Assembly: GCF_004214935.1 (NCBI RefSeq)
Contig: NZ_SFCC01000008.1
Location: forward strand, 1 to 64,000
Length of the DNA stretch: 64,000 nucleotides
Reading direction: 5' to 3'
Source of the DNA: Amycolatopsis suaedae
Lineage (GTDB): Bacteria; Actinomycetota; Actinomycetes; Mycobacteriales; Pseudonocardiaceae
Below are positions 1 through 64,000 of this stretch, piece after piece. Position numbers and translations under genes: made by a program. The stretch's first letter is position 1; every line of letters starts with the position of its first letter. The notes beneath the pieces are model-generated. The model saw only the letters and a list, made by a program, of their open reading frames with translations. It did no database searches and was not told the DNA's origin.

Positions 1-165
1 ACCCCTGACGAGGGGTTTCAACATAAAGCTCTACTGGCTTAGTTCACTAGCACACTGTTGAGTTCTCAAGCAACACGCCGATTTGTCTGGCACATCGCGC
101 CCAAGGCGACACGCAATCTTATCGAAAACTTCTCGAAGGGATTGGTGCCCCACCTCGGGGCCGTC
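1..165 (-). other. Leader region of an rRNA operon reading leftward
   Basis: Read on the minus strand, positions 51-69 give TTGAGAACTCAACAGTGTG, the conserved box found in actinobacterial pre-16S leaders, which is involved in antitermination and pre-rRNA processing. A 6-bp hairpin (ACCCCT-GACG-AGGGGT) lies at 1-16 right at the window edge. The 16S gene itself would start to the left of the window, so no rRNA is annotated here. The promoter that fits this leader lies just upstream at 171-199. Confidence 0.75.
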
Positions 166-170
166 GCATT

Positions 171-199
171 ACGTTACTCGGTTCGGTTCGCGGTGTCAA
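171..199 (-). promoter_or_regulatory. Probable rRNA operon promoter
   Basis: On the minus strand a perfect -35 hexamer TTGACA (194-199) is followed after 17 nt by TAACGT (171-176), a good -10 for a strong vegetative-sigma promoter. It lies about 100 bp upstream of the conserved leader box at 51-69. The layout matches stable-RNA promoters of actinobacteria. The start site has not been mapped. Confidence 0.7.
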
Positions 200-295
200 C
201 CCGCTCGACCCGAGTCCGTCAGGGTCCGTCCCACCGGGCTTTCGCCCGCCGGCCCGGGTCTCCCTGGCGACGAAGAGAAGATTACATGCCCTCCA

Positions 296-316
296 ACCCC
301 CTCGAAACAGGGGGGT
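296..316 (-). terminator. Weak candidate terminator after glnA2
   Basis: A 6-bp G/C stem (296-301 with 311-316, loop TCGAAACAG) sits 23 nt past the glnA2 stop codon on the minus strand. There is no U-tract. It may be a simple actinobacterial hairpin terminator, which would separate glnA2 from the rRNA promoter downstream. Confidence 0.35.
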
Positions 317-338
317 CCCTTAACAGCGAAACCGCTGG

Positions 339-1682
339 TCAGAGCACAGGAAGCAGGGTCCTCAGCTCGTAGGGCGTCACCGAGCTGCGGTAGTTGTCCC
401 ACTCGACCCGCTTGTTGCGGAGGAAGAAGTCGTACACGTGCTCCCCGAGCGCCTCGGGCAGCAGCTCCGACCGCTCCATCTCGGTCAGCGCCTCGCCCAG
501 GTTCTGCGGCAGGTTGGCGTACCCCGAGGCACGGCGCTCGGAGTCCGACAGCGACCAGATGTTGTCCTCCGCGGGCGGCGGCAGCTCGTAGCCCTCCTCG
601 ATGCCCTTCAGCCCGGCGGCGAGGATGACCGAGTAGGCCAGGTACGGGTTGCACGCCGAGTCCAGCGTGCGGATCTCGACCCGGCGCGAGGACGCCTTGC
701 CCGGCGAGTACATCGGCACCCGGACCAGCGCGGACCGGTTCGCCCGGCCCCAGGACACGGTCGTCGGGGCTTCCCCTCCGCTGATCAGGCGTTTGTAGGA
801 GTTCACCCATTGGTTGGTCACCGCGGAGATCTCCCTGGCGTGCCGCAGCACCCCGGCGACGAACGCCTTGCCTGTCCCGGACAGCTCGTGCGGGTCCTCC
901 GGGTCGTAGAAGGCGTTGCGGTCGCCCTCGAACAGGCTGACGTGCGTGTGCATGCCCGAGCCCGGCTGGTTGGTGAACGGCTTGGGCATGAAGGTGGCCC
1001 GGACCCCCTGGGTCAGCGCGACCTCCTTGACGACGTAGCGGAACGTCATCACGTTGTCGGCCATGGTCAGGGCGTCGGCGTAACGCAGGTCGATCTCCTG
1101 CTGGCCGGGCGCGCCTTCGTGGTGGCTGAACTCGACCGAGATGCCCATCGCCTCGAGCGTCTCGATGGCGTGCCGCCGGAAGTGCGTGGCGGTGGCGTGG
1201 CTGGCCTGGTCGAAGTAGCCGCCGTTGTCGGCGGGCTCGGGCTCGGTGCCGTCGTCGGGCAGGTTGGCCAGCAGGAAGAACTCGATCTCCGGGTGGACGT
1301 AGCAGGTGAACCCGGCCTCGCCCGCCTTGGACAGCTGCCTGCGCAGCACGTGCCGAGGGTCGGCCCAGGACGGCGAACCGTCCGGCATGGCGATGTCGCA
1401 GAACATCCGGGCCGAGTAGTGGCCGCCCTCCGGGGTCTCCCACGGCAGCACCTGGAACGTGGCGGGGTCGGGCTTGGCGACCATGTCCGACTCGTAGACC
1501 CTGGCGAAGCCCTCGATGGCGGAACCGTCGAAGCCGATTCCCTCGCCGAAGGCCCCCTCCAGCTCGGCCGGCGCGACCGCCACCGACTTGAGGAAACCGA
1601 GGACGTCGGTGAACCAGAGCCGCACGAAGCGGATGTCGCGTTCTTCCAGCGTGCGCAGCACGAACTCCTGCTGGCGATCCAT
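339..1682 (-). CDS. glnA2: Glutamine synthetase GlnA2 (type I)
   Basis: Cytoplasmic enzyme that joins ammonium to glutamate at the cost of ATP. The protein has 447 residues, the length of mycobacterial GlnA2 (about 446) rather than GlnA1 (about 478), and it opens MDRQQEFVLRTLEERDIRF, very like mycobacterial GlnA2. The beta-grasp domain covers roughly residues 1-105. The ATP-site motif NQPGSGMHTHVSLF lies near residue 240. Near residue 373, where GlnA1 carries the tyrosine adenylylated by GlnE, this protein reads NIWSLSD without a tyrosine, so control by adenylylation is unlikely (inference). In M. tuberculosis glnA2 is likewise followed upstream by tandem exported peptidases and panB, as here. 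ATG start at 1682. Confidence 0.95.
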   Translation of the reverse strand: MDRQQEFVLRTLEERDIRFVRLWFTDVLGFLKSVAVAPAELEGAFGEGIGFDGSAIEGFARVYESDMVAKPDPATFQVLPWETPEGGHYSARMFCDIAMPDGSPSWADPRHVLRRQLSKAGEAGFTCYVHPEIEFFLLANLPDDGTEPEPADNGGYFDQASHATATHFRRHAIETLEAMGISVEFSHHEGAPGQQEIDLRYADALTMADNVMTFRYVVKEVALTQGVRATFMPKPFTNQPGSGMHTHVSLFEGDRNAFYDPEDPHELSGTGKAFVAGVLRHAREISAVTNQWVNSYKRLISGGEAPTTVSWGRANRSALVRVPMYSPGKASSRRVEIRTLDSACNPYLAYSVILAAGLKGIEEGYELPPPAEDNIWSLSDSERRASGYANLPQNLGEALTEMERSELLPEALGEHVYDFFLRNKRVEWDNYRSSVTPYELRTLLPVL

Positions 1683-1705
1683 GGCCGCACCCTATGCGGG
1701 GCGTG

Positions 1706-2977
1706 TTAACGCCGTGTTTCCGCCCTGGGGATGCCCACCGACAGGGCCGCGGCGATCACACACAGACCGCCCGCGACGTACCAGGCCAGGTCGTACGCGC
1801 CGAGCAGGTCGCGGGTCAGCCCGGCGCCGAACGCGGCGAACGCGGCGCCCACCTGATGCGAGGCGAACACCCAGCCGAAGACGATCGGGCCGGCGTCGCC
1901 GAAGTGTTCCCGGCACAGTGCGACGGTCGGCGGCACGGTGGCGATCCAGTCCAGCCCGTAGAAGATGATGAACACCCACATGCTCGGCTGAGTCTCCGGC
2001 GCGAACAGTGACGGCAGGATCATCAGAGATGCACCCCGTAGGGCGTAATAAGCACCCAACAGGATACGGGAGTCCACGCGGTCGGTGAGCCAGCCGGACA
2101 GGATCGTGCCTGCCACGTCGAACAGGCCGACCAGCGCGAGCAGCGACGCCGCCGTCGTCGACGGCATCCCGTGGTCGTGTGCCGCGGGGACGAAGTGGGT
2201 GCCGACGAGCCCGTTCGTGGACGCGCCGCAGATGGCGAAACCGCCGGCGAGCAGCCAGAACACCGGCCTGCGTGCGGCGTCGCGCAGGGTGCGCAGAGCC
2301 CGCAGCGCGCTGCTGCCCGCGGCCGCCGCGGGACGGGGCTGCGCCTCGCCGCCGTAGGGCGTCGTGCCGACGTCGGCGGGCCAGTCGTGCAGAAACAGCA
2401 GTACGAGCGGGACGACCGCGAGCGCGGCGAGGGCGACCACGATCGACGGTGTGCGCCAGCCGTAGTCGGTGGCCAGCGACGCGACCAGCGGCAGGAAGAT
2501 CAGCTGACCGGTGGCACCGGCCGCGGTCAGGATGCCGCTGACCAGGCCGCGGTGGCGGACGAACCAGCGGCCGGTGACGGTGGCCACGAACGTCATCGCC
2601 ATCGACCCGGTGCCGACGCCCACGAGGACACCCCAGCTGAGCAGGAGCTGCCAGCTGCTGGTCATGAACACCGTCAGGCCGCTGCCCGCGGCGACCAGCA
2701 CCAGCGCGCCGACGACCACGCGGCGCATGCCGAGGCGGTCCATCAACGCGGCCGCGAACGGTGAGATCAGGCCGTACAGGATGAGGTTGATCGACACGGC
2801 AGCCGAGATCGTGCCCCGGGACCAGCCGAACTCCTGATGCAGCGGGTCGATGAGCACGCCGGGAACGGAGCGGAAACCCGCGGCGCCGATCAGCGTCACG
2901 AACGCGATGACAGCGACGATCCAGGCGCGATGCGGCCGTCGGGTACGGGCGGGCGCGCGGTCCTGCAGTTCGGTCAC
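1706..2977 (-). CDS. MFS transporter
   Basis: Integral membrane transporter of the major facilitator superfamily, about 423 residues with some 12 hydrophobic segments. The first is RAWIVAVIAFVTLIGAAGF near residue 20, followed by the loop DRLGMRR after TM2, which is the typical MFS motif A position. The substrate cannot be read from the sequence; it resembles the oxalate/formate and monocarboxylate-type MFS group. The GTG at 2977 is preferred because the longer reading would run into the divergent regulator starting at 3048; the ribosome site there is weak, so the start is uncertain. It is divergent from a GlxA-type regulator, which probably controls it. Confidence 0.85.
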   Translation of the reverse strand: MTELQDRAPARTRRPHRAWIVAVIAFVTLIGAAGFRSVPGVLIDPLHQEFGWSRGTISAAVSINLILYGLISPFAAALMDRLGMRRVVVGALVLVAAGSGLTVFMTSSWQLLLSWGVLVGVGTGSMAMTFVATVTGRWFVRHRGLVSGILTAAGATGQLIFLPLVASLATDYGWRTPSIVVALAALAVVPLVLLFLHDWPADVGTTPYGGEAQPRPAAAAGSSALRALRTLRDAARRPVFWLLAGGFAICGASTNGLVGTHFVPAAHDHGMPSTTAASLLALVGLFDVAGTILSGWLTDRVDSRILLGAYYALRGASLMILPSLFAPETQPSMWVFIIFYGLDWIATVPPTVALCREHFGDAGPIVFGWVFASHQVGAAFAAFGAGLTRDLLGAYDLAWYVAGGLCVIAAALSVGIPRAETRR

Positions 2978-3013
2978 CCGGCAAGCCTGGTGCAGTGTCG
3001 CCGCCCGGACGAG

Positions 3014-3048
3014 TGGCCAGAAGGTCAATATGTGAAAGAATCTGGCCA
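3014..3048. promoter_or_regulatory. Inverted repeat between MFS and GlxA-type regulator
   Basis: TGGCCAGA (3014-3021) and TCTGGCCA (3041-3048) form 8-bp arms around an A/T-rich core containing TCAATATGTG, in the 70-bp gap between the two divergent genes. The downstream arm ends on the first base of the regulator's ATG. It could be an operator for the regulator or a hairpin at its start codon. No experimental match is claimed. Confidence 0.35.
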
Positions 3049-4010
3049 TGCATGAGGTGGTGGTGCTGGCCGTCGACGAGGTCGTCGGGTACGACCTGAA
3101 CATCCCGCCGCAGCTGTTCGGCACGGCTCGCAAGAACGGTGAGCGGCTGTACCGGGTGCGGGTCTGCGGGGTCGACGACCGGCCGGTGCGGGTCAGCGCC
3201 GGCTACACGGCCGTGCTCGACCACGGTCCAGAGGTGCTGGCCGAGGCCGACACGGTGGTCATCCCGGGCACGCGAGTGGCCGGTCCGCGCCGGCACGGCA
3301 CGCTGGACGGCCCGCTCGCGGCGGCGATCGAGCTTATTCCGGCGGATGCTCGCATCATGTCGATCTGCACCGGGGCGTTCGTGCTCGGCGCCGCCGGCCT
3401 GCTGGACGGACGGCGCGCGACGACGCACTGGGCCTACGCGGAGGAGTTCCGGCAGCTTTACCCGAAGGTCGACCTGGACGAGAACGTGCTGTTCGTCGAC
3501 GACGGCGACGTGCTCACCTCGGCCGGTCTCGCGGCCGGTGTCGACCTGTGCCTGCACGTGCTGCGGTCCGATCACGGCAGCGAGGTCGCCAACGTGGCCG
3601 CCAGGCACTGCGTCGTGCCGCCGTGGCGGGACGGCGGGCAGTCGCAGTACATCGACCGGCCGCTGCCCGCCGACGAGGGCAGTACGGCGGCGACCCGCGA
3701 CTGGGCGCTGCGACGGCTCGGCGAGCCACTGGACCTGGCGGCGATGGCCGCGCAGGCGCGGATGAGCGTGCGGACGTTCTCCCGGCGGTTCCGCGCGGAG
3801 ACCGGCCTGTCACCGCGGGCGTGGCTGATCCAGCAGCGGATCCGGCACGCGCGGCACCTGCTGGAAACCACCCGGCTGCCGGTGGACCAGGTCGCGGCAG
3901 AGTCCGGGCTGGGCACGGCGGCCTCGCTGCGCCAGCACCTCAACGCCACGATCGGGGTCTCGCCGCTGGCCTACCGGCGGACGTTTTCCGAGGGGGCGCC
4001 GCTACCGTGA
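3048..4010 (+). CDS. GlxA-family AraC-type transcriptional regulator
   Basis: A 320-residue regulator with an N-terminal DJ-1/PfpI-like (class I glutamine amidotransferase-like) domain and a C-terminal AraC double helix-turn-helix. The elbow SICTGAFVLGAAGLLDG around residue 105 carries the cysteine, followed by RATTHW. The AraC part covers about residues 220-315, with MSVRTFSRRFRAETGLSP and the second helix near ASLRQHLNATIGVSP. The family usually senses small metabolites rather than acting as an enzyme. It is divergent from the MFS gene, its likely target. Its stop overlaps a possible GTG start of the lipoprotein gene, so the two may be cotranscribed. Confidence 0.88.
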   Translation: MHEVVVLAVDEVVGYDLNIPPQLFGTARKNGERLYRVRVCGVDDRPVRVSAGYTAVLDHGPEVLAEADTVVIPGTRVAGPRRHGTLDGPLAAAIELIPADARIMSICTGAFVLGAAGLLDGRRATTHWAYAEEFRQLYPKVDLDENVLFVDDGDVLTSAGLAAGVDLCLHVLRSDHGSEVANVAARHCVVPPWRDGGQSQYIDRPLPADEGSTAATRDWALRRLGEPLDLAAMAAQARMSVRTFSRRFRAETGLSPRAWLIQQRIRHARHLLETTRLPVDQVAAESGLGTAASLRQHLNATIGVSPLAYRRTFSEGAPLP

Positions 4011-4015
4011 CCGGC

Positions 4016-4702
4016 ATGCGGTCCATGTCGCGGATTGTGGTCGTCCTGCTGCTGGTGTCCGGGTGCGCCTCGGCGCCGGACACCAGTGAGCCGATGCCCG
4101 GCGCGGCGGAGCTGACCGCGGCGGCCGCGCGGTCGCTGTCGGTGCCGCGGCCGGTCCGGTTCACCTACGGGGCGAGCGGGGTGCTGCCGGGAATGCTGGT
4201 CAACTCCGCCGAGGGACAGGCGCGACCCGCAGACGGGCCGCACGGCTGGGCCAAGGGGACGGTGGCGCTGCAGCGGCCGACCGACCAGGTGACGCTCGGC
4301 TTCGAGCTGTCCGGCGACACGCTGATGCTGGCCGACGAGAGCGGGCTGGCGACCCGGGCACCGCTGCCCAGTCTGACGCCGGCGTCGCTGCGGGACCCGG
4401 CGCGCGGGCTGCCGCGGCTGCTGAGCGGTGCGGCGCGGGCGCGGACCGAGGCGAAGGAGAAGCTGGAGAACGTGCCGGCTTACCGGGTCACCGCGAAGGT
4501 GCCCGCCGACGTCGTGACGGCGGTGCTGCCCGCGGTGAACACCGAGGTGGACGTCAAGTTCTGGATCAGCGAGGCGCCGTCGCGGGAGCTGGTCCGGGTG
4601 TGGCTGCAGGTGCCTCCGCCGGAGCGCGGCCAGGGCGCCGCCGTGATGCTCGAGCTGGCCCTCAAGTGGGATCAAGGGAGCTTTACTAGCGAAGAAGGGT
4701 AG
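4016..4702 (+). CDS. LppX/LprAFG-family lipoprotein
   Basis: Exported lipoprotein of about 228 residues. A signal peptide (SRIVVVLLLVSGCASA) ends in the lipobox VSGC, so the mature protein is anchored in the membrane by a diacylated cysteine. The body resembles the LppX/LprG fold, which in mycobacteria binds lipids for transport to the cell surface (family inference). GTG at 4007, ATG at 4016 and ATG at 4025 are all possible starts; 4016 is chosen. The C-terminus is odd: its last residues, DQGSFTSEEG, are encoded by the hairpin repeat at 4673-4715, whose TAG ends the gene. The native stop may have been lost to the repeat. Confidence 0.8.
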   Translation: MRSMSRIVVVLLLVSGCASAPDTSEPMPGAAELTAAAARSLSVPRPVRFTYGASGVLPGMLVNSAEGQARPADGPHGWAKGTVALQRPTDQVTLGFELSGDTLMLADESGLATRAPLPSLTPASLRDPARGLPRLLSGAARARTEAKEKLENVPAYRVTAKVPADVVTAVLPAVNTEVDVKFWISEAPSRELVRVWLQVPPPERGQGAAVMLELALKWDQGSFTSEEG

Positions 4703-4715
4703 TAAAGCTCCCTTG
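4673..4715. repeat. Hairpin repeat, copy 1 (convergent gene ends)
   Basis: A perfect 16-bp inverted repeat, CAAGGGAGCTTTACTA with its complement, around the 11-nt loop GCGAAGAAGGG. It lies between the ends of the lipoprotein gene (+) and a peptidase gene (-), where it can form a hairpin in both transcripts. This is one of seven copies in the window. It also encodes the C-terminal tail of the lipoprotein. Confidence 0.93.
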
Positions 4716-4723
4716 CTCCACTT

Positions 4724-6313
4724 CTACGGCGAGCAGCGGGTGCCCTCGGCGGGGAGTTTGCCGTCGACCAGGTAGGCGGTGCCCGCCTCGTCGACGCAGG
4801 TGTTGCCCTGCAGGAACACCGTGTGCTGGGTGCCCTCGAACGTCAGCAGCGCGCCCTTCATCGCCTTCGCCAGGTTCACCCCCGCCTGGTACGGCGTCGA
4901 CGGGTCACCGGTGGTGGAGACGACCAGCACCGGCGGGACGCCCTCGACCTTGGGCAGGTGCGGCTGAGAGGTGTTGGGGACCGGCCAGAACGCGCAGGTG
5001 TCCAGCGCGGCGCCGTCCGGCTTGCCGTCGTCGAGGAACGGGGCGGCCTGCGCGGCCCGTCGCTGCATGTCGGCGATGCGGGCCTTGTCGGTGATGCGCG
5101 GGTTGTCCACGCAGCCGATCGCGGTGAACGAGTCCTGCACCCCGGTGTAGCGGCCGTCCTGGCCGCGGCCGTTGTAGGCGTCGGCGAGCTTCAGCAGTGT
5201 CTCGCCGCGGCCCTCGTCGAGTTCGGTCAGCCCCTGGCTGAGCTGCTGCCAGAACTGCTGGGAGTACAGCGCCTGGATGGTGGCGATGGTGGCGTCCTCG
5301 TAGGACAGCTTGCGGTCGCCGACCTTCACCGGCTTGTCGATCAGCGGCCGGACCAGGTCCTGGTACGCCTTGGTGGCGGCGGTCGCGTCGGTGCCGAGCG
5401 GGCACTTGCCCTGCTTGCCGCACCACGTCACGAACTCGCCGAACGCCTTGGCGAAACCCTCCTGCTGGGCCAGCGCGCTCTCCAGCGGGTCCTGCTCAGG
5501 GTCGACCGCACCGTCGAGGACCATCGCGCGCACCTTGTCCGGGAACGCCTCGGCGTAGGTGTAGCCGATCTGGGTGCCGTAGGAGTAGCCCAGGTAGCTG
5601 AGCTTGGCGTCGCCGAGTGCGGCGCGGAGGATGTCGAGGTCCCTGGCGACGTCGCGGGTGCCCAGGTTGGCGAGCATCGCCGCGCCGTGCTCGGTGCGCT
5701 GCACGCAGCGGCTGCCGAAGTCGCGGGCCTCGGCTTCCTGGCGGGCCACGCCCTGCGGCGTGCCGTCGGTCTCCGAGTCGTCGGCGCGGTCGGCGTCGCG
5801 TTCGGCGTCGGTCAGGCATCGCACGGCGGGACGACTGGCGCCGACGCCCCTCGGGTCGAATCCGACCAGGTCGAATCGCTGCCCGAGCGGCGACCCGCCC
5901 GCCTGGCCGGCGAGGCTCGCGGCCGCGACCATGCCGGACGCGCCGGGGCCGCCGGGGTTGATCACCAGCGACCCGATCCGCTCGCCCGCTGCCTTGTGCC
6001 GCAGGACGCCGATGGTGATCCGGGCGCCGGCAGGCTGGGCGTAGTCCAGCGGGACCATCAGCCGCGCGCACTCCAGGTTCTGTCCGCCGAACGCCTCTCT
6101 CGCCTCCGCTGAGTCGGCGAACGGGCCACACGGTCCCCAGGTGAGTTTCTGCGTGTGGAACTGCTCCAGCGGGTCGGCGGGGGGTGGCGGCGGCGGGGGT
6201 GGCTCGGACTGCACCACGGTCGGCTTCGGCGGCGCCGGCGGGTCGTCCGCGCAGGCCACCAGGCTGCTGACCAGCGCAGCAGCCGCCACAACAACAAAGG
6301 GCATGCGGGGCAC
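4724..6313 (-). CDS. Secreted lipoprotein peptidase, TAP-like alpha/beta hydrolase (copy 2)
   Basis: A serine hydrolase of 529 residues related to the tripeptidyl aminopeptidases of Streptomyces and to mycobacterial Hip1/CaeA. The signal peptide ends in the lipobox LVAC near residue 20, followed by a Pro-rich linker. The nucleophile elbow GYSYGTQIG is near residue 243. The C-terminal TAP-like domain carries VLVVSTTGDPSTPYQAG and the histidine motif EGTQHTVFLQ. Its neighbour upstream (6420-8009) is a close paralogue of equal length. M. tuberculosis has the same tandem pair (Rv2223c/Rv2224c) beside glnA2 and panB. It probably trims peptides or cell-surface proteins outside the membrane. Confidence 0.92.
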   Translation of the reverse strand: MPRMPFVVVAAAALVSSLVACADDPPAPPKPTVVQSEPPPPPPPPADPLEQFHTQKLTWGPCGPFADSAEAREAFGGQNLECARLMVPLDYAQPAGARITIGVLRHKAAGERIGSLVINPGGPGASGMVAAASLAGQAGGSPLGQRFDLVGFDPRGVGASRPAVRCLTDAERDADRADDSETDGTPQGVARQEAEARDFGSRCVQRTEHGAAMLANLGTRDVARDLDILRAALGDAKLSYLGYSYGTQIGYTYAEAFPDKVRAMVLDGAVDPEQDPLESALAQQEGFAKAFGEFVTWCGKQGKCPLGTDATAATKAYQDLVRPLIDKPVKVGDRKLSYEDATIATIQALYSQQFWQQLSQGLTELDEGRGETLLKLADAYNGRGQDGRYTGVQDSFTAIGCVDNPRITDKARIADMQRRAAQAAPFLDDGKPDGAALDTCAFWPVPNTSQPHLPKVEGVPPVLVVSTTGDPSTPYQAGVNLAKAMKGALLTFEGTQHTVFLQGNTCVDEAGTAYLVDGKLPAEGTRCSP

Positions 6314-6368
6314 GGGCAGATGGTGCCACCGGGTCGGCGGCGCCGCAGCCCGTGCGCCCGTCCCGGGT

Positions 6369-6421
6369 GAGAGCGAGGGAGCTTTACTACCCTTCTTCGC
6401 TAGTAAAGCTCCCTTGCTCTC
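6369..6421. repeat. Hairpin repeat, copy 2 (between tandem peptidase genes)
   Basis: Inverted copy of the family: outer arms GAGAGC/GCTCTC, one mismatch, inner arms AGGGAGCTTTACTA with complement, loop CCCTTCTTCGC (the complement of the loop in copy 1). It begins at the stop codon of the 6420-8009 gene and precedes the 4724-6313 gene, so it can end the first transcript. Confidence 0.92.
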
Positions 6422-8009
6422 ACTTCGAGCCTGAGCAGCGGGTGTTCTCGGCCGGTAGTGTGCCGTCGACCAGGTAGTCCGTGCCCGCCTTGTCGACGCA
6501 CCTGTTGCCCTGCAGGAACACGGTGTGCTGGGTGCCCTCGAACGTGACCAGCTTCCCGCCGAGGGCCTTGGCCAGGTTCACCCCGGCGGCGTACGGGGTG
6601 GCCGGATCGCCGGTCGTCGACACCACCAGCACCGGCGGCAGGCCGCCGACCTTCGGCGTGTGCGGCTGCGAGGTGTTCGGTACCGGCCAGAACGCGCACG
6701 CGTCCAGCGCGGCGCCGCCGGAGCGGCCGTCGTCGAGGAACGGCGCCACCTCGGCGTAGCGGCGGTGCGCCTCGGCGACGGCGGCGCGGTCGGTGACCCT
6801 GGGGTCGTCGACGCAGCGCACGGCGAGGAACGCGTCCTGGGTGGTGGAGTAGCTGCCGTCGGCGCCCCGCTCGTTGTAGGCGTCGGCCAGCTTCAGCAGG
6901 GTGTTGCCCTGCTGGCGCTTCAGCTCGTTCAGGCCGGTGTTCAGCACGTCCCACAGCTGTTGGGAGTACAGCGCCTGCACCGCGCCGGTGGTCGCGTCCT
7001 CGAACGACAGGCGCCGCTCGCCCGCCTGCGCCGGGTTGTCGATCAGCGGGCGGACGAGCTGCTGGAACGCTCCGATCGCGGCATCCGGATCGGTGCCCAG
7101 CGCACAGTCCTGCTGGGCGACGCACCAGCGGGTGAACTCGCCGAACGCCTTGCCGAAGCCCGCGCCCTGCGCGACCAGCGAGTCGATCGAGTCCTGCTCC
7201 GGGTCCAGCGCGCCGTCCAGGACCAGCGCGCGGACGTTGCCGGGGAACGCCTCGGCGTAGCTGTAGCCGATCCGGGTGCCGTAGGAGTAGCCGAGGTAGG
7301 TCAGCTTCTCGTCACCGAGCGCGGAGCGCAGCACGTCCAGGTCCCGCACGACGTCGCGGGTGCCGATGTTGGCCAGCATCGCCGCACCGTGCTCGGTGCG
7401 CTGCACGCACTTCTCCCCCAGCTGCTTCGACTCGGTCTCCTGCCTGGTCACGCCCTGCGGCGAGCCGTCGGACTCGGAGTCGTCGGACCGGTCGGCGTCG
7501 CGTTCGGCGTCGGTCAGGCACCGCACGGCCGGCTGGCTGGCGCCGACGCCGCGCGGGTCGAAGCCGACCAGGTCGAACCGCTGCCCCAGCTCACCCGAGG
7601 CCACCGTCTCGGCCTGGCTCGCCGCCGACGCCATCCCGGAGGCCCCCGGCCCGCCGGGGTTGACCACCAGCGAGCCGATCCTGTCCCCGGACGCCTTCTG
7701 CCGCAGCACGCCGAGCGTGATCGACGGGCCGTCCGGACGCGCGTAGTCGAGTGGGACGGACAGTCGCGTGCACTGCAGGCCGGGCGCGCCGAAGGCCGAC
7801 CGGGTGCTGTCGCTGGTGGCGAACGGGACGCAGTCGCCCCAGGTCAGCGGCTGTCCGTAGAACCGTTCCAGCCCGCCGGGGACAGGGCCGGCCGGCCCGT
7901 TCGTCTCGGTGACCGGGCCCGGCTGGGCCGGTGGGGCGGACGTGCAGGCGGCCAGCAGGCTGATGACAGCCAGCACACCCGCGAGGCGGTAGCGTTCGAA
8001 GCGCGGCAC
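6420..8009 (-). CDS. Secreted lipoprotein peptidase, TAP-like alpha/beta hydrolase (copy 1)
   Basis: Paralogue of the 4724-6313 gene, also 529 residues. A GTG at 8009 gives a clean lipoprotein signal peptide, RYRLAGVLAVISLLAACTS, with lipobox LAAC. The frame stays open further upstream, but that part lies across secA2 on the other strand and is not coding. Motifs: GYSYGTRIG (nucleophile serine), and the TAP-like C-terminal domain with VLVVSTTGDPATPY and EGTQHTVFLQGN. Long blocks are almost identical in both copies (for example VQRTEHGAAMLAN), which points to an old tandem duplication. It acts on the outer face of the membrane, with serine-protease or aminopeptidase activity inferred from the family. 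Confidence 0.92.
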   Translation of the reverse strand: MPRFERYRLAGVLAVISLLAACTSAPPAQPGPVTETNGPAGPVPGGLERFYGQPLTWGDCVPFATSDSTRSAFGAPGLQCTRLSVPLDYARPDGPSITLGVLRQKASGDRIGSLVVNPGGPGASGMASAASQAETVASGELGQRFDLVGFDPRGVGASQPAVRCLTDAERDADRSDDSESDGSPQGVTRQETESKQLGEKCVQRTEHGAAMLANIGTRDVVRDLDVLRSALGDEKLTYLGYSYGTRIGYSYAEAFPGNVRALVLDGALDPEQDSIDSLVAQGAGFGKAFGEFTRWCVAQQDCALGTDPDAAIGAFQQLVRPLIDNPAQAGERRLSFEDATTGAVQALYSQQLWDVLNTGLNELKRQQGNTLLKLADAYNERGADGSYSTTQDAFLAVRCVDDPRVTDRAAVAEAHRRYAEVAPFLDDGRSGGAALDACAFWPVPNTSQPHTPKVGGLPPVLVVSTTGDPATPYAAGVNLAKALGGKLVTFEGTQHTVFLQGNRCVDKAGTDYLVDGTLPAENTRCSGSK

Positions 8010-8121
8010 GACGACGATCGTGCCATTCGCCGACGAAGTGGTGGCAGCCGGAACTGTCCGGTGGCTCACTCTCGTTGTGCGAACGGGCCGGCCGTCGACG
8101 AGAGATTGAAGGAGACCACGG

Positions 8122-10449
8122 GTGGCAGCGTTGATGAAGCGGTTGCGCAGGATCATCCAGCGCCCGGCCAGTGTGGAGCTGACCAAGTACGAGGCGCTGT
8201 TGCCTGCCATCGGGGCACGTGAGGCGGAGGTCGAGAAGCTCTCCGACACCGAGCTGACCGAGGCCGCCAAGGCGCTGCGTGAGTTCTCCACCTTCGGCAA
8301 CGACCAGCTGGTCGAGTTGTGCGCCCTCGGCAGGGAGGCCGCCCGCCGGGCTCTCGGCGAGCGGGCGTTCGACGTGCAGTTGCTGGGCACGATGGGCCTG
8401 CTGACCGGGCACGTCGTGCAGATGGCGACCGGTGAGGGCAAGACGCTCGCCGGCGCGCTGGCCGCGGCTGGCTACGCCATGCAGGGCAAGCACGTGCACG
8501 TCGTCACCGTCAACGACTACCTGGCCCGCCGCGACGCGGACTGGATGCGGCCGGTGCACGACCTGCTGGGCGTGTCCGTCGGCTGGGTCGAGCCGTCGCG
8601 CACCCGTGAGGAGCGGCGCGAGGCCTACCACCGCGACATCACCTACGGCGCGGTCAGCGAGATCGGGTTCGACGTGCTCCGCGACCGGCTGGTGACCAGG
8701 CCGGACGACCTCGTGCAGCCCAAGCCCGAGGTGGCCATCATCGACGAGGCCGACTCGGTGCTCGTCGACGAGGCGAGGGTTCCGCTGGTGATGGCGGGCT
8801 CGGTCGACGCCGGGATGGCCGACGAGGAGGTCGCCAACGTCGTGCGGCGGCTGCGGCTGGGCCTGCACTACGAGACCGACACCGACGGCCGCAACGCGTG
8901 GCTGACGCCCGCCGGTTCGTCGGTGGTGGAGAAGTCGCTCGGCATCGACCTCTACGGCGAGCACGAGGAGGGCACGTCGGACCGGCTGGCCGCGGTCAAC
9001 GTCGCCCTGCACGCGCACGCGCTGCTCGAACGCGACGTCGACTACCTGGTCCGCGACGGCAAGGTGCGGCTGATCAACGCCTCCCGGGGCCGGGTCGCGG
9101 AGCTGCAGCGGTGGCCGGACGGCCTGCAGGCCGCGGTCGAGGCCAAGGAGCAGGTGCCGCCGTCCGACCGGGGCGAGATCCTCGACTCGATCACCGTGCA
9201 GGCGTTGCTGGCCCGTTACCCGCAGGTCGCGGGCATGACCGGTACCGCGGTCGCGGTGGCCGAGCCGCTGCGTGAGTTCTACAAGCTCGAGGTCGCGGTC
9301 ATCCCGCCGAATGCGGAGAACATCCGGGAGGACCAGCAGGACCGCATCTTCGCGTCGCCGTCGCAGAAGCTGCGTGCCATCCAGGAGGAGATCCGCTCGG
9401 TCCACGAGACCGGACGGCCGATCCTGGTCGGGACGCAGGACGTCGCCGAGTCCGAGGAGCTGGCCGAGAAGCTGGAGAAGTTCGGGGTGTCCTGCGTGGT
9501 GCTCAACGCCCGCAACGACGCCGAGGAGGCGGCGATCATCGCCGAGGCGGGCAAGCACGGCGCGGTGACCGTGTCCACGCAGATGGCCGGGCGCGGTACC
9601 GACATCCGTCTCGGCGGGGCCGACGGCGCCGACCGCGAGCGGGTCGCCGAGCTGGGCGGGCTGCACGTGATCGGCACGGCCCGGTACCCGTCGAGCAGGC
9701 TCGACGACCAGCTGCGTGGCCGCGCGGGCCGCCAGGGCGACCCGGGCAGCTCGGTGTTCTTCGCCAGCCTCAACGACGACCTGGTGCTCTCGCACGCGCC
9801 GGACGTACCGGAGGGGATCGCGTCCGACGACGAGACCGGCGAGATCACCGCCGACGTCGCGCACCGGCAGATCAACCACGCGCAGCGCGTGGCCGAGGGC
9901 GTCGACCTGGAGATCCACCGCAACACGTGGCGCTACACCCGGCTGATCGAGCGGCAGCGCACCGACCTGCTGGAGCACCGGGACAAGCTGCTGCACACCG
10001 AACTGGCCGCCGAGCTGCTGGAGAAGGGTGCGCCGGACCGGTACAAGGAGCTGGCCGAGGCGTTGGGGGGCACAGGCGATGAGCTGGTGCAGGCGTGCCG
10101 GGAGATCGCGTTGTTCCACCTCGACGAGCTGTGGTCGGATCACCTGGCCTACCTCGCCGACGTGCGGGAGAGCATCCACCTGCGCGCGCTGGCCAAGGAG
10201 ACGCCGCTCGACGAGTTCCACCGGGCCGCGATCCCCGAGTTCCACAAGATCATCGGCGAGGTGGAGGCGCGGTCGGTGAAGACGCTGGAGGACGGGGAGA
10301 TCACCGAGAACGGGATCGACCTGGCGGCGTCCGGGGTGCGGCGCGCGTCGTCGACCTGGACCTACCTGGTGCACGACAACCCGTTCGACTCCGACGCCGA
10401 GGAAGCGCTGAAGAAGGTCCGCGGCATGCTCCGCAAGAAGAAGAGCTGA
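8122..10449 (+). CDS. secA2: Accessory Sec translocase ATPase SecA2
   Basis: ATPase that drives export of a subset of proteins through the Sec channel. At 775 residues it is shorter than housekeeping SecA (about 900 or more) and, like SecA2 proteins, has no C-terminal zinc-binding cysteine tail. Walker A MATGEGKT lies near residue 103, the DEAD-type motif AIIDEADSVLVDEA near residue 207, and STQMAGRGTDIRLGG with QLRGRAGRQGDPGSS forms the second nucleotide domain near residues 485-545. A GTG start at 8122 is preceded by GAAGGAG. It is divergent from the peptidase pair; no SecY2 or accessory partner is nearby. Mycobacterial SecA2 exports proteins lacking classical signals, but its substrates here are unknown. 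Confidence 0.93.
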   Translation: MAALMKRLRRIIQRPASVELTKYEALLPAIGAREAEVEKLSDTELTEAAKALREFSTFGNDQLVELCALGREAARRALGERAFDVQLLGTMGLLTGHVVQMATGEGKTLAGALAAAGYAMQGKHVHVVTVNDYLARRDADWMRPVHDLLGVSVGWVEPSRTREERREAYHRDITYGAVSEIGFDVLRDRLVTRPDDLVQPKPEVAIIDEADSVLVDEARVPLVMAGSVDAGMADEEVANVVRRLRLGLHYETDTDGRNAWLTPAGSSVVEKSLGIDLYGEHEEGTSDRLAAVNVALHAHALLERDVDYLVRDGKVRLINASRGRVAELQRWPDGLQAAVEAKEQVPPSDRGEILDSITVQALLARYPQVAGMTGTAVAVAEPLREFYKLEVAVIPPNAENIREDQQDRIFASPSQKLRAIQEEIRSVHETGRPILVGTQDVAESEELAEKLEKFGVSCVVLNARNDAEEAAIIAEAGKHGAVTVSTQMAGRGTDIRLGGADGADRERVAELGGLHVIGTARYPSSRLDDQLRGRAGRQGDPGSSVFFASLNDDLVLSHAPDVPEGIASDDETGEITADVAHRQINHAQRVAEGVDLEIHRNTWRYTRLIERQRTDLLEHRDKLLHTELAAELLEKGAPDRYKELAEALGGTGDELVQACREIALFHLDELWSDHLAYLADVRESIHLRALAKETPLDEFHRAAIPEFHKIIGEVEARSVKTLEDGEITENGIDLAASGVRRASSTWTYLVHDNPFDSDAEEALKKVRGMLRKKKS

Positions 10450-10475
10450 ACCGGACATCTCGGGCGTTTTAGCGG

Positions 10476-10522
10476 AGCAAGGGAGCTTTACTACCGTTTA
10501 AGGGTCGTAAAGCTCCCTTGCT
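10476..10522. repeat. Hairpin repeat, copy 3 (convergent gene ends)
   Basis: A perfect 16-bp stem (AGCAAGGGAGCTTTAC with complement) around a variant 15-nt loop TACCGTTTAAGGGTC. It lies 26 bp past the secA2 stop and 13 bp from the stop of the convergent PhoX-like gene, the position of a shared terminator. This copy has the most diverged loop. Confidence 0.92.
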
Positions 10523-10535
10523 CTCGCTTCGGGGG

Positions 10536-11690
10536 TCAGCGGCGGAAGGGGCCGGTGACCTCGTAGGTGATGCCACCGGAGGAGGAGCCGGTGGTGCCGC
10601 GCTGGGACGAGAAGTACAGCCGGTCGCCGGCGGGGGTGAAGGCCGGGCCGCAGATCTCCGACGAGCTCTGCCCGCTGATCCGCAGGAAGGGCGCCACGAT
10701 GTCGTCCGGCGTGATGATGCAGATCTCCATGTTGCCGCCGTCCTCGGCGACGAACAGGTCACCCGAGCCGGACCCGGTGATGTTGTCGACGCCGGTCAGC
10801 GGCGGGGTGCCGGGGTTGACCAGCGAGTCGTCGTAGGCCAGCTCGTAGGTGTTGTTCAGCAGGTTGACCTGCCACACCCGGTTGTCGCCCTTGGTGGTGA
10901 ACCACGCCGTGTCGTTGGCGTAGTGCAGGCCCTCGCCGCTGCTGAACCGCTTCGCGCCGCGTACCTGGTTGCGGGTGGCGACCGGGCTGCCGTCCGGGTC
11001 GGGCACCTTGGCCCAGGTGAACGGGCCGCTCGTGGCGGACCCGGCCACCAGCACCTCCAGCGTGCCCGAGGACAAGTCACCCCAGGTGGTGGGCAGGAAG
11101 CGGTAGAAGCAGCCGTCCGAGATGTCCTCGGTCTGGTAGACCGCCTTGCGCACCGGGTCGGCCGCGGCGGCCTCGTGCGTGAACCGGCCCATGGCAGGCC
11201 GGCGTACCGCGGCCGACGCCGGCCCGCGCGGGTTGCACTCGTAGGCGTAGCCGCCGTCGACCTCCTCGCAGGACACCCAGGTACCCCACGGCATCGCGCC
11301 GCCGGCGCAGTTCCGCCTGGTGTCGGCGAGAATCCGGTACGCGCTGGTGATGGTGCCGTTCGCGTCGAACCGCAGCGCGCTGGCGCCGCCGCCCGGCGCG
11401 ATCTCGGAGTTCGACACGTAGATCCAGCCCGTTCCGTCGGCGAACACCGCGCCGCCGTCGGGGGCGTCGTGCCAGACGTAGCCCGCGACCCGCTGCCGCG
11501 ACCGGGCGACCACCCGGCTGGTGAAGCCTTCCGGCAGCGCGATGCCGTTGGCGTCCGGGGGGCGCAGCGGCCCGTAGGGACTGGGTCCGTTCTGGGCGGG
11601 GGCAGCCAGTGCGCCTGAGGTGAGCGTGTTGCCGAACGCGGTGACTCCGGCGCCGACCACGGCCGCACGCAGGAAGTTCCGTCTCTTCAC
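10536..11690 (-). CDS. PhoX-like (DUF839) Tat-exported protein
   Basis: About 384 residues. The N-terminus VKRRNFLRAAVVGAGVTAFG is a twin-arginine signal, so the folded protein is exported by Tat. The rest matches the PhoX/DUF839 beta-propeller group, with WVSCEEVDGG near residue 150 and SSEICGPAFTPAGDRLYFS near the C-terminus. PhoX enzymes are calcium- and iron-dependent alkaline phosphatases, but many DUF839 proteins are untested, so phosphatase activity is only inferred. GTG at 11690 is chosen because GGAGG lies 8 nt upstream and the Tat motif then starts at residue 1; an ATG at 11732 is less likely. It converges with secA2. Confidence 0.85.
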   Translation of the reverse strand: MKRRNFLRAAVVGAGVTAFGNTLTSGALAAPAQNGPSPYGPLRPPDANGIALPEGFTSRVVARSRQRVAGYVWHDAPDGGAVFADGTGWIYVSNSEIAPGGGASALRFDANGTITSAYRILADTRRNCAGGAMPWGTWVSCEEVDGGYAYECNPRGPASAAVRRPAMGRFTHEAAAADPVRKAVYQTEDISDGCFYRFLPTTWGDLSSGTLEVLVAGSATSGPFTWAKVPDPDGSPVATRNQVRGAKRFSSGEGLHYANDTAWFTTKGDNRVWQVNLLNNTYELAYDDSLVNPGTPPLTGVDNITGSGSGDLFVAEDGGNMEICIITPDDIVAPFLRISGQSSSEICGPAFTPAGDRLYFSSQRGTTGSSSGGITYEVTGPFRR

Positions 11691-11818
11691 GCGAAGACCT
11701 CCGTCGATCTCGGTGGGTGGTGGGGAACACACGAGACGTTACGGAGCGAGACAATTCACAACCAGATGTGGCGGATGAACTCCCGACGAAAGGAGGCCGT
11801 CGGTGCGAGAATGACGCC

Positions 11819-13537
11819 ATGCCGCAACTGCGCATCGCACTGGCCCAGGTCAACACCACCGTCGGCGCTCTGGAAGGCAACGCAGAGCTGACCGTCGAAT
11901 GGACCCGGAAGGCGGCCCAGGCGGGTGCGCACGTGGTGGTCTTCCCGGAGATGTCACTCACCGGCTATCCGGTGGAGGACCTGTCCCTGCGCAAGACGTT
12001 CGCCGAGGCGTCCAAGGCGAAGGTGACCGAGCTGGCGGCCCGGCTCGCCGACGCCGGCTGCGGCGACGTGCTCACCTACGTCGGCTACCTCGACCTCGAC
12101 GACGCCGGCCCGCGGGACGCGGCGGCGGCACTCTACGGCGGCGAGGTCGTCGCCCGGCAATTCAAGCACCACCTGCCCAACTACGGCGTGTTCGACGAGC
12201 ACCGCTGGTTCTCCGCCGGTGAGACGCTGGACGTGCTGCGCCTGCACGGCCTCGACATCGGCATGGTGATCTGCGAGGACATCTGGCAGGACGGCGGCCC
12301 GGTCTCGGCGCTCGGCGCCGCCGGGGTGGACCTCGTCGTCGCGCCCAACGCCTCGCCGTACGAACGGTCCAAGGACGACATCCGCCTGCCGCTGGTGGCC
12401 CGGCGGGCCGCCGAGGCCGGTGCGCCGCTGGTGTACACCAACCTGGTCGGCGGCCAGGACGACTTGGTCTTCGACGGCGACTCGATCGTCGTCGGCGCGG
12501 ACGGCGAACTGCTGGCGCGGGCCCCCCAGTTCACCGAGCACCTGCTCGTGCTCGACCTCGACCTGCCGGCGGGCAGCGGCACGGTCGAGGGCACGCACGC
12601 CGGGCTGCGGGTGCGTCACCGGGTGCTCGGCGACAACCCGCTGCCCGCCTACGAGCCGGTGGCGCAGCCGCCGATCAGCGAACCGCTGTCCGACGAGGCC
12701 GAGGTGTGGTCGGCCCTGGTCGTCGGGCTGCGCGACTACGTGCACAAGAACGGCTTCCGGTCGGTGACGTTCGGCTTCTCCGGCGGCATCGACTCGGCGC
12801 TGACCGCGGCGCTGGCCGTCGACGCGCTCGGGCCGGACGCCGTGTACGGCGTGTCGATGCCGTCCCGGTACTCCTCGGAGCACTCGCGTTCCGACGCGGC
12901 GGAGCTGGCGCGGCGGCTGGGGTGCCACTTCCGGGAGGAGCCGGTGGCCGACATGGTGCGGGTGTACGTCGACCAGCTGGGGCTGTCCGGGCTCGCCGAG
13001 GAGAACATCCAGGCCAGGGTGCGCGGCATGCTGGTGATGGCGCTGTCCAACCAGGAGGGTCACCTGGTGCTGGCCACCGGGAACAAGTCCGAGCTGGCGG
13101 TGGGGTACTCGACGATCTACGGCGACGCCGTCGGCGGGTTCGCGCCGATCAAGGACGTGTTCAAGACCCACGTGTGGGAGCTGGCGCGGTGGCGTAACTC
13201 CGAGGCCGAGAAGCGCGGGGAGACGCCGCCGATCCCGGAGAACTCGATCAGCAAGCCACCGTCCGCGGAGCTGCGGCCCGACCAGGTCGACACCGACTCG
13301 CTGCCCGACTACCCGCTGCTCGACGACATCCTCGACGACTACGTGGAGGGTGACCGCGGCTTCGCCGACCTGATCGCCGCCGGGTTCGACGCCGAGGTGG
13401 TGGACCGCGTGGTGCGGATGGTCGACCGGGCCGAGTACAAGCGGCGGCAGTACCCGCCGGGCACGAAGATCACGTTCAAGGCGTTCGGCCGCGACCGCCG
13501 TCTGCCGATGACCAACGCCTGGCGCGAGACCCACTAA
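11819..13537 (+). CDS. nadE: Glutamine-dependent NAD+ synthetase
   Basis: Last step of NAD biosynthesis: ATP-dependent amidation of nicotinate adenine dinucleotide, using ammonia from glutamine. The 572 residues hold an N-terminal nitrilase-type glutaminase (triad Glu in FPEMSLTGYP near residue 45, Lys in KHHLPNYGVF near 120, Cys in MVICEDIW near 150) and a C-terminal synthetase with the pyrophosphate loop FSGGIDSAL near residue 322. This is the large two-domain form usual in actinobacteria. The ATG at 11819 is used; the AGGAGG at 11791-11796 is rather far upstream, so leader structure or another start cannot be ruled out. Convergent with the DUF998 gene. Confidence 0.95.
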   Translation: MPQLRIALAQVNTTVGALEGNAELTVEWTRKAAQAGAHVVVFPEMSLTGYPVEDLSLRKTFAEASKAKVTELAARLADAGCGDVLTYVGYLDLDDAGPRDAAAALYGGEVVARQFKHHLPNYGVFDEHRWFSAGETLDVLRLHGLDIGMVICEDIWQDGGPVSALGAAGVDLVVAPNASPYERSKDDIRLPLVARRAAEAGAPLVYTNLVGGQDDLVFDGDSIVVGADGELLARAPQFTEHLLVLDLDLPAGSGTVEGTHAGLRVRHRVLGDNPLPAYEPVAQPPISEPLSDEAEVWSALVVGLRDYVHKNGFRSVTFGFSGGIDSALTAALAVDALGPDAVYGVSMPSRYSSEHSRSDAAELARRLGCHFREEPVADMVRVYVDQLGLSGLAEENIQARVRGMLVMALSNQEGHLVLATGNKSELAVGYSTIYGDAVGGFAPIKDVFKTHVWELARWRNSEAEKRGETPPIPENSISKPPSAELRPDQVDTDSLPDYPLLDDILDDYVEGDRGFADLIAAGFDAEVVDRVVRMVDRAEYKRRQYPPGTKITFKAFGRDRRLPMTNAWRETH

Positions 13538-13571
13538 CCCCGCGCGGCCCGCCCTGTCAACTCCGGTAGCG

Positions 13572-13622
13572 GGAGCAAGGGAGCTTTACTCTCGTCTTAG
13601 GGTAGTAAAGCTCCCTTGCTCC
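13572..13622. repeat. Hairpin repeat, copy 4 (convergent gene ends)
   Basis: A perfect 19-bp stem, GGAGCAAGGGAGCTTTACT with complement, around a 13-nt loop CTCGTCTTAGGGT. It lies between the end of nadE (+) and the end of the DUF998 gene (-), a position suited to a two-way terminator. Confidence 0.93.
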
Positions 13623-13649
13623 ACGAAAATGCCCGAGATGTCCGGGTTT

Positions 13650-14309
13650 TCAGGTAGGTGAACGGACCGATCGCGCGAGGTAGAACAGGCCCGCGGTCAT
13701 CACGGCGCTCATGGTCGCCATCTCCAGGCGCTCGAACAGGCCGGACAGGGCACCGGTGCCGGCCATCGTGGTGAGCAGGGTGCCCACCTGCGTCGCCAGC
13801 CCGGCCGCGAACCCCGCGGCGGCGAACGCCCGCCACCTCGGCGGCCACCACAGCACCAGGGTCGCGGTGCCGCTCAGGAAGATCGCGTCCAGCAGCACGT
13901 CGATCACGCGGTGCGTGCGGTGCCCGCCGGACACCTGGCCCGCCTCGATCCGCTGCCTGCACACCTCGCTCGCCGACTCCGCGCAGTCCAGCGGCACCAG
14001 CGCGTGCGTCACCAGCAGCAGGCCGAACAGGCAGGACGCCGCCACCGACAGCCGGGCCAGCAAGTAGGCGGGCGACAACCGGGACAGCAGCGGCGCGGAC
14101 AACACGAAACAGGCACCCGCGGCCACCTCGATCCCCCGCAGCACCGGGGCGTACGGCTGCCCGGCGGCGCTCGCCTCGTCGGGGCGCGCGTGCAGCAGGT
14201 CGAGCCCGGTGGGCAGCACGAACTGCAGCAGCCAGCCCGAGTACGCGACGATCGCGGCTCCGAGCACCGCCAGGCCGAGCGTCCGGGCCGAACCGACCCC
14301 CGGGCTCAC
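13650..14309 (-). CDS. DUF998 membrane protein
   Basis: A 219-residue integral membrane protein with about six hydrophobic segments, beginning GLAVLGAAIVAYSGWLLQFV near residue 11, and a cytoplasmic or extracellular loop DCAESASEVC with two cysteines near residues 109-118. This is the pattern of the DUF998 family, which has no known function. The ATG overlaps the stop of lysX by 4 bp, so the two are translationally coupled in one operon. Since LysX lysylates phosphatidylglycerol, a membrane-lipid or envelope role for DUF998 is possible but not shown. Confidence 0.8.
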   Translation of the reverse strand: MSPGVGSARTLGLAVLGAAIVAYSGWLLQFVLPTGLDLLHARPDEASAAGQPYAPVLRGIEVAAGACFVLSAPLLSRLSPAYLLARLSVAASCLFGLLLVTHALVPLDCAESASEVCRQRIEAGQVSGGHRTHRVIDVLLDAIFLSGTATLVLWWPPRWRAFAAAGFAAGLATQVGTLLTTMAGTGALSGLFERLEMATMSAVMTAGLFYLARSVRSPT

Positions 14310-17300
14310 GGGCCGGTCACTCGCGGCCGGGCGAACGGGAACAGCACGGTCTGCCGGATCGACGCCCCGGTCAGCATCATCAGCACCCGGTCGACCCCCA
14401 TGCCGAGCCCGCCGGTCGGCGGCATGCCGTGTTCCAGCGCGAGCAGGAAGTCCTCGTCGAGTTCCATGGCCTCGATGTCACCGCTGGCCGCCCGCAGCGA
14501 CTGCGCCTCCAGCCTGCGCCGCTGCTCGACCGGGTCGGTCAGCTCGCTGTAGGCGGTACCGATCTCCGACCCGAACGCCACCAGGTCCCAGCGCTCGGCC
14601 AGCCGCGGGTCGGCGCGGTGCTGCCGGGTCAGCGGCGACGAGCCGGTCGGGAAGTCGGTGTAGAACGTGGGCAGCACCGTCGCGGGCTCGACGAGCTGCT
14701 CGTAGGCCTCCAGCACGAGCGCGTCGCGTCCCGCGTCGTCCGGCGCCGCGACACCCGCGCGCCGGCACAGCCCACGCAGCACGTGGGCCGGCGTGCCGGC
14801 GTCGACCCGCTCGCCCAGCACCTCGGACACCGCGTCGTGCACGGTCACGACCGGCCAGTCGCCGGAGATGTCGTACTCCCCGTCCGGACGGCGGGCGACC
14901 TGCGCGCCGTGCGCCGCCTCGGCGGCGTGCTGCACCAGTTCCCTGGTCAGCGTGCGCATCGTGCCGTAGTCGGCGTAGGCCTGGTACGCCTCCAGCATGG
15001 TGAACTCGGGGTTGTGCGTCGCGTCGACGCCCTCGTTGCGGAAGCTGCGGTTCAGCTCGAACACCCGCTCGACGCCCGCGACGCACAACCGCTTCAGGTA
15101 CAGCTCCGGCGCGATCCGCAGGTACATCCGCATGTCGTAGGCGTTGATGTGGGTGATGAACGGACGCGCGTTCGCCCCGCCGTGCACGGTCTGCAGCATC
15201 GGCGTCTCAACCTCGAGGAAGTCCCGCTGGTGCAAGCGGTCCCGCAGCGCCCGGACCACTGTGGACCGCAGCCGCAGCATGGTCGCCGACTCCGGGTTGA
15301 CCACTAGGTCGAGGTAACGCTGACGCACCCGGGTCTCCGGATCGGTGAGGCCCTTTCGCTTGTCCGGCAAGGGATGCAGGCACTTCGCGGTGACCGTCCA
15401 CTCGTCGACGAGCACGGACAGCTCACCGCGGCGCGACGTCACCACCCTGCCCCGGACACCGACGTGGTCGCCCAGGTCCACACCGGACCGCCAGCCGGCG
15501 AGTTCGACGCCGTCGGCGGGCAGCATCAGCTGCAGCTCGCCGGAGAAGTCCCGCAGGCGGACGAACACCAGCCCGCCGAGGTCGCGGATGGCGACCACCC
15601 GGCCGGCGACCCGTACCCGCTCCCCCGTGTCCGCGTCCGGTCCCAGCCCGGCGAACTTCGCCGTGACGTCGCCGAGCAGCATGTCCCGCTCGAAGCCCAC
15701 CGGGTACGGGTCCACTCCGGACTCCCGCAGCCGGTCCAGCTTGGCCAGCCGGACCCGGACCTGTTCCGGCCTGCGCAGGGTCTTCGGCGCCGGGGCGGCC
15801 GCAGCCTCGATCTCGGCCACCCGCGCCGCGAACTCGCCGGTGACCGTCTCCAGCCGCAGTCCCCTGGTGGCGCCGAACGTGGGCACGAAACCCTCCAGCG
15901 CACCGGCCACGATGCCCACCTTCGGCAGCCGCCGCGCCGAGGCGTAGCACAGGAACCGCGGCTCCCACTCCGGGCTGTACTTGGCGTTCGAGCGGTACAG
16001 CGACTCCAGCTGGAAGAACCGGGAGAACACGCTCAGTACCGCGCGCCAGGCCCGCAGCACCGGGCCCGCGCCGATCTTCTCGCCCTCCTCGAACACCGCG
16101 CGGAACATCGCGAAGTTGAGCGAGATGTGTTGCGCGCCGAGCCTTCCGCATTCCTCGACGAGCTTGGCCAGCATGTACTCGTTGAGCCCGTTGGACGCCT
16201 CCCGGTCGCGGCGCATGAGGTCGAGCGACAGCCCGCGACGTCCCCACGGGACGAACGAGAGCAGGCCACGCAGCGTGCCGTCGGCGTCGAACGCCTCCAC
16301 CATCACGCACCGGCCGTCGGTCGGGTCGCCGAGCCGTCCCAGCGCCATGGAGAAGCCGCGCTCGTCGCCCGCGCCGCGCCAGTGCTGGGCCTTGTCGAGC
16401 AGTTCCGCCATCTCCTCGGCGGAGATCTCTGAGTGCCGCCGTACCCGGCTGGTGTAGCCGGCCCGTTCGACGCGGCTCACCGCCTGCCGCACGGTGCGGC
16501 GGTCCGGGCCGGCGAGGCTGAACTCACGGACGTCGAGGATCGCCTCGTCGCCGATCTCCAGTGCCTTCAACCCGGCGGCGGCGTAGACCTTCGCGCCACG
16601 TTCGCTCGCGCCGAGCACGCCCGGTGTCCACCCGTAGGTACGGGCCTCGGCCAGCCATTCCCGCACCGCAGGCGCCCACGCCTCCGGATCGCCGACCGGG
16701 TCGGCGCTGGCGATGCTGGTCCCGCCGAAGACCCGGTAGGTGACCGCGGCACGCCCGTTCGGCGCGAACACGACGCTCTTGTCGCGGCGGGTGGCGAAGT
16801 AGCCCAGCGAGTCGGGTTCGCCGTGCTCGGCCAGCAGGGCGCGCAGCCGCAGTTCCTCGTCGTCGGTGCGCAGCCTGCGGGTCCGCACGCCGCGGAAGAA
16901 CACGAACAGCGCCGAGGCGACGGCGAGCGCGCCGCCGATGTCGAGCAGGACGTCCAGCCAGGCCGGCCCGTGCCCGACGCGGAGCCTGCCCAGCGGGAAC
17001 AGCTCGCCGGTGGAGTGGTTGAGTGCCCAGGAGAACCGCGCCGCGGTGTCGGCCAGCGTCCCGGGGAACATCTCGACCAGCATCCAGCCGACCGCGGTCA
17101 CCAGGGCCATGCCGCCGATCAGCACGGTCAGCCCGTGCCGCCATGCGCCGGGCGCGAGCCGGGCGGGGAACGCGGGCCGCAGGCGCAGCAGCAGCCCGAT
17201 GAACACCAGCGAGACTCCCTGCGAGACACCGATCGTCCAGAGCACCCGCGGGATGTCGGCCAGGTGGTGCGGGTCGGTGGCCAGTACCTCCTCCGGCGCG

Positions 17301-17626
17301 GCCACGAGCACGAACTGGGTCAGTCCCCCGATCACGATGCCGACGATCTGGAACAGGACGAGGGTGTAGAGCGCGGCACGCTTGCGCCTGCGCAGCGCGG
17401 CGCCGAGCAGGGTGAGGATCAGTGCGATGACCAGGTTCGCGTCGGCGGGGATGCTGAGCACCCAGAACAGGCCGGCGATGACCCGGCCGAGCCAGCGGAC
17501 GTCGCCCGCGAGCAGCAGCAGCACCGACACGAGGGCGCCGAGCTGCACGAAGGTGGCGATGAGCCCCGCCGCCCTCGCCTTCCAGACCGGGACCGGCCGG
17601 CCGGTCACCGCACTGGGCCGCTCCAT
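14306..17626 (-). CDS. lysX: Bifunctional lysylphosphatidylglycerol synthetase / lysyl-tRNA synthetase LysX
   Basis: A fused enzyme of 1106 residues. Residues 1 to about 250 form an MprF-like set of transmembrane helices, then a DUF2156 lysyl-transferase domain (about 270-590), an OB-fold (about 640-750) and a class II lysyl-tRNA synthetase core. Class II motif 2 is seen at [20 protein letters not shown] near residue 870, and motif 3 at [15 protein letters not shown] near residue 1080. It makes Lys-tRNA and moves the lysine to phosphatidylglycerol, giving a positively charged membrane lipid that protects against cationic antimicrobials (established for mycobacterial LysX). A separate housekeeping LysRS should exist elsewhere in the genome. 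The downstream DUF998 gene overlaps by 4 bp. Confidence 0.95.
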
Positions 17627-17832
17627 GCACCCTCCTGCCTACTGCCCCAGCTAACCCCGAACCCGGCTACGCGGGCATCAACCGAGAGGTTGAGTCGCTC
17701 CGGCGGGCTCGATCGCGTGTGAGGCTAGTCGCAGCGCCTTGGGACGGCTGGGCCGCGGTGCGACGCTGGGTATGTCCAGATTCCACTACCCGGGGACCCG
17801 CTCGGCGGGCCTCGAGGCAAGGACGGTCGACA

Positions 17833-18711
17833 ATGGTGTCCGAGAACGTGTCCAGCGGCGAACTCGCCGCCCCGTACGGATCCGGTCCCTCCGCGCAGGC
17901 GCAGGACAAGCCGCGCAAGAAGGTCCGCATCCATCACCTGCGTGAGATGAAGGAGCGCGGCGAGACCTGGCCGATGCTCACCGCGTACGACATGTACACC
18001 GCGGAACTGTTCGACGAGGCCGGGATTCCCGTGCTGCTCGTCGGCGACTCCGCCGCCAACAACGTGTTCGGTTACGACACGTCGCTTCCTGTCACAGTGG
18101 ACGAGTTGCTGCCGCTGGTCCGCGGTGTCACCCGGTCGGTGAACCGCGCCCTGGTCGTGGCGGATCTGCCGTTCGGGTCCTACCAGCTGTCGCCGGAACA
18201 GGCGCTGGCGACGTCGGTGCGGTTCATGAAGGAGGGCAGGGCACACGCCGTCAAGCTGGAGGGCGGACGGCGGTTCGCCCCGCACGTCGAGGCGATCACC
18301 TCGGCAGGCGTGCCGGTGATGGGCCACATCGGGTTCACTCCCCAGTCCGAGCACAACCTGGGCGGCTACCGGGTCCAGGGCCGCGGTGACGCGGCCGAGC
18401 AACTGCTCGCCGACGCCACGGCCCTGCAGGACGCCGGGGCGTTCGCCGTGGTGATGGAGATGGTTCCGGCCGAGGCCGCCAAGCGGATCACCGCGGAGCT
18501 GCGGATCCCGACCGTCGGGATCGGCGCGGGACCCGACTGCGACGCGCAGGTGCTGGTCTGGCAGGACATGGCCGGGCTGCGCCGGGGCAAGGCTCCCCGC
18601 TTTGTCAAGCGTTACGCCGATCTGGCGGATGTTCTGTCGCAGGCGGCCCGTTCGTTCGCGGAGGACGTGCGAGGTGGTCAGTTCCCGGCGCCGGAGCACA
18701 CCTTCCACTAG
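17833..18711 (+). CDS. panB: 3-methyl-2-oxobutanoate hydroxymethyltransferase
   Basis: First committed step of pantothenate and coenzyme A synthesis: it adds a hydroxymethyl group from methylene-tetrahydrofolate to ketoisovalerate, giving ketopantoate. The protein has 292 residues, near the family norm. Landmarks are [18 protein letters not shown], the metal-binding [19 protein letters not shown], the glutamate in [10 protein letters not shown], and [15 protein letters not shown]. The first 35 or so residues are a variable, probably disordered extension. The ATG at 17833 has only a weak ribosome site. In the 206-bp gap to divergent lysX only a small palindrome (TCAACC-GAGA-GGTTGA, 17678-17693) stands out. 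Confidence 0.95.
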
Positions 18712-18741
18712 CGTTCATGTTTGTGAATACACATCACATAC

Positions 18742-18771
18742 TTGACGCCTTGTCGGAAAGTGTCTTAGCGT
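18742..18771 (+). promoter_or_regulatory. Promoter of the proline iminopeptidase leader
   Basis: TTGACG (18742-18747) and TAGCGT (18766-18771), 18 bp apart, form a fair vegetative promoter 30 bp past the panB stop. A G/C-poor stretch with TTTGTGAATACACATCACA lies just upstream. Transcription from here gives a leader of about 190 nt before the peptidase gene. Confidence 0.55.
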
Positions 18772-18809
18772 TTACGCACCGCCCCCGGTCCTCAACGAGG
18801 AGGAGTTCG

Positions 18810-18875
18810 ATGCGCGTAACCGCGCCGCACCCGTGTGACAACGCCACGCGACCTCCGAGACCGGCAGGCTGCTGA
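18810..18875 (+). CDS. Possible 21-residue leader peptide
   Basis: A small frame, reading MRVTAPHP...RPAGC, with an excellent ribosome site GAGGAGGAG (18797-18805) just upstream, inside the leader between panB and the iminopeptidase gene. It is rich in proline (5 of 21) and has two cysteines, the last residue being one. The gene downstream encodes a proline-releasing peptidase, so an attenuator peptide whose translation senses proline supply or ribosome stalling at prolines is an attractive but unproven idea. A hairpin follows 18 nt after the stop. Confidence 0.45.
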   Translation: MRVTAPHPCDNATRPPRPAGC

Positions 18876-18893
18876 CCCCTTTCCCCACCGACC

Positions 18894-18930
18894 GGGGGTT
18901 CGTTCAGTCTGGCGGCGGGAGCGAACCCCC
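18894..18930 (+). promoter_or_regulatory. Leader hairpin 1 (attenuator-like)
   Basis: GGGGGTTCG (18894-18902) pairs with CGAACCCCC (18922-18930), a 9-bp stem with a 19-nt loop. It begins 18 nt after the leader-peptide stop and ends just before the second hairpin. There is no U-run, so it could act as an attenuator or as a partner for alternative folding. Confidence 0.5.
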
Positions 18931-18934
18931 AACC

Positions 18935-18978
18935 TCCTCCATGCGCACCATCACAGGCAAGGTGGTGCGCATGGAGGA
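18935..18978 (+). promoter_or_regulatory. Leader hairpin 2 hiding the iminopeptidase start
   Basis: TCCTCCATGCGCACC (18935-18949) is perfectly complementary to GGTGCGCATGGAGGA (18964-18978), a 15-bp stem with a 14-nt loop. The 3' arm contains the likely ATG at 18971, and the loop holds part of its ribosome site (AAGGTGG). Folding should block initiation, so this is a strong candidate for translational control. Confidence 0.6.
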
Positions 18979-19903
18979 TCTCTATCCGCCGACGGCGGCC
19001 ACCGGCTCGGGACTGCTCGACGTCGGCGACGGCCACCGGATCTACTGGGAGACAGCGGGTAACCCGGCAGGCAAGCCCGCCGTCGTGCTGCACGGCGGCC
19101 CGGGCGCCGGGCTCGCGCCGATGTCCCGGCGGCACTTCGATCCGGACGCCTACCGGGTCGTCCTGGTCGACCAGCGCGGTGCCGGGCACAGCGAACCGCG
19201 GCTGGACCTCTCGGCCAACACCACCTGGCACCTCGTCGACGACCTGGAGCGGCTGCGCGACCATCTCGGGATCGAGCGGTGGCAGCTGTTCGGCGGGTCG
19301 TGGGGTGCGACGCTGGCGCTGGCCTACGCGCAGACCCATCCCGAGCGGGTCTCGGAAATCGTGCTGCGCGGGGTGTTCACCTGCCGTCAGTCCGAACTGG
19401 ACTGGATCTACCGCGGCGGTGCCGGGATGCTGTTCCCCGAGGCGTGGGCCGACTTCCTCGCGCCACTGCCGGCGGACCGGCACGCGGATCCGCTGGGCGG
19501 GTACGCGGACCTGATCGACGATCCCGGCACCCGGGACCGCGCCGCGCTGGCATGGAGCGCCTGGGAGGGCGCGATCGTGTCGCTGCTGCCGCAGCGCGGA
19601 TACCACGAGACCTACGCCGATCCGGCGTTCGCGGTGCCGTTCGCGCGGCTGGCGCTGCACTACTTCACGCACGGCGCGTGGCTGGAGCCCGGGCAGCTGA
19701 TCCGTGACGCGGGCAAGCTCGCCGGTATCCCCGGGGTGATCGTCCAGGGTCGTTACGACGTCGTCTGCCCGCCGGTGACGGCGTACGAACTGCACCGGGC
19801 CTGGCCGGACTCGCGCCTGCACCTGCTGCCCGCGGGTCACGCGGTCACCGACCCCGGCATGCTGCGTCACCTGCGTCAGGCCACCGACGGCTTCCGGGAG
19901 TAG
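18971..19903 (+). CDS. pip: Proline iminopeptidase
   Basis: Cytoplasmic alpha/beta hydrolase that removes N-terminal proline from peptides. With the ATG at 18971 it has 310 residues and begins MEDLYPP, the usual family opening, with AAGGTGG as ribosome site; an ATG at 18941 would add ten residues but has no such site and lies in a hairpin. The oxyanion-hole HGGPGAG is near residue 40, followed by VDQRGAGHSEPR. The nucleophile elbow GGSWGATLAL lies near residue 110 and the catalytic histidine in LLPAGHAV near residue 288. The 3' end overlaps the convergent WYL regulator by 28 bp. Expression is probably set by the structured leader. Confidence 0.9.
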   Translation: MEDLYPPTAATGSGLLDVGDGHRIYWETAGNPAGKPAVVLHGGPGAGLAPMSRRHFDPDAYRVVLVDQRGAGHSEPRLDLSANTTWHLVDDLERLRDHLGIERWQLFGGSWGATLALAYAQTHPERVSEIVLRGVFTCRQSELDWIYRGGAGMLFPEAWADFLAPLPADRHADPLGGYADLIDDPGTRDRAALAWSAWEGAIVSLLPQRGYHETYADPAFAVPFARLALHYFTHGAWLEPGQLIRDAGKLAGIPGVIVQGRYDVVCPPVTAYELHRAWPDSRLHLLPAGHAVTDPGMLRHLRQATDGFRE

Positions 19904-20859
19904 CCGGCGGCGACCGCGGCCGCGCGGTCCCGCAGGGACGTGCGTAACCATTGCGGGGCAAGGACTTCCGCGTTCGTGGCGAGCTGCCACAGTGCCCAGA
20001 CGGCGTGCCGCGCATCCTGGAAGGTGGCCTCCAGCCGGGGCCAGCCGTCCGCGCCGGTCTCCCCGGCGTGGACGGACAGGGCTGTACCGGCGAGTTCCGC
20101 GCGCCGCGCCGGATGCACCCGGAGGAGCACGGTGACCTGGTCGCCGCCGGTGCGGAACCGCGTGCTGCGTTCCTGCCAGATCCGGTCCAGGTCGACCCGC
20201 TCCGGTCGCCGGGCCGGTTCGGCGAGTTCCTCGGCGGCCAGGATCCGGGACAGCCGGTAGGTGCGGTCCGCGCCGGACCTGGTGGCCAGCAGGTAACCCT
20301 GGCCGCGCACGGTGACTAGGCCGATCGGGTCCACCGTGCGCCACTTCGGAGCCTGGCCGGCAGCCGCGTAGTGGATGCGCAGCCGGTGCCCGGCGAACAC
20401 CGCGCGCCGCACCTCGGCCAGCACGGCGTCGGGCACCTCCTCGTCGGTCAGCCGGCGCGCGAGCAGGTCGGTCTCCGGGTCGATGAGCAGTCGCTCGACG
20501 GCGCCGGCCGCGGTGGCCCGGTGGCTTTCCGGCAGTGCGTCGACCACCTTGTGCATGGCCGAGGCGAGCGCGCCGCCGAGCCCGAACGCCTGGGCGCCGC
20601 GCCGCGATCCGGCGACCAGCAGGGCGAGGGCCTCGTCGTGGTTCAGTCCGGTGAGCTCGGTCCGGAAGCCGGGGAGCAGGGCGAACCCGCCGTTGCGGCC
20701 GCGTTCGGCGTACACCGGGACGCCCGCCGCGGACAGCGCGTCGATGTCCCGCAGCACCGTGCGGGTGGACACCTCCAGCTCGCGGGCGAGCGCCGCCGCG
20801 GACAGCCGGCCGTGCCGGCGCAGCAGCAGTACCAGCGACACCAACCGGTCCGCGCGCAT
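19876..20859 (-). CDS. YafY-type HTH/WYL-domain transcriptional regulator
   Basis: 327 residues: a DeoR-like winged helix at the N-terminus (RLSAAALARELEVSTRTVLR, residues 18-37) and a WYL ligand-sensing domain in the middle (KWRTVDPIGLV...GYLLA, where the usual WYL triad reads GYL). A WCX-type C-terminal part follows. Such proteins are mostly repressors of neighbouring genes, answering to small molecules or nucleic acids. It is divergent from the SnoaL-like gene, and a perfect inverted repeat lies in the 61-bp gap, so autoregulation and control of the 20921-21756 pair are likely. Confidence 0.88.
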   Translation of the reverse strand: MRADRLVSLVLLLRRHGRLSAAALARELEVSTRTVLRDIDALSAAGVPVYAERGRNGGFALLPGFRTELTGLNHDEALALLVAGSRRGAQAFGLGGALASAMHKVVDALPESHRATAAGAVERLLIDPETDLLARRLTDEEVPDAVLAEVRRAVFAGHRLRIHYAAAGQAPKWRTVDPIGLVTVRGQGYLLATRSGADRTYRLSRILAAEELAEPARRPERVDLDRIWQERSTRFRTGGDQVTVLLRVHPARRAELAGTALSVHAGETGADGWPRLEATFQDARHAVWALWQLATNAEVLAPQWLRTSLRDRAAAVAAGYSRKPSVA

Positions 20860-20878
20860 GCGAAAACGTTACCGGAAT

Positions 20879-20899
20879 ACACGACACAGGATGTCGTGT
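20879..20899. promoter_or_regulatory. Operator for the WYL regulator
   Basis: ACACGACA (20879-20886) and TGTCGTGT (20892-20899) make a perfect 8-bp inverted repeat with a 5-nt spacer, centred in the gap between the divergent regulator and the SnoaL-like gene. Small palindromes in this position are typical YafY/WYL operator sites (inference). Confidence 0.6.
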
Positions 20900-20920
20900 T
20901 TTGTGCGCGAGGCTTTCCGC

Positions 20921-21274
20921 ATGACAAGCAGGACTGCGGCCACCGAGCCGAACGATCTGGGCAGGTACTTCATCGAGCGCGCCAACGCGGGCGACGTCGA
21001 CGGGCTGGTGGCGTTGTACGAGCCGGACGCCGTGCTGGCCTTCCCGCCGGGCAACCTGGCGACCGGGCACGCGGAGATCCGCAAGGTCTACGAGGGATTC
21101 GTCGCAGCGGCGCCGGTGCTCACGCCGGGCAGGCAGCATCCGGCGCTGGTCAGCGGCGACCTGGCGCTCACCGTGTCCACGCTGACCACCGGGGAGATGA
21201 CCGTGGAGATCGCCCGTCGCCAGCCGGACGGGTCCTGGCTGTGGGCCGTGGATCAGCCGGCGCTCGTGCCGTAG
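20921..21274 (+). CDS. SnoaL-like (NTF2-fold) protein
   Basis: 117 residues with the cone-like NTF2/SnoaL pattern: FIERANAGDVDGLVALYEPDAV near residue 16, then the conserved GHAEIRKVYEGFV. Such proteins bind small hydrophobic ligands or act as isomerases or cyclases, but no activity can be named here. It is divergent from the WYL regulator and shares one base with the next gene (TAGTG at 21272-21276), so the two form an operon probably controlled by that regulator. Confidence 0.8.
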   Translation: MTSRTAATEPNDLGRYFIERANAGDVDGLVALYEPDAVLAFPPGNLATGHAEIRKVYEGFVAAAPVLTPGRQHPALVSGDLALTVSTLTTGEMTVEIARRQPDGSWLWAVDQPALVP

Positions 21275-21756
21275 TGCGGCGCATCGCGACGATCGGCGTC
21301 TACGGGTTCACGGCCGGGACGTTCGTCGCGGCGCTCGCCGGTGCGGAGGCCGGGCTGCTGCTCGACCTCCGCCAGCGCCGCGGCGTCCGGGGGCCCGAGT
21401 ACACGTGGGCGAACGCGGCGCGGCTGCGGCGCCTGCTCGCCGACGCGGGCATCGGCTACCGGCACGTGCGGGACCTGGCGCCGACGACCGAGCTGCGCGA
21501 ACTCCAGTACCGCGAGGACGACCGCCAGGGCGTGGGCAAGCGCAACCGGATCACGCTGGCGGCCGAGTACGCCGAGCGCTACACCCGGGAGATCCTCGAC
21601 CCGTTCGATCTGGGCGGGCTCGTGGCCGGGCTGCCGCCGGGGGTGACGGCGTTGTTCTGCGTCGAGCGTGACCCGCAGGCGTGTCACCGTTCGCTGGTGG
21701 CGGGGCGCCTGCACGCCGGGCACGGCCTCCCGGTGACGCACCTGCGCCCCGCCTGA
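21274..21756 (+). CDS. DUF488 family protein
   Basis: 160 residues starting at a GTG that overlaps the previous stop by one base. It shows the DUF488 features: ATIGVYGFT at the start, LLLDLRQRR near residue 28, and the C-terminal cysteine motif LFCVERDPQACHRSLVAGRL near residues 127-146, reminiscent of a nucleotide- or DNA-linked enzyme site. The function of the family is unknown. It is cotranscribed with the SnoaL-like gene and convergent with the PucR regulator; the hairpin repeat lies at its 3' side. Confidence 0.82.
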   Translation: MRRIATIGVYGFTAGTFVAALAGAEAGLLLDLRQRRGVRGPEYTWANAARLRRLLADAGIGYRHVRDLAPTTELRELQYREDDRQGVGKRNRITLAAEYAERYTREILDPFDLGGLVAGLPPGVTALFCVERDPQACHRSLVAGRLHAGHGLPVTHLRPA

Positions 21757-21795
21757 CCACAGCAGCCCCACCTGTCCCACGTGTCACTTCCGTAA

Positions 21796-21848
21796 GGGAG
21801 CAAGGGAGCTTTACTACCCTTCTTCGCTAGTAAACCTCCCTTGCTCCC
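21796..21848. repeat. Hairpin repeat, copy 5 (encodes the PucR C-terminus)
   Basis: A 21-bp stem with one mismatch (GGGAGCAAGGGAGCTTTACTA, 21796-21816, against 21828-21848) and the loop CCCTTCTTCGC. It lies between convergent DUF488 and PucR genes, and the PucR gene reads into it: the element supplies the last residues (EQGRFTSEEG) and the stop. The single stem mismatch falls in the coding arm. A flanking TCACTTCCGTAAGG is shared with copy 7. Confidence 0.92.
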
Positions 21849-23325
21849 ACTTCGAGGGGCGGGGGAGGTTCAGAGCCAGCCACAGTTCGGCACGGACGCC
21901 GGGGGCGTTCAGGGAGCGGCCGGTCAGCTCCTCGATTTTACGCATGCGATTGCGCAGGGTGTGGCGGTGCACGCCGAGGCGCTCGGCGGCGGCGTCCCAG
22001 TGGCCGTGCTCGGACAGCCAGCAGCGCAGCGACTCGACCAGGTCGCCGCGACCGGTCAGGTCGTGTGCGCGCAACGGGGCGAGCAGGCCGTTGGCGAAGC
22101 CTTCCGCGGCGTCGGCGGGCAACAGGGACAGCAGGCCGACACCGGCGTGGTCGGCGAAGCGCAGCAACGGCTCGCCCGCCGCGCGGGCGGCCGCGGCGGC
22201 CTGCCGCGCCTGGTCCCAGGCCTCGGCCAGGCGGCCGGGCGGCACCGGCTCGGACACCCCGGCGTGCATCCCGTCCATCCCCTGCGGCGGCACCGTGGCC
22301 GGCATCAGCAGCAGCGCCGCACCGTCGCGCTCCCCCGCCAGCCGCGCGCCCTCGAACGTGTCCACGGCGTCGACGACAGCCGCCCGCAACCGCGGCGGGC
22401 CCAGCAGCGCCACCACGGTCCACGGCTGCGCGGGCACCGCGCCGGGCAGCTCGCGCCAGGCCGCCAGCGCCGCCTCCGTCCGGCCCGCCAGCAGCAGGTC
22501 CAGGATCGCGCCACGCAACCGGCGCACGGCCCGGCCGGACGCCTGGTCACCCTCCAGCGCGAGCGCCAGCAGCGACGCGGCGGTGTTCACGATCGTCCGG
22601 TCCGCGGGCTCCAGCGTGGCCGGACGGCCCACCGCCAGGAAACTCCGCGACCGGGTCGCCAGGGCCTGGACGAACACCTCGTCCTCCCCGACGGTGTCCA
22701 CCACGCTGCCCAGCCGGGTCCCCGACCGCAGCCGCGCCAGCAGCGGCTCCAGGCTCCGCGAACGGTCCCGCGACGCAGCGGGGCTCGCGTGAACGGGCCG
22801 GCCCTCGGTGTCGAGCAGCAGCACCCAGCCGTCCACCTCCCCGGCCAGCGCCCGCACGGTCGCACTCGGCCCGGACCTGCCCACGGCCGCGCGGGTCAGC
22901 CTCCGCTGGGCCCTGCCGGTGCGGATCAGTGCCGCGTACTCGTCCGCGGCCACCGCCGCCGACACCGCCTTGGTGATGGCGATGAACGGCGTCCGCCTCG
23001 GCACGTCGAACAGCGGCAGCCCGGCCGCCTCCGCCGCCTCGACCAGTGCCGCGGGCACCTCGTCGTGGTTGATCCCGCTGCCGAACCCGATCCCGGCCAC
23101 CCCGGCGCCGACCAGCCTGCGCACGTAGCCGTCCGCGTCCCGGGCCGGTGCCAGGCCGGTGGTCAGCAGCAGTTCGCCGCCGTCGAGGAACGCCGTCGGG
23201 TCGGCCAGCTCGGTCGAGTGCACCCAGCCGATCGGCCGGTCCAGCGCCCCGTGGCCGGCCAGCACCCGCAGCCGCAGCGACTCGATGGCCACCAGCCCGC
23301 CCACCGTGAGTGCCATAATGTCCAA
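21814..23325 (-). CDS. PucR-family transcriptional regulator
   Basis: 503 residues. An N-terminal PucR domain (LTVGGLVAIESLRLRVLAGH onward, to about residue 120), a central GGDEF-like region and a C-terminal helix-turn-helix (DAAAERLGVHRHTLRNRMRK, near residue 455). PucR-type proteins commonly activate purine or amine catabolism in response to the substrate. It is divergent from gabT-gabD across 88 bp, so it is probably their GABA- or amine-responsive regulator (compare GabR-type PucR activators in Corynebacterium). The C-terminal tail EQGRFTSEEG comes from the hairpin repeat. The start may also be the ATG three codons later. Confidence 0.88.
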   Translation of the reverse strand: MDIMALTVGGLVAIESLRLRVLAGHGALDRPIGWVHSTELADPTAFLDGGELLLTTGLAPARDADGYVRRLVGAGVAGIGFGSGINHDEVPAALVEAAEAAGLPLFDVPRRTPFIAITKAVSAAVAADEYAALIRTGRAQRRLTRAAVGRSGPSATVRALAGEVDGWVLLLDTEGRPVHASPAASRDRSRSLEPLLARLRSGTRLGSVVDTVGEDEVFVQALATRSRSFLAVGRPATLEPADRTIVNTAASLLALALEGDQASGRAVRRLRGAILDLLLAGRTEAALAAWRELPGAVPAQPWTVVALLGPPRLRAAVVDAVDTFEGARLAGERDGAALLLMPATVPPQGMDGMHAGVSEPVPPGRLAEAWDQARQAAAAARAAGEPLLRFADHAGVGLLSLLPADAAEGFANGLLAPLRAHDLTGRGDLVESLRCWLSEHGHWDAAAERLGVHRHTLRNRMRKIEELTGRSLNAPGVRAELWLALNLPRPSKWEQGRFTSEEG

Positions 23326-23413
23326 CTCCAGCCTTCGAATACACCAGAATGTACAGCTGACTCACCACCCACGCCGCCGCACGCTGGGACCGGAACCGAT
23401 CCCAGGAGGCAGC

Positions 23414-24745
23414 GTGACCCAGACCCGACCGCGTCTTTCCAGCCGGCTGCGCACCGAGATCCCCGGCCCCGCGTCCCGGGCGCTCCAGCAGCGTCGCGCC
23501 GGCGCCGTCGCCGCCGGGCTCAGCTCCGTGCTGCCCGCCTACATCACCTCGGCCAGCGGCGGCCTGCTCACCGACGCCGACGGCAACACGCTGATCGACC
23601 TCGGCTCCGGCATCGCGGTGACCAACGTCGGGCACTCGGCGCCCGCCGTCGTCGACCGCGTCCGCAAGCAGGCGTGCTGGTTCACCCACACCTGCTTCAT
23701 GGTCACGCCGTACGAGGGCTACGTGGAGGTCTGCGAGCAGCTCAACGACCTCACCCCCGGCGACCACGAGAAGCGGTCCGTGCTGCTCAACTCCGGCGCC
23801 GAGGCGGTGGAGAACGCGGTCAAGATCGCCAGGGCCGCCACCGGCCGCCAGGCGATCGTCGTCCTCGACCACGCCTACCACGGCCGCACCAACCTGACGA
23901 TGGCGCTGACGGCCAAGTCGGTGCCCTACAAGCACGGATTCGGCCCGTTCGCGCCGGAGATCTACCGGGTGCCCGGCTCCTACCCCTACCGCGACGGCCT
24001 GTCCGGTGAGCAGGCCGCGGCCGCGGCGATCGACCGGGTGGACAAGCAGATCGGCGCCGACCAGGTCGCCGCCGTCGTGGTCGAGCCCATCCAGGGCGAG
24101 GGCGGCTTCGTCGATCCGGCGCCCGGGTTCCTGCCGGCGCTGGCCGCCTGGTGCCGGGACAACGGCATCGTGTTCGTCGCCGACGAGGTACAGACCGGCT
24201 TCTGCCGCACCGGCGACTGGTTCGCCAGCGACCACGAGGGCGTCGTCCCCGACCTGGTGGCCACCGCGAAGGGCATCGCGGCCGGCCTGCCGCTGGCCGC
24301 GGTCACCGGCAGGGCCGAGCTGCTCGACGCGGTCCCGCCGGGCGGCCTCGGCGGAACCTACGGCGGCAACCCGGTCGCCTGCGCCGCCGCGCTGGGCGCC
24401 ATCGAGACCATGCGGCAGGAGAACCTGACGCGGGCCGCCCGCGGCATCGCCGACGTCGTGCTGCCCCGCCTGCGGGACCTCGCCACGCGTACCGGCGTGA
24501 TCGGCGACGTCCGCGGCCGCGGCGCGATGCTGGCCGCCGAGTTCGTCCGCCCGGGCACCACCGAACCGGACCCGGACATCACCAAGCGGGTCGCCGCCGC
24601 CTGTCACGCGGCCGGCGTCGTCGTGCTCACCTGCGGCACCTACGGCAACGTCGTCCGCCTGCTGCCGCCGCTGTCCCTCTCGCACGACCTGCTCGACGAG
24701 GGACTGTCCGTACTGGAAGACGCCGTTGTGGAGGCCGCGCGGTGA
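23414..24745 (+). CDS. gabT: 4-aminobutyrate aminotransferase
   Basis: Class III PLP aminotransferase moving the amino group of GABA to 2-oxoglutarate to give succinic semialdehyde. 443 residues from a GTG with GGAGG four bases upstream. Seen: LLNSGAEAVENAVKIAR (PLP phosphate site, near residue 135), VVEPIQGEGGF, FVADEVQTGFCRTG (PLP-ring aspartate), and the Schiff-base lysine in VATAKGIAAGLP near residue 288. It overlaps gabD by 4 bp (ATG-like GTGA), so the two are coupled. It fits the divergent PucR regulator as a GABA shunt operon. Confidence 0.93.
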   Translation: MTQTRPRLSSRLRTEIPGPASRALQQRRAGAVAAGLSSVLPAYITSASGGLLTDADGNTLIDLGSGIAVTNVGHSAPAVVDRVRKQACWFTHTCFMVTPYEGYVEVCEQLNDLTPGDHEKRSVLLNSGAEAVENAVKIARAATGRQAIVVLDHAYHGRTNLTMALTAKSVPYKHGFGPFAPEIYRVPGSYPYRDGLSGEQAAAAAIDRVDKQIGADQVAAVVVEPIQGEGGFVDPAPGFLPALAAWCRDNGIVFVADEVQTGFCRTGDWFASDHEGVVPDLVATAKGIAAGLPLAAVTGRAELLDAVPPGGLGGTYGGNPVACAAALGAIETMRQENLTRAARGIADVVLPRLRDLATRTGVIGDVRGRGAMLAAEFVRPGTTEPDPDITKRVAAACHAAGVVVLTCGTYGNVVRLLPPLSLSHDLLDEGLSVLEDAVVEAAR

Positions 24746-26169
24746 CCACGCCGTTCTGGATCGCAGGCAAGCCCCGCACCGGCGAGCACACCCAGGTCGT
24801 GCACAGCCCGTGGGACGGCGCCGTCGCCGGGGAGCACGGGGTGCCCTCGGCCGCCGACGTCGAGGACGCCGTCCGCGCGGCCGACGAGGGCAGGGCCGAG
24901 ACCGCGGCGACCCCGGCGCACGTCCGGGCCGCCGCGCTGGACCACGTCGCACGGTCGCTGACCGAGCGCGCGGACGAGTTCGCCGAACGTATCACCGCGG
25001 AGTCGGCGAAGCCGATCACCTGGGCCCGCGCCGAGGTCGCCCGCGGCGCGTCGACGTTCCGCTGGGCCGCCGAGGAGGCCCGCCGCCTGTCCGGCGAGCT
25101 GCAGCGGCTGGACACCGACCCGGGCGGCACCGGCAGGCTGGCGCTGGTGCGCCGCGTCCCGAAGGGGCCGGTGCTGGGCATCACGCCGTTCAACTTCCCG
25201 CTGAACCTGGTGGCACACAAGGTCGCGCCCGCCATCGCGGCCGGTGCGCCGATCGTGCTGAAACCCGCCCCGGCGACCCCGCTGACCGCGCTCGCGCTGG
25301 GCGAGCTGCTCGCCGAGACCGGCCTGCCCGCCGGCAGCTGGTCGGTGCTGCCCACCGGCAACGACGTCGCCGCCACCCTGGTTGCCGACCCGCGGCTGCC
25401 GGTGGTGTCGTTCACCGGCTCGGTCCCGGTCGGCTGGGGCATCGCCGATTCCGTGCCACGCAAGCACGTCGCGCTGGAACTGGGCGGCAACGCGGCGGTC
25501 GTCGTGTGCCCGGACTGGACCGACCTCGACCACGCGGCGGCGCGGATCGCCACGTTCGCCATGTACCAGGCCGGCCAGTCGTGCATTTCCGTGCAGCGGG
25601 TCTACGCCCCGCGCGAGCTGGCAGGCGAACTCACCGACCGGGTCGTCGCCGCCGTCGAGGCACTCGGGACCGGTGACCCGTGGCGGGAAACCACCGCGGT
25701 CGGCCCGCTCATCAACGTCGCGGCGGCCGAACGGGTCGAGTCGTGGATCCGCGAGGCGGTCGGCGCCGGTGGCACGCTGCGGACCGGTGGCGAGCGCGAC
25801 GGCACCACGCTGGCGCCCACCGTGCTCACCGGCGTGCCGGAGGACGCGCGGGTCATGGCCGACGAGGTGTTCGGGCCGGTCGTGACGGTCAACCCGGTCG
25901 ACTCGGTCGAGGAGGCGTTCGCCAGGGTCAACGCCTCCCGGTTCGGCCTGCAGGCCGGGGTGTTCACCAGGGACGTCGGCACGGCGTTCCGCGCGTCGGC
26001 GGAGCTGGCCGTGGGTGGCGTGGTGGTCGGTGACGTGCCGAGCTACCGGGCCGACCAGATGCCCTACGGCGGGGTCAAGGACTCCGGCACCGGCCGGGAG
26101 GGCCCGGCGGCGGCCATCGCCGACCTCACCGAGGAGAAGGTCACCGTCCTGACCGGACTGCCGCTGTGA
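24742..26169 (+). CDS. gabD: Succinate-semialdehyde dehydrogenase-like aldehyde dehydrogenase
   Basis: NAD(P)-dependent aldehyde dehydrogenase of 475 residues, expected to oxidise the succinic semialdehyde made by GabT to succinate. Rossmann contacts include GITPFNFPLNLVAHKVAP near residue 145; the glutamate motif LELGGNAAVVV lies near 245 and the catalytic cysteine in GQSCISVQRVY near 280; EVFGPVVTV near residue 375 is the usual family motif. Substrate is inferred from the operon: some members of this group act on other aldehydes. GTG start overlaps gabT by 4 bp; the 3' end overlaps the convergent metal-receptor gene by 29 bp. Confidence 0.85.
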   Translation: MTTPFWIAGKPRTGEHTQVVHSPWDGAVAGEHGVPSAADVEDAVRAADEGRAETAATPAHVRAAALDHVARSLTERADEFAERITAESAKPITWARAEVARGASTFRWAAEEARRLSGELQRLDTDPGGTGRLALVRRVPKGPVLGITPFNFPLNLVAHKVAPAIAAGAPIVLKPAPATPLTALALGELLAETGLPAGSWSVLPTGNDVAATLVADPRLPVVSFTGSVPVGWGIADSVPRKHVALELGGNAAVVVCPDWTDLDHAAARIATFAMYQAGQSCISVQRVYAPRELAGELTDRVVAAVEALGTGDPWRETTAVGPLINVAAAERVESWIREAVGAGGTLRTGGERDGTTLAPTVLTGVPEDARVMADEVFGPVVTVNPVDSVEEAFARVNASRFGLQAGVFTRDVGTAFRASAELAVGGVVVGDVPSYRADQMPYGGVKDSGTGREGPAAAIADLTEEKVTVLTGLPL

Positions 26170-26917
26170 GCGCGGCATGGGCGGCGACGAGCGACGGCCC
26201 GTACCAGGTGAGGTAACGCCCGGACACCAGTACGTAGGGCACGCCGGGAAACGCCTCCGGGCCGTCGTCGTCGGTGAACTCGTACGGCTCGTCGGGCAGG
26301 ACGAGCAGATCGGCCTCGCCGTCGGCGAACCGCGCGGTCAGCTCGGCCAGCTTCGGCCGCGGGTACCGGTCGGCGTGCGTGGCGTAGGGCATGTCGACAC
26401 CGAGCCGCCGCAGCACGTCGCCGCCGAACGTGTCGCGGCCCAGCACCACCCACGGCTTGCGCCACACCGGCACGACCGCCCGCGCCCGCACCGGCGGCAC
26501 GTCCCGCCACAGGTCCTCGGCCTGGACCAGCCAGTCCGGCTCGTCCAGGCCGAAGGCCTGGGTGAGCAGCCTGCGCAGCGACCCGAGCGCGGCGGGTACC
26601 GAGGCGGGCGCCTCCATCACCCACACCGGCACGCCGTCGCCCCGCAGCCGCTCGACGTCCTCCGGCCGGTTCTCCTCGGAGTTGGCCAGCACCAGGTCCG
26701 GCTCCAGGGCCAGCACCTCGGAAACCTTGGGGTACTTGGACCCGCCGACGCGCGGAACGTCCAGTGTGGACGGATGGGTGCAGTAGTCGGTGGCTCCGGC
26801 GATCCGGCCGGGGGCCGACTCCTCGACCGCCTCGGTCAGCGCGGGCACCAGCGACACCACGCGCACCGGATCGCCACGCAGCGGGACCGGCTCGCCGAGG
26901 TCGTCGGCCGGGGTCAC
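26141..26917 (-). CDS. BtuF/FecB-like helical-backbone metal receptor without signal peptide
   Basis: 258 residues of the periplasmic-binding fold used by cobalamin, siderophore and metal ABC systems: RVVSLVPALTEAV near the start, VGGSKYPKVSEVLALEPDLVL in the middle (as two shorter motifs), and a C-terminal lobe beginning RPKLAELTARFADG. It starts directly with the fold: no signal peptide or lipobox is present, and no ABC permease or ATPase is nearby, so it is probably cytoplasmic. The GTG at 26917 overlaps the stop of the RNB gene by 4 bp, so they form an operon. Its role is unknown; binding of a corrinoid or metal chelate is possible. Confidence 0.75.
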   Translation of the reverse strand: MTPADDLGEPVPLRGDPVRVVSLVPALTEAVEESAPGRIAGATDYCTHPSTLDVPRVGGSKYPKVSEVLALEPDLVLANSEENRPEDVERLRGDGVPVWVMEAPASVPAALGSLRRLLTQAFGLDEPDWLVQAEDLWRDVPPVRARAVVPVWRKPWVVLGRDTFGGDVLRRLGVDMPYATHADRYPRPKLAELTARFADGEADLLVLPDEPYEFTDDDGPEAFPGVPYVLVSGRYLTWYGPSLVAAHAALTAAVRSGR

Positions 26918-28335
26918 GCGTCCGCCACCCGCTCGAAGGACACGCGGCGCCGCTCGACGTCGACCGCGGTCAGCCGCACCGTGACCCGGGCGCCCTCGAC
27001 GAAACCGGCGCCGGCGGCCTTGGTCAGCACCGGCGGGTCCTCGACCAGAACCTCGGCGCGGTTGTCCTCGGCACGCAGGACGACGGCGCCGAACGTGCCG
27101 CCGATGCGGCCGGCCAGCGTCCACGCCTCCACCTGGTCAAGGCAGGCCCGTTCGACCCGGCCGGCCAGGGTGTCCGACGCACTCATCAGCGCCGGCAGCT
27201 CGGCGAGGGCGTCCCGGACCCAGCCCGGGACCGGCCTGCCCGCGGTGACGGCGAGGCAGACCTCGGTGGCGAACCGGTCGACCAGCCTGCGGATCGGCGC
27301 GGTGACGTGCGCGTACGGCCCGCCGATCCCGGCGTGCGTGGTGATCTCCGGTGGCGTGCCGTCGAACGCCGTGTAGCCCGCGCCGCGCAGCAGCCGGGTG
27401 GAGTCGGCGTAGAGAGCCATCGACTCGGGCCGCGCCGGGTCGAGTCCGGCGAGGAGTTCGGCCACGGTGTGACCCTCGGGCCAGTCGATGCGCAGCGCGG
27501 CGGCCGACCGGCGCAGCCAGCCGACGGCACCGTCGTCGGCGGCGGGCAGGGTCCGCAGCACGCCGACGCCTGCCTCGGTCATGATCGACGCCGCGGCCAT
27601 GCCGGTGAGCAGGGAGATCTCGGCGTTCCACGCGTCGACGTCGTTACGCGGGCGGCGGGCCAGCTCCCAGCCGCCCGGCCCGGCGGTGATCTCCTGCTCG
27701 GGCAGCTGCGGTTCCAGCGCCCCGCGCTGGACGGCCAGCTCGCGACGCAGCCTGCCCACCTCGGGCAGGGCGGCGACCGACGGGTGCGGCCGTCCGGCGT
27801 CGAACGCGGCCTGCACGCCGTCGTAGTCGAACTGCTCGACCGAGCGGACCAGGGCCCGGCGCACGCGCACCGACACCGGCCTGGCGCCGGAGTCGGTGCC
27901 GATCGTCCACAGCACGGCGGGACGGACCTCGCCGGGCAGCAGGCTGGCGGCACCCTCCGACAGCACCGGCGGGTGGAGCGGGACGTTGCCGTCGGGCAGG
28001 TACAGCGTCTGGCCGCGGCGGCGGGCCTCCCGGTCGATCGCCCCGCCGGGTGCGACGAAGCAGGCGACGTCGGCGATGGCGTAGTGGACGCGGAAGCCGT
28101 CCCCGGCACGCTCGACGTGCAGTGCCTGGTCCAGGTCCTTCGCGCCCGGCGGGTCGATGGTGACCAGCGGCAGGGCGGTGGCGTCCTCGCGGTCGGCGGA
28201 CTGCGGCGGGTCCATGACCACGGCCTCGGCCTCGGCCAGGACGTCCGGCGGGAAACCGTCCGGGAGGGCGAGTTCGGTCCGCACCCGGACGAAGTCTCCG
28301 CCGGCCGGGTGGACCTGATGTCCTGGCGGGGCCAC
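26914..28335 (-). CDS. RNB-domain ribonuclease (RNase II/R family)
   Basis: 473 residues, shorter than RNase R (about 700-800), with the RNB catalytic domain spanning most of the protein. The metal-binding motif TIDPPGAKDLDQAL near residue 60 carries the aspartates that coordinate magnesium; HVTAPIRRLVDRFA near residue 345 is the second conserved block. A C-terminal region of about 90 residues resembles a small beta domain, while classical cold-shock and S1 domains are not obvious. Expected activity is 3'-to-5' RNA degradation. It overlaps the metal-receptor gene by 4 bp and starts 11 bp before the small SPOR-like gene ends. Confidence 0.88.
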   Translation of the reverse strand: MAPPGHQVHPAGGDFVRVRTELALPDGFPPDVLAEAEAVVMDPPQSADREDATALPLVTIDPPGAKDLDQALHVERAGDGFRVHYAIADVACFVAPGGAIDREARRRGQTLYLPDGNVPLHPPVLSEGAASLLPGEVRPAVLWTIGTDSGARPVSVRVRRALVRSVEQFDYDGVQAAFDAGRPHPSVAALPEVGRLRRELAVQRGALEPQLPEQEITAGPGGWELARRPRNDVDAWNAEISLLTGMAAASIMTEAGVGVLRTLPAADDGAVGWLRRSAAALRIDWPEGHTVAELLAGLDPARPESMALYADSTRLLRGAGYTAFDGTPPEITTHAGIGGPYAHVTAPIRRLVDRFATEVCLAVTAGRPVPGWVRDALAELPALMSASDTLAGRVERACLDQVEAWTLAGRIGGTFGAVVLRAEDNRAEVLVEDPPVLTKAAGAGFVEGARVTVRLTAVDVERRRVSFERVADA

Positions 28336-28345
28336 GCGGTCGAGC

Positions 28346-28543
28346 TTAGTCCCAGGCGGCGTCCTCGGCGTCGGCCTGACGGGTCCGCTCCCTGGCGATC
28401 TCCAGTGCGCGGCGTGCGGTGGCCTCGTCCGGGTACGGGCCGAGCAGGTCCACGCCGCGGGAGCGCTCGTGGTGCTCGACCTGGTTGGTGCGGGTGTTGT
28501 AGTACCAGCCCTCGTCGGGGCTGGGGTCCCTGTCGTCGGTCAT
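28346..28543 (-). CDS. Small SPOR-like conserved protein
   Basis: 65 residues, highly charged, with GWYYNTRTNQVEHHERSRG near the start and the aligned PYPDEATARRALEIARER helix. This is the small actinobacterial protein often labelled SPOR domain-containing; the function is not known. It has no signal peptide. It is 10 bp upstream of the RNB gene and could be its first operon member. Two DasR-like boxes lie 49-89 bp upstream of its ATG. Confidence 0.75.
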   Translation of the reverse strand: MTDDRDPSPDEGWYYNTRTNQVEHHERSRGVDLLGPYPDEATARRALEIARERTRQADAEDAAWD

Positions 28544-28591
28544 GCGTCCAGCGTCGCACCGTCCGGCCGGGTTGCGCCATTCGATGGGATT

Positions 28592-28632
28592 TGGTCTAGA
28601 CCCTTGACGTCGCCCTATTGGTCTAGTCCAAT
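28592..28632. promoter_or_regulatory. Pair of DasR/NagR-type operator boxes
   Basis: TTGGTCTAGACCC (28591-28603) and the palindrome ATTGGTCTAGTCCAAT (28617-28632), 27 bp apart, both match the GntR/HutC-type operator TGGTCTAGACCA known for DasR, the GlcNAc-responsive regulator of actinomycetes. TTGACG (28604-28609) lies between them and could be a -35 on the plus strand. The nearest genes are the SPOR-like gene (-) and the two-helix membrane protein gene (+); neither has a known link to chitin or GlcNAc. Confidence 0.6.
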
Positions 28633-28687
28633 CAATGGTCGGTGAGCGCCAGGCTTCGGGGTCGACGGCGGCGCAGGCCCCGGAGTT

Positions 28688-28736
28688 GAGCAAGGGAGCT
28701 TTACTAGCGAAGAAGGGTAGTAAAGCTCCCTTGCTC
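28688..28736. repeat. Hairpin repeat, copy 6 (between divergent genes)
   Basis: A perfect 19-bp stem, GAGCAAGGGAGCTTTACTA with complement, and the loop GCGAAGAAGGG. It is identical to copy 1 in stem core and loop. Unlike the other copies it lies between divergent starts, so it cannot be only a 3'-end terminator. Confidence 0.92.
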
Positions 28737-28852
28737 CCTTACGGGAGTGGCTGGTGGGGCCCGTGGGGCTGGTGGGACAGCGCACGCGGGACCGGTCCCC
28801 GGCCGGGAGCGCTACCGTCGCCACCGGCGAGCACGGCGGGCGGGAGCGGCGG

Positions 28853-29395
28853 ATGTGGATCGGGGACCGGGTCGGGATGCGGCTGGTTCACGTCACCGGC
28901 ATCGAGGCCCGCGCCAACCAGACCATCACCCGGTACACGGTGCAGATCGTGTGGGCGGACCGGCCGGCCGAGGGCGTCCGGACCGGGCGGGTGCGCTGCG
29001 CCGAATGCGGCACCTGGGTGAAATTCGAGATCCGCGACGCGGCGTCGACCCGCGCCCGCCGCCGGTGGCTGATCGCGGCGGGGGTGGTCTCGGCCGTCGT
29101 ACTGGCCGGGCTCGTCCTGCTGGTCACCCGGATCGACGACCTCGACCTCGGCGGCCTGGAGGCCTACCTCGGTCCCCTGCTCGGCATCGCGCTGGCGGCG
29201 CCGGTGATCGGCCTGGTCCTCGTCGGCACGTTCGCGCCGGCCATGGACGGCGTACGGCGGCCGGACGTCAAGCGGCAGTACCAGGTCCACCACGGCTTCC
29301 GGCCGTCCAGCCCGCGGTTGCTGTGGCGCAACCCGCCCGCGGTCGACGTCCCCGCCGGCCCGCGGATCGAGTACGACGACGCTCAGCGCCGGTAG
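28853..29395 (+). CDS. Two-helix membrane protein of unknown function
   Basis: 180 residues. A cytoplasmic-looking N-terminal half with a single CAEC pair (GRVRCAECGTWVKFEI, near residue 50) is followed by two membrane helices, RRWLIAAGVVSAVVLAGLVL near residue 82 and PLLGIALAAPVIGLVLVG near residue 108, and a basic C-terminal tail. No family is recognised. The ATG at 28853 has GGGAG six bases upstream; an earlier in-frame GTG at 28754 is less likely because it overlaps the repeat flank. It converges with the secretion operon, overlapping its last gene by 13 bp. Confidence 0.7.
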   Translation: MWIGDRVGMRLVHVTGIEARANQTITRYTVQIVWADRPAEGVRTGRVRCAECGTWVKFEIRDAASTRARRRWLIAAGVVSAVVLAGLVLLVTRIDDLDLGGLEAYLGPLLGIALAAPVIGLVLVGTFAPAMDGVRRPDVKRQYQVHHGFRPSSPRLLWRNPPAVDVPAGPRIEYDDAQRR

Positions 29396-30342
29396 CGGTA
29401 CGGGATCTCGGTCGACTCCTCGCCGGTGGGGCCGAACCCGCCCTCCCGCTTCGGCTGGGCGTTCTCGCCCAGTTCGTCGAACCAGCCGCGGGACGCCGCC
29501 GGGGTCCCACGGGGCGGGGTGGGCGGGACCGCGAACGGCTCGTCCAGGTCGGTGACCGGCCGGGCCGTCGGCGGCAGCGGCAGCTTGCCCGACGCCGTCT
29601 CCGCCGGTTGCTCGGCGGGCGCGGGCGGGGACGAGGTCACCGTCGACGCCGGCTCGGGCGGCGGCTCGGCGGCAGGCGGCGGCGCGGGCGGTTCGGCAGG
29701 CGGCGGCTCGGCACGGGCCGGCTCGGCGGGCGGCGGCTCCTTGGCCGCGTCGGCCACCGGCGGCGGCGCGGGGAACGGTGGCACGCGCTCCCCGCCGGGC
29801 GGGGTCGGCACGGTCTTCCACACCGGCGCCGGTGGCAGGTTGATCGGTACGGCGGGGGCCGGAGCGGCCGGGGGCGGCGCGGACCGGCCACCCCGCACGA
29901 TCGGGTCCAAAGTAGACACCAGCACCGTGGTGTTGGCCGGGTCGGTCACCCGGCGCCCGCTGCGCTCGCGGTAGACCATCTCGCCTTCGCTGTCGATCTC
30001 CACCAGGTAGCCCGCCTCGGCGAGCTGCTCCTCGTCGAGGTCGACCAGCCGCTCGTACCGCGAGGGCACCACCCGGTAGGTCGGCCAGGACACCCCGCGG
30101 TACGCACCGTGGAACTGCGCCAGCAACCCCACCAACTGCTGCTGCCACGGCAGCGACATCGACTCGGCCAGCGACCGCGGCAGCACGACGTAACCGCCGT
30201 CGACGCCGGGCAGCCCCTGGTTGAGGTAGTCGGCCAGCGGGGTGCTCGACGCCGGCGGACCGCCGTGCCGCGGCGCGGGCGGACCGAACAGATCCCTCGG
30301 GTCCTGCGCCTTCTTGGATCGCTTGCCGAACTTCTTGCCCAC
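29383..30342 (-). CDS. Proline-rich protein at the end of the T4SS-like operon
   Basis: 319 residues with three parts: a basic start (GKKFGKRSKKAQDPRDLFG), a folded region of about 110 residues (WQQQLVGLLAQFHGAYRGVS ... VDLDEEQLAEAGYLVEID), and a long Pro/Ala/Glu-rich, probably unstructured tail from about residue 150. There is no signal peptide or membrane helix, so it is probably cytoplasmic. The family is not recognised. The GTG at 30342 has AGGAG five bases upstream and lies 8 bp after the previous stop, so it belongs to the operon. A role in assembly or substrate handling is possible but not shown. Confidence 0.7.
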   Translation of the reverse strand: MGKKFGKRSKKAQDPRDLFGPPAPRHGGPPASSTPLADYLNQGLPGVDGGYVVLPRSLAESMSLPWQQQLVGLLAQFHGAYRGVSWPTYRVVPSRYERLVDLDEEQLAEAGYLVEIDSEGEMVYRERSGRRVTDPANTTVLVSTLDPIVRGGRSAPPPAAPAPAVPINLPPAPVWKTVPTPPGGERVPPFPAPPPVADAAKEPPPAEPARAEPPPAEPPAPPPAAEPPPEPASTVTSSPPAPAEQPAETASGKLPLPPTARPVTDLDEPFAVPPTPPRGTPAASRGWFDELGENAQPKREGGFGPTGEESTEIPYRYRR

Positions 30343-30350
30343 TCGATCTC

Positions 30351-31349
30351 CTAAACGCCGGGCCGGACGGCCTGCGGGACCAGCTCGTCCTCGTCCCACG
30401 AGACGTTCCTGGTGTGCACCGGAACCCCGGTCTGCTGCGCCTCCACCATTTTCCCATCACCCAGGTACATCGCCACGTGGTGGATGGTGCGCGGGTTGGA
30501 CGGGTCGTAGGCCCAGAACAGCAGGTCACCGGGCTGCGCGTCACGCACCGGCAGCATCGCGCCGGCCTTGTACTGGTCCCGGGAAACCCTCGGCAGGGTG
30601 ACGCCGGCCGCCTCGTACGCCCGCAGCATCAGGCCCGAGCAGTCGTAGGAGTTCGGCCCGGTCGCCCCCCACACGTACGGCTTTCCCTGCTCCCCCAAGG
30701 CGAACTGGATGGCCGCTGCCGCCGTCTGGCTCGGCGGCAGCAGCGTGCCGGTGCCCTCGCCACAGCCCGCGGCGTCGACGACCTGGCCGACGTTCTCCAC
30801 CAGGTGGACCGCCATCGGCTCCCAGTTGTGGTAGCGGTCCGGGAAGCCCGACCGCTCGACGGCCTGCGCCACGTCACCGGGACGGCGCTTGTCCCAGTCC
30901 GGCACCTTCTCCAGCACGTCGTAGAACTTGTTGACCTGGTACGGCGGGTCGGTCACCTGCGCGACCGTGCCCCAGCCCATCGACGGCCGCATCTGGAAGA
31001 TGCCCAGCGAGTCGCGGTCGCCGTAGTTGAGGTTGCGCAGCTTCGACTCGGTCATGCCCGCCTGGATGGCGATCTGCCACGCCCGCGGCGACAGGTTGCG
31101 CTGCTTGCCGATCTGGATGATCAGCTGCACGTGCCCGAGCTGCTCCTCGTCCAGCTTCGACGCCGCCTCGGCCGCCGAGTCCTGCTCGCCGGGCTGCGTC
31201 GGGCCGACCGCCGCGTCGCAACTGACGTTGGAGATCCCGCGGGCCTCCTGCTCGGCCTGCTCGGTGACCACGGTGGCGACGGTTCCGGTGGTGACCACCG
31301 CGGCGAACAACACGGCGACGATGACGCCGACGAGCACACCGATGCGCAC
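30351..31349 (-). CDS. VirB1-like cell-wall hydrolase (transglycosylase + NlpC/P60)
   Basis: 332 residues. One N-terminal membrane anchor (GVLVGVIVAVLFAAVVTTG), a lysozyme-like/transglycosylase region (GMTESKLRNLNYG, SLGIFQMRPSMGWGT; residues about 85-190, the glutamate of MTES as likely acid), and a C-terminal NlpC/P60 peptidase (NSYDCSGLMLRAYEA with the catalytic cysteine near residue 241, IHHVAMYLGDGKM with the histidine near 293). It is the same two-enzyme plan as CwlT of Tn916 and TcpG-type proteins, which open the wall for a conjugation channel. GTG start at 31349, 3 bp after the VirB8-like stop. Confidence 0.85.
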   Translation of the reverse strand: MRIGVLVGVIVAVLFAAVVTTGTVATVVTEQAEQEARGISNVSCDAAVGPTQPGEQDSAAEAASKLDEEQLGHVQLIIQIGKQRNLSPRAWQIAIQAGMTESKLRNLNYGDRDSLGIFQMRPSMGWGTVAQVTDPPYQVNKFYDVLEKVPDWDKRRPGDVAQAVERSGFPDRYHNWEPMAVHLVENVGQVVDAAGCGEGTGTLLPPSQTAAAAIQFALGEQGKPYVWGATGPNSYDCSGLMLRAYEAAGVTLPRVSRDQYKAGAMLPVRDAQPGDLLFWAYDPSNPRTIHHVAMYLGDGKMVEAQQTGVPVHTRNVSWDEDELVPQAVRPGV

Positions 31350-31352
31350 GGC

Positions 31353-31955
31353 TCAGCCCACCCGGTCGTAGGCCGATACCCGCCAGCCCACGTTCGTCTT
31401 CACCGCGGTGATCTTGAGTTTCGGTCCGTCCGTGGCGATCTCCGCCTCGACCGACGTCGTGAACGACTCGGTCGTGGCCGGTTCCCCGGTCACCTTCGAC
31501 GCCGGGATGTTGGCCAGGTCGACCGTGGCCAGCGTCGGCAGGTACTCCTCGGTGGTCAGCGGCCGCAGGTTGTCCAGCCACTGCTGCGGTGTCATGCCGT
31601 CGGGGTGGTTGGTCCAGGTGGTCGCCCACTGCTTGATCAGCGCGAGCGCCTCCGGCGCGGGCGGCGCCGTGGTCGGGGTGCGCAGCGGCTCGCTGAGCCT
31701 GGTCGGCAGCGGGCTGGCCGGGGCGCCCGGCCCCTTGCCGTCCGGCCGCGAACTGCTGGTGGTGCTCTGCTGACCGGCCACCGACGGCGTCGCGGGCGGC
31801 TTGTCACCGGCGAGCTTGGGCACCAGGATGCCGGTCGCCACCACGAGACCGACGAACACGACGATCGCGACCACCAGGTGGGTGGTGGACCTCAGCGGCC
31901 AGCCCCAGATCCTGCGGTAGACGGCCGCGCGGCCGCGGTTGGTTCGAATCGGCAT
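31353..31955 (-). CDS. VirB8/TcpC-like membrane protein
   Basis: 200 residues: a short basic cytoplasmic end, one membrane helix (HLVVAIVVFVGLVVATGILV, about residues 27-46), a Ser/Pro/Thr-rich linker, and an extracellular domain of about 105 residues ending KLKITAVKTNVGWRVSAYD, with the strand pattern of NTF2-like VirB8/TcpC proteins. In Gram-positive conjugation systems TcpC is the bitopic scaffold protein. The assignment rests on topology, size and place between VirB6-like and VirB1-like genes; sequence identity alone would be weak. The next gene starts after 3 bp. Confidence 0.65.
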   Translation of the reverse strand: MPIRTNRGRAAVYRRIWGWPLRSTTHLVVAIVVFVGLVVATGILVPKLAGDKPPATPSVAGQQSTTSSSRPDGKGPGAPASPLPTRLSEPLRTPTTAPPAPEALALIKQWATTWTNHPDGMTPQQWLDNLRPLTTEEYLPTLATVDLANIPASKVTGEPATTESFTTSVEAEIATDGPKLKITAVKTNVGWRVSAYDRVG

Positions 31956-31959
31956 CTGC

Positions 31960-34029
31960 TCACCTCACCGCGTGGTCGGTGTCGCGGGAATCGGCGACCT
32001 CCAGTCCCCGGGAGGGCCGGTAGAGCACGAACACGGACTTGCCGCCGACCACCTCGGGGTCGACCCGGCGCGGCGGGGTACGGGGCGCGGGCACCGGCTC
32101 GCTCCGGTTCGCCGACGTCACCGGCGGATCCATCCGCGAGGGCACCACGACCGGTTCCGCGTCGTCACCGCGGTCCCAGCGGCGGTCCGACACCGGCGCG
32201 GTGTCGACCCGCCTGCTCGGCGGCGGCGCGGGCAGTCCCAGCTGGTCACCGGGCCGCGCACCGGGCACGAATCCGCCGAACGCGGCCAGCCCGCCGCCAC
32301 CGGCGGGCAACGCGGGCACGTCGTCAGCTCCGCCGATCGCGGTCGCGCCCCCGCCACCCGGCCACGGCGCACCGGACCACGCCGCGGCGGGCCGGGCGTG
32401 CATCGAGCCGGCGCCGTCGAGCCGCTGTGCCGTGGCGAACACGGAAGCCTCGGGACGGAACCGGCCGCCCAGCGCGCCGACCGGGCCGCGGTTCTCCACC
32501 GGCGTGTCGTCGGTGTCGCGCACGTTCTGCCAGAACTCGTCCTGCGGCGTCGGGCCGTCCGGCTGCTTGCGGAACCTGGAGAACAGCCCGCCCCGCGGGG
32601 TCGGCACGGCCGAACCGACCATGCTGACCGACATCTCCACCATCTGCCACAGGCGCCGCGTCGGCTTGCCGACCAGGAACAGCAGGATGGTCACCAGGCC
32701 GGCCAGCGCCATCTGCACCAGCATCGACAACGCGCTGCCCTCGGCGAAAATGGCCTGCAGGATCAGCGCGTGCACACCGGCGAGCACGGACAGGATCACC
32801 AGGTTGAACGCCACCGCGGCGATCACCTTCGCCACCCGCCGCAGGATGTCGTGGTGCAGCAACGCCACCAGGCCGATCAACGGCGCGGTGAGCGTGAACA
32901 GCCGCACCAGCACCTGCGCCAGCAGCACGGCGGCCTTCGCGAACAGCTGGAACAGCGAGTACACCAGGCTCTGCAGGAACGCGAGGAACCCGGCGCCGGT
33001 GCGGCTGCCGTCCTCGCCGGTGAAGTAGCCGGTGGCCGGGCCGAGCTGCGTGGCGATGGCCTTGAACTCGGCCTTCTTCGCGTCGACGACCTCCTGCTTG
33101 GCGTCGTCGCCCGCACGCAGCTGGGCCCAGGTGAACGCCTGCGCGTCGAGCAGCCGCGGCCCGAAGTCCTTGGCCTGCTGGGCATCCGGCGCGCCGAACT
33201 CACCACGCAGCCAGTTGTTGTAGACGACCTGGGTGTGCAGCGTGGTCGGCAGCACGTGCCGCACCACCTGGTCCTGCGACTCGTCCACGAACCCCGCCTG
33301 GATGTTCGTGGTGGTCTGCACGATGACCCGGTCGATCTGGTCGTAGTAACGCAGCATCGCGAACGACGACGCCGCCAGCCACACCGCGGCCAGCGCGAAC
33401 AGGGCACGTTTGCTGACCGTCGACAGGTCGCCCCGCCAGATGTTGCGGAACAGCACGATGGCCAGCAGCAGCGCGGCGAGACCGAACAGCTGGGCGTAGA
33501 TGTTGTTGTAGACCTTCTCCGCGCCCGACTTGACCGCGTTGTACAGCGGGCTGAGCAGCCCGCCCTCCATCACGGTGTAGTGCAGCGAGTTCGTGGCACC
33601 GACGATGTTCTTGCCGATGTTGAACAGCTGGTTGCCGCCCCACGTGTCGATCGTGGAGTTCGGGTCGGTGATGCCCGACAACGGCCCGCAGTTGGTCTGG
33701 TAGACGTTCCAGACCATGCCGGCGTAGCTGTAGTCGACGTACGGGCTGCCCGCGGCGCCGTGCCCCTGCGCGGGGTCGAGCGCGCCGACCATGCCCGAAC
33801 CGGGCCGCTCCGGGTTGGGTGCCGCGCCACACTCGGCCGCGGCCGCCTGCGGTGCGGTGACCACGGCCTGCAGCGTGACCACGGCGATCGCCGCGAGCAT
33901 CGCCATCCGGCGGCGGCGCTGCTCGGGAGGTCTTTTCCGGCGGCGGCCACGCCGCAGCAGGTACCAGGCACCGGCCACTGCCAGGACCGCCAGCAGTGTG
34001 CTCAGCCCGGGATCACCTGAGCCGCTCAC
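31960..34029 (-). CDS. VirB6-like polytopic membrane protein
   Basis: 689 residues. An N-terminal anchor and basic patch, a second hydrophobic stretch resembling a signal (MAMLAAIAVVTLQAVVTA), then a long extracellular part with cysteines (ECGAAPNPERPG, YQTNCGPLSG), about five or more membrane helices between residues 170 and 460, including VAFNLVILSVLAGVHALIL, and a Pro/Arg-rich cytoplasmic tail of about 230 residues. Many helices plus a large loop and a long tail fit the VirB6/TraL/TcpH channel component. The GTG overlaps the VirB4 stop by 4 bp. Specific identity is inferred from the operon. Confidence 0.7.
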   Translation of the reverse strand: MSGSGDPGLSTLLAVLAVAGAWYLLRRGRRRKRPPEQRRRRMAMLAAIAVVTLQAVVTAPQAAAAECGAAPNPERPGSGMVGALDPAQGHGAAGSPYVDYSYAGMVWNVYQTNCGPLSGITDPNSTIDTWGGNQLFNIGKNIVGATNSLHYTVMEGGLLSPLYNAVKSGAEKVYNNIYAQLFGLAALLLAIVLFRNIWRGDLSTVSKRALFALAAVWLAASSFAMLRYYDQIDRVIVQTTTNIQAGFVDESQDQVVRHVLPTTLHTQVVYNNWLRGEFGAPDAQQAKDFGPRLLDAQAFTWAQLRAGDDAKQEVVDAKKAEFKAIATQLGPATGYFTGEDGSRTGAGFLAFLQSLVYSLFQLFAKAAVLLAQVLVRLFTLTAPLIGLVALLHHDILRRVAKVIAAVAFNLVILSVLAGVHALILQAIFAEGSALSMLVQMALAGLVTILLFLVGKPTRRLWQMVEMSVSMVGSAVPTPRGGLFSRFRKQPDGPTPQDEFWQNVRDTDDTPVENRGPVGALGGRFRPEASVFATAQRLDGAGSMHARPAAAWSGAPWPGGGGATAIGGADDVPALPAGGGGLAAFGGFVPGARPGDQLGLPAPPPSRRVDTAPVSDRRWDRGDDAEPVVVPSRMDPPVTSANRSEPVPAPRTPPRRVDPEVVGGKSVFVLYRPSRGLEVADSRDTDHAVR

Positions 34030-36917
34030 GCGGCATCCCTGCCCGTGCCGCCGCCCTTGCGTCCTCCGCTGCGGACCGGCTCACCACCGGCTCCGTTGGT
34101 CTCGGCGGAGGCGGTTCCCGGGATCTCCTCGCCGAGCACCTGCTCCTCGGTGAGGCCGACCTCCAGCTCCGCCGCCCGCTCCAGGTCCTGCTCCAGCTCG
34201 CTGTCGTCGGCCGGCGGCACCGGGATACGTGGCTCCGGAGCCCTGGGGGCCGGTTCCTGCGAACCCTCCTGCGGAGCGGTCGCACCCGGCGTGGTGTCCA
34301 TGACCGCCCGCAGGTGGTCCAGGTGCGGCCCGGAGAAGTCGGCCCGGATCCGCTCCACGCCACCGGCACCGTCGGCGAAGATGAACTGCCTCGGCTCACG
34401 GTCGCGTTCGGTGCCGCGCTGCGCGCCCGGCCGCCTGCCCAGCGCCGACACGACCTGCTCGTAGCCGACACCGACCGGGACCTTCAGCAGGCGCAGCGCG
34501 TCGGCCTGCGCGTCGTCGTCGTCGAGCCTGCCGACGAACACCGAGTCCAGCAGCGCGACGAAGCCCTGGATCTTCAGGAAGTCCGCCGGGATCTGCGAGG
34601 ACAGCAGCACGCGGACGTTCCACTTACGGGAGTCGCGGGCGAACCGGTTCATCAGCACGCGCCCGGTCGGCACCTCGGACAGGAAGAACGCCTCGTCGAT
34701 CCAGACGCCCTTGCGCAGGTCCTTGGGCCGCTCGTAGACCGACCGCTGGGTCAGCCACGCCGCCAGGTTGAGCATCTCCACGCCGAGTGCCTCGGCGTCG
34801 GTCCAGTGCTCCCGGCCGACGCCGTCCTTGGGCAGGGTCAGCCCGGCCATGGTGAGCACGGTCAGCCGGTCGTCGCGGGTCTCGGAGTACGGGTCGGCGT
34901 CGGTCTCCGGGATGAGCAGCGACATGCGCTCGCGCATCTCGTCGAGGAAGTCGGCGACGACGACCGCGTGCTCGTGGTGCTCGCTGGCGTCACGCCGCAG
35001 CGCGTCGATGACCTGGCCGGGGTCGGCGTCGAACCGGCCGCCGACCGCCCGCACGGCCCGCAGCAGCACGATGCGGCTCTGCGGCATACGGGCGACCTCG
35101 TAGGGCAGCACGCCGGTGAGCACGTCGAGCACCAGGCGCCGCCGGGTCGCGCCGGCCAGCGCCTTCTCCCTGCGCCACGCCCGCTCCGGGTCGTCCTCGT
35201 CCATGAAGTGCTCGAGCAGCGGCTCGCCGACCACCCGGTACGGGTTGAGGATGCCCGGCTGGGCGTTGAGCAGGTTGATCGGCCGCGCGTACGGGCGGAC
35301 CTCGGGCAGGTCGCACAGCCGCGACAGCGGGCCGGACGGGTCGAGGATCGTCCAGTGCGCCCCGGCGCGGAACGTCTTGTAGACGATGCCGCCGCCGAGG
35401 AACGACTTGCCGCCACCCAGCCCGGCGACCATGGCCGTCAGGCCGGAGCCGTCCCGGATCTCCTGCGCCATCCACGGGTCCCAGGCCACCGGGCGGCGGG
35501 TCGCGGTGCAGGTCTCGCCGAGCAGGATGCCGCGCCGGTCGCCGACCTCGGCGGTCGCCGTGGGCACCGCGGCGGCGGCCCAGACGACCGAGCCGCGCCG
35601 CATGTAGGCGCCGGAGGCCAGCGGCTCGCCGGGGATGAACTCCCTGGCCATGGCGTACTGCGCCTCGGGATGCTCGATGGCGATCTTCGGCTTGTACAGG
35701 TCGAGCAGCTGCTGGGCCAGGCGCAGGGCGTCGCGCTCGGTCGGCCCGGACACCGCCAGCCGCCACCAGGACCGCACCCGGGTGGCCAGCGCGGTGAAGC
35801 CGGAGGTCATCTCGTCGTCGATCTCCAGCACCCGCGACGCCTGCCGGGCCAGCGACTGCGGCGGCTCCAGCTCGTGTTCGTCGGTGTAGTGCTTGACCTG
35901 CGAGCGGACCTTGCTCATCTGCCGCTGCAGCTCGCCCGCGACCTCCTCCGGCCTGCGCACGTAGATGCGGGCGGACCACTCGACGGCGGCGGGCAGGCGG
36001 TCGGCGTGCTGCACCCACGGGTCGTCGACCTCGGGGATCTGCAGGCCGTGCATCTGGCCGACGGTGAGCACCACCAGCTGGCGCGCGACGCCGGCGTTGG
36101 AGCCGGTGCGGCCGCGGACGGTCAGCGTCGGGGCGTAGGGCTCGGCGTGGAAGTCGGCGGCGTCGGTGAAGCTGGCCAGGTCCTCCGGCTCCCAGGCCGC
36201 CCCGGGGACGGCGGGCATGTTGCGTGGTGCCGGCAGGCCCAGCGAGCAGGAGCGGTGCATCAGCCAGGACATCTCGTCGGCGTGCGCCGGCCTGCCCTCC
36301 AGCCCGGCCGAGCCGATGACCTGGTCGAGGTGCTCGATCTCGGAGTCGAGCGCGGCCAGCTCGGCGTCGACGGCCTCGGGCAGGATCTTGCGCAGCAGCG
36401 GCGCGGCCCGCTCGACGGCGCGGTCGACCACCCGGCGGGTCTGCACCTGGACGCCGAGGTAGACCTCCTTCTCGGCCATCGAATGGCCCATCAGCTGCTG
36501 CTGCTCGCCGATCAGGTAGTCGTCGAAGGACAGCGCGCCGGAGACGTCCTTGGGCCGGTTGTGGGCGTTGTGCACGTGGGCCTCGGCCCACATGCGGATC
36601 GGGTAGGGCCGGTTGGTCACCCGCAGGTGCAGCCAGCGGCCCTGCAGCTCGGCGTACTGGCCGGCGATGGCGGCGATGAGGTCGCGGCGCTGCGAGTCGG
36701 AGCGGAACGACCAGCGCTGCGGCGCCAGCCGGTACCAGGCGTAGACCTCGTTGCCCGTGCGCAGCAGGTGGCCGTCGATGCTGCGGGCCGCGATGGACGG
36801 GGTGTAGGCGGGTACCGCCTGTTCCCCGGGCAGCCTGCGACCCCGCCCCTGCTTGGCCGTCGCGGAGCGCTGCTTGCGCGTTCCCCGCGTGTCCCGGCCG
36901 CCGCCGCGCCCCAACAA
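34026..36917 (-). CDS. VirB4-like secretion ATPase
   Basis: 963 residues of a hexameric-type traffic ATPase that powers assembly or transport at the inner membrane face. Walker A MVAGLGGGKSFLGG is near residue 500, with a Walker B-like VWIDEAFFLSE near residue 735, followed by NVRVLLSSQIPADFLK. The N-terminal half (YAELQGRWLHLRVTNRPYPI onward) resembles the VirB4 N-domain, and the last 100 residues are a Pro/Glu-rich tail. A TTG at 36917 is used: AGGGAGG lies six bases upstream, and the TAG stop of the previous gene is part of it. No membrane helices are seen, so it is not a coupling protein of the TraD/TcpA type. Confidence 0.85.
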   Translation of the reverse strand: MLGRGGGRDTRGTRKQRSATAKQGRGRRLPGEQAVPAYTPSIAARSIDGHLLRTGNEVYAWYRLAPQRWSFRSDSQRRDLIAAIAGQYAELQGRWLHLRVTNRPYPIRMWAEAHVHNAHNRPKDVSGALSFDDYLIGEQQQLMGHSMAEKEVYLGVQVQTRRVVDRAVERAAPLLRKILPEAVDAELAALDSEIEHLDQVIGSAGLEGRPAHADEMSWLMHRSCSLGLPAPRNMPAVPGAAWEPEDLASFTDAADFHAEPYAPTLTVRGRTGSNAGVARQLVVLTVGQMHGLQIPEVDDPWVQHADRLPAAVEWSARIYVRRPEEVAGELQRQMSKVRSQVKHYTDEHELEPPQSLARQASRVLEIDDEMTSGFTALATRVRSWWRLAVSGPTERDALRLAQQLLDLYKPKIAIEHPEAQYAMAREFIPGEPLASGAYMRRGSVVWAAAAVPTATAEVGDRRGILLGETCTATRRPVAWDPWMAQEIRDGSGLTAMVAGLGGGKSFLGGGIVYKTFRAGAHWTILDPSGPLSRLCDLPEVRPYARPINLLNAQPGILNPYRVVGEPLLEHFMDEDDPERAWRREKALAGATRRRLVLDVLTGVLPYEVARMPQSRIVLLRAVRAVGGRFDADPGQVIDALRRDASEHHEHAVVVADFLDEMRERMSLLIPETDADPYSETRDDRLTVLTMAGLTLPKDGVGREHWTDAEALGVEMLNLAAWLTQRSVYERPKDLRKGVWIDEAFFLSEVPTGRVLMNRFARDSRKWNVRVLLSSQIPADFLKIQGFVALLDSVFVGRLDDDDAQADALRLLKVPVGVGYEQVVSALGRRPGAQRGTERDREPRQFIFADGAGGVERIRADFSGPHLDHLRAVMDTTPGATAPQEGSQEPAPRAPEPRIPVPPADDSELEQDLERAAELEVGLTEEQVLGEEIPGTASAETNGAGGEPVRSGGRKGGGTGRDAA

Positions 36918-36920
36918 CGC

Positions 36921-37355
36921 CTACCTCCCTGCCGCGGCCGCCTGGCCGCGACGTGCTCGTGTGCCTTCACTTGTACCGCGCCGCCGCTTGGGGCGCGGCC
37001 GCTGCGCACGCACCCGCACCTTCCCGGCGGAGACCGCGCCACCCGTCCCGGTGGTGCGCTCACGCGGAGTGTTCAGTTCTCGCAGCCACATCGTCATGAC
37101 CGCGCCCAGCGGGCGCTCATGACTGATCTTGGCGGTGATCAGCCTCGTGAGGAAGATGGTGATCGGGACGAGGAACGCGGTCGACCAGTCGGCGAACCCG
37201 AAGCCCAGCTGCCGCTTGACGGCCAGCAGCACGAGGAACAGGGGGATCCCGACGCCCCATGCCACGTACCGCGCCCGCCAGGGGAAAGTCGCCTTCGGCG
37301 GGCCGAGCCAGACGGCGTCGACCCGGTAGACCTCGTCGTCGGTCCTGATGCGCAC
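36921..37355 (-). CDS. PrgI-like two-helix membrane protein
   Basis: 144 residues: a short soluble beginning (RIRTDDEVYRVDAVWLG), then two close membrane helices (ARYVAWGVGIPLFLVLLAV and ADWSTAFLVPITIFLTRLI, residues about 28-70), then an Arg-rich cytoplasmic tail. Small two-helix proteins of this kind (PrgI, VirB3-like) precede VirB4 genes in Gram-positive type IV systems and anchor the ATPase, as here: its stop codon overlaps the VirB4 ribosome site. GTG start at 37355, 16 bp after the upstream stop. Confidence 0.7.
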   Translation of the reverse strand: MRIRTDDEVYRVDAVWLGPPKATFPWRARYVAWGVGIPLFLVLLAVKRQLGFGFADWSTAFLVPITIFLTRLITAKISHERPLGAVMTMWLRELNTPRERTTGTGGAVSAGKVRVRAQRPRPKRRRGTSEGTRARRGQAAAAGR

Positions 37356-37371
37356 TCCGGCCCCGCCCAGC

Positions 37372-37641
37372 TCAGCCGGTGAACAGGCCGGCGAGCCATT
37401 CGCCGACGTTCACACCGAGGCCGCTCACCGCGAGGCCGATGATCGCCAGCGCGATCACCACACCGGCGAGCCTGCGCATCACGCCCGCGTTGTCTCCCCG
37501 GCCACCACCGAGCCACAGCAGCAGCAACGCCACCGCCAGCAGCACCAGCGGGATGATGTTGTCCAGGATCCAGCTGCGGACGCCGCGGGTGTTGAGCTCG
37601 CCGTTCTGAGCAAGATCGGCGAGGGTGGTCAAGGTGGTCAT
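37372..37641 (-). CDS. VirB2/pilin-like small membrane protein
   Basis: 89 residues with two hydrophobic helices (IIPLVLLAVALLLLWLG and RRLAGVVIALAIIGLAVSGL) separated by a short GGGRGDNAG loop with N- and C-termini outside. This is the shape of VirB2/TrbC-type pilins or of small accessory membrane proteins of conjugation operons. No cleaved signal is clear. It is the first gene of the operon; GGAG lies seven bases before the ATG. The pilin reading is an inference from size, topology and position. Confidence 0.6.
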   Translation of the reverse strand: MTTLTTLADLAQNGELNTRGVRSWILDNIIPLVLLAVALLLLWLGGGRGDNAGVMRRLAGVVIALAIIGLAVSGLGVNVGEWLAGLFTG

Positions 37642-37931
37642 CGCAAACTCCAGGGTGCGCGGAGCGTGGCCGGGCAGAGCCCACTTCCACGGACTCCGCC
37701 GTCGGTGTCGAACATAGTGTGCGCCGACATTCTCATGCTGTCACGAGGGGTAGCCGTCGAGGCGCGCTCTGTCGCTGTCATCGCTCTGTGTTGCCGGCCC
37801 CGAGGCACGTCACGCCCCATCTCACTGGTACTGGTCGCTCTCCATCATCGTTGTCACCGTGCTCAGGATTAACCCCGGCCACCCGTATTTCCTAGTGTGC
37901 GGACGGACTCACCCGAACGCGAGAGGCGTCG

Positions 37932-38294
37932 TCACGCTGGGTGGAGTAATGCGGAGGGCCGGTCGGGCCGCGTCCAGTGTGGCATGCCCCGGACGGCCGC
38001 TTCGCGAGTCCGGCCGGTAATCGCCGGTACAGGCCACTGACCACCCCGGGGGCCGCACACGATCACCTTAACGAGGGTTTCACGGGGAACATCGCCCAGG
38101 ATCTGGGGGATTTCCGACCCCATTTCGGCGACGTTGAGTGACAGGTTTCCCGTTCCGGTGAGTTTCCCGGTGGCCAATGCCAGTCGCTCCTTGTTTATAA
38201 CGAAAACATAACGAACCGGGCACTGTTCGGCCGAGCCCGGCGCGATCCCCGTATCCCCGGTCGGCGCGCCATCCCCCGACCCTTCCGCCGACAA
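37932..38294 (-). CDS. Possible small protein of unknown function
   Basis: An open frame of 120 codons from a TTG at 38294, or 81 codons from a TTG at 38177 that has AAGGAG nine bases upstream. The shorter form begins ATGKLTGTGNLSLNVAEMG and contains ILGDVPRETLVKVIVCGPRG. The DNA before it (38190-38215) is unusually A/T-rich, with GTTATGTTTTCGTTATAAAC, a plausible promoter. No family is recognised. It lies between the divergent secretion operon and the DUF1996 gene, reading the same way as the secretion operon. Confidence 0.35.
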   Translation of the reverse strand: MSAEGSGDGAPTGDTGIAPGSAEQCPVRYVFVINKERLALATGKLTGTGNLSLNVAEMGSEIPQILGDVPRETLVKVIVCGPRGGQWPVPAITGRTREAAVRGMPHWTRPDRPSALLHPA

Positions 38295-38310
38295 CGAGGT
38301 GAGACAGTCG

Positions 38311-39453
38311 ATGGCCCGATATCGCTACAAGGGGCGACACCGCATCTCCCGCAGAGCAACGTTCAGCATCGGAGGTGTCGCACTCGCTGTGGCCGTGGGC
38401 GCCGTGGTCGTCACCACGACGGCCGGCGCCCCGGGAACGGCGAGCGCGGACAACCCCGACCGCTCGCAGTTCGTGGACATCACCACCGTGGAGCCCAACG
38501 TCGACCTGCCGAGGCAGCGCCGGGGCGCCTCCACCGGGACGTTCACCGTGGACTGCGGCCGCAACGAGAACGGCCACTTCAACCCGGACAACTTCATCGC
38601 CCAGCCGGGGGTCCGCAACGGGGCGCAGCATCTGCACGACTACGTGGGCAACCTGTCCACCGACGCCGACTCGGACGACGAGAGCCTCGCCGCGGCGGGC
38701 ACCACCTGCCGCAACGGTGACCAGTCGACCTACTTCTGGCCGGTCGTGCGCATCGACACCGAGGACGCGGGCGAGGAAAAGGAGGAACGCGAACGGGACA
38801 ACGCCAGGGAATCCGAAGCAGAGAGCAAAGGCAAGCAGGGCAGGCAGAACCGCGACGGCAGGCAGGACTCCGCCGGCGACCTGGCGGGCCAGGACGCCGA
38901 GGGCGAGCTGCCGGGCAACGAGGGCGAGATCCAGCGCCCCGCCGAGGTCGACCTCACCTTCCGCGGCAGTCCGGTGGGTGACGTCGAGCCGATGCCACGG
39001 TTCCTGCGCGTGCTCTACGGCGACGCCAAGGTCTCCACGAACGGCCCGGCGAACGCCCGGGCGTCGTGGACGTGCACCGGGTTCGAGGACGAAGTGCTCC
39101 TCGAGACCTATGTCGTGTGCCCGGAGGGCAGCGACGTCAAGCGGATCCACGACTTCCCGTCTTGCTGGGACGGGGAGAACACCGACAGCGAGAACCACCG
39201 GGACCACATCGTGTACCCGAACGAGCGTGGTGAGTGCGAGGACGGCTTCACGGCCGTGCCGCAGCTGCGGATCAGCCTGACCTACGACATCCCGCGGGAG
39301 GTACAGCTCGCGGGTCAGTACAAAGTGGACTCATTCCCCGAGGAGGATCACAACCCGCTCTCGGATCACGACGACTTCGCCAACGTGATGTCGGAAGAGA
39401 TCATGGACCGCTTGGTCGACTGCGTGAACTCCAACCGAACGTGTAAAGAGTGA
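38311..39453 (+). CDS. Secreted DUF1996-domain protein with acidic insert
   Basis: 380 residues. An N-terminal signal (ISRRATFSIGGVALAVAVGA, then alanine-rich cleavage near AGAPGTASA) sends it out of the cell. DUF1996 motifs follow: CGRNENGHFNPDNFI, the histidine pair NGAQHLHDYVGN, and later SCWDGENTDSENHRDHIVYP and the Cys-containing C-terminus. Between residues about 150 and 210 sits a very hydrophilic Glu/Arg/Asp-rich low-complexity stretch not expected in the core domain. The ATG at 38311 follows GAGGTGAG. The activity is not known; the domain is common in secreted fungal and actinobacterial proteins. Its terminator is at 39475-39506. Confidence 0.82.
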   Translation: MARYRYKGRHRISRRATFSIGGVALAVAVGAVVVTTTAGAPGTASADNPDRSQFVDITTVEPNVDLPRQRRGASTGTFTVDCGRNENGHFNPDNFIAQPGVRNGAQHLHDYVGNLSTDADSDDESLAAAGTTCRNGDQSTYFWPVVRIDTEDAGEEKEERERDNARESEAESKGKQGRQNRDGRQDSAGDLAGQDAEGELPGNEGEIQRPAEVDLTFRGSPVGDVEPMPRFLRVLYGDAKVSTNGPANARASWTCTGFEDEVLLETYVVCPEGSDVKRIHDFPSCWDGENTDSENHRDHIVYPNERGECEDGFTAVPQLRISLTYDIPREVQLAGQYKVDSFPEEDHNPLSDHDDFANVMSEEIMDRLVDCVNSNRTCKE

Positions 39454-39474
39454 CCCCATCCCCCGAGAAGAATG

Positions 39475-39506
39475 CCGCCCCCGGGACCCCGATATCCCGG
39501 GGGCGG
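39475..39506 (+). terminator. Rho-independent-like terminator of the DUF1996 gene
   Basis: CCGCCCCCGGGA (39475-39486) pairs perfectly with TCCCGGGGGCGG (39495-39506); the loop has 8 nt and TTCTCTGTCC follows. It starts 21 bp after the stop codon. Confidence 0.75.
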
Positions 39507-39540
39507 TTCTCTGTCCCGGTCCTCGTGCTCGCCAGGCACG

Positions 39541-39798
39541 TGAAGGCCACCTTCATTACGTGAGACGTCAGGGCCCCGGCAAAGTCGGTGTGCAGCGGGT
39601 GGGTGGTGGTCCCGAGCGCAGAGTTCGCGTGCGGGAACGCAGAACTCGCGTGCGTGAGTGCAGAACTCACGATGTGGACCGGGTTCTCACGTACTGCCCG
39701 GTCGCCCCGCGTGAACGGCCCGCTCGCGAGGCGTGGGCCTGAGGTCAAGCTCGTGAAGGCCACCTTCATTACGTGTGACGTGGTGATGGTGGCCTTCA
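39541..39798. repeat. TGAAGGCCACCTTCA repeat cluster A
   Basis: TGAAGGCCACCTTCA at 39541-39555 and 39754-39768, and a near-complement TGATGGTGGCCTTCA at 39784-39798. Each is a 6-bp palindrome with a 3-nt loop. The first is followed by TACGTGAGACGTCAGGGCC, also seen after the copy at 56174, so the repeat unit is longer than the palindrome (about 60 bp). Confidence 0.8.
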
Positions 39799-39895
39799 CG
39801 TGCTTCGAGGGTCGGCCGGGCGACGCGAGCGGACCGTTCGCGCAGACCCGCCGCCACATCAGCCACACGTGCCCCATGCGTCACTTCCGTAAGGT

Positions 39896-39942
39896 AGCAA
39901 GGGAGCTTTACTACCCTTCTTCGCTAGTAAAGCTCCCTTGCT
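39896..39942. repeat. Hairpin repeat, copy 7 (convergent gene ends)
   Basis: A perfect 18-bp stem (AGCAAGGGAGCTTTACTA with complement) and the loop CCCTTCTTCGC. It lies 29 bp from the stop of the candidate immunity gene, on the far side of the DUF1996 gene. TCACTTCCGTAAGG just before it is shared with copy 5. Confidence 0.92.
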
Positions 39943-39971
39943 CCGGCTTCGGCGGCGGGGTGGTGAGGGAG

Positions 39972-40328
39972 TCAGGCCGGTTTCGTGAAATCGCCTCGGG
40001 TCCAGCGGCGTTTCGCGGCTTCCCAGTCGATGTCCTTGAACCAGGCCAGGCGCTCCTGGGCCGTCTCCCAGGAGTAAGTCCGGGCCGAGCGCAGGGTTTC
40101 GGCGTGCCGGTGACTGGAGATCTCGACGAAGTACTCGTCACGGAAGCCGATCGTGCCCTCCCGCTCCCAGGCGGCGGGCACGAGCGTGACCGTCACCCGG
40201 TCCGCCAGCGGGTGACGCATGGCGACGACGGCCTCGCCGCCGTCCTCCGGGCACAGCATCTCCCCGGCGGGCGGCTCGCCGGGCCCGTCGACGAGCCGCC
40301 ACCAGGCATGGCTGTCCTCGCACCGCAT
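39972..40328 (-). CDS. Candidate immunity protein of the Rhs toxin
   Basis: 118 residues, soluble and without a signal peptide, rich in tryptophan and charged residues (SHAWWRLVDG near the start, WFKDIDWEAAKRRWTRGDF near the end). No family is recognised. It begins 16 bp after the Rhs stop on the same strand, where polymorphic toxin immunity genes normally lie; that position is the evidence for its role. The ATG at 40328 is chosen; a longer reading from 40433 would overlap the toxin end by 89 bp. It should act in the cytoplasm by binding the C-terminal toxin domain. Confidence 0.65.
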   Translation of the reverse strand: MRCEDSHAWWRLVDGPGEPPAGEMLCPEDGGEAVVAMRHPLADRVTVTLVPAAWEREGTIGFRDEYFVEISSHRHAETLRSARTYSWETAQERLAWFKDIDWEAAKRRWTRGDFTKPA

Positions 40329-40344
40329 CTGCCACCAGGCGGCG

Positions 40345-43300
40345 TCAGCCGTGCGGGCGGTAGGGCGTCCGGTTGCTGCCGGGGTAGAAGAAGTGAATCC
40401 GGTGATTGACTCCCGGTCCCCAGACGTTGACATGTGGCCCCACTACTTCCGTTCGGCCGTCCTGGTTGAAAGTGTGCCCCATCCTGTCATCACGCCACCC
40501 GACGCTGCCGTCCGCGCTCTGCCGTCCGATGACACCGTCGGGCCGCATCCACTGGTCACCCCGGAAGTCGCTCATCCGGATCGGCTGCGCGCCGTGGCCC
40601 ATCTGGCCGACGTACTCCGCCGCGGCCTGACGCGCGGACCGGCGGTTGGGGAACATGTACCCCTGCGCGCCGGCACCGGAGGTGTGCGGCACCCCGCCGT
40701 ACCGTCCCAGCGCGTTGTTCAGCCGCCCCGCCGGACACGGCGTCAGGCCCAGCGGGTCGGTGAAGGCGTGCGGGTTGTCCACATAACCGTGCGGCCGGAA
40801 CCCACCGGCCAGCCCCAGCGGATCGGCGCTGCCGTAGCGCCCGGTCGACGGGTCGTAGTGCCGGTGGAAGTTGTAGTCGAGCCCGGTCTCCGGATCGTGG
40901 TACTGGCCGGGGAACCGCAGCGGCGTGTACGCGCCCGCGCTGCTGTGGTCGACGGTCTCGCCCCACAGGTTGGTCCGCCGGAACCAGGCGACGCCGCCCT
41001 GTTCACCGATCATCTCGGTGGGCGTGCCGACCAGGTCGGTCACGATCCCGTAGAACCGCTCGTCCACCCACTGCTGCGGGGCGTGCCGCAGCAGCGAACG
41101 CTCGTGCTGCAGCAGCGGCCGGAACGTTCCCGGCTCGTAGTCCCACGCCGTCACCCGGGTGTCTCCGCCCGCGGCGCTGTGCGCCTGCTCGGCCACGACC
41201 TCGCCGTCCCAGACGAAGTCGATCTGCTCGGCGACCGACCCGTCCGGATTCAGCCGCTGCTTGGCCGCCCGCCTGCCCAGCGGGTCGTAGCGGTAGCGCC
41301 ACTGGGTGCCGTCCGGGGTACGCACCCCGGTCAGCCGGTCGTCGGCATCCCAGAAGTACTGCCAGGTGTCTGGTATCCGAGACAGCCGTTTCCGCTGCCG
41401 CAGCACCATCCTGCCCTGGGCGTCGTGTCCATATCGGACGTTGCCGGCGCGCAGCAGCAGCGTCCCCCGGTACTCCCGCTCGCCGGTCTCCTCGGCGGGA
41501 GCCTGCCCGGGTGCCGACGGCCAGGCCGCGGTGGCGACGTTGCCCGCCGCGTCGTAGGCGTACTGCTCGGACCAGTTCGGCCCGGCGACCCCGGTCACCC
41601 GGTCCGCCGGATCGAGCGTGAACGCCCGCGGTCCGGTGAGCTGGTCGTGCAGGCCGGTGAGCCGGCCGGCCGGATCGTAGTCGTAGGACCGCTGCTGCAG
41701 CAGGTTTCCACCAGCCCCGGTCAGTGTCTGGGATTGCAGACGGTGCTGGCCGTCCCATGCCTGCGCGAGCAGGACCTGGTCGCCGAACGCACGCTGAATC
41801 TCCTGCCCGGCGGCGTCGTGGCCGAACCGCAGCGTCCGGCCCGCGGCGCCGAGCGTGACCGGCCGCCCGGCCGCGTCGAACTCCCACACCGACTCCACCC
41901 CGGACGGGGTGCGCCGCCGCACCCGCCGTCCCAGCGCGTCGTAGGCCGACGCGACGGTCCGTCCGTCGACGGTCTCCGCGACGACCCGCCCGTTCGCGTC
42001 CCGTTCCAGACCGACGTGCGTCGCGGCGTCGGCCGCCTCGACGAGCCTGCCCATCAGGTCGTACCGGAACGTCGCGGTCGCCGCGGGGCTGTGCCGCTCG
42101 ACGACGTTGCCCAGCGCGTCCCGCACGAACCGGGTGGTCTCGCCCGCCCCGTTGGTGCGCTCGACCAGCTGCCCGGCGGCGTCGTGCCGGTAGGTGATCG
42201 TGCGGCCGTTGAAGTCTGTCTCGGTGACCAGACTCCCCGCGGCGTCGTACTCGTACCGCCAGACCAGTCCCTGCTCGTTCGTGACGCTGGTCAGTCGCAG
42301 CTCGGTGTCGTAGCCGAAACTCAGTCGCGTGCCGTCCGGGCGGGTCTGCACGGACGGGAGATCGAAGTGGGTGACCTCGATCCGGGTCGTCTGCCCGAGC
42401 CGGTCGGTGTAGGCGGTCAGGTTTCCCTCGCCGTCGTAGGTCCACCGCTCGGTGGTCCCGTCCGGGAACTCCCGCCAGGCTGGCTTGCCATCCGGGGTCC
42501 AGCCCAGTGCCGTCCGCTCGCCGAGCGGATCGGTGACGGCGGCCACCCTGCCGAACGCGTCGCGCTCGTACCGGACGGTGCCGCCGAGCGGATCGGTGAG
42601 CAGCACCGGCAGGCCCGCCGGATCGGTGCCGACCCGCCAGGTGTTGTGCAGCGCGTCGGTGACCCCGGTGAGGCGGCCGTGCTCGTCGTGGGTGAACGCC
42701 GTGACCGCGCCCGCCGGATCGGTGATCCGGGCGATGTTGCCACGCTCGTCGTACTCCCGGCGGATCACCGTCCCGTCCGGCTGGACGACCGTGACCGGCA
42801 GCCCGAGCTCGCCGTACTCGAACCGGGTCCCGGTACCGTCCGGCAGGGTGACGGCGGTGAGGTTGCCCGCGTCGTCGTAGGTGTAGCCCGTGGTCCGGCC
42901 CAGCGGGTCGGTCCGCCGGAGCAGCCGGTCGAACCGGTCCCACTCGGACACGACCACGTTGCCGAGCGGATCGACCTCCCTGATCACCTGACCCAGGTCG
43001 TTGAGGTGGAACTCGGTGCGGTGGCCCAGCGAGTCGACGGAGCAGGTGACGTGGTCGCCGTATTCCATCGTGCCGGTCAGGAAGCCGCCCGACCCCTCCG
43101 TACGCACGCAGCGCCCCGCCGCGTCGTAGGTGTAGCGGTACCACTCGCCGTTGCGGTCGGTCCACGCCGTGATCCGGCCCGCCTGGTCGTAGTCGAACCG
43201 CAGCGCCTGCCCGGACGCGTTGACCACCTCGGTGAGCCTGCCCGCGCGGTAGCCGTAGCGCATCAGCTCGGTCTCACCGCCGTCGGCGGCCACCGAGTGC

Positions 43301-44859
43301 AGTGCGGTGACCAGCCGGTCGGTGGTCTCGATCCGGATCCGGTAACCCGCGCTGTGCGTGATCTCGCTGGGCGCGCCGTTGTCGTAGCCGAACTCGATCC
43401 GGTTGCCGTTGCGGTCGGTGACCGACGTCAGCGGCAGCACCGAGGATCCCGGCGCGAAGTACAGCGTCTCCGACCGCTCCTCGATGAGGTAACCACCGTC
43501 CTCGGCACGGCGCAGCGTCCGGGCAGGGCCCTGGTCGCTGGTCACCGGCGCGCCGGGCGCGGGGTGCGGGTAGTGCTGGACGGTGCCGTCGGCGGCGGCG
43601 AAGGTCACGCCGGAACCGTCCACCTCCAGCCGCTGGTCCACTGTGGACACCCAGGCACGGCCGAACCACCGGCCGGCCTGGTAGGACGAGAAGTGGGTGC
43701 GCTCGAACACCAGCGGAAGCACGCCGAGGAACTCCGCGTCGGTCTGACCGAGCACCATCTGCCCGGTGGCGACGTCGATCGGGTCCTTGCAGCCACGCAC
43801 GTTGTCCGGGGAGCGCGGGTTCGGCTTCTCGTCGCGCAGCGACCCGTTGTTCCCGCCCCGCGACCCCGACGCCGACGTGCTGTCGCCACCACCACGGGAA
43901 CCGGCCGGGCCGGGACCCGGGCCGTCCCCCGGCGAACCGGACGACCCGGGCGAACCCGACGGCCCGGTGCCGTCCGAACCGCCCGGCCCCCGGTTGCCGC
44001 CGCCACCGGACGCACCGCTCGCCGACGTCGAGTCCGAGCCTGGCTTGTCGACCGACCGTGGGCCGCCCTCGATGTCCTTCGGGCGGTCCGGAGTGTCCGG
44101 TTTGGACTGCTTGATGTTCTTCAGCGCCTTCTTGGCGTCGTCGAACAGGTCGGTCGCCTTCTTCACCAGCGGCACGAACTTCTTGAGCGCCTGGACCAGC
44201 CGCTTCATCACATCGGCGATCTTCGCCGTGACCTCGGCGACCTTCAGGACGACCTTCGGCACGACCCAGGCCATCCCGATGCCCAGCGTGAACAGGACCT
44301 GCAGTGCCCAGCTGATCAGGCTGCCGACGAGGTCGGCGATGATGTCGCGGACCAGCCCGCGGACGGCGGCGACCACCTCACCCGCCGTCTGGATCCCGCT
44401 GGACGCGCCCTCCGCGCCGTTCTGCGCCGCGGTGATCAGGTTGACCGTGTCGGTGGCGCGCTGCCGGTAGGTGTCCGCGGCCGGGCCCTGCCAGCCCGCG
44501 GTCTCGTTGGTAGCCATTCCCGTCAGGTCCTGCCCGACGGCGGCCAGCTCGGTGGCCACGTTCTTCCACGTCTCGGAGTGGGCCTTGATCTCCTCGGGGT
44601 CGCCCGCGAGCGCGTCGAGGGCTTCCTTCAGCGGGCCGACGTGTTCCAGCAGCCAGCCCACGCCGTTGGAGATGATCGCGGCGAACGGGTCCAGTACAGC
44701 GCCCAGCGTGTCCAGCGCCGTGCCGACCGCGCCCATCGCCACGGCGGCCCAGTCGCCGCTCTCGATCGCGGCCTTCAGGTCGGCGGCGCTCTCGGCCAGT
44801 GGCATGCCGGAGTACGCCTTGGTCTCGTCCTTGGTCTCGGCGACCAGCGGGTTCGCCAC
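40345..44859 (-). CDS. WXG100-linked Rhs/YD-repeat polymorphic toxin
   Basis: 1504 residues in modular order: a helical N-terminal part with a WXG100-type motif (AGWQGPAADTYRQRA, near residue 120) that suggests export by a type VII (ESX) system; a Gly/Ser-rich linker (about 280-355); a DUF6531-like start and a long array of YD repeats (GYTYDDAGN, YRYDPLGRRAA and others, about 400-1345) that forms the Rhs shell; the Rhs border NFHRHYDPSTGRYGSADPLG near 1330; and a variable tail of about 130 residues after the last DPLGL. The tail has histidines in VGPHVNVWGPG and NHRIHFFYP, compatible with a nuclease-like toxin, but no family is assigned. GTG start at 44859, 5 bp after the EspC-like stop. Confidence 0.9.
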   Translation of the reverse strand: MANPLVAETKDETKAYSGMPLAESAADLKAAIESGDWAAVAMGAVGTALDTLGAVLDPFAAIISNGVGWLLEHVGPLKEALDALAGDPEEIKAHSETWKNVATELAAVGQDLTGMATNETAGWQGPAADTYRQRATDTVNLITAAQNGAEGASSGIQTAGEVVAAVRGLVRDIIADLVGSLISWALQVLFTLGIGMAWVVPKVVLKVAEVTAKIADVMKRLVQALKKFVPLVKKATDLFDDAKKALKNIKQSKPDTPDRPKDIEGGPRSVDKPGSDSTSASGASGGGGNRGPGGSDGTGPSGSPGSSGSPGDGPGPGPAGSRGGGDSTSASGSRGGNNGSLRDEKPNPRSPDNVRGCKDPIDVATGQMVLGQTDAEFLGVLPLVFERTHFSSYQAGRWFGRAWVSTVDQRLEVDGSGVTFAAADGTVQHYPHPAPGAPVTSDQGPARTLRRAEDGGYLIEERSETLYFAPGSSVLPLTSVTDRNGNRIEFGYDNGAPSEITHSAGYRIRIETTDRLVTALHSVAADGGETELMRYGYRAGRLTEVVNASGQALRFDYDQAGRITAWTDRNGEWYRYTYDAAGRCVRTEGSGGFLTGTMEYGDHVTCSVDSLGHRTEFHLNDLGQVIREVDPLGNVVVSEWDRFDRLLRRTDPLGRTTGYTYDDAGNLTAVTLPDGTGTRFEYGELGLPVTVVQPDGTVIRREYDERGNIARITDPAGAVTAFTHDEHGRLTGVTDALHNTWRVGTDPAGLPVLLTDPLGGTVRYERDAFGRVAAVTDPLGERTALGWTPDGKPAWREFPDGTTERWTYDGEGNLTAYTDRLGQTTRIEVTHFDLPSVQTRPDGTRLSFGYDTELRLTSVTNEQGLVWRYEYDAAGSLVTETDFNGRTITYRHDAAGQLVERTNGAGETTRFVRDALGNVVERHSPAATATFRYDLMGRLVEAADAATHVGLERDANGRVVAETVDGRTVASAYDALGRRVRRRTPSGVESVWEFDAAGRPVTLGAAGRTLRFGHDAAGQEIQRAFGDQVLLAQAWDGQHRLQSQTLTGAGGNLLQQRSYDYDPAGRLTGLHDQLTGPRAFTLDPADRVTGVAGPNWSEQYAYDAAGNVATAAWPSAPGQAPAEETGEREYRGTLLLRAGNVRYGHDAQGRMVLRQRKRLSRIPDTWQYFWDADDRLTGVRTPDGTQWRYRYDPLGRRAAKQRLNPDGSVAEQIDFVWDGEVVAEQAHSAAGGDTRVTAWDYEPGTFRPLLQHERSLLRHAPQQWVDERFYGIVTDLVGTPTEMIGEQGGVAWFRRTNLWGETVDHSSAGAYTPLRFPGQYHDPETGLDYNFHRHYDPSTGRYGSADPLGLAGGFRPHGYVDNPHAFTDPLGLTPCPAGRLNNALGRYGGVPHTSGAGAQGYMFPNRRSARQAAAEYVGQMGHGAQPIRMSDFRGDQWMRPDGVIGRQSADGSVGWRDDRMGHTFNQDGRTEVVGPHVNVWGPGVNHRIHFFYPGSNRTPYRPHG

Positions 44860-44864
44860 CTGCC

Positions 44865-45197
44865 CTACTTCCCTGCCGGTCCGGAGCCGTCGACGAGAGT
44901 CTTGTCGAAGACCTTGCGGTAGCCGGTCTCCTGCTCGTCGTAGACGGTGACCGCCGCGCGCACGTTCTCCGCGAGAGCCTGGACTCCCTCGGACGCCGCC
45001 TTGATCACCTCCATGCCCTTCTCCTCCATCGGGTTCACGAAGGGCGGGACGAACTGGCAGATCAGGCCGTACGCCTGATCGGACATGCTGACCGTTTTCG
45101 CCGCGTCGGAAGCGGTCTCCAGCCGGTCCACCAGACCGTCGAGGTGACTCGCGTGAGCGGTGAGGTCATCGGTGCGTACCTCATAGCCGGCAGACAT
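44865..45197 (-). CDS. EspC/DUF2580-like ESX secretion-associated protein
   Basis: 110 residues, mostly helical (YEVRTDDLTAHASHLDGLVD and GVQALAENVRAAVTVYDEQE), of the length and pattern of the EspC/DUF2580 group of WXG100-superfamily proteins. Near the C-terminus YDEQE fits the YxxxD/E signal used by type VII substrates. It lies 5 bp upstream of the Rhs gene, so the two are an operon, and it probably pairs with the toxin N-terminus for export. No ESX core genes (EccC, EccD, mycosin) are in the window. Confidence 0.78.
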   Translation of the reverse strand: MSAGYEVRTDDLTAHASHLDGLVDRLETASDAAKTVSMSDQAYGLICQFVPPFVNPMEEKGMEVIKAASEGVQALAENVRAAVTVYDEQETGYRKVFDKTLVDGSGPAGK

Positions 45198-45272
45198 TTC
45201 CCTACTTCCGCTTCAGTCCAGGGGGTGGTCAACACATACCCGGAAAACTCCGGTGTTTTCCCTAGTAAGTGA

Positions 45273-46454
45273 TCATGGCACGAGGTCGAGGAACACCCAG
45301 CGCGCCTCCGGCTGGGCGCCGGACAGCCACTTGCCGCAGCCCTGCAGCACCATCGGGCTGGACGTGATGTGCTGGGTACCGGTGCCCAGATCACGCAGGA
45401 AGCGGTCGATCGGCCCGCGCCGGATCGCCGTCGTCGCGGCCCACTTGTGCACCGTCTGGCCGATGTCGGCCACCGTCCACGTCGCGTGGTTGAGGGCCAG
45501 CCTGATCAGCGTGTCCTGTTCGGTGCTCAGTAGTTCGCCGGTGGCCAGGGTGTCCTCATTGGACTGCCACACCTGCATCGCCCAGGCCCGCGCCGAGCGG
45601 AGCTTCGCCTCGGCGGTGGCGTACTCGGCGTGGAACTGCGCCGTGTCGACGATGGCGCCGGGCGTGCCCGATTTGGCCGCCGCGTACCGTTTCAGCTCGT
45701 TGAGCAGGCGCCTGCCGACGCCGAGCGCCCAGCCGGTGTGCCCGATGGCCGCCATGTTGACCAGGCCGACGCGGTACATCGCGCCGCCGTTGGCCGGTGT
45801 GGTCGTCACCGCCTGGTAGGTGTGCGTCGCCGGGACGAACACGCCGGTGCAGTGGTAGTCGATGCTGTTCGTCGCACGCAGCCCGAGCACGTCCCAGTTG
45901 TCGACGAGCGTGACCTGCTCCTTCGGCATGGCCAGCACCCGCACCTCGCCGGTGCCCTCGACCTGGATCGCGCTGTGGATGTGGGTGGCCTGCGCCATCC
46001 CGGAGGCGAACTGCCAGCTTCCGCTCACCAGGAAGCCGCCCTCGGCGGGGACGGCCCGGCCGGGCCGGGTGCCGTGCCCGGCCAGCAACGCGTGGTTGCC
46101 GCCGGCCACGTCGGGGAACAGGTCGTTCGCCGCGACGGTGCCGAGGTAGGCCGCCGTGGTGCCGGTGACCATCTGCAGCGCCATCATCGTCCAGCCCGCG
46201 GAGGCGTCGTAGTAGCTGATCCGCTCGACCATCTCGATCACCTGACGCGGGGAGAACTCGTAGCCCCCGAGGTTCGCGGGCAGCCCGGCACGGACGACCC
46301 CGGCGGCCAGCAGCGGCCCCGCGACGTCGTCGGTGAGCCTGCCCAGCCGCTCGGCCGCGTCCGCGTTCGAGTCGATGACACCGCCGAGCGCGTCGATTCG
46401 TTCGAGCACCGCGGGGAACTCCGCACTGACATGCAACTGGGCAGGGGCCGTCAT
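45273..46454 (-). CDS. Acyl-CoA dehydrogenase-fold flavin enzyme
   Basis: 393 residues of the acyl-CoA dehydrogenase superfamily. N-terminal helices (residues 1-120), then a beta domain with VSGSWQFASGMAQATHI, and a C-terminal helical bundle. The catalytic-base glutamate of true dehydrogenases is not evident, and the form resembles the two-component flavin hydroxylase subgroup (HsaA- and pigment-type), so hydroxylation with reduced flavin from a separate reductase is as likely as dehydrogenation. The ATG at 46454 has GGAG seven bases upstream. It is divergent from the 154-residue unknown gene, with 61 bp between. Confidence 0.78.
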   Translation of the reverse strand: MTAPAQLHVSAEFPAVLERIDALGGVIDSNADAAERLGRLTDDVAGPLLAAGVVRAGLPANLGGYEFSPRQVIEMVERISYYDASAGWTMMALQMVTGTTAAYLGTVAANDLFPDVAGGNHALLAGHGTRPGRAVPAEGGFLVSGSWQFASGMAQATHIHSAIQVEGTGEVRVLAMPKEQVTLVDNWDVLGLRATNSIDYHCTGVFVPATHTYQAVTTTPANGGAMYRVGLVNMAAIGHTGWALGVGRRLLNELKRYAAAKSGTPGAIVDTAQFHAEYATAEAKLRSARAWAMQVWQSNEDTLATGELLSTEQDTLIRLALNHATWTVADIGQTVHKWAATTAIRRGPIDRFLRDLGTGTQHITSSPMVLQGCGKWLSGAQPEARWVFLDLVP

Positions 46455-46515
46455 GGGCGCTCCTCGTCGTCGGTGCCGATTCACCCGGACGATACCGAGA
46501 CGGCAGAATCCGCTG

Positions 46516-46980
46516 GTGCACTTCTTCGGCATCCGGGGCTACGAACCCCGCTGGCTCGACAGCCTCGCCGCGGCCGAGGCCGCGCACGGCGACCGGCTGC
46601 GCTCGCTGACCGGGCGCACGCTCACCCGCACCTGGCTCGTGTGGGACCTCGACACTGACAGCTGGCTGGCCGACTGCCCGGTCGTGCTGGATTTCGACGG
46701 GCACCGTGCCGAGATCAACCACGAGCAGTTCGACAAGCTGTCCATCACCTGGAACAGCGTCGACCCCACCCGGCCGTCGGCGTGGACCGCCAACGAGTTC
46801 AACCTCGAGTGGCGCGAGGGCGCCCACCCGGGACTGGCCGCACTGCACGGCCAGACCGTGCGTTCGGCCGAACTGCGCCTGTACGCCGCCGACGGCGCGG
46901 CCGCGGTCAGCTTCGAGCTGACCGGCGGCAGGGTGACCGTCTACAACGCCCTCGACCGCAACGGCATCGAACTGGGGTGA
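46516..46980 (+). CDS. Conserved-looking protein of unknown function
   Basis: 154 residues from a GTG at 46516, no signal peptide and no membrane helix. Visible features: GIRGYEPRWLDSLAAAEAAH near the start, TRTWLVWDLDTDSWLADCPV and VLDFDGHRAEINHEQFDKL in the middle, and a beta-rich end. The composition and G/C at third positions look like a real gene. No family is recognised. It is divergent from the flavin enzyme gene and convergent, with no gap, with the SCO6745-family gene. Confidence 0.6.
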   Translation: MHFFGIRGYEPRWLDSLAAAEAAHGDRLRSLTGRTLTRTWLVWDLDTDSWLADCPVVLDFDGHRAEINHEQFDKLSITWNSVDPTRPSAWTANEFNLEWREGAHPGLAALHGQTVRSAELRLYAADGAAAVSFELTGGRVTVYNALDRNGIELG

Positions 46981-47853
46981 CTACTCGCCGCGCTTCTCCG
47001 AACGGGCCGCGAAAACACCGTCGGGGAACGCGCCGTTGCCGACCACCGCCTTGGCCAGCGGGCGGGTCACCTCCAGCAGCCGCGCGGCCTTGTCGGCACC
47101 GAGCCTGCGCCACGGGCGCGCGGCGGCCACGTTGGTCGCGTCCTCGATCCGCTGCCGCAACGCGTTGCCCTGCTCGGTCAGCTCACCGTCGGCGTCCAGG
47201 ACGCCGTCGGCCCGCAGCGACTCCGTCGCCGCCGCCCACTGCTCGTCCGACCAGCCCCGGCTCTTCTGCGCCGCGGGAGCCACGAAACCCTTGCCGGTGG
47301 CCGTGTGGCTCACCAGCGCCTCGATCCCGCTCAGCCCGAACGCCACCAGCGCGCCGATGTGCCCGTCGCCGCGGTGTTCCCGCATCAGCGTCGCGCCGTG
47401 CCACAGGACGAGCAGCGGATCGTCGGGCCAGTCCAGCCCGGCGTGCGCGGCGTAGAGCGAACGGCCCTCGACGTCACAGCCCTCGGCCGCCTCGCGGACC
47501 AGCGCCGCCGCCTCGGCCAGCGCGTCCGACGCCGCCAGCTCGTCACCCAGCAGCCGCCGCAGCGCCTTGCCTGCCCCCTCGAAGCGGGCCTCGAGGATCC
47601 GCGCGGGCTCGGCCAGCGTCCACGCCTCCGGGATCATCCTGGCGATCAGCTCGGGGTTGAAGTTGTAGAACGTCGCGGCCACCACCTCGGGCCCCACCGG
47701 CCCGAACGGCGCCGACCGCGAGGCGAAGTAGCCCATCCGGCCCGGCCGCAGCCCGGCCGCCACCAGGCCGTCGGTGACCTCGGGGGCGAAGTAGGACATG
47801 GCGTGGATCGGTTCCAGCACGCGGTGACAGCGGTACACAACCTGGGCATCCAT
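46981..47853 (-). CDS. SCO6745-family (SalK-like) protein
   Basis: 290 residues resembling the SCO6745/SalK family of actinobacteria, with a mostly helical fold and a helix-turn-helix-like part: AMSYFAPEVTDGLVAAGLRP near residue 20, RMGYFASRSAPFGPVGPEVV near 40, and LLVLWHGATLMREHRGDGHI near 155. The function is unknown; the family is often noted near antibiotic or regulatory genes. The ATG at 47853 lies about 40 bp after the 3' end of the RNase P RNA on the same strand, so read-through from rnpB is possible. Convergent with the preceding unknown gene with no gap. Confidence 0.78.
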   Translation of the reverse strand: MDAQVVYRCHRVLEPIHAMSYFAPEVTDGLVAAGLRPGRMGYFASRSAPFGPVGPEVVAATFYNFNPELIARMIPEAWTLAEPARILEARFEGAGKALRRLLGDELAASDALAEAAALVREAAEGCDVEGRSLYAAHAGLDWPDDPLLVLWHGATLMREHRGDGHIGALVAFGLSGIEALVSHTATGKGFVAPAAQKSRGWSDEQWAAATESLRADGVLDADGELTEQGNALRQRIEDATNVAAARPWRRLGADKAARLLEVTRPLAKAVVGNGAFPDGVFAARSEKRGE

Positions 47854-47893
47854 GCCCGCGACACTACCGAGCGGTAGCCTCGCCTGGCGAGAG

Positions 47894-48284
47894 GTGGACG
47901 AGCTGGCATGTAAGCCGGATCCTGTCCCCACGCCGCCTCGCGGCCGCGCGGTGGGCGACCATCCATCTGGGCCCGCCGTCGCCGGCGGGCTCTAGCGGTC
48001 TACCCGCAGGCATCGGGCGGGCCGCCCTCGAACGCCTGCGCAGGAGCTCGCGCTCCCTCTTGACCTTGCTCCGGGTGGGGTTTACCAAGCCGCCCCGGTC
48101 ACCCGGGGCGCTGGTGGTCTCTTACACCACCGTTTCACCCTTACCCCCGCTCGCGCGGGAGCGGTCTGTTTTCTGTGGCACTGTCCCGCGGGTCACCCCG
48201 GGTTGCCGTTAGCAACCACCCTGCCCTGCGGAGTCCGGACTTTCCTCGAGGCTCACGCCCCGCGATCGCCCTGCCAGCTCGTCC
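47894..48284 (-). ncRNA. rnpB: RNase P RNA (type A)
   Basis: Catalytic RNA that cuts the 5' leader from tRNA precursors. On the minus strand the 5' end reads GGACGAGCTGGC (48273-48284) and pairs over 12 bp with GCCAGCTCGTCC near the 3' end (47896-47907), the P1 helix. Conserved elements follow: AGGAAAGTCCGGACTCC after P1 (the P4 5' half), ACAGTGCCACAGAAAACAG, GGGTAAGGGTGAAACGGTGG, and AGACCGCTAGAGCCC, with the 3' P4 half before the final GGCTTACATGCC. Length is about 390 nt, typical for actinobacteria. It lies between the SCO6745-family gene and a redox operon. Confidence 0.96.
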
Positions 48285-48316
48285 GTGTCTATTTTGCCCT
48301 TGCTTCGCCGCGGGCG

Positions 48317-48413
48317 CGGTCGGGCCCCCTCAGTCGGCGTCTTCCCTCCTCGCCCGTCGCTCGCTGCGCGAGCTTTGGGGCTCGTCAGTCCAGACGCCGC
48401 CGGGGCCCGACCG
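48317..48413. repeat. Long-stem palindromic structure upstream of rnpB
   Basis: CGGTCGGGCCCC (48317-48328) and GGGGCCCGACCG (48402-48413) are perfect 12-bp inverted arms enclosing a further pair GGCGTC/GACGCC and a hairpin GCTCGC-TGC-GCGAGC. It lies about 30 bp upstream of the rnpB 5' end, in the gap to the redox operon. It may be a palindromic repeat element or a structured transcript. Confidence 0.55.
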
Positions 48414-48429
48414 GTGCGGTGCCGGGAGG

Positions 48430-48451
48430 CGTCTTCAGCGGGCTGAAGACG
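48430..48451 (-). terminator. Terminator of the redox operon
   Basis: CGTCTTCAGC (48430-48439) and GCTGAAGACG (48442-48451) are perfect inverted repeats that begin directly after the stop codon of the 48452 gene (minus strand). The stem touches the stop, giving a hairpin that ends the operon before rnpB. Confidence 0.65.
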
Positions 48452-49054
48452 TCACGTGGCGACCCTGGTGGTGTTCTTCTCCCCGTCCGGCCGGACCAGG
48501 AACCAGGTGCCGCTGACCGCCTGTCCCCGCCACTCCCCCGCGACGCGGTCGCCGGAGTAGCGGTACAGCGGCCAGCCGGCCAGCGTGACCTGGTAGCCGC
48601 CGTCAGGCCGCCGCACCGCGCCGACCAGCTGCGGCGAGATCCCCTCGACCAGCGCCTGCTCGCTGGTCAGCACCGGCGGCCAGACCCGCGCGCACTCACC
48701 GGCACACGTCGACCTCGCCGGCCCGCCACCCTCGGGCACGTCCCGGTCGAACCGGTACAGCAACCTGCCGGACGCGTCGGTGACCACCGCCCCGGCCCGG
48801 CCGGCCGTCGACGCCACCAGCGTCGCCCTGCCTACACCGGGGGCCGCCGGAGCGGGCGAGGACTCCTCGGTCTCCGGCGCCGCGACGATCCGGCCCTGCG
48901 ACGCCGCCGGGTCGCCCGCGTTCGGGTCGTTGGCCGCCAGTTCCGGGCCGGCCACCGGCAGGGCCTGCTCCGCCGGTCCCACGTCCCAGGCCGCGACTAC
49001 CGCCAGCAGCGCCAGCGCCGACAGCACCGCCGCGACCACCTGCATCTTCGACAT
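48452..49054 (-). CDS. Secreted PF03640-type repeat protein
   Basis: 200 residues. An N-terminal signal or anchor helix (VVAAVLSALALLAVVAAW) without a lipobox cysteine, a Pro/Glu-rich linker, and from about residue 75 a PF03640 (secreted repeat) domain: GAVVTDASGRLLYRFDRDVP, CAGECARVWPP with a pair of cysteines, and GGYQVTLAGWPLYRYSGD, two repeat units. The domain's role is unknown. It is the last gene of an operon with a FAD reductase, a haem-ferredoxin membrane protein and a DUF4142 protein, so a part in redox exchange outside the membrane is possible. ATG at 49054. Confidence 0.82.
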   Translation of the reverse strand: MSKMQVVAAVLSALALLAVVAAWDVGPAEQALPVAGPELAANDPNAGDPAASQGRIVAAPETEESSPAPAAPGVGRATLVASTAGRAGAVVTDASGRLLYRFDRDVPEGGGPARSTCAGECARVWPPVLTSEQALVEGISPQLVGAVRRPDGGYQVTLAGWPLYRYSGDRVAGEWRGQAVSGTWFLVRPDGEKNTTRVAT

Positions 49055-49062
49055 GGTCCCTC

Positions 49063-50328
49063 CTATCTCGCCGCGAGGATGTCGGCCACGGTGAGCGAAT
49101 CGGCCGCGCTGCGGTGCCGTCCGGAGCTCGGCGCGGGCCGGTCCGGGACCGGGCACTGCCGTTCCAGGTCCGCCTGCCAGGCCAGCGCGGCCGACGGGCT
49201 GTTCATGCCGACGACCCCCAGCAGCCGCCCGTCCCGCACGTACCCGGTGACCGACCGGCCGCCACCGGCAGGCGGGCTGAGCGCGACGGTGTCGGTGCCG
49301 AGCCGGGGCACCCCGGCCGCCTGGATCCGCACGCCGTGCTGCTCGGACCAGAACCGCGGGATCGGCGTGAACGGCTTCGCGTCACCCGGCCCGGCCAGCA
49401 GGCTCTCCGCCGCGGCCCGGCCCATCTCGACGGCGTTGATCCAGTGCTCCACCCGCCGTGGCGTGTGGTCGAAGCGCAGGTTGGGCCACTGCGCGACGTC
49501 GCCGGCGGCCACGACGTCGGCGAGACCGCTCACGTGGCAGGTCTCCTCGCACAGCACGCCGTCGTCGAGCCGCACCCCGGAACCACGCAGCCATCCGGTC
49601 ATCGGCACCGTCCCCGCGGCCACCACCACGCAGGCGGCGTCGACGACCCCGCCGTCGGACAGCCGCAGGCCCACCCCGGTCGGCCCGGGCAGCCACTCCC
49701 GCACCGTGACCCCCAGCGCCAGCCGCACGCCGTGGGCCCGGTGCAGCTCGGTCAGCTGCGCGCCCAGCTCGCTGCCGAGAACGCTGCCGAGCAGATCCGG
49801 TGACCGGCCGACGATCGTCACCTCGCGGTCCATGTCCCGCAGGCTCGACGCGATCTCGCAGCCGGTGAACCCGCCGCCGACCACCGCGACCATGCCGCGG
49901 GTGCCCGCCAGGTTGCGTTGCAGGGCGAGCGCGTCGCCGAGGTCACGCAGCACCACCACGCGCGGGTGCCCGTGCGGGGCGCCGGTGACCCGGCGGGCCT
50001 CGACGCCGGTGGCCACGATCAGGCCGTGGTAGCGCAGTTCCTCGCCGCCGGGCAGGTGGACCACCCGCCTGCCCGGGTCCAGCCCGCGCACCGTGGTGCC
50101 CAGCCGCCAGATGGCGCCGATCTCCTGGTACTGCTCCAGTTCGATGTCGCGCGGGGTGAGCGCGCCGGTGAGCAGCTGCTTGGACAGCGCGGGCCGGTGG
50201 TACGGCCGGCGGGTCTCGCCGCCGACGAGCACGATCTCACCGTCGAAGCGGAGCTCACGCAGGCGCTCCGCGGCACGCAGGCCGGCCAGTCCGGCGCCCG
50301 CGATGACAATGCGTTCGGGCTCTCTCAA
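49063..50328 (-). CDS. FAD-dependent ferredoxin reductase-type oxidoreductase
   Basis: 421 residues, pyridine nucleotide-disulphide oxidoreductase class I. FAD site VIAGAGLAGLRAAERL near residue 8, NAD(P) site VAVVGGGFTGCEIASSL near residue 145, and a second FAD contact VVAAGDVAQWPN near residue 270. It should pass electrons from NAD(P)H to the ferredoxin domain encoded just upstream. A C-terminal part of about 60 residues extends past the usual core. A TTG at 50328 is used: AGGAG lies seven bases upstream, and the start overlaps the previous stop (TTGA) by 4 bp, so the operon is coupled. Confidence 0.87.
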   Translation of the reverse strand: MREPERIVIAGAGLAGLRAAERLRELRFDGEIVLVGGETRRPYHRPALSKQLLTGALTPRDIELEQYQEIGAIWRLGTTVRGLDPGRRVVHLPGGEELRYHGLIVATGVEARRVTGAPHGHPRVVVLRDLGDALALQRNLAGTRGMVAVVGGGFTGCEIASSLRDMDREVTIVGRSPDLLGSVLGSELGAQLTELHRAHGVRLALGVTVREWLPGPTGVGLRLSDGGVVDAACVVVAAGTVPMTGWLRGSGVRLDDGVLCEETCHVSGLADVVAAGDVAQWPNLRFDHTPRRVEHWINAVEMGRAAAESLLAGPGDAKPFTPIPRFWSEQHGVRIQAAGVPRLGTDTVALSPPAGGGRSVTGYVRDGRLLGVVGMNSPSAALAWQADLERQCPVPDRPAPSSGRHRSAADSLTVADILAAR

Positions 50329-51152
50329 CGATCGACTCCTTGCTCGACACCCTGCAACTGGATGGCCCGCATCGGGCACGCCCGCGCCGCCGCCTGCACC
50401 TGCTCGGTCAGGCCCGGGTCGGGGCTGCGGCTGTACTGCAGCCGCCCGTCCTCCTGCAGCCGGAACACCTCGGGCGCCTCGGACTGGCAGATCCCGTACC
50501 GGCGGCACCGCTGGTTGTCGACGCTGACCCGCATGGTCAGCGTGTGCCCCTGCCGCGGCGGGCCGACCGGGGTGGCGTCCAGCAGGCCGATCCGGATCAG
50601 CCGGTGCGGCGGCAGCCAGCGCAGGATCGCCAGCGTGACCGTCGGCGCCAGCACCGTGATGCCGGCGATCCACACCACCGCGAGATGCCCGTTGGCCATG
50701 GCGCCGATCCACGAGTGGACCACCGTCAGGCCCACGGCGACGTAGGCGAGCTGGTGGAACCGCAGCCAGCTGAGGTACTTGAAACTCCGGCTCAGGCCGG
50801 CGGTGACCGCGATCGCCAGCATCAGCTCGAACCCGGCGATGCCCAGCGCGTGCCGCACCGTCCCGCCGTCCGCGAGCGGCACGATCAGCTTCAGCACGGT
50901 GAAGAACGGGTCGTCGAGGAACGCGAACGCCGCGGCGTGGATGAACCCGGTGGCCAGCGTGAACACCGCGAGCATCGCGTGCCCGGTGCGCAGCGCGTGG
51001 TGACCGGTGAGCCTGCGCACCCAGCCGGTCGCGGTCAGCACGCCCCAGCAGAGCGTGAGGCACATGGCCACGTAGGCCAGCCGGGCCGACAGCGCGGCGA
51101 TCTTGCGGATTCCGTCGTCGTGGGTGGCGGCCTGGGCGAGCACGACCGTCAC
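50325..51152 (-). CDS. Ferric reductase-like haem membrane protein fused to a 3Fe-4S ferredoxin
   Basis: 275 residues. Residues 1 to about 195 hold five or six membrane helices of the ferric reductase-like type with paired histidines: GHAMLAVFTLATGFIHA (H-x13-H) and FHQLAYVAVGLTVVHS (H-x12-H), which fit two haem b groups across the membrane. From about residue 205 a 3Fe-4S ferredoxin follows, with CRRYGIC (C-x5-C) and a later CP pair (ARACPMRAI). The joined domains would move electrons from the cytoplasmic ferredoxin into the membrane haems. The GTG overlaps the DUF4142 stop by 4 bp. Confidence 0.83.
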   Translation of the reverse strand: MTVVLAQAATHDDGIRKIAALSARLAYVAMCLTLCWGVLTATGWVRRLTGHHALRTGHAMLAVFTLATGFIHAAAFAFLDDPFFTVLKLIVPLADGGTVRHALGIAGFELMLAIAVTAGLSRSFKYLSWLRFHQLAYVAVGLTVVHSWIGAMANGHLAVVWIAGITVLAPTVTLAILRWLPPHRLIRIGLLDATPVGPPRQGHTLTMRVSVDNQRCRRYGICQSEAPEVFRLQEDGRLQYSRSPDPGLTEQVQAAARACPMRAIQLQGVEQGVDR

Positions 51153-51862
51153 GTACGGCTCCCGCGACGCCGGTAGGAACCGAGCCAGCGCAGCGCGGCG
51201 AACGTGCCGACGACCGCCGCGACCCCGAGCAGCAGGCCGAACACGACGGTCACGCCGCCGACGGAGTTGCCCTCCGACGCCGGGTCGACCGGGTTGGCGG
51301 CGGGGGCGACCAGCAGCGAGGTGGAGCGCACCAGCCCGGTGCTCTCCAGCAGCGTCATGTGCCGCATCACGGCGTTGACCGCCTGCTGGGCGAACGTGCG
51401 CACGATGTCGTTGCGGGTACCCGCCCGCACCTTGGCGCACAGGCTGAACACGGTGCCGTGCGCCGCCCGCGCGAGGTTGGCGTAGGTACGGTCGGCGTCC
51501 TCGCCGGACCTGCCGGAGATGTCGTCCATCCAGCCCTTCTGCTGCGCCGTGGGCTCGTTGGGCAGGCTGACGCCCAGCTGCGCGGCGGCCTTCTGCACCG
51601 CGCCGTCGAGCGCGGCGTGCTCCATGGAGAGGTGCCCGCCGGCCTCGCGCACCTTCTCGTTGCGCGTGCGCTGCGCGATCAACGCGCTGATCGGCCCCTC
51701 CCACAGCCCGGCCAGGCGGACCTTGACCAGCAGGTCCTCGTCGTCGGCGGTCAGGGCATCGCCCTGTGCCGCCGAGGAGCCGGCCCCCAGCGTCATCACC
51801 ATCAGTGCCGCCGTCACCCCACCGGTGGCTGCCCGGAGCAACCGGGCACATCGACTGGACAT
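51149..51862 (-). CDS. DUF4142 membrane-anchored exported protein
   Basis: 237 residues. A signal peptide (AATGGVTAALMVMTLGAGSSA), a helical ferritin-like DUF4142 domain (TADDEDLLVKVRLAGLWEGP to about residue 190, with HLSMEHAALDG), and a C-terminal membrane helix (VTVVFGLLLGVAAVVGTFAAL) followed by an Arg-rich tail. DUF4142 is a four-helix fold of unknown function, often exported. It starts the redox operon and overlaps the next gene by 4 bp. The region upstream holds a perfect CRP-family palindrome. Confidence 0.82.
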   Translation of the reverse strand: MSSRCARLLRAATGGVTAALMVMTLGAGSSAAQGDALTADDEDLLVKVRLAGLWEGPISALIAQRTRNEKVREAGGHLSMEHAALDGAVQKAAAQLGVSLPNEPTAQQKGWMDDISGRSGEDADRTYANLARAAHGTVFSLCAKVRAGTRNDIVRTFAQQAVNAVMRHMTLLESTGLVRSTSLLVAPAANPVDPASEGNSVGGVTVVFGLLLGVAAVVGTFAALRWLGSYRRRGSRT

Positions 51863-52232
51863 CGCACCGCAGCCCTTCGCCAGAGTTCGACTTTCGCAGG
51901 CTCGAAAACGGCCGGTCCCGAGACGGCCGGAGCTTCACGGAGAGGTACGGGGACACGTCGTCTCCGGTTCACGAAACGATCACGACGCTGGTGTGATCTG
52001 GATCACAACTACGGTTCTTGCCGAAGGGTTTTGACAAATCCGCATTCAATACTTGGAACCGGACTACCTACTCCAGTAGGGTAGCGAACGCGAAAAGCCG
52101 CCGGTGGACTCCGGTGATCAAGCGTGCGCGGACAGATCTGCCGCCGCCGCATTCATTCGCTCTTGACGCGTTATCGCGACGCGTACTCGCGCGGCGAACA
52201 CTTTTCTCCGCGCTCTAGGAGGTCGGCGTTCG
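51863..52232. other. Divergent control region between redox operon and ECF sigma gene
   Basis: 370 bp, relatively A/T-rich in the centre. It holds the CRP-family site (51992-52007), TTGACA at 52031-52036, a GGAACC element at 52055-52060 of the type seen in ECF -35 regions, and the small palindrome CTACTCCAGTAG (52069-52080). No -10 can be assigned with confidence on either strand. The sigma gene's ribosome site AGGAGG is at 52217-52222. Confidence 0.6.
51992..52007. promoter_or_regulatory. CRP/Fnr-family binding site
   Basis: TGTGATCTGGATCACA fits the consensus TGTGA-N6-TCACA exactly in both halves, 130 bp upstream of the DUF4142 start and 226 bp upstream of the sigma gene. In actinobacteria cAMP-receptor proteins (Crp, GlxR) bind this motif (established); control of one or both operons here is inferred. 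Confidence 0.7.
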
Positions 52233-52748
52233 ATGGAGATGACCGGTAAGGGTTGGGACGAGGACCTGGCCACGATGCTGTACGGCCAGCTCCGCGGCGT
52301 GCTGTTCACCCATGTCCTGCGGCTGACCAACTACGACCGCCAGTGGACCGAGGACGTCGTCCAGGAGACGCTCATCAGGGCCTGGCAGAACTCGGCGAAC
52401 CTGACCAGGGAACCCGGGATGCTGCGCGGCTGGCTGCTCACCGTCGCCAAGCGGATCGTCATCGACGGCTGGCGCAGCAAGCAGGCCAGACCCAAGGAGG
52501 TCGAGCTGACCAGGCCGGACATCGCCGGGGCGGCCGACGAGACCGACCGCGCGCTCTCGGCGATGGTGCTGGTCGAGGCGGTCGGCAGGCTCGGCCCCGA
52601 CCAGCGCGCGGCCATCTACCAGACCTACGTGCTCGGCCACACGGTGCGCGAGGCGGCGACCATCCTCGGCGTGCCCGAGGGGACGGTCAAGTCGCGGCTG
52701 CACAAGGCGATGCGGCTGATCCGCCGGGCACTACAGGACTGGAACTGA
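52233..52748 (+). CDS. ECF-type RNA polymerase sigma factor
   Basis: 171 residues with the two regions of an extracytoplasmic-function sigma factor: region 2 (FTHVLRLTNYDRQWTEDVVQ through TLIRAWQN, residues about 25-55) binds the -10, and region 4 (YVLGHTVREAATILGVPEGT then VKSRLHKAMRLI, residues about 130-160) binds the -35. It resembles the SigK/SigL group. The next gene, 24 bp downstream, encodes a zinc anti-sigma protein, the usual pairing. It lies divergent to the redox operon, a likely target. The start ATG 52233 follows AGGAGG at an 10-nt distance; the ATG two codons later is also possible. Confidence 0.92.
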   Translation: MEMTGKGWDEDLATMLYGQLRGVLFTHVLRLTNYDRQWTEDVVQETLIRAWQNSANLTREPGMLRGWLLTVAKRIVIDGWRSKQARPKEVELTRPDIAGAADETDRALSAMVLVEAVGRLGPDQRAAIYQTYVLGHTVREAATILGVPEGTVKSRLHKAMRLIRRALQDWN

Positions 52749-52772
52749 CCGGAACGATCATCGGGGCAGATC

Positions 52773-53051
52773 ATGAGAACACCGCACAACGAGGTGGCCG
52801 CATACGTCATCGGGGCACTGGACGACGACGCGGCCACAGAATTCGAGAAACATTTGGCGGCATGTCAAAAATGCCAATGTGAAATAAGAGAACTCGTTCC
52901 GGTGCGCATGGCACTGGAATACGCGGCCGAACTCGGCCTGTTCTCCGCTCCGGACTGGATACCTACCCAGCGGCAGCCCGAGCCGGCTCCGGCGAAGCCG
53001 TCTTGCTACGACCGGCTACGCCGGGCGTTCCTGTTGGTAACGGGGCGATAA
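52773..53051 (+). CDS. Zinc-binding anti-sigma factor without membrane helix
   Basis: 92 residues. The ZAS motif HLAACQKC (H-x3-C-x2-C, near residue 29) with an upstream histidine near residue 5 binds zinc and holds the sigma factor. Redox change or zinc loss can release such complexes, as in RsrA or RslA (established for the family). There is no membrane helix, so it acts in the cytoplasm. The C-terminal half is short and Pro-rich, so this is a minimal form. It sits 24 bp after the sigma gene in the same operon. Confidence 0.85.
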   Translation: MRTPHNEVAAYVIGALDDDAATEFEKHLAACQKCQCEIRELVPVRMALEYAAELGLFSAPDWIPTQRQPEPAPAKPSCYDRLRRAFLLVTGR

Positions 53052-53325
53052 CCGTGCCGAGCGGGTCCCATTCCGTCACCGTCGCCTCCGTCTCGTTCAC
53101 CTGGCTGGCCCAAGTCTTGCGTATGACGGGCCCGTGGTCTCTACGGAGGGCACCGAAGAAAACGATGTGCACCCGCTCGGCCCCCCTTCGGTACCGCTCG
53201 CCGATGTCACTCAGCGTGCTCTGGACAACACTCGTTCGGATGGGGCATCCTCCGGATCCCGTGCCTTGGTTCATGGCCAGGGTTACCGAGAGCGGCATCG
53301 GCAGCCGCGGATCGGAGACTGGGAA

Positions 53326-56157
53326 ATGACAGCCTCGTCGTACGTGGCGGCCCACCCTGTGGCGGTGCGCAGACCCAGGAGCGCCGGCGGCACCGCACCC
53401 CTGTTCGGCCGCGAAGCGGAGCTGGATCTGCTGCGGGTACAGGCGACGCGTGCCGTCGGCGACCGCAGGGCGCAGGTCGTACTGGTCACCGGCGAGTTCG
53501 GCGCCGGGAAGTCCGCACTGCTGGACGCCGCGGCCACGCGTGCGCGCGCGGACGGATTCGCCGTGGTCACCGGAAAGGGCATGCCGCTGGAGACCCGGTT
53601 GCCGGGCGGGCTGGTCAACCAGTTGTCGGACGGGCTGCGGCGGCTGATCGGCGAGCCCGGTCCCGCGCACCCGGCCACCGAACCCGAGGGTGACCAGGAG
53701 TCCGACGCGCTGGCCGCCTTCCACGCGCTGGTCCGCGACGCGGCCGGACGAGGACCGCTGCTGCTGGCCATCGACGACGCCCACCTCGCCGACCCGTGGT
53801 CGCTGCGCTGCCTGGCCTACACCCGCGTGCGCGTGGCGGATCTGCCGATCCTGGCCCTGCTGACGATCAACCGCGGCCAGCCGCCGCACGGCGAAGTGAC
53901 GCTGCCGGACGTCACGGGGTGCGGGCCGCGCACGGTGGACCTGACCGGCCTGCCCGAGTGCGGGGTCGCCGACCTGGTCGCGACCACGACCGGGCACCGC
54001 GACCCGGCGTTCACCGCCGCGTGCCGGGAGATGACCGGCGGCAACCCGTACCTGCTGCGGTCACTGGTCGGCGTGGTCCGCCGCCGGTTCGGCTCACCGG
54101 CGGAGCTAGGCATCGACGAGCTGCGCGAGCTGGGTGACGCGTCGCTGGGTGAGGTTCTGCGGGTCCGGCTGCGGCCACATCCCGGCGCGGCGCGGGTGGC
54201 CAGGGCGGTCGCGGTGCTCGGGCAGGACGCGACGCTCGACGCCATCGCCGAGCTGGCCGGCCTGGACCAGCGCGCCACCCTGCGAGCGGTCGAGACGCTG
54301 GTGCGGCTGCGCATCCTTGCCGACAGCTACCCGCCCGCCTACACCTATCCGTACCTGCGCAACACGATGCTGGCCGACATGTGCGTCGCCGAGCGGGCAG
54401 CCAACCACGCGCACGCCGCCAAGCTGCTGCACGACGCAGGCGTCGCCTGCCGCAGGGTGGCCGGTCACCTGCTCGCGGCGGGGCCGATCCGGCTGCCGTG
54501 GGGGGTCGAGGTGCTGCGGAAAGCCGCGCGCGAGGCCGTTCCCGACGGCAGGGCCGAGTTCGCCAGGCGATGCCTGGCCAGGGCGCTGGACGAGCCGATG
54601 CCGCCGGACCAGGCGCTCGCGGTCCGGCTCGAACTCGGCCACGTCGAGTACGGCATCGACCGGACGGCGGGCAAGGCGCGACTGCGGGAGGCGCTGGGCA
54701 AGGCCGAGGACCCCACCGGCGCGGCCGCCGTCACCGAGGCGATGGTGCTGCGCTCGTGCGGGATCGCCGGAATCCGGCTGGCGTTGTCGGTGGCCATCCA
54801 GGTGGTGGCCCGGCTCGGCGCTGTCGACCACGACCTGGCGCAGGGCCTGCGTTACCTGACCTACCTGGCCGCGGCGGGCGGTGACCCGAGTTCGTCAGGC
54901 TGTGCCGCACGGGTGTACGACGAGCTGTGCGCGGAGGAGCCGGGCGACCCGCGGCTACGCCGGGCGCGGGCGGTGCTGACCGCCGTCGGCCACCTGCGGT
55001 CCGGCGACTCGGCGGGCGAGGCCCTGCGCCGCGTCGCCGAGGCACTCGGCGGCGAGCCGATCCCGGCGATCAGCCTGTCCTACCCGTTCGCGTTGTTCGT
55101 CCCGCTGCTGGCCGACCAGCCCGACCAGGCCGACCGGTTCTGCCAGCAGGTCGGCAGCGACACCGCGCCCCGGGACCACCACCTGCGCAAGGGCACCGCG
55201 TCGTCGATCGCCGAGGGCGCGATCGCGCAGACGCGGGGCGACCTGCCGAAGGCGCGGGCGTTCCTGGAGGCACCGCTGCGCACGTTCGAGGACATGGGCG
55301 CGGTCGCCGAATGCCCGATGGCCACGCTGTGCCTGGCCTGGCTCGTCGAGGTGCTGGTCGACCTGGGCCGTCCCGAGGACGCGGCCGAACTGCTGGAACG
55401 CAACGCGCTGACCGGCGTGCTGCCGGAGGTCTTCCCGCACGCGTTGCTGCTACACGCCAGGGGCAGGCTGCGGCTGGCCGACGGCGACCCGAAGGCGGGA
55501 CTGGCCGACCTGCTGGAATGCGGCAGGCGGCTGCGCGCACGCGGTGTCGTCAACCCGGCGATCCTGGACTGGCGGGGGCACGCGGTGCGTGCCTACCTCG
55601 CACTGGACATGCGCGAACCGGCCGCGAAGCTGGCGAAGGAAGGGCTGCGGGCGGCCCGGCGCTGGGGCACGCCACGGACGGTCGGGCTGGCGCTGCTGGC
55701 CGTCGGACTGTCCACTGAGGACACCCTGGAGGCCGAGCGCGCGCTGGCCGAGGCCGTCGAGGCGCTGGCCGCGTCGCGGGCACGGCAGCACTACGCCGAG
55801 GCCTCGGCCGAGCTGGGCACGCTGCTGCGCAGGCGTGGACGTCCCGAGGACGCCGTCCCGCACCTGCGGCGCGCCGTCGAGCTGGCGGCCCGGTGCGCGG
55901 CCAAGCCGCTGGCCCGCATGGCGGCCGACGAGCTGCGCGCGGCCGAGGGCACGCTGCGGCCCGGCCGCGACACCGTGCACGGACTGACCAAGCAGGAGAC
56001 GCGCATCGCCGGCATGGCCGCGCGCGGCCTGACCAATCGGCAGATCGCCGACGCGCTGCACCTGACCAGGCGCACGGTGGAGCTGCACCTGTCCGGCGCC
56101 TACCGCAAGCTCGGCATCTCCGGCCGCGCCGACCTGAGCACCGCCCTGCTCGACTGA
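53326..56157 (+). CDS. Large LuxR-family (LAL) ATP-binding regulator
   Basis: About 943 residues. An AAA/STAND-type nucleotide-binding domain begins the protein: FGREAELDLLR near residue 25, Walker A TGEFGAGKSALLDA near 55, Walker B LLLAIDDAHLAD near 145. A long helical middle with repeat-like (TPR) character follows to about residue 870. The C-terminal LuxR helix-turn-helix has LTKQETRIAGMAARGLTN and RTVELHLSGAYRKLGIS (residues about 885-940). LAL regulators activate biosynthetic or catabolic genes. GGAG lies eight bases before the ATG at 53326; an upstream GTG at 53134 would add 64 residues. The 274-bp gap before it shows no other gene. The P450 gene downstream may be a target. Confidence 0.88.
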   Translation: MTASSYVAAHPVAVRRPRSAGGTAPLFGREAELDLLRVQATRAVGDRRAQVVLVTGEFGAGKSALLDAAATRARADGFAVVTGKGMPLETRLPGGLVNQLSDGLRRLIGEPGPAHPATEPEGDQESDALAAFHALVRDAAGRGPLLLAIDDAHLADPWSLRCLAYTRVRVADLPILALLTINRGQPPHGEVTLPDVTGCGPRTVDLTGLPECGVADLVATTTGHRDPAFTAACREMTGGNPYLLRSLVGVVRRRFGSPAELGIDELRELGDASLGEVLRVRLRPHPGAARVARAVAVLGQDATLDAIAELAGLDQRATLRAVETLVRLRILADSYPPAYTYPYLRNTMLADMCVAERAANHAHAAKLLHDAGVACRRVAGHLLAAGPIRLPWGVEVLRKAAREAVPDGRAEFARRCLARALDEPMPPDQALAVRLELGHVEYGIDRTAGKARLREALGKAEDPTGAAAVTEAMVLRSCGIAGIRLALSVAIQVVARLGAVDHDLAQGLRYLTYLAAAGGDPSSSGCAARVYDELCAEEPGDPRLRRARAVLTAVGHLRSGDSAGEALRRVAEALGGEPIPAISLSYPFALFVPLLADQPDQADRFCQQVGSDTAPRDHHLRKGTASSIAEGAIAQTRGDLPKARAFLEAPLRTFEDMGAVAECPMATLCLAWLVEVLVDLGRPEDAAELLERNALTGVLPEVFPHALLLHARGRLRLADGDPKAGLADLLECGRRLRARGVVNPAILDWRGHAVRAYLALDMREPAAKLAKEGLRAARRWGTPRTVGLALLAVGLSTEDTLEAERALAEAVEALAASRARQHYAEASAELGTLLRRRGRPEDAVPHLRRAVELAARCAAKPLARMAADELRAAEGTLRPGRDTVHGLTKQETRIAGMAARGLTNRQIADALHLTRRTVELHLSGAYRKLGISGRADLSTALLD

Positions 56158-56173
56158 TACCCACCCAAGCACG

Positions 56174-56483
56174 TGAAGGCCACCTTCAACAGGTGTGACG
56201 TCAGGGCCCCGGCGAAGTCGGGGTGCTGCGCGCCCCCAATGTGGCATTGGGGGAGTTCAAGTTCCCCAATGCCACATTGGGGGAGGTTGCTGGGTCTCTT
56301 TCGTGGTGACGGCTGGGTCTGTTGAGCCGGGTGTGACTGCTGGGGCCGCGACCCCGGGACGGGGAGTTCATGAAGGCCACCTTCATCACATGAGACGACA
56401 GAAACTCGGCCTTCACACCCGCGCAGCCAACGGCACCTCACTTGCGCCGGTCGAACCCGACTTTGCCGTGAAGGTGGCCTTCA
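56174..56483. repeat. TGAAGGCCACCTTCA repeat cluster B
   Basis: TGAAGGCCACCTTCA at 56174-56188 and 56371-56385, and TGAAGGTGGCCTTCA, its exact reverse complement, at 56469-56483. The first is followed by a block (TGACGTCAGGGCCCCGGCG) also found next to cluster A, so both clusters derive from the same larger repeat. Confidence 0.82.
56233..56283. repeat. Nested 20-bp inverted repeat
   Basis: CCCCCAATGTGGCATTGGGG (56233-56252) and its exact reverse complement (56264-56283) flank an 11-bp centre GAGTTCAAGTT. Each arm is itself close to a palindrome (CCCCAATG against CATTGGGG), so a cruciform or a pair of stacked hairpins can form. Confidence 0.85.
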
Positions 56484-56560
56484 CGAGCTTGGGGCACGCG
56501 GCGGCGCGTGGGGAAGCGCCACACCGCCGGATACTTCCGTAATTCATACGCGTCAGCAAC

Positions 56561-56588
56561 TTCACAGAGTTGTGAAAATCGGTAATGT
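56561..56588 (+). promoter_or_regulatory. Promoter with overlapping palindrome for the P450 gene
   Basis: TTCACA-GAGT-TGTGAA (56561-56576) is a 6-bp palindrome; its first arm can serve as -35 (TTCACA) 16 bp before TAATGT (56583-56588), a good -10. The P450 start is 40 bp further on. A repressor or activator binding the palindrome could control the promoter. Confidence 0.5.
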
Positions 56589-56627
56589 GGAACTCGCGTC
56601 CCTCACTTCCTCACGAAGGAGTCCGAG

Positions 56628-57833
56628 TTGACCGAGACCACCACGCCCGTCTTCGACGGCCTTCCCATCGAGCGCGAGCGGCCACTCGACCCGCCCGACG
56701 CGATCACCCAGGTCCGCGAGGATCAGCCGGTCGCCCGGCTGCGCTTCCCCGACGGGCACCTCGGCTGGCTCGTCACCGGGTACGCGGAGACACGGCAGAT
56801 CATGGGCGACCCGCGGTTCAGCTCCAACGGTCACCTGAAGCGGCCGGCCATCCCGACCCCGCGGTTCAAGGAAGGCATGACGCGGGAGCTGCCGCCGGGG
56901 ATGTTCCTGCACATGGACCCGCCGGACCACACCCGCCTGCGCAAGCAGCTCACCGGCCAGTTCACCGTCCGCCGGATGAAGCAGCTCGCACCGCGCATCG
57001 AACAGATCGCGAACGACCACGCCCAGGCCATGCTCCGCAACGGCCCGCCGGCGGACCTGGTGCGGGACTTCGCGCTGCCGATCCCGTCGCTGGTGATCTG
57101 CGAGCTGCTCGGCGTCCCGTACGCCGACCGCGAACGGTTCCAGCGCGACTCGGCCAGGATGCTCAAGCTGGACACCGGCGCCGAGGAAGCCGCCGCGTCG
57201 ATCGCCTCGGTGTACGGGTTCCTCGCCGAACTGGTGCAGCGCAAGAAGTCCGAGCCCGCCGACGACCTGCTCAGCGGGCTCATCGAAGCGGGCGTGCTGG
57301 ACGACGGTGAGCTGGCCGGGGTGGGTTTCCTGCTGCTGATCGCCGGTCACGAGACGACGGCCAACATGCTCTCGCTGGGCACCTACACGCTGCTGCGCAA
57401 CCCGGAGCAGCTGGCGAAGCTGCGTGCCGACGAGTCACTGATGGACGGCGCGGTCGAGGAACTGCTGCGGTACCTCACCATCGTCCACCTCGGCACCCAG
57501 CGCATCCCGACCGAGGACGTCGAGATCGGCGGCGTGCGGATCAAGGCGGGCGAGGTCACCGTGCTGCACCTGCAGGGCGCCAACCGCGATCCGGAACGCT
57601 TCGGCACCGCCGACGAGCTGCGGGTCGACCGGGGAGCCTCCGGGCACCTGGCGTTCGGCCACGGGATCCACCAGTGCCTCGGCCAGCAGCTGGCCCGCAT
57701 CGAGATGCGCATCGGCTACACGACCCTGCTGCGGACGTTCCCGGACCTGCGGCTGGCCGTTCCCGCCGAAGAGGTCAAGCTCCGCACCGACATGGCCATC
57801 TACGGCGCACACGAGCTGCCGGTGACCTGGTGA
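56628..57833 (+). CDS. Cytochrome P450 (CYP105-like)
   Basis: Haem monooxygenase of 401 residues, soluble as usual for bacteria. I-helix AGHETTAN near residue 240 (oxygen activation), K-helix EELLR near residue 280 (ExxR), and the haem loop FGHGIHQCLGQQLAR with the cysteine ligand near residue 350. Its overall form resembles the CYP105/107 type of actinomycetes, acting on drugs, steroids, fatty acids or natural products; the substrate is not readable. A TTG at 56628 with AAGGAG seven bases upstream is used. No ferredoxin gene is adjacent. It converges with the RNase H gene. Confidence 0.92.
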   Translation: MTETTTPVFDGLPIERERPLDPPDAITQVREDQPVARLRFPDGHLGWLVTGYAETRQIMGDPRFSSNGHLKRPAIPTPRFKEGMTRELPPGMFLHMDPPDHTRLRKQLTGQFTVRRMKQLAPRIEQIANDHAQAMLRNGPPADLVRDFALPIPSLVICELLGVPYADRERFQRDSARMLKLDTGAEEAAASIASVYGFLAELVQRKKSEPADDLLSGLIEAGVLDDGELAGVGFLLLIAGHETTANMLSLGTYTLLRNPEQLAKLRADESLMDGAVEELLRYLTIVHLGTQRIPTEDVEIGGVRIKAGEVTVLHLQGANRDPERFGTADELRVDRGASGHLAFGHGIHQCLGQQLARIEMRIGYTTLLRTFPDLRLAVPAEEVKLRTDMAIYGAHELPVTW

Positions 57834-57850
57834 GCTGACGCCGGGCCCGG

Positions 57851-58918
57851 CTACGCCAGGTGGGAGATGTCGTTCACCAGGCGCACCGAGGCGTTGCCGT
57901 CGGGGTAGAACTCCACGATCGACAGCGACGCCAGATCCAGGTGCAGCCGGAACAGCAGGCTGGGCCCGGCGTCCAGCGCCAGCCGCAACAGCGACTTGAT
58001 CGGCGTGACGTGGCTGACGACCACCACCGTCCGCTCGCCGAACCGCTCGACCAGCTCGTCGCGCACCCCGCGCACCCTGCGGTGCACCACGTCGAAGCTC
58101 TCCCCGCCGGGCGGGGCGACGGACGGGTCGGCCAGCCAGGACGCGTGCAGGCCCGGGTCGCGCTCGGCGGCCTCGCCGAACGTCAGCCCCTCCCACTCGC
58201 CGAAGTCGGTCTCGATCAGCCCGGGCAGCGTCTCCGGACGCCCGCCCAGGGCGTCGGCGACGGCCTGCGCGGTCTGCCGGGTGCGGGTCAGCGGCGAGCA
58301 CACGATCGGCGCCCCGGCCAGGCCGTCCATGCCGGCGATCCGCTTCGCGGCGGCGGCCACCTGGGTCAGGCCGTGCTCGGTGAGCGGCACGTCGCCACGG
58401 CCGGAGTACCGGCGGTCCACCGACATCTCCGTCTGCCCGTGCCGCAGCAGCAACAGCTTCGTCGGCGTGCCGCGCGCGCCCGTCCAGCCGGCGGGTGAAC
58501 TGCGTTCCTGCACGCGAGGCGCACCGTCCATGGCCTCGTTGGCCAGCCGGTCGGCGTGGGCGTTGGACGCCCTCGGGATCCACTCGTAACGCACGGCGTC
58601 GAACCCGGCCGCCAGTTCACGGGCCCGCTCGGCCAGCGGCTTGAGCGCCTCGTGCTTGATCTTCCACCGGCCGGACATCTGCTCGACGACCAGCTTCGAG
58701 TCCATCCGGACGTCCACAGTGGACGCACCGAGTTCCGCGGCCGCCCGCAGCCCGGCGATCAGGCCGGAGTACTCGGCGACGTTGTTGGTCGTGACGCCGA
58801 GCGCCTCGGCGACCTCCGCCAGCACCTCGCCGGTACCGGCGTCGAACACGACCGCGCCGAAACCGGCGGGACCGGGATTTCCCCGGGAGCCGCCGTCGGC
58901 CTCGACTCGTACCCTCAC
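57851..58918 (-). CDS. Bifunctional RNase HI / histidine phosphatase
   Basis: 355 residues, two enzymes in one. The N-terminal RNase HI domain (1 to about 130) keeps the acidic residues: VEADGGSRGNPGPAG, NNVAEYSGLIAGL, DVRMDSKLVVEQM and SNAHADRLANEAM. The C-terminal histidine-acid phosphatase domain begins LLLRHGQTEMSVDRRYSGRG and has its second histidine in VVVVSHVTPIK. The same fusion is Rv2228c in M. tuberculosis, next to the same neighbours; its phosphatase part can act in cobalamin synthesis (alpha-ribazole phosphatase). GTG 58918 overlaps the previous stop by 4 bp. Confidence 0.93.
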   Translation of the reverse strand: MRVRVEADGGSRGNPGPAGFGAVVFDAGTGEVLAEVAEALGVTTNNVAEYSGLIAGLRAAAELGASTVDVRMDSKLVVEQMSGRWKIKHEALKPLAERARELAAGFDAVRYEWIPRASNAHADRLANEAMDGAPRVQERSSPAGWTGARGTPTKLLLLRHGQTEMSVDRRYSGRGDVPLTEHGLTQVAAAAKRIAGMDGLAGAPIVCSPLTRTRQTAQAVADALGGRPETLPGLIETDFGEWEGLTFGEAAERDPGLHASWLADPSVAPPGGESFDVVHRRVRGVRDELVERFGERTVVVVSHVTPIKSLLRLALDAGPSLLFRLHLDLASLSIVEFYPDGNASVRLVNDISHLA

Positions 58919-59652
58919 AGGCCGGACTCCATCGTCCGCACCAGGATCGCGCCGCAGTTCTCGCAGCGCATCACCGCGTCCTCGGGCGCCGCCTTGATCT
59001 CGGCGATCGCGTTGCGGTCGATGTCGAGCTGGCAGGCACCGCACCGGCGGGCCCGCAGCAGCGCGGCGCCGATCCCCTTCTGCGCCCGCACCTTCTCGTA
59101 GAGCGCGAGCAGGTCATCGCCGAACCTGGGCAGCAGCGCGGCCCGGTCGGCGTCCCGGCGGGCCTTGCTGGTGTCGATGTCGGTCAGTGCCTCGGCCATC
59201 CGGGACCGGGCGTCGGCCAGCTCCTGCTCGGCCTTGTCGACCTCGGCGCCGGTGCGCTGGGCGTCCAGTTCCAGCGCCTCCCGGCGCTCCATCAGCTCCA
59301 GCAGGTCGTCCTCCAGCGCCGACTGCCGCCGCTGCAGGCTGTTCAGCTCGTGCTCCAGGTCGGTGAGCTGCTTGGCCGACACCGACCCCGACTCCAGCAG
59401 CTTGCGGTCCCGGTCGCCCCTGGCCCGCACCGACTCGACCTCACGTTCCTGCCGGGTGACCTCGCGGTCCAGGTCGGAGACCTGCGTCCGCACCGAGACC
59501 AGCGCGTCCTTCTTGGCGCGCAACGACTTCTCGGTCTCCTCGATCTGCGCCAGCTCAGGCATCGTGCGGCGGCGGTGCTCCAGCCTGGACAGCTCCGCGT
59601 CCACCTTGGCCAGGTCCAGCAACGAACGCTGCACGGACGGATCTGCCTTCAC
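58915..59652 (-). CDS. Coiled-coil zinc-ribbon protein (Rv2229c-like)
   Basis: 245 residues. A long antiparallel coiled coil rich in Glu, Leu and Arg (residues 10-180, for example [20 protein letters not shown]) is followed by a C4 zinc ribbon, [13 protein letters not shown] and [12 protein letters not shown], near residues 200-235. Related proteins bind nucleic acids or FlhF-type regulators; its task is not known. It is between the RNase H and Nif3 genes, as Rv2229c in M. tuberculosis, and overlaps both by 4 bp. The GTG at 59652 with GGAG eight bases upstream is chosen over an earlier ATG. Confidence 0.88.
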
Positions 59653-60470
59653 AGTGTCTCCTCGGCTCGAAGACTCCACGGGTCGGTGCACCGCGCGGAG
59701 ACGTGAACGTCGACGTTACCCGCAAACGCCGCCCGGATCACGGCCGCCGCCTGGCCGCACCACGGCCACTCGCTGGCCCAGTGGGTCAGGCCCACCAGCG
59801 CCGGAACGGCCTGCCCGGCCTCCAGGTGCTCGCCCGCCGGGTGGTGGCGCAGGTCGGCGGTGACGTAGGCGTCCACCCCGGCGACGGTGGCCGCCGCGAG
59901 GAAGGAATCCCCGGACCCGCCGGACACCGCGACCGTCCTGATTGGACGATCTGGGTCCCCAGACGCGACCACACCCGGCACGGTGGCGGGCACGGCACCG
60001 GCGACCCTGCGGACGAACGCCCCGAGCGGCTCGGCCTCGGCCAGCTCACCGACCCGGCCCAGGCCGGTCACCCCGTCGGCGTTCGGCGCGAGCGGGCGCA
60101 GCACCCGCAGGCCGATGGCCTCGGCGAGGGCGTCGGACACCCCGGGGCTGGCCGAGTCGGCGTTGGTGTGCGCACACAGCAGGGCCGTTCCCGACCGGAT
60201 GAGCCGGTGCACCAGCCGCCCCTTCGGCGTGTCGGCGGCGACGCCGTGCACGCCACGCAGCAGCAACGGGTGATGCGCGAGGATCAGCTGCGCGCCCAGC
60301 TCGACGGCCTCGTCGACGGTCGCCTCCACGACGTCGACACAGACCAGCACCCTGCTCACCGGCTCGGCCGGATCCCCGCAGACCAGGCCGACCGCGTCCC
60401 AGGACTCCGCCAGCTCGGGCGGGTAGGCGGCCTCGACGGCCCTGATGACCTCGGCCAGCGTCACGGACAT
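59649..60470 (-). CDS. Nif3-family dinuclear metal protein
   Basis: 273 residues of the Nif3/YbgI family, hexameric with two metals per site. Metal motifs are [16 protein letters not shown] near residue 65, [16 protein letters not shown] near residue 100, and [17 protein letters not shown] near residue 210. It may be a GTP cyclohydrolase-like or hydrolase protein, but the activity of the family is not settled. It is the Rv2230c counterpart of the conserved trio. ATG at 60470; its stop overlaps the zinc-ribbon start by 4 bp. Confidence 0.93.
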
Positions 60471-60508
60471 GCCGTGATCCTCGCATGCGTGATACGAGAC
60501 ACCCGTGC

Positions 60509-60662
60509 CCCGTACCGGAAATCCGCTGGGTAATTCGCCGGGCCCAGCTTCTCGCTGGCGGCGTCGCCGGTCCGCCCGAGTACGGCCAGTACGAGGGCGA
60601 CCCGGCGCCTTGCCAGCGAAAACCTGGACTCACCGACTTACGCACCGGATTTCCGGTACGGG
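60509..60662. repeat. MITE-like long palindrome
   Basis: Terminal 17-bp perfect inverted repeats, CCCGTACCGGAAATCCG (60509-60525) and its complement (60646-60662). The inside is also an imperfect palindrome: the block CCAGCTTCTCGCTGGC (60544-60559) mirrors GCCAGCGAAAACCTGG (60612-60627). Total 154 bp, without a coding frame. No direct target duplication is obvious. It fills most of the gap between Nif3 (-) and ptpA (+). Confidence 0.8.
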
Positions 60663-60673
60663 ACACTGGCGGC

Positions 60674-61132
60674 ATGCACCTCTGCTTCGTCTGCTCGGGC
60701 AACATCTGCCGTTCCCCGATGGCCGCACTGGTGTTCGGCGAGCACCTGCGCCGGGCCGGGCTGGCCGGCCAGGTGCGGGTGACCAGCGCCGGAACCGGGC
60801 CGTGGCACGTCGGCGAGCCCGCCGACCCCAGGGCCCAGGCGACCCTGACCGCGGCCGGCTACCCCACCTCCCACGTCGCTGCCCAGGTCGACGCGAGCCA
60901 CCTCGACGCCGACCTGCTGCTGGCCGCCGACCTCGGCCACCTGCGGGTGCTGCGGGGCAAGGTCGGCGATTCGGACCGGGTGCGGCTGCTGCGCGACTTC
61001 GATCCCGAGGCCGGGCCGGACGCCGAGGTTCCCGACCCGTACTACGGCGGTGACGACGGCTTCGTCACCGTGCTGGGCATGATCGAACGCTCCAGCGCCG
61101 GGCTCCTGGACTGGGTACGGGAGCGGCTGTGA
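60674..61132 (+). CDS. ptpA: Low-molecular-weight protein-tyrosine phosphatase
   Basis: 152 residues. The P-loop FVCSGNICRSPMAA at residues 5-18 carries the nucleophile cysteine in C-x5-R-S, and the general-acid motif VPDPYYGGDDGF near residue 117 completes the site. It removes phosphate from tyrosine-phosphorylated proteins. The same family (PtpA, Rv2234) follows the RNase H-Nif3 block in M. tuberculosis. The ATG at 60674 is 11 bp after the palindrome. Overlaps the fructosamine-kinase gene by 4 bp. Confidence 0.93.
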   Translation: MHLCFVCSGNICRSPMAALVFGEHLRRAGLAGQVRVTSAGTGPWHVGEPADPRAQATLTAAGYPTSHVAAQVDASHLDADLLLAADLGHLRVLRGKVGDSDRVRLLRDFDPEAGPDAEVPDPYYGGDDGFVTVLGMIERSSAGLLDWVRERL

Positions 61133-61980
61133 CCGCCCTGGACGCCGTCCGCGAACACCTCGGCGTCGAGGGCGTGCACGCCTACCGGCTGGGCAGCTCG
61201 GTGTTCGTGGTGAGCCTGCCCGGGGGCGGGCAGGTGGTCGCCAAGCACACCGAGGCGGCTGCCGCCGAGGCCGCCGGCCTGCGCTGGCTGCGCGAGCCGG
61301 GCGACGTCGCGCTGCCCGCCGTGCACGGCAACGACGGCGAATGGGTGATCACCGACTACGTGGCACCCGGCGCGCCGAGCGTGGCGGCAGCCGAGGCGTT
61401 CGGCCGCGGGCTGGCCGCACTGCACCTGCGGGGCGCGCCCGCGTTCGGGGCCCCGCCACCGGGCGGCCCGGCCGACGCCTGGATCGGGCTGGCGCCGATG
61501 CGTAACGAACCGTGTGCCACGTGGGCGGAGTTCTACGCGGCCCACCGCGTCGAGCCGTACCTGCGCAGTGCCCGTGACCAGGGCCTGTTCACCGCCGACC
61601 AGGCGGCCGTCGTCACCGCGGTGTGCGACCGGCTTCCCGACCTGGCCGGGCCGCCGGAGCCGCCCGCGCGGCTGCACGGCGACGCCTGGAGCGGCAACGT
61701 GCACTGGAGCGCCGACGGCCCGGTCCACCTCATCGACCCGGCCGCCCACGGCGGGCACCGGGAGACCGACCTGGCCATGCTGCGACTGTTCGGCACGCCG
61801 CTGCTCGACCACATCCTGGACGCCTACACGTCGGCGGCCGCCGACGCGGGCGCGCCGCTCGCCGACGGCTGGCGCGACCGCGTCGGCCTGCACCAGTTGT
61901 TCCCGCTGCTGGTGCACACGACGTTGTTCGGCGGCGGCTACGCCGCACAGACGCTGGCCGCCGCCCGCTCAGCCGGCTAA
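61129..61980 (+). CDS. Fructosamine-3-kinase family phosphotransferase
   Basis: 283 residues of the aminoglycoside phosphotransferase-like fold, fructosamine kinase branch. The nucleotide-binding lysine lies in QVVAKHTEAAAAEAAGLRWL near residue 40; the catalytic loop ARLHGDAWSGNVHW near residue 182, and the metal motif HLIDPAAHGGHRETDLAML near 202. These enzymes phosphorylate sugars attached to protein amines so that the adduct breaks down. The GTG at 61129 overlaps ptpA by 4 bp, so they are cotranscribed. The 3' end overlaps the convergent oxidoreductase gene by 12 bp. Confidence 0.9.
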   Translation: MTALDAVREHLGVEGVHAYRLGSSVFVVSLPGGGQVVAKHTEAAAAEAAGLRWLREPGDVALPAVHGNDGEWVITDYVAPGAPSVAAAEAFGRGLAALHLRGAPAFGAPPPGGPADAWIGLAPMRNEPCATWAEFYAAHRVEPYLRSARDQGLFTADQAAVVTAVCDRLPDLAGPPEPPARLHGDAWSGNVHWSADGPVHLIDPAAHGGHRETDLAMLRLFGTPLLDHILDAYTSAAADAGAPLADGWRDRVGLHQLFPLLVHTTLFGGGYAAQTLAAARSAG

Positions 61981-62826
61981 CACCGCCGCGGTGCGCTCCT
62001 GCTCGGCGGGACTGCCCAGTGGCACGAAGCCCAGGTCGGTCACCCCGGCGTCGCGGAACCGCGCCACCTCCGCCGCCACCGTCGCCTCGTCCCCGGCGAT
62101 GACGGCGTCGGCGGGACCACTCAGCCCGCCACGGTCGAGCACCGCGCGGTAGGCGGGCATGTCCTCGGTCCCCGCGAACGCCTCCGCGGCCCAGGCCCGC
62201 ACGCCGTCGGGGTCGTCGGTGACCGAGATCATCGCCCCCACCATGACGCGGCGGCCGGGGCCGAGGCGGGGCACCAGGTAGCTGTCGACCAGGTCCGGCC
62301 GGACCCAGGTGGCGATCAGCCCGTCGGTCATCTCGGCGGCGATTTTGATCATGACCGGACCGGTCGCGGCGAGCAGCAGGTCCGGTGCCTCGCCCTTGAT
62401 GGCCAGCTGGGTGTCGACGGTGTACTCCTCGCCCTGGTGCTTCACCGGTTCACCACGCAGCAGCGGGCCGAGGATCCGCAGGTACTCGCGGGTGTGCCGG
62501 GCGGGCTTGTCGTAGGGCAGGCCGAGCTGGTCGGAGATGTACCAGGCATGGCTGGGCCCGATTCCCAGGCTGAGCCTGCCGCCGATGAGGGACTGGACCG
62601 TGCGGGCCTCGGTGGCGAGCACCACGGGGTGACGTGGCTGGGTGGGCACGACGGACGTGCCGACGTCCAGCGGGGTGCGGGAGGCGGCCAGTACGGCCAG
62701 CGGATCCCACTGCCCGGGGGCCTGGTTGGTCCAGGCCGTGGGGAAACCGGCGCGCTCCGCGGCTTCGATCGCGTCGACCATGTCGGCGGCGGTCGCGGCG
62801 GGGTTGATCAGAGGTCCGATACGCAT
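61969..62826 (-). CDS. LLM-class F420-dependent oxidoreductase
   Basis: 285 residues of the luciferase-like TIM-barrel family, the F420-dependent subgroup common in actinobacteria. Seen: FPTAWTNQAPGQWDPLAVLA near residue 28, TSVVPTQPRHPVVLATEART near 57, and RLSLGIGPSHAWYISDQLG near 83, the usual coenzyme-binding parts. The substrate is not known. The ATG at 62826 is about 85 bp from the divergent LysR gene, a possible regulator of it. The 3' end overlaps the kinase gene by 12 bp. Confidence 0.88.
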   Translation of the reverse strand: MRIGPLINPAATAADMVDAIEAAERAGFPTAWTNQAPGQWDPLAVLAASRTPLDVGTSVVPTQPRHPVVLATEARTVQSLIGGRLSLGIGPSHAWYISDQLGLPYDKPARHTREYLRILGPLLRGEPVKHQGEEYTVDTQLAIKGEAPDLLLAATGPVMIKIAAEMTDGLIATWVRPDLVDSYLVPRLGPGRRVMVGAMISVTDDPDGVRAWAAEAFAGTEDMPAYRAVLDRGGLSGPADAVIAGDEATVAAEVARFRDAGVTDLGFVPLGSPAEQERTAAVLAG

Positions 62827-62883
62827 GCCTCCATGTCAGCGCGGGATGCCGCGCCCATCCATGCACGGCTGTCCCGCACTGTG

Positions 62884-62898
62884 ATCACGAAATGTGAT
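62884..62898. promoter_or_regulatory. Candidate LysR binding site
   Basis: ATCAC-GAAAT-GTGAT (62884-62898) is a perfect 5-bp inverted repeat with a 5-bp centre, lying 14 bp before the LysR ATG in the gap to the divergent oxidoreductase gene. This fits the placement of autoregulatory LysR boxes. Confidence 0.5.
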
Positions 62899-62911
62899 TA
62901 GTGTGGACGCC

Positions 62912-63784
62912 ATGGAGCTGCGGGCACTCCGTGCTTTCGTCACGGTCGCCGAGGAACTGCACTTCGGCCGGGCCGCCGAGCGGCTGCACATCGTCCAGCC
63001 CGCGGTCAGCCAGCAGGTGGCGCGGCTGGAACGGGAGCTGGGCGTGCGGCTGCTGGACCGCACCCGGCGCAGTGTCCGGCTCACCGACGCCGGAACCCGG
63101 GTGCTCGACGCCGCACGGGAGGCGCTGGTCGCGGCCGACCGGGTGCGGGCGGTGGCCGTCGAGCCGGTGCCGGGTGACCTGCGCATCGGTACCGGGCCGG
63201 AGTTCGCCGCCCGGATCGAGCGCGGGATCGAGTTGCTGCGGGAGTACGTCCCGCAGCTGCGGGCGACGCTGGTGGAGCTGCCGGTGGCGCCGCGGCTGGA
63301 GGCCGTGCGCCGCCACGAGGTCGGCTTCGCGCTCGTCCGCGGCGTGGTGGACGCGCCGGGGCTGCGGGTGCACCCGATCTGGAGCGAACCGCTGGTGGCG
63401 GTGCTGTCGGTGCAGCATCCCGCCGCCGGGAAGCCGTCGGTGCGGGTCGCCGACCTCGCCCCGCTCCCGCTGCGCTACCCCAACCGGTCCTGCGAGCCGT
63501 CCCTGCACGCCACGATGATGTCCACGTTCGCCGGTCTCGGGCTGACCCCGACGCTGGGCAGGCCCACCGGCACGATCGGCAGCACGCTGGTCGAGGTGGG
63601 TGCGGACCGCTGGTCGTGGACGCTGTTGCCGGCAGGCGAGGTCGCCCGCGCCGGGCTGTCCAGCGTGGTCGGTGTGCCGCTCGACCCGGAGGTCACGGTG
63701 CCCGGCAGCCTGGTGTACCGCGACGACATGAGCGAGGCGTGCGTGAGCGCGCTGACTCGGGCGTTCGCCGGGGCACCGGCCTGA
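62912..63784 (+). CDS. LysR-family transcriptional regulator
   Basis: 290 residues. The winged helix-turn-helix at the N-terminus (ELRALRAFVTVAEELHFGRA, then ERLHIVQPAVSQQVARLERE, residues 2-51) is followed by a substrate-binding domain from about residue 88 (GDLRIGTGPEFAARIERGIE) to the end. The ligand is unknown. It is divergent from the F420-type oxidoreductase gene with a palindrome between them, so it likely regulates it. An in-frame GTG six codons upstream is also open, but ATG 62912 gives the standard LysR opening. Confidence 0.9.
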   Translation: MELRALRAFVTVAEELHFGRAAERLHIVQPAVSQQVARLERELGVRLLDRTRRSVRLTDAGTRVLDAAREALVAADRVRAVAVEPVPGDLRIGTGPEFAARIERGIELLREYVPQLRATLVELPVAPRLEAVRRHEVGFALVRGVVDAPGLRVHPIWSEPLVAVLSVQHPAAGKPSVRVADLAPLPLRYPNRSCEPSLHATMMSTFAGLGLTPTLGRPTGTIGSTLVEVGADRWSWTLLPAGEVARAGLSSVVGVPLDPEVTVPGSLVYRDDMSEACVSALTRAFAGAPA

Positions 63785-63813
63785 CCGCCGCGCCGACCTT
63801 CTACCGTGGAGGG

Positions 63814-64000
63814 GTGCGGTGGAGGTTCCTGCTCAGACCTGGCTGGCTGGCGTTGACGCTGGCCGTGTTCGCCTTCGCCGGTTCCTGCTTCACACTGCTG
63901 GCGCCCTGGCAGTTCCAGCGCGACGCCGACCGGGAGGCGCAGAACGCGGCCCTGCAGGCGTCGTTCGTCGCCGAGCCGGCGCCGTGGACCCCGCGGCCGG
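63814..64000 (+). CDS. SURF1-family protein (5' part, runs off the window)
   Basis: Only the first 62 codons are present. A GTG at 63814, with GGAGGG directly upstream, begins RWRFLLRPGWLALTLAVFAF, the first membrane helix, followed by APWQFQRDADREAQNAALQA, a typical SURF1 opening with WQxxR just after TM1. SURF1 proteins assist cytochrome oxidase assembly. A SURF1 gene likewise follows ptpA in M. tuberculosis (Rv2235). The rest lies to the right of the window. Confidence 0.85.
   Translation, partial: MRWRFLLRPGWLALTLAVFAFAGSCFTLLAPWQFQRDADREAQNAALQASFVAEPAPWTPRP

Follow-up and report, generated by a model that had tools for sequence, protein, structure and literature searches.

A conserved, probably non-conjugative type IV secretion locus on the chromosome of Amycolatopsis suaedae and other Pseudonocardiaceae

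Introduction

The component plan of Tn916 and pCW3 comprises VirB4, VirB6, a VirB8-like protein and a CwlT hydrolase. MOBless type IV secretion systems (T4SS), chromosomal and with no relaxase nearby, are a known kind; the available part of Guglielmini et al. (2011, PMC3158045) infers that they are mostly protein secretion systems and reports T4SS to be few in Actinobacteria. The T4SS of Patescibacteria, according to the accessible portion of PMC12102498, have an MPF-FATA-type core, mostly without relaxase, and a coupling gene that is seldom near virB4. In Streptomyces, the conserved chromosomal cluster cmdABCDEF (SCO4126-4131) encodes proteins resembling a T4SS, among them an ATPase and a small protein with two helices; its deletion affects sporulation, chromosome segregation and pigment, and cmd mutants showed no significant difference in transfer of an SLP2-derived plasmid (data not shown in the source; PMC2782261).

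We describe here a locus at 29383..37641 (minus strand) of a 64-kb stretch of Amycolatopsis suaedae DNA (contig NZ_SFCC01000008.1, positions 1 to 64,000; the window), which, like MOBless systems, is a T4SS core on a chromosome with no relaxase nearby. It differs from the MOBless T4SS of PMC3158045, as far as the available part of that source describes them, in that the locus yielded no coupling protein as well, in being core to the family sample and in having a seventh gene; from the Patescibacteria systems (PMC12102498, accessible portion) it differs in lineage and gene set. With CmdABCDEF it shares the general features named above, whereas component homology was undetected and gene order is other. 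It shares the component plan of Tn916 and pCW3, in contrast to which its NCBIfam matches fall far below cut-off, and coupling protein, relaxase and integrase were not found at the locus. Among the matches listed for open-access titles and abstracts, none described this variant.

Gene content

Fifty-two genes were predicted across the window. The tightly spaced leftward run of seven genes described by a sequence-only reading of this DNA was recovered with the same coordinates and strand, the gaps from P7 to P1 being 16, 3, -4, 4, 3 and 8 bp. P7 (37372..37641; 89 aa, two hydrophobic segments) is weakly VirB2/TrbC-like, of small pilin type: it matches Pfam TrbC at E 0.061 only, under the cut-off, and the plasmid gene in the equivalent position at 98.2% (hhalign); it is present in 76 of the loci of an 80-locus set, with a median identity of 83%. 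P6 (36921..37355; 144 aa) is a membrane protein in the VirB3/PrgI position, with no Pfam or NCBIfam match and 99.9% in hhalign to its plasmid counterpart. P5 (34026..36917; 963 aa) is a VirB4 ATPase, single-copy in this genome, with Walker A at residues 497-504, close to the residue 500 given earlier, and Walker B reading GVWIDEA; it matches Pfam AAA_10 (7e-18), the solved VirB4 structure 4ag5 (E 7.7e-4) and NCBIfam TcpF (61 bits, cut-off 1100). P4 (31960..34029; 689 aa) is VirB6-like and polytopic, with eight hydrophobic windows, a match to the NCBIfam CD3337/EF1877 family (1.6e-8) below cut-off and 100% to its plasmid counterpart in hhalign. P3 (31353..31955; 200 aa) is bitopic, with one hydrophobic window, and stands in the VirB8 position; neither a Pfam match nor a convincing sequence match in the PDB was found, and hhalign gave 99.5% to the plasmid counterpart. 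Direct searches with P6, P4 and P3 thus returned no named VirB3 or VirB8 family and a VirB6 match below cut-off; the earlier VirB8/TcpC and PrgI labels of P3 and P6 were likewise not matched by any family directly.

P2 (30351..31349; 332 aa) is a wall hydrolase with lysozyme-like and NlpC/P60 domains, and the CwlT plan proposed for it is borne out by matches to Pfam NLPC_P60 (1.6e-24), to muramidase 8b2e (residues 66-183) and to NlpC structures; the catalytic residues E101, C237 and H291 are intact in 23/23 alignment rows. P1 (29383..30342; 319 aa) consists of an N-terminal conserved domain and a Pro-rich tail and has no hydrophobic segment; a home-made gene caller made a start at 30342 likelier than one at 30399. 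With the PADLOC defence models, P1-P7 gave no match at E 0.01, and a defence-system reading was rejected on that ground.

Distribution, synteny and selection

The VirB4 gene was found in 36/36 genomes of the same genus and in 150/150 sampled Pseudonocardiaceae genomes, covering 46/46 genera, in agreement with the earlier suggestion of a Gram-positive T4SS core that looks like a resident chromosomal system. Synteny is likewise kept: in 75 of the 76 loci with enough flank in the 80-locus set, the other six genes precede P1 in conserved order, so the arrangement is more than chance. An RNase II-like gene lies downstream of the block in 52/67 loci with enough flank, and the block is usually located at one housekeeping site; two loci, L095 and L096, occupy a different genomic site. 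T4SS genes at L099, L100 and L105 were identified by tblastn, and counts from class-level searches, which scored the two or seven best candidates per genome, are lower bounds.

Median dN/dS, from eight pairs chosen by hand (seven for P1), ranged from 0.055 (VirB4) to 0.29 (P3), and by this sequence measure the tested gene pairs are under purifying selection. The 150/150 presence, the usual site, the purifying selection and the intact catalytic residues together argue for a resident T4SS, not a decaying element, and the system of the window is probably non-conjugative.

Plasmid relatives and a second copy

Closest among the relatives found are T4SS modules on linear plasmids of actinobacteria (Streptomyces sp. 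891-h; pSM17C; Nonomuraea sp. NBC_00507; Pseudonocardia sp. DSM 110487 p1; Rhodococcus qingshengii CX-1). They hold the six genes P2-P7 in identical order, with hhalign values of 98-100% and VirB4 about 34-42% identical; they differ in being plasmid-borne, in that a gene for a coupling-type ATPase (weak in Pseudonocardia p1) lies some 0.1-5 kb from the module, and in that no P1 was found. The likeness to a Tn916/pCW3 core that had been proposed therefore stands for the component plan, but not for closest kinship, the matches to TcpF and CD3337/EF1877 being far below cut-off.

One family genome carries a second T4SS copy, L114, which has a coupling-type ATPase nearby and is probably mobile. In L114 and in the Nonomuraea plasmid, the coupling-type gene follows the hydrolase gene, where resident loci have P1. 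VirB4 trees were made from 24 of 124 sequences, several long-branched rows having been dropped, and as a quick tree (n=54); they show long branches. Family copies and L114 form one clade (support 98/98), within which L114 nests (AU p 0.00016 against excluding it); it follows that a resident copy regained mobility, or else that capture happened more than once.

Coupling protein, relaxase, integrase and att sites

A Pfam scan matched none of the 52 window genes to a relaxase, a coupling protein or an integrase, the operon's own VirB4 excepted, as the sequence-only reading had it, and no tRNA was found within the 64 kb. An exact repeat pair (28689-28737 and 39896-39944) flanks the block; it is not read as att because the repeat is a dispersed palindrome with seven copies in the window, and the earlier statement that att repeats are lacking holds in this sense. 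Genome-wide searches for the VirD4-type coupling protein (PF02534) and for the two relaxase families covered (PF03432 and PF08751) gave 0 matches each. The idea that missing parts might act from elsewhere thus finds no VirD4-type candidate in this genome, but AICE-like FtsK proteins and one unassigned FtsK-like ATPase of 906 aa are present and could serve the channel in trans. Coupling proteins of PF02534 occur in 23/60 family genomes, so that some strains might use the channel in trans.

A T4CP profile, built including the L114 coupling protein (L114, L117, L119, L120 and L121 match it by construction), gave nothing above 9.5 bits in the 80-locus set and at most 19.1 bits (L081) in 22 further family loci; controls outside its training set scored 63.6 (FtsK), 46.0 (L118), and 37.5 and 38.6 bits (two AICE-type proteins). 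Neither relaxase, integrase nor att sites were seen bounding the resident block, in line with the earlier reading; the second copy, L114, has a coupling protein. Since MOB-suite lists 4 of the 5 plasmid relatives as non-mobilizable, a missing relaxase is not distinctive; the absent coupling ATPase is more telling than the absent relaxase.

P1 and phage proteins

P1 was counted in two sets of family loci, of 80 and 22: it lies directly downstream of P2 in 80/80 loci of the 80-locus set and is present in 21/22 of the further loci, in one of them displaced (L095), and L096 has no P1 nearby. Given these two loci, P1 may not be strictly required. Its N-terminal domain is probably common to the phage proteins of PHROG_3527. 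Compared directly, P1 of the window reaches E 0.042 only and tblastn gave no phage homologue, the link being made through prophage-like intermediates that match PHROG_3527 at 1e-8 to 1e-14 and score 42-57 bits against the profile of the P1 family; hhalign gave 98.1%. The available part of PMC7012835 names a phage homologue, as a hypothetical protein only. What had been called a Pro-rich unknown is Pro-rich in its tail, as stated, but also carries a conserved domain that phage proteins probably have in common with it.

Comparison with cmd loci

Cmd loci were taken from five Streptomyces-like genomes (L144-L148) by gene sizes, gene order and P-loop lysine. The cluster has a short ATPase with P-loop lysine 90 and an SCO6880-family protein as features of its own; the lysine is at residue 90, as published, in L144-L147 and at 92 in L148, which is without a called CmdF, and at the second published residue (404) no lysine is found in L144-L147. 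Orthology was rejected by profile comparison, none of P2-P7 reaching above 20% against CmdA-F (hhalign), and the SCO6880 family (CmdC type) had no match in the genome of the window.

Interpretation

We consider it most probable, at about 0.68, that a plasmid- or ICE-derived T4SS was captured and fixed as a non-conjugating chromosomal machine in which P1 presents or gates non-DNA cargo. The source would have been a plasmid or ICE lineage of actinobacteria, the capture would date from before Pseudonocardiaceae radiated or from the early part of that radiation, and conjugation would have been lost. VirB4 (P5), the VirB3-like P6 and the VirB6-like P4 would form an ATP-driven membrane translocon; P3 would span the extracytoplasmic space, P2 would locally open peptidoglycan through its two hydrolase domains, and P7 would serve as a short conduit. 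With the DNA-loading coupling ATPase absent, P1, probably cytosolic, would probably present or gate the cargo, most likely protein. A more specific proposal, that phage-related P1 replaced the DNA-loading ATPase after the hydrolase gene and so made the apparatus, throughout the family, an organelle devoted to export or a gated one of the envelope, is offered tentatively, as rather unlikely.

Pseudonocardiaceae are largely mycelial, and the P2 hydrolase would suit wall remodelling; a developmental or envelope machine like CmdABCDEF, aiding hyphal growth, septation or chromosome placement without effector export, might be envisaged on these grounds, and we regard it as unlikely. The cmd cluster is the one chromosomal T4SS-like cluster of actinomycetes found with a deletion phenotype (PMC2782261), and transposon insertions hit cmdBCDEF according to the available part of PMC6585502; against this, no homology of P2-P7 to CmdA-F was detected, order and ATPase architecture differ, the SCO6880 family is unmatched, and any likeness would concern role alone. 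The channel might instead be maintained because plasmids or ICEs, equipped with a coupling ATPase or TraB of their own, use it in trans; the VirD4-type proteins of the 23/60 genomes, the AICE-like FtsK proteins of this genome and the coupling protein of L114 speak for this. We hold this to be improbable: universal presence in the sample and purifying selection would be unexpected for a facility of occasional guests, the plasmid relatives examined have channel genes of their own, and AICE transfer is described in the available part of PMC3218068 as not needing a genuine T4SS. That the locus is an inactive or decaying ICE remnant, to which the missing coupling protein and integrase and the degenerate promoter-like block D of the window might point, is largely contradicted by the selection data, with intact catalytic residues and 150/150 presence besides, and is very improbable indeed.

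Pseudonocardiaceae include many antibiotic producers. If a captured, non-conjugating machine is the true reading, a family rich in such producers would have a conserved candidate secretion machine; conjugation-like apparatus retained for cell biology would have a second case beside Cmd, apparently unrelated; a T4SS would work without coupling ATPase in a monoderm; and P1 would offer a way into a widespread family of phage proteins without known function.

Sequences upstream of the locus

An RNA leader was rejected, the sole Rfam match up to E 1 being far below its cut-off. Block D (37732..37765, minus strand) is promoter-like in relatives, TTGACC-N17/18-CAT[GC]AT, and degenerate in the window; the pattern is found in 46/48 family loci against 0/960 shuffles, the two loci without it being L048 and that of the window itself (L001). 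Farther upstream of P7, three more conserved blocks lie within 37840..37991 on the minus strand (A, 37975-37991; B, 37866-37900; C, 37840-37853); among the 48 loci their patterns occur in 40 (A), 28 (B; 24 for its B2 part) and 32 (C).

Gene content of the block

The seven genes lie on the minus strand at 29383-37641, with intergenic gaps of -4 to +16 bp. In transcription order they encode P7 (89 aa, two hydrophobic segments; Pfam/NCBIfam matches sub-threshold only); P6 (144 aa; no Pfam or NCBIfam family match); P5 (963 aa), a VirB4 ATPase (AAA_10, 7e-18; solved VirB4 4ag5); P4 (689 aa), weakly matching the CD3337/EF1877 membrane-protein family, which we take to be VirB6-like; P3 (200 aa; no Pfam or NCBIfam family match); P2 (332 aa), with a lysozyme-like and an NlpC/P60 part, its hydrolase catalytic residues kept in 23/23 alignment rows; and P1 (319 aa if the start is 30342; no Pfam/NCBIfam match). 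Of the parts named in the sequence-only reading, the VirB4 ATPase and the two-part wall hydrolase have direct family matches in these databases, and the VirB8/TcpC- and PrgI-like proteins have none.

Distribution and selection

The block is resident, not a visitor, as had been proposed from the sequence: VirB4 was found in 150 of 150 Pseudonocardiaceae genomes sampled (46/46 genera), gene order is conserved and dN/dS is low. Within the genus VirB4 is core (36/36 genomes); it was present in 46/60 relatives overall and, class-wide, in at least 39 of 296 genomes. Searches with P1 gave 80 loci, kept from 235 relatives, mostly Amycolatopsis; the rest are Prauserella, Saccharomonospora, Haloechinothrix, Actinophytocola and further Pseudonocardiaceae genera, plus one unclassified Actinomycetes MAG. 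In this synteny survey all six other genes preceded P1 in order in 75 of the 76 loci with enough flank, and an RNase II-like gene followed in 52/67; such a gene lay inside the stretch read in 16 of 22 further family loci, two of which (L095, L096) carry the block at another site, near a gene read as dnaK. Median dN/dS was 0.055 for VirB4, 0.067 for P1 and 0.29, the highest, for P3 (8 hand-chosen pairs; 7 for P1), and median identity was higher for VirB4 (86.7%, 76 loci) than for the adjoining RNase (73.0%, 53 loci).

Chromosomal copies also occur in other families of the order, amid seemingly housekeeping genes. Family f31 (L107-L112 and other loci), with VirB4 about 28-30% identical, was seen in at least 27 genomes of the class sample. 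Separate from cmd, another T4SS-like cluster on the chromosome of Streptomyces-like genomes (L125, L126) encodes a VirB4-like protein of about 1000 aa.

DNA-transfer functions and plasmid relatives

Coupling protein, relaxase and integrase, noted earlier as absent from the window, were not detected by Pfam among its 52 predicted genes. In the whole genome (99.39% complete), PF02534, PF03432 and PF08751 gave 0 matches; FtsK-domain searches gave 8 matches in seven proteins, namely FtsK itself, an EccC-like protein, four proteins resembling AICE or plasmid translocases and one 906-aa FtsK-like ATPase. The last (contig C27; 3200-5920 of locus L258) has PADLOC SspH/mad8-type matches, and the gene upstream looks like a formylglycine-generating enzyme. 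A coupling-protein profile scored 63.6 bits for FtsK, 46.0 for L118 and 37.5 and 38.6 for two AICE-like proteins, all controls outside its build; its best scores were 19.1 bits (L081) at the 22 further family loci and 9.5 bits at the 80 P1-found loci. VirD4-type proteins occur in 23/60 family genomes, a patchy distribution unlike that of the T4SS core.

Named plasmids gave 88 related records, all below 60% identity (best 40 of 88 listed); among the matches listed these were mostly from Rhodococcus and Prescottella, the rest from Streptomyces, Nocardiopsis, Nonomuraea, Gordonia, Pseudonocardia and one Alicyclobacillus. Five of five linear-plasmid regions read carry P2-P7 counterparts in identical order, and P7, P6, P5, P4, P3 and P2 matched the same-position plasmid gene with probabilities of 98.2 to 100 (profile-profile comparison). 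The plasmids differ from the block in that 5/5 have a gene for a coupling-type ATPase near the module, at a distance of about 0.1 to 5 kb. In four the annotation reads FtsK/SpoIIIE-domain or T4SS DNA transfer protein; in the fifth the call is a weak profile match to a 668-aa protein without annotation. Pfam FtsK_SpoIIIE matched three of the five proteins, the other two having no Pfam match at E 0.001. A missing relaxase alone says little, since MOB-suite classed 4/5 of these plasmids as non-mobilizable.

Nature of the system

The evidence from sequence supports a resident, functional and probably non-conjugative T4SS. Judging by the lack of a coupling ATPase and by where P1 is encoded, it would export protein, and P1 would be the cargo adaptor. 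In kind it is probably a MOBless T4SS (a chromosomal T4SS without a nearby relaxase), an idea already known (PMC3158045); the variant has no coupling protein at the locus, is core to the family sample and includes P1. No description of this variant was found in the literature searched, among the matches listed.

The cmdABCDEF cluster of Streptomyces coelicolor (PMC2782261) was the sole chromosomal, T4SS-like actinomycete cluster with a phenotype found in the literature searched. It was located in five Streptomyces-like genomes. Identity of the block with the Cmd system is ruled out, as P2-P7 profiles gave no match above 20% to Cmd proteins and the CmdC family had no match in the genome of the window; any likeness is of role only.

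Ancestry

A careful VirB4 tree (24 sequences) places the family copies in one clade together with L114, which is a second copy carried by genome G200 (support 98/98); a Pseudonocardia plasmid VirB4 adjoins it on a very long branch, and other plasmid and chromosomal copies fall outside. A quick tree of 54 rows likewise groups the family copies with L114. The L114 locus has a coupling protein (TrwB_AAD_bind, 2e-9), and its VirB4 is 72% identical to that of the window. L114 falls inside the family clade (tree excluding it rejected, p-AU 0.00016), which implies either that a resident copy was re-mobilised or that capture occurred more than once.

P1 and its probable phage relatives

P1 lacks hydrophobic segments. 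Its conserved domain shows 23 invariant columns in an alignment of 22 rows, and its tail is rich in proline (30% beyond residue 165). The P1 match starts 3-174 bp after that of P2 ends in 80/80 P1-found loci; at L095 it is displaced, and at L096 it was not found in the locus read. At L114, as in the Nonomuraea plasmid, the hydrolase gene is followed directly by one for a coupling-type ATPase.

Across the class the P1 profile matched at least 5/296 genomes (two of the family, three others). The three non-family relatives lie in stretches read as phage-like and match PHROG_3527, whose function is unassigned there, at 1e-8 to 1e-14; one matches 51 of 50,697 phage records, annotated as hypothetical protein or gp36 (best 30 of 51). 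The link from P1 to phages rests on these intermediates and on hhalign (98.1% to PHROG_3527), because the window P1 reached only 0.042 against PHROG_3527 directly and matched no phage record directly. In Vibrio phage ValSw3-3 (L161, 2492-2776) the P1 relative immediately precedes the gene for the small terminase subunit, a placement shared by ORF6 of phage Seahorse (PMC7012835).

Upstream region and neighbouring genes

Conserved blocks precede P7 at the 48 family loci compared (A, 40/48; B, 28/48; B2, 24/48; C, 32/48). A further block, D, looks like a promoter of the principal sigma factor (TTGACC-N17 or N18-CAT[GC]AT, 90-131 bp before P7); this element occurs at 46/48 loci against 0/960 simple shuffles, an earlier, stricter pattern having matched only 6/48. 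It is missing in L048 and in the window's own locus, where a degenerate but recognisable form remains (37732-37765) and the genes are intact.

A palindrome in which 18-bp arms enclose an 11-bp loop occurs seven times, at 4671-4717, 6372-6418, 10476-10522, 13574-13620, 21799-21845, 28689-28735 and 39896-39942 (14 arm matches; 0 expected by chance); the exact arm was found in 1/261 loci, that one from the window's own genome. A DUF1996 protein is encoded at 38299-39453, divergent from the operon, and had no match in the 80 P1-found loci, whose sequence stops about 2 kb past P7. Between P7 and an HTH_67 gene (46981), 39972-45197 encodes a small EspC-like protein and an Rhs-repeat protein whose N-terminus is T7SS/WXG-like; six other loci (L077-L082) have the HTH_67 gene no more than about 1 kb from P7. 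The SecA-family protein encoded at 8134-10449 has 771 aa, shorter than expected of housekeeping SecA, and is possibly an accessory SecA.
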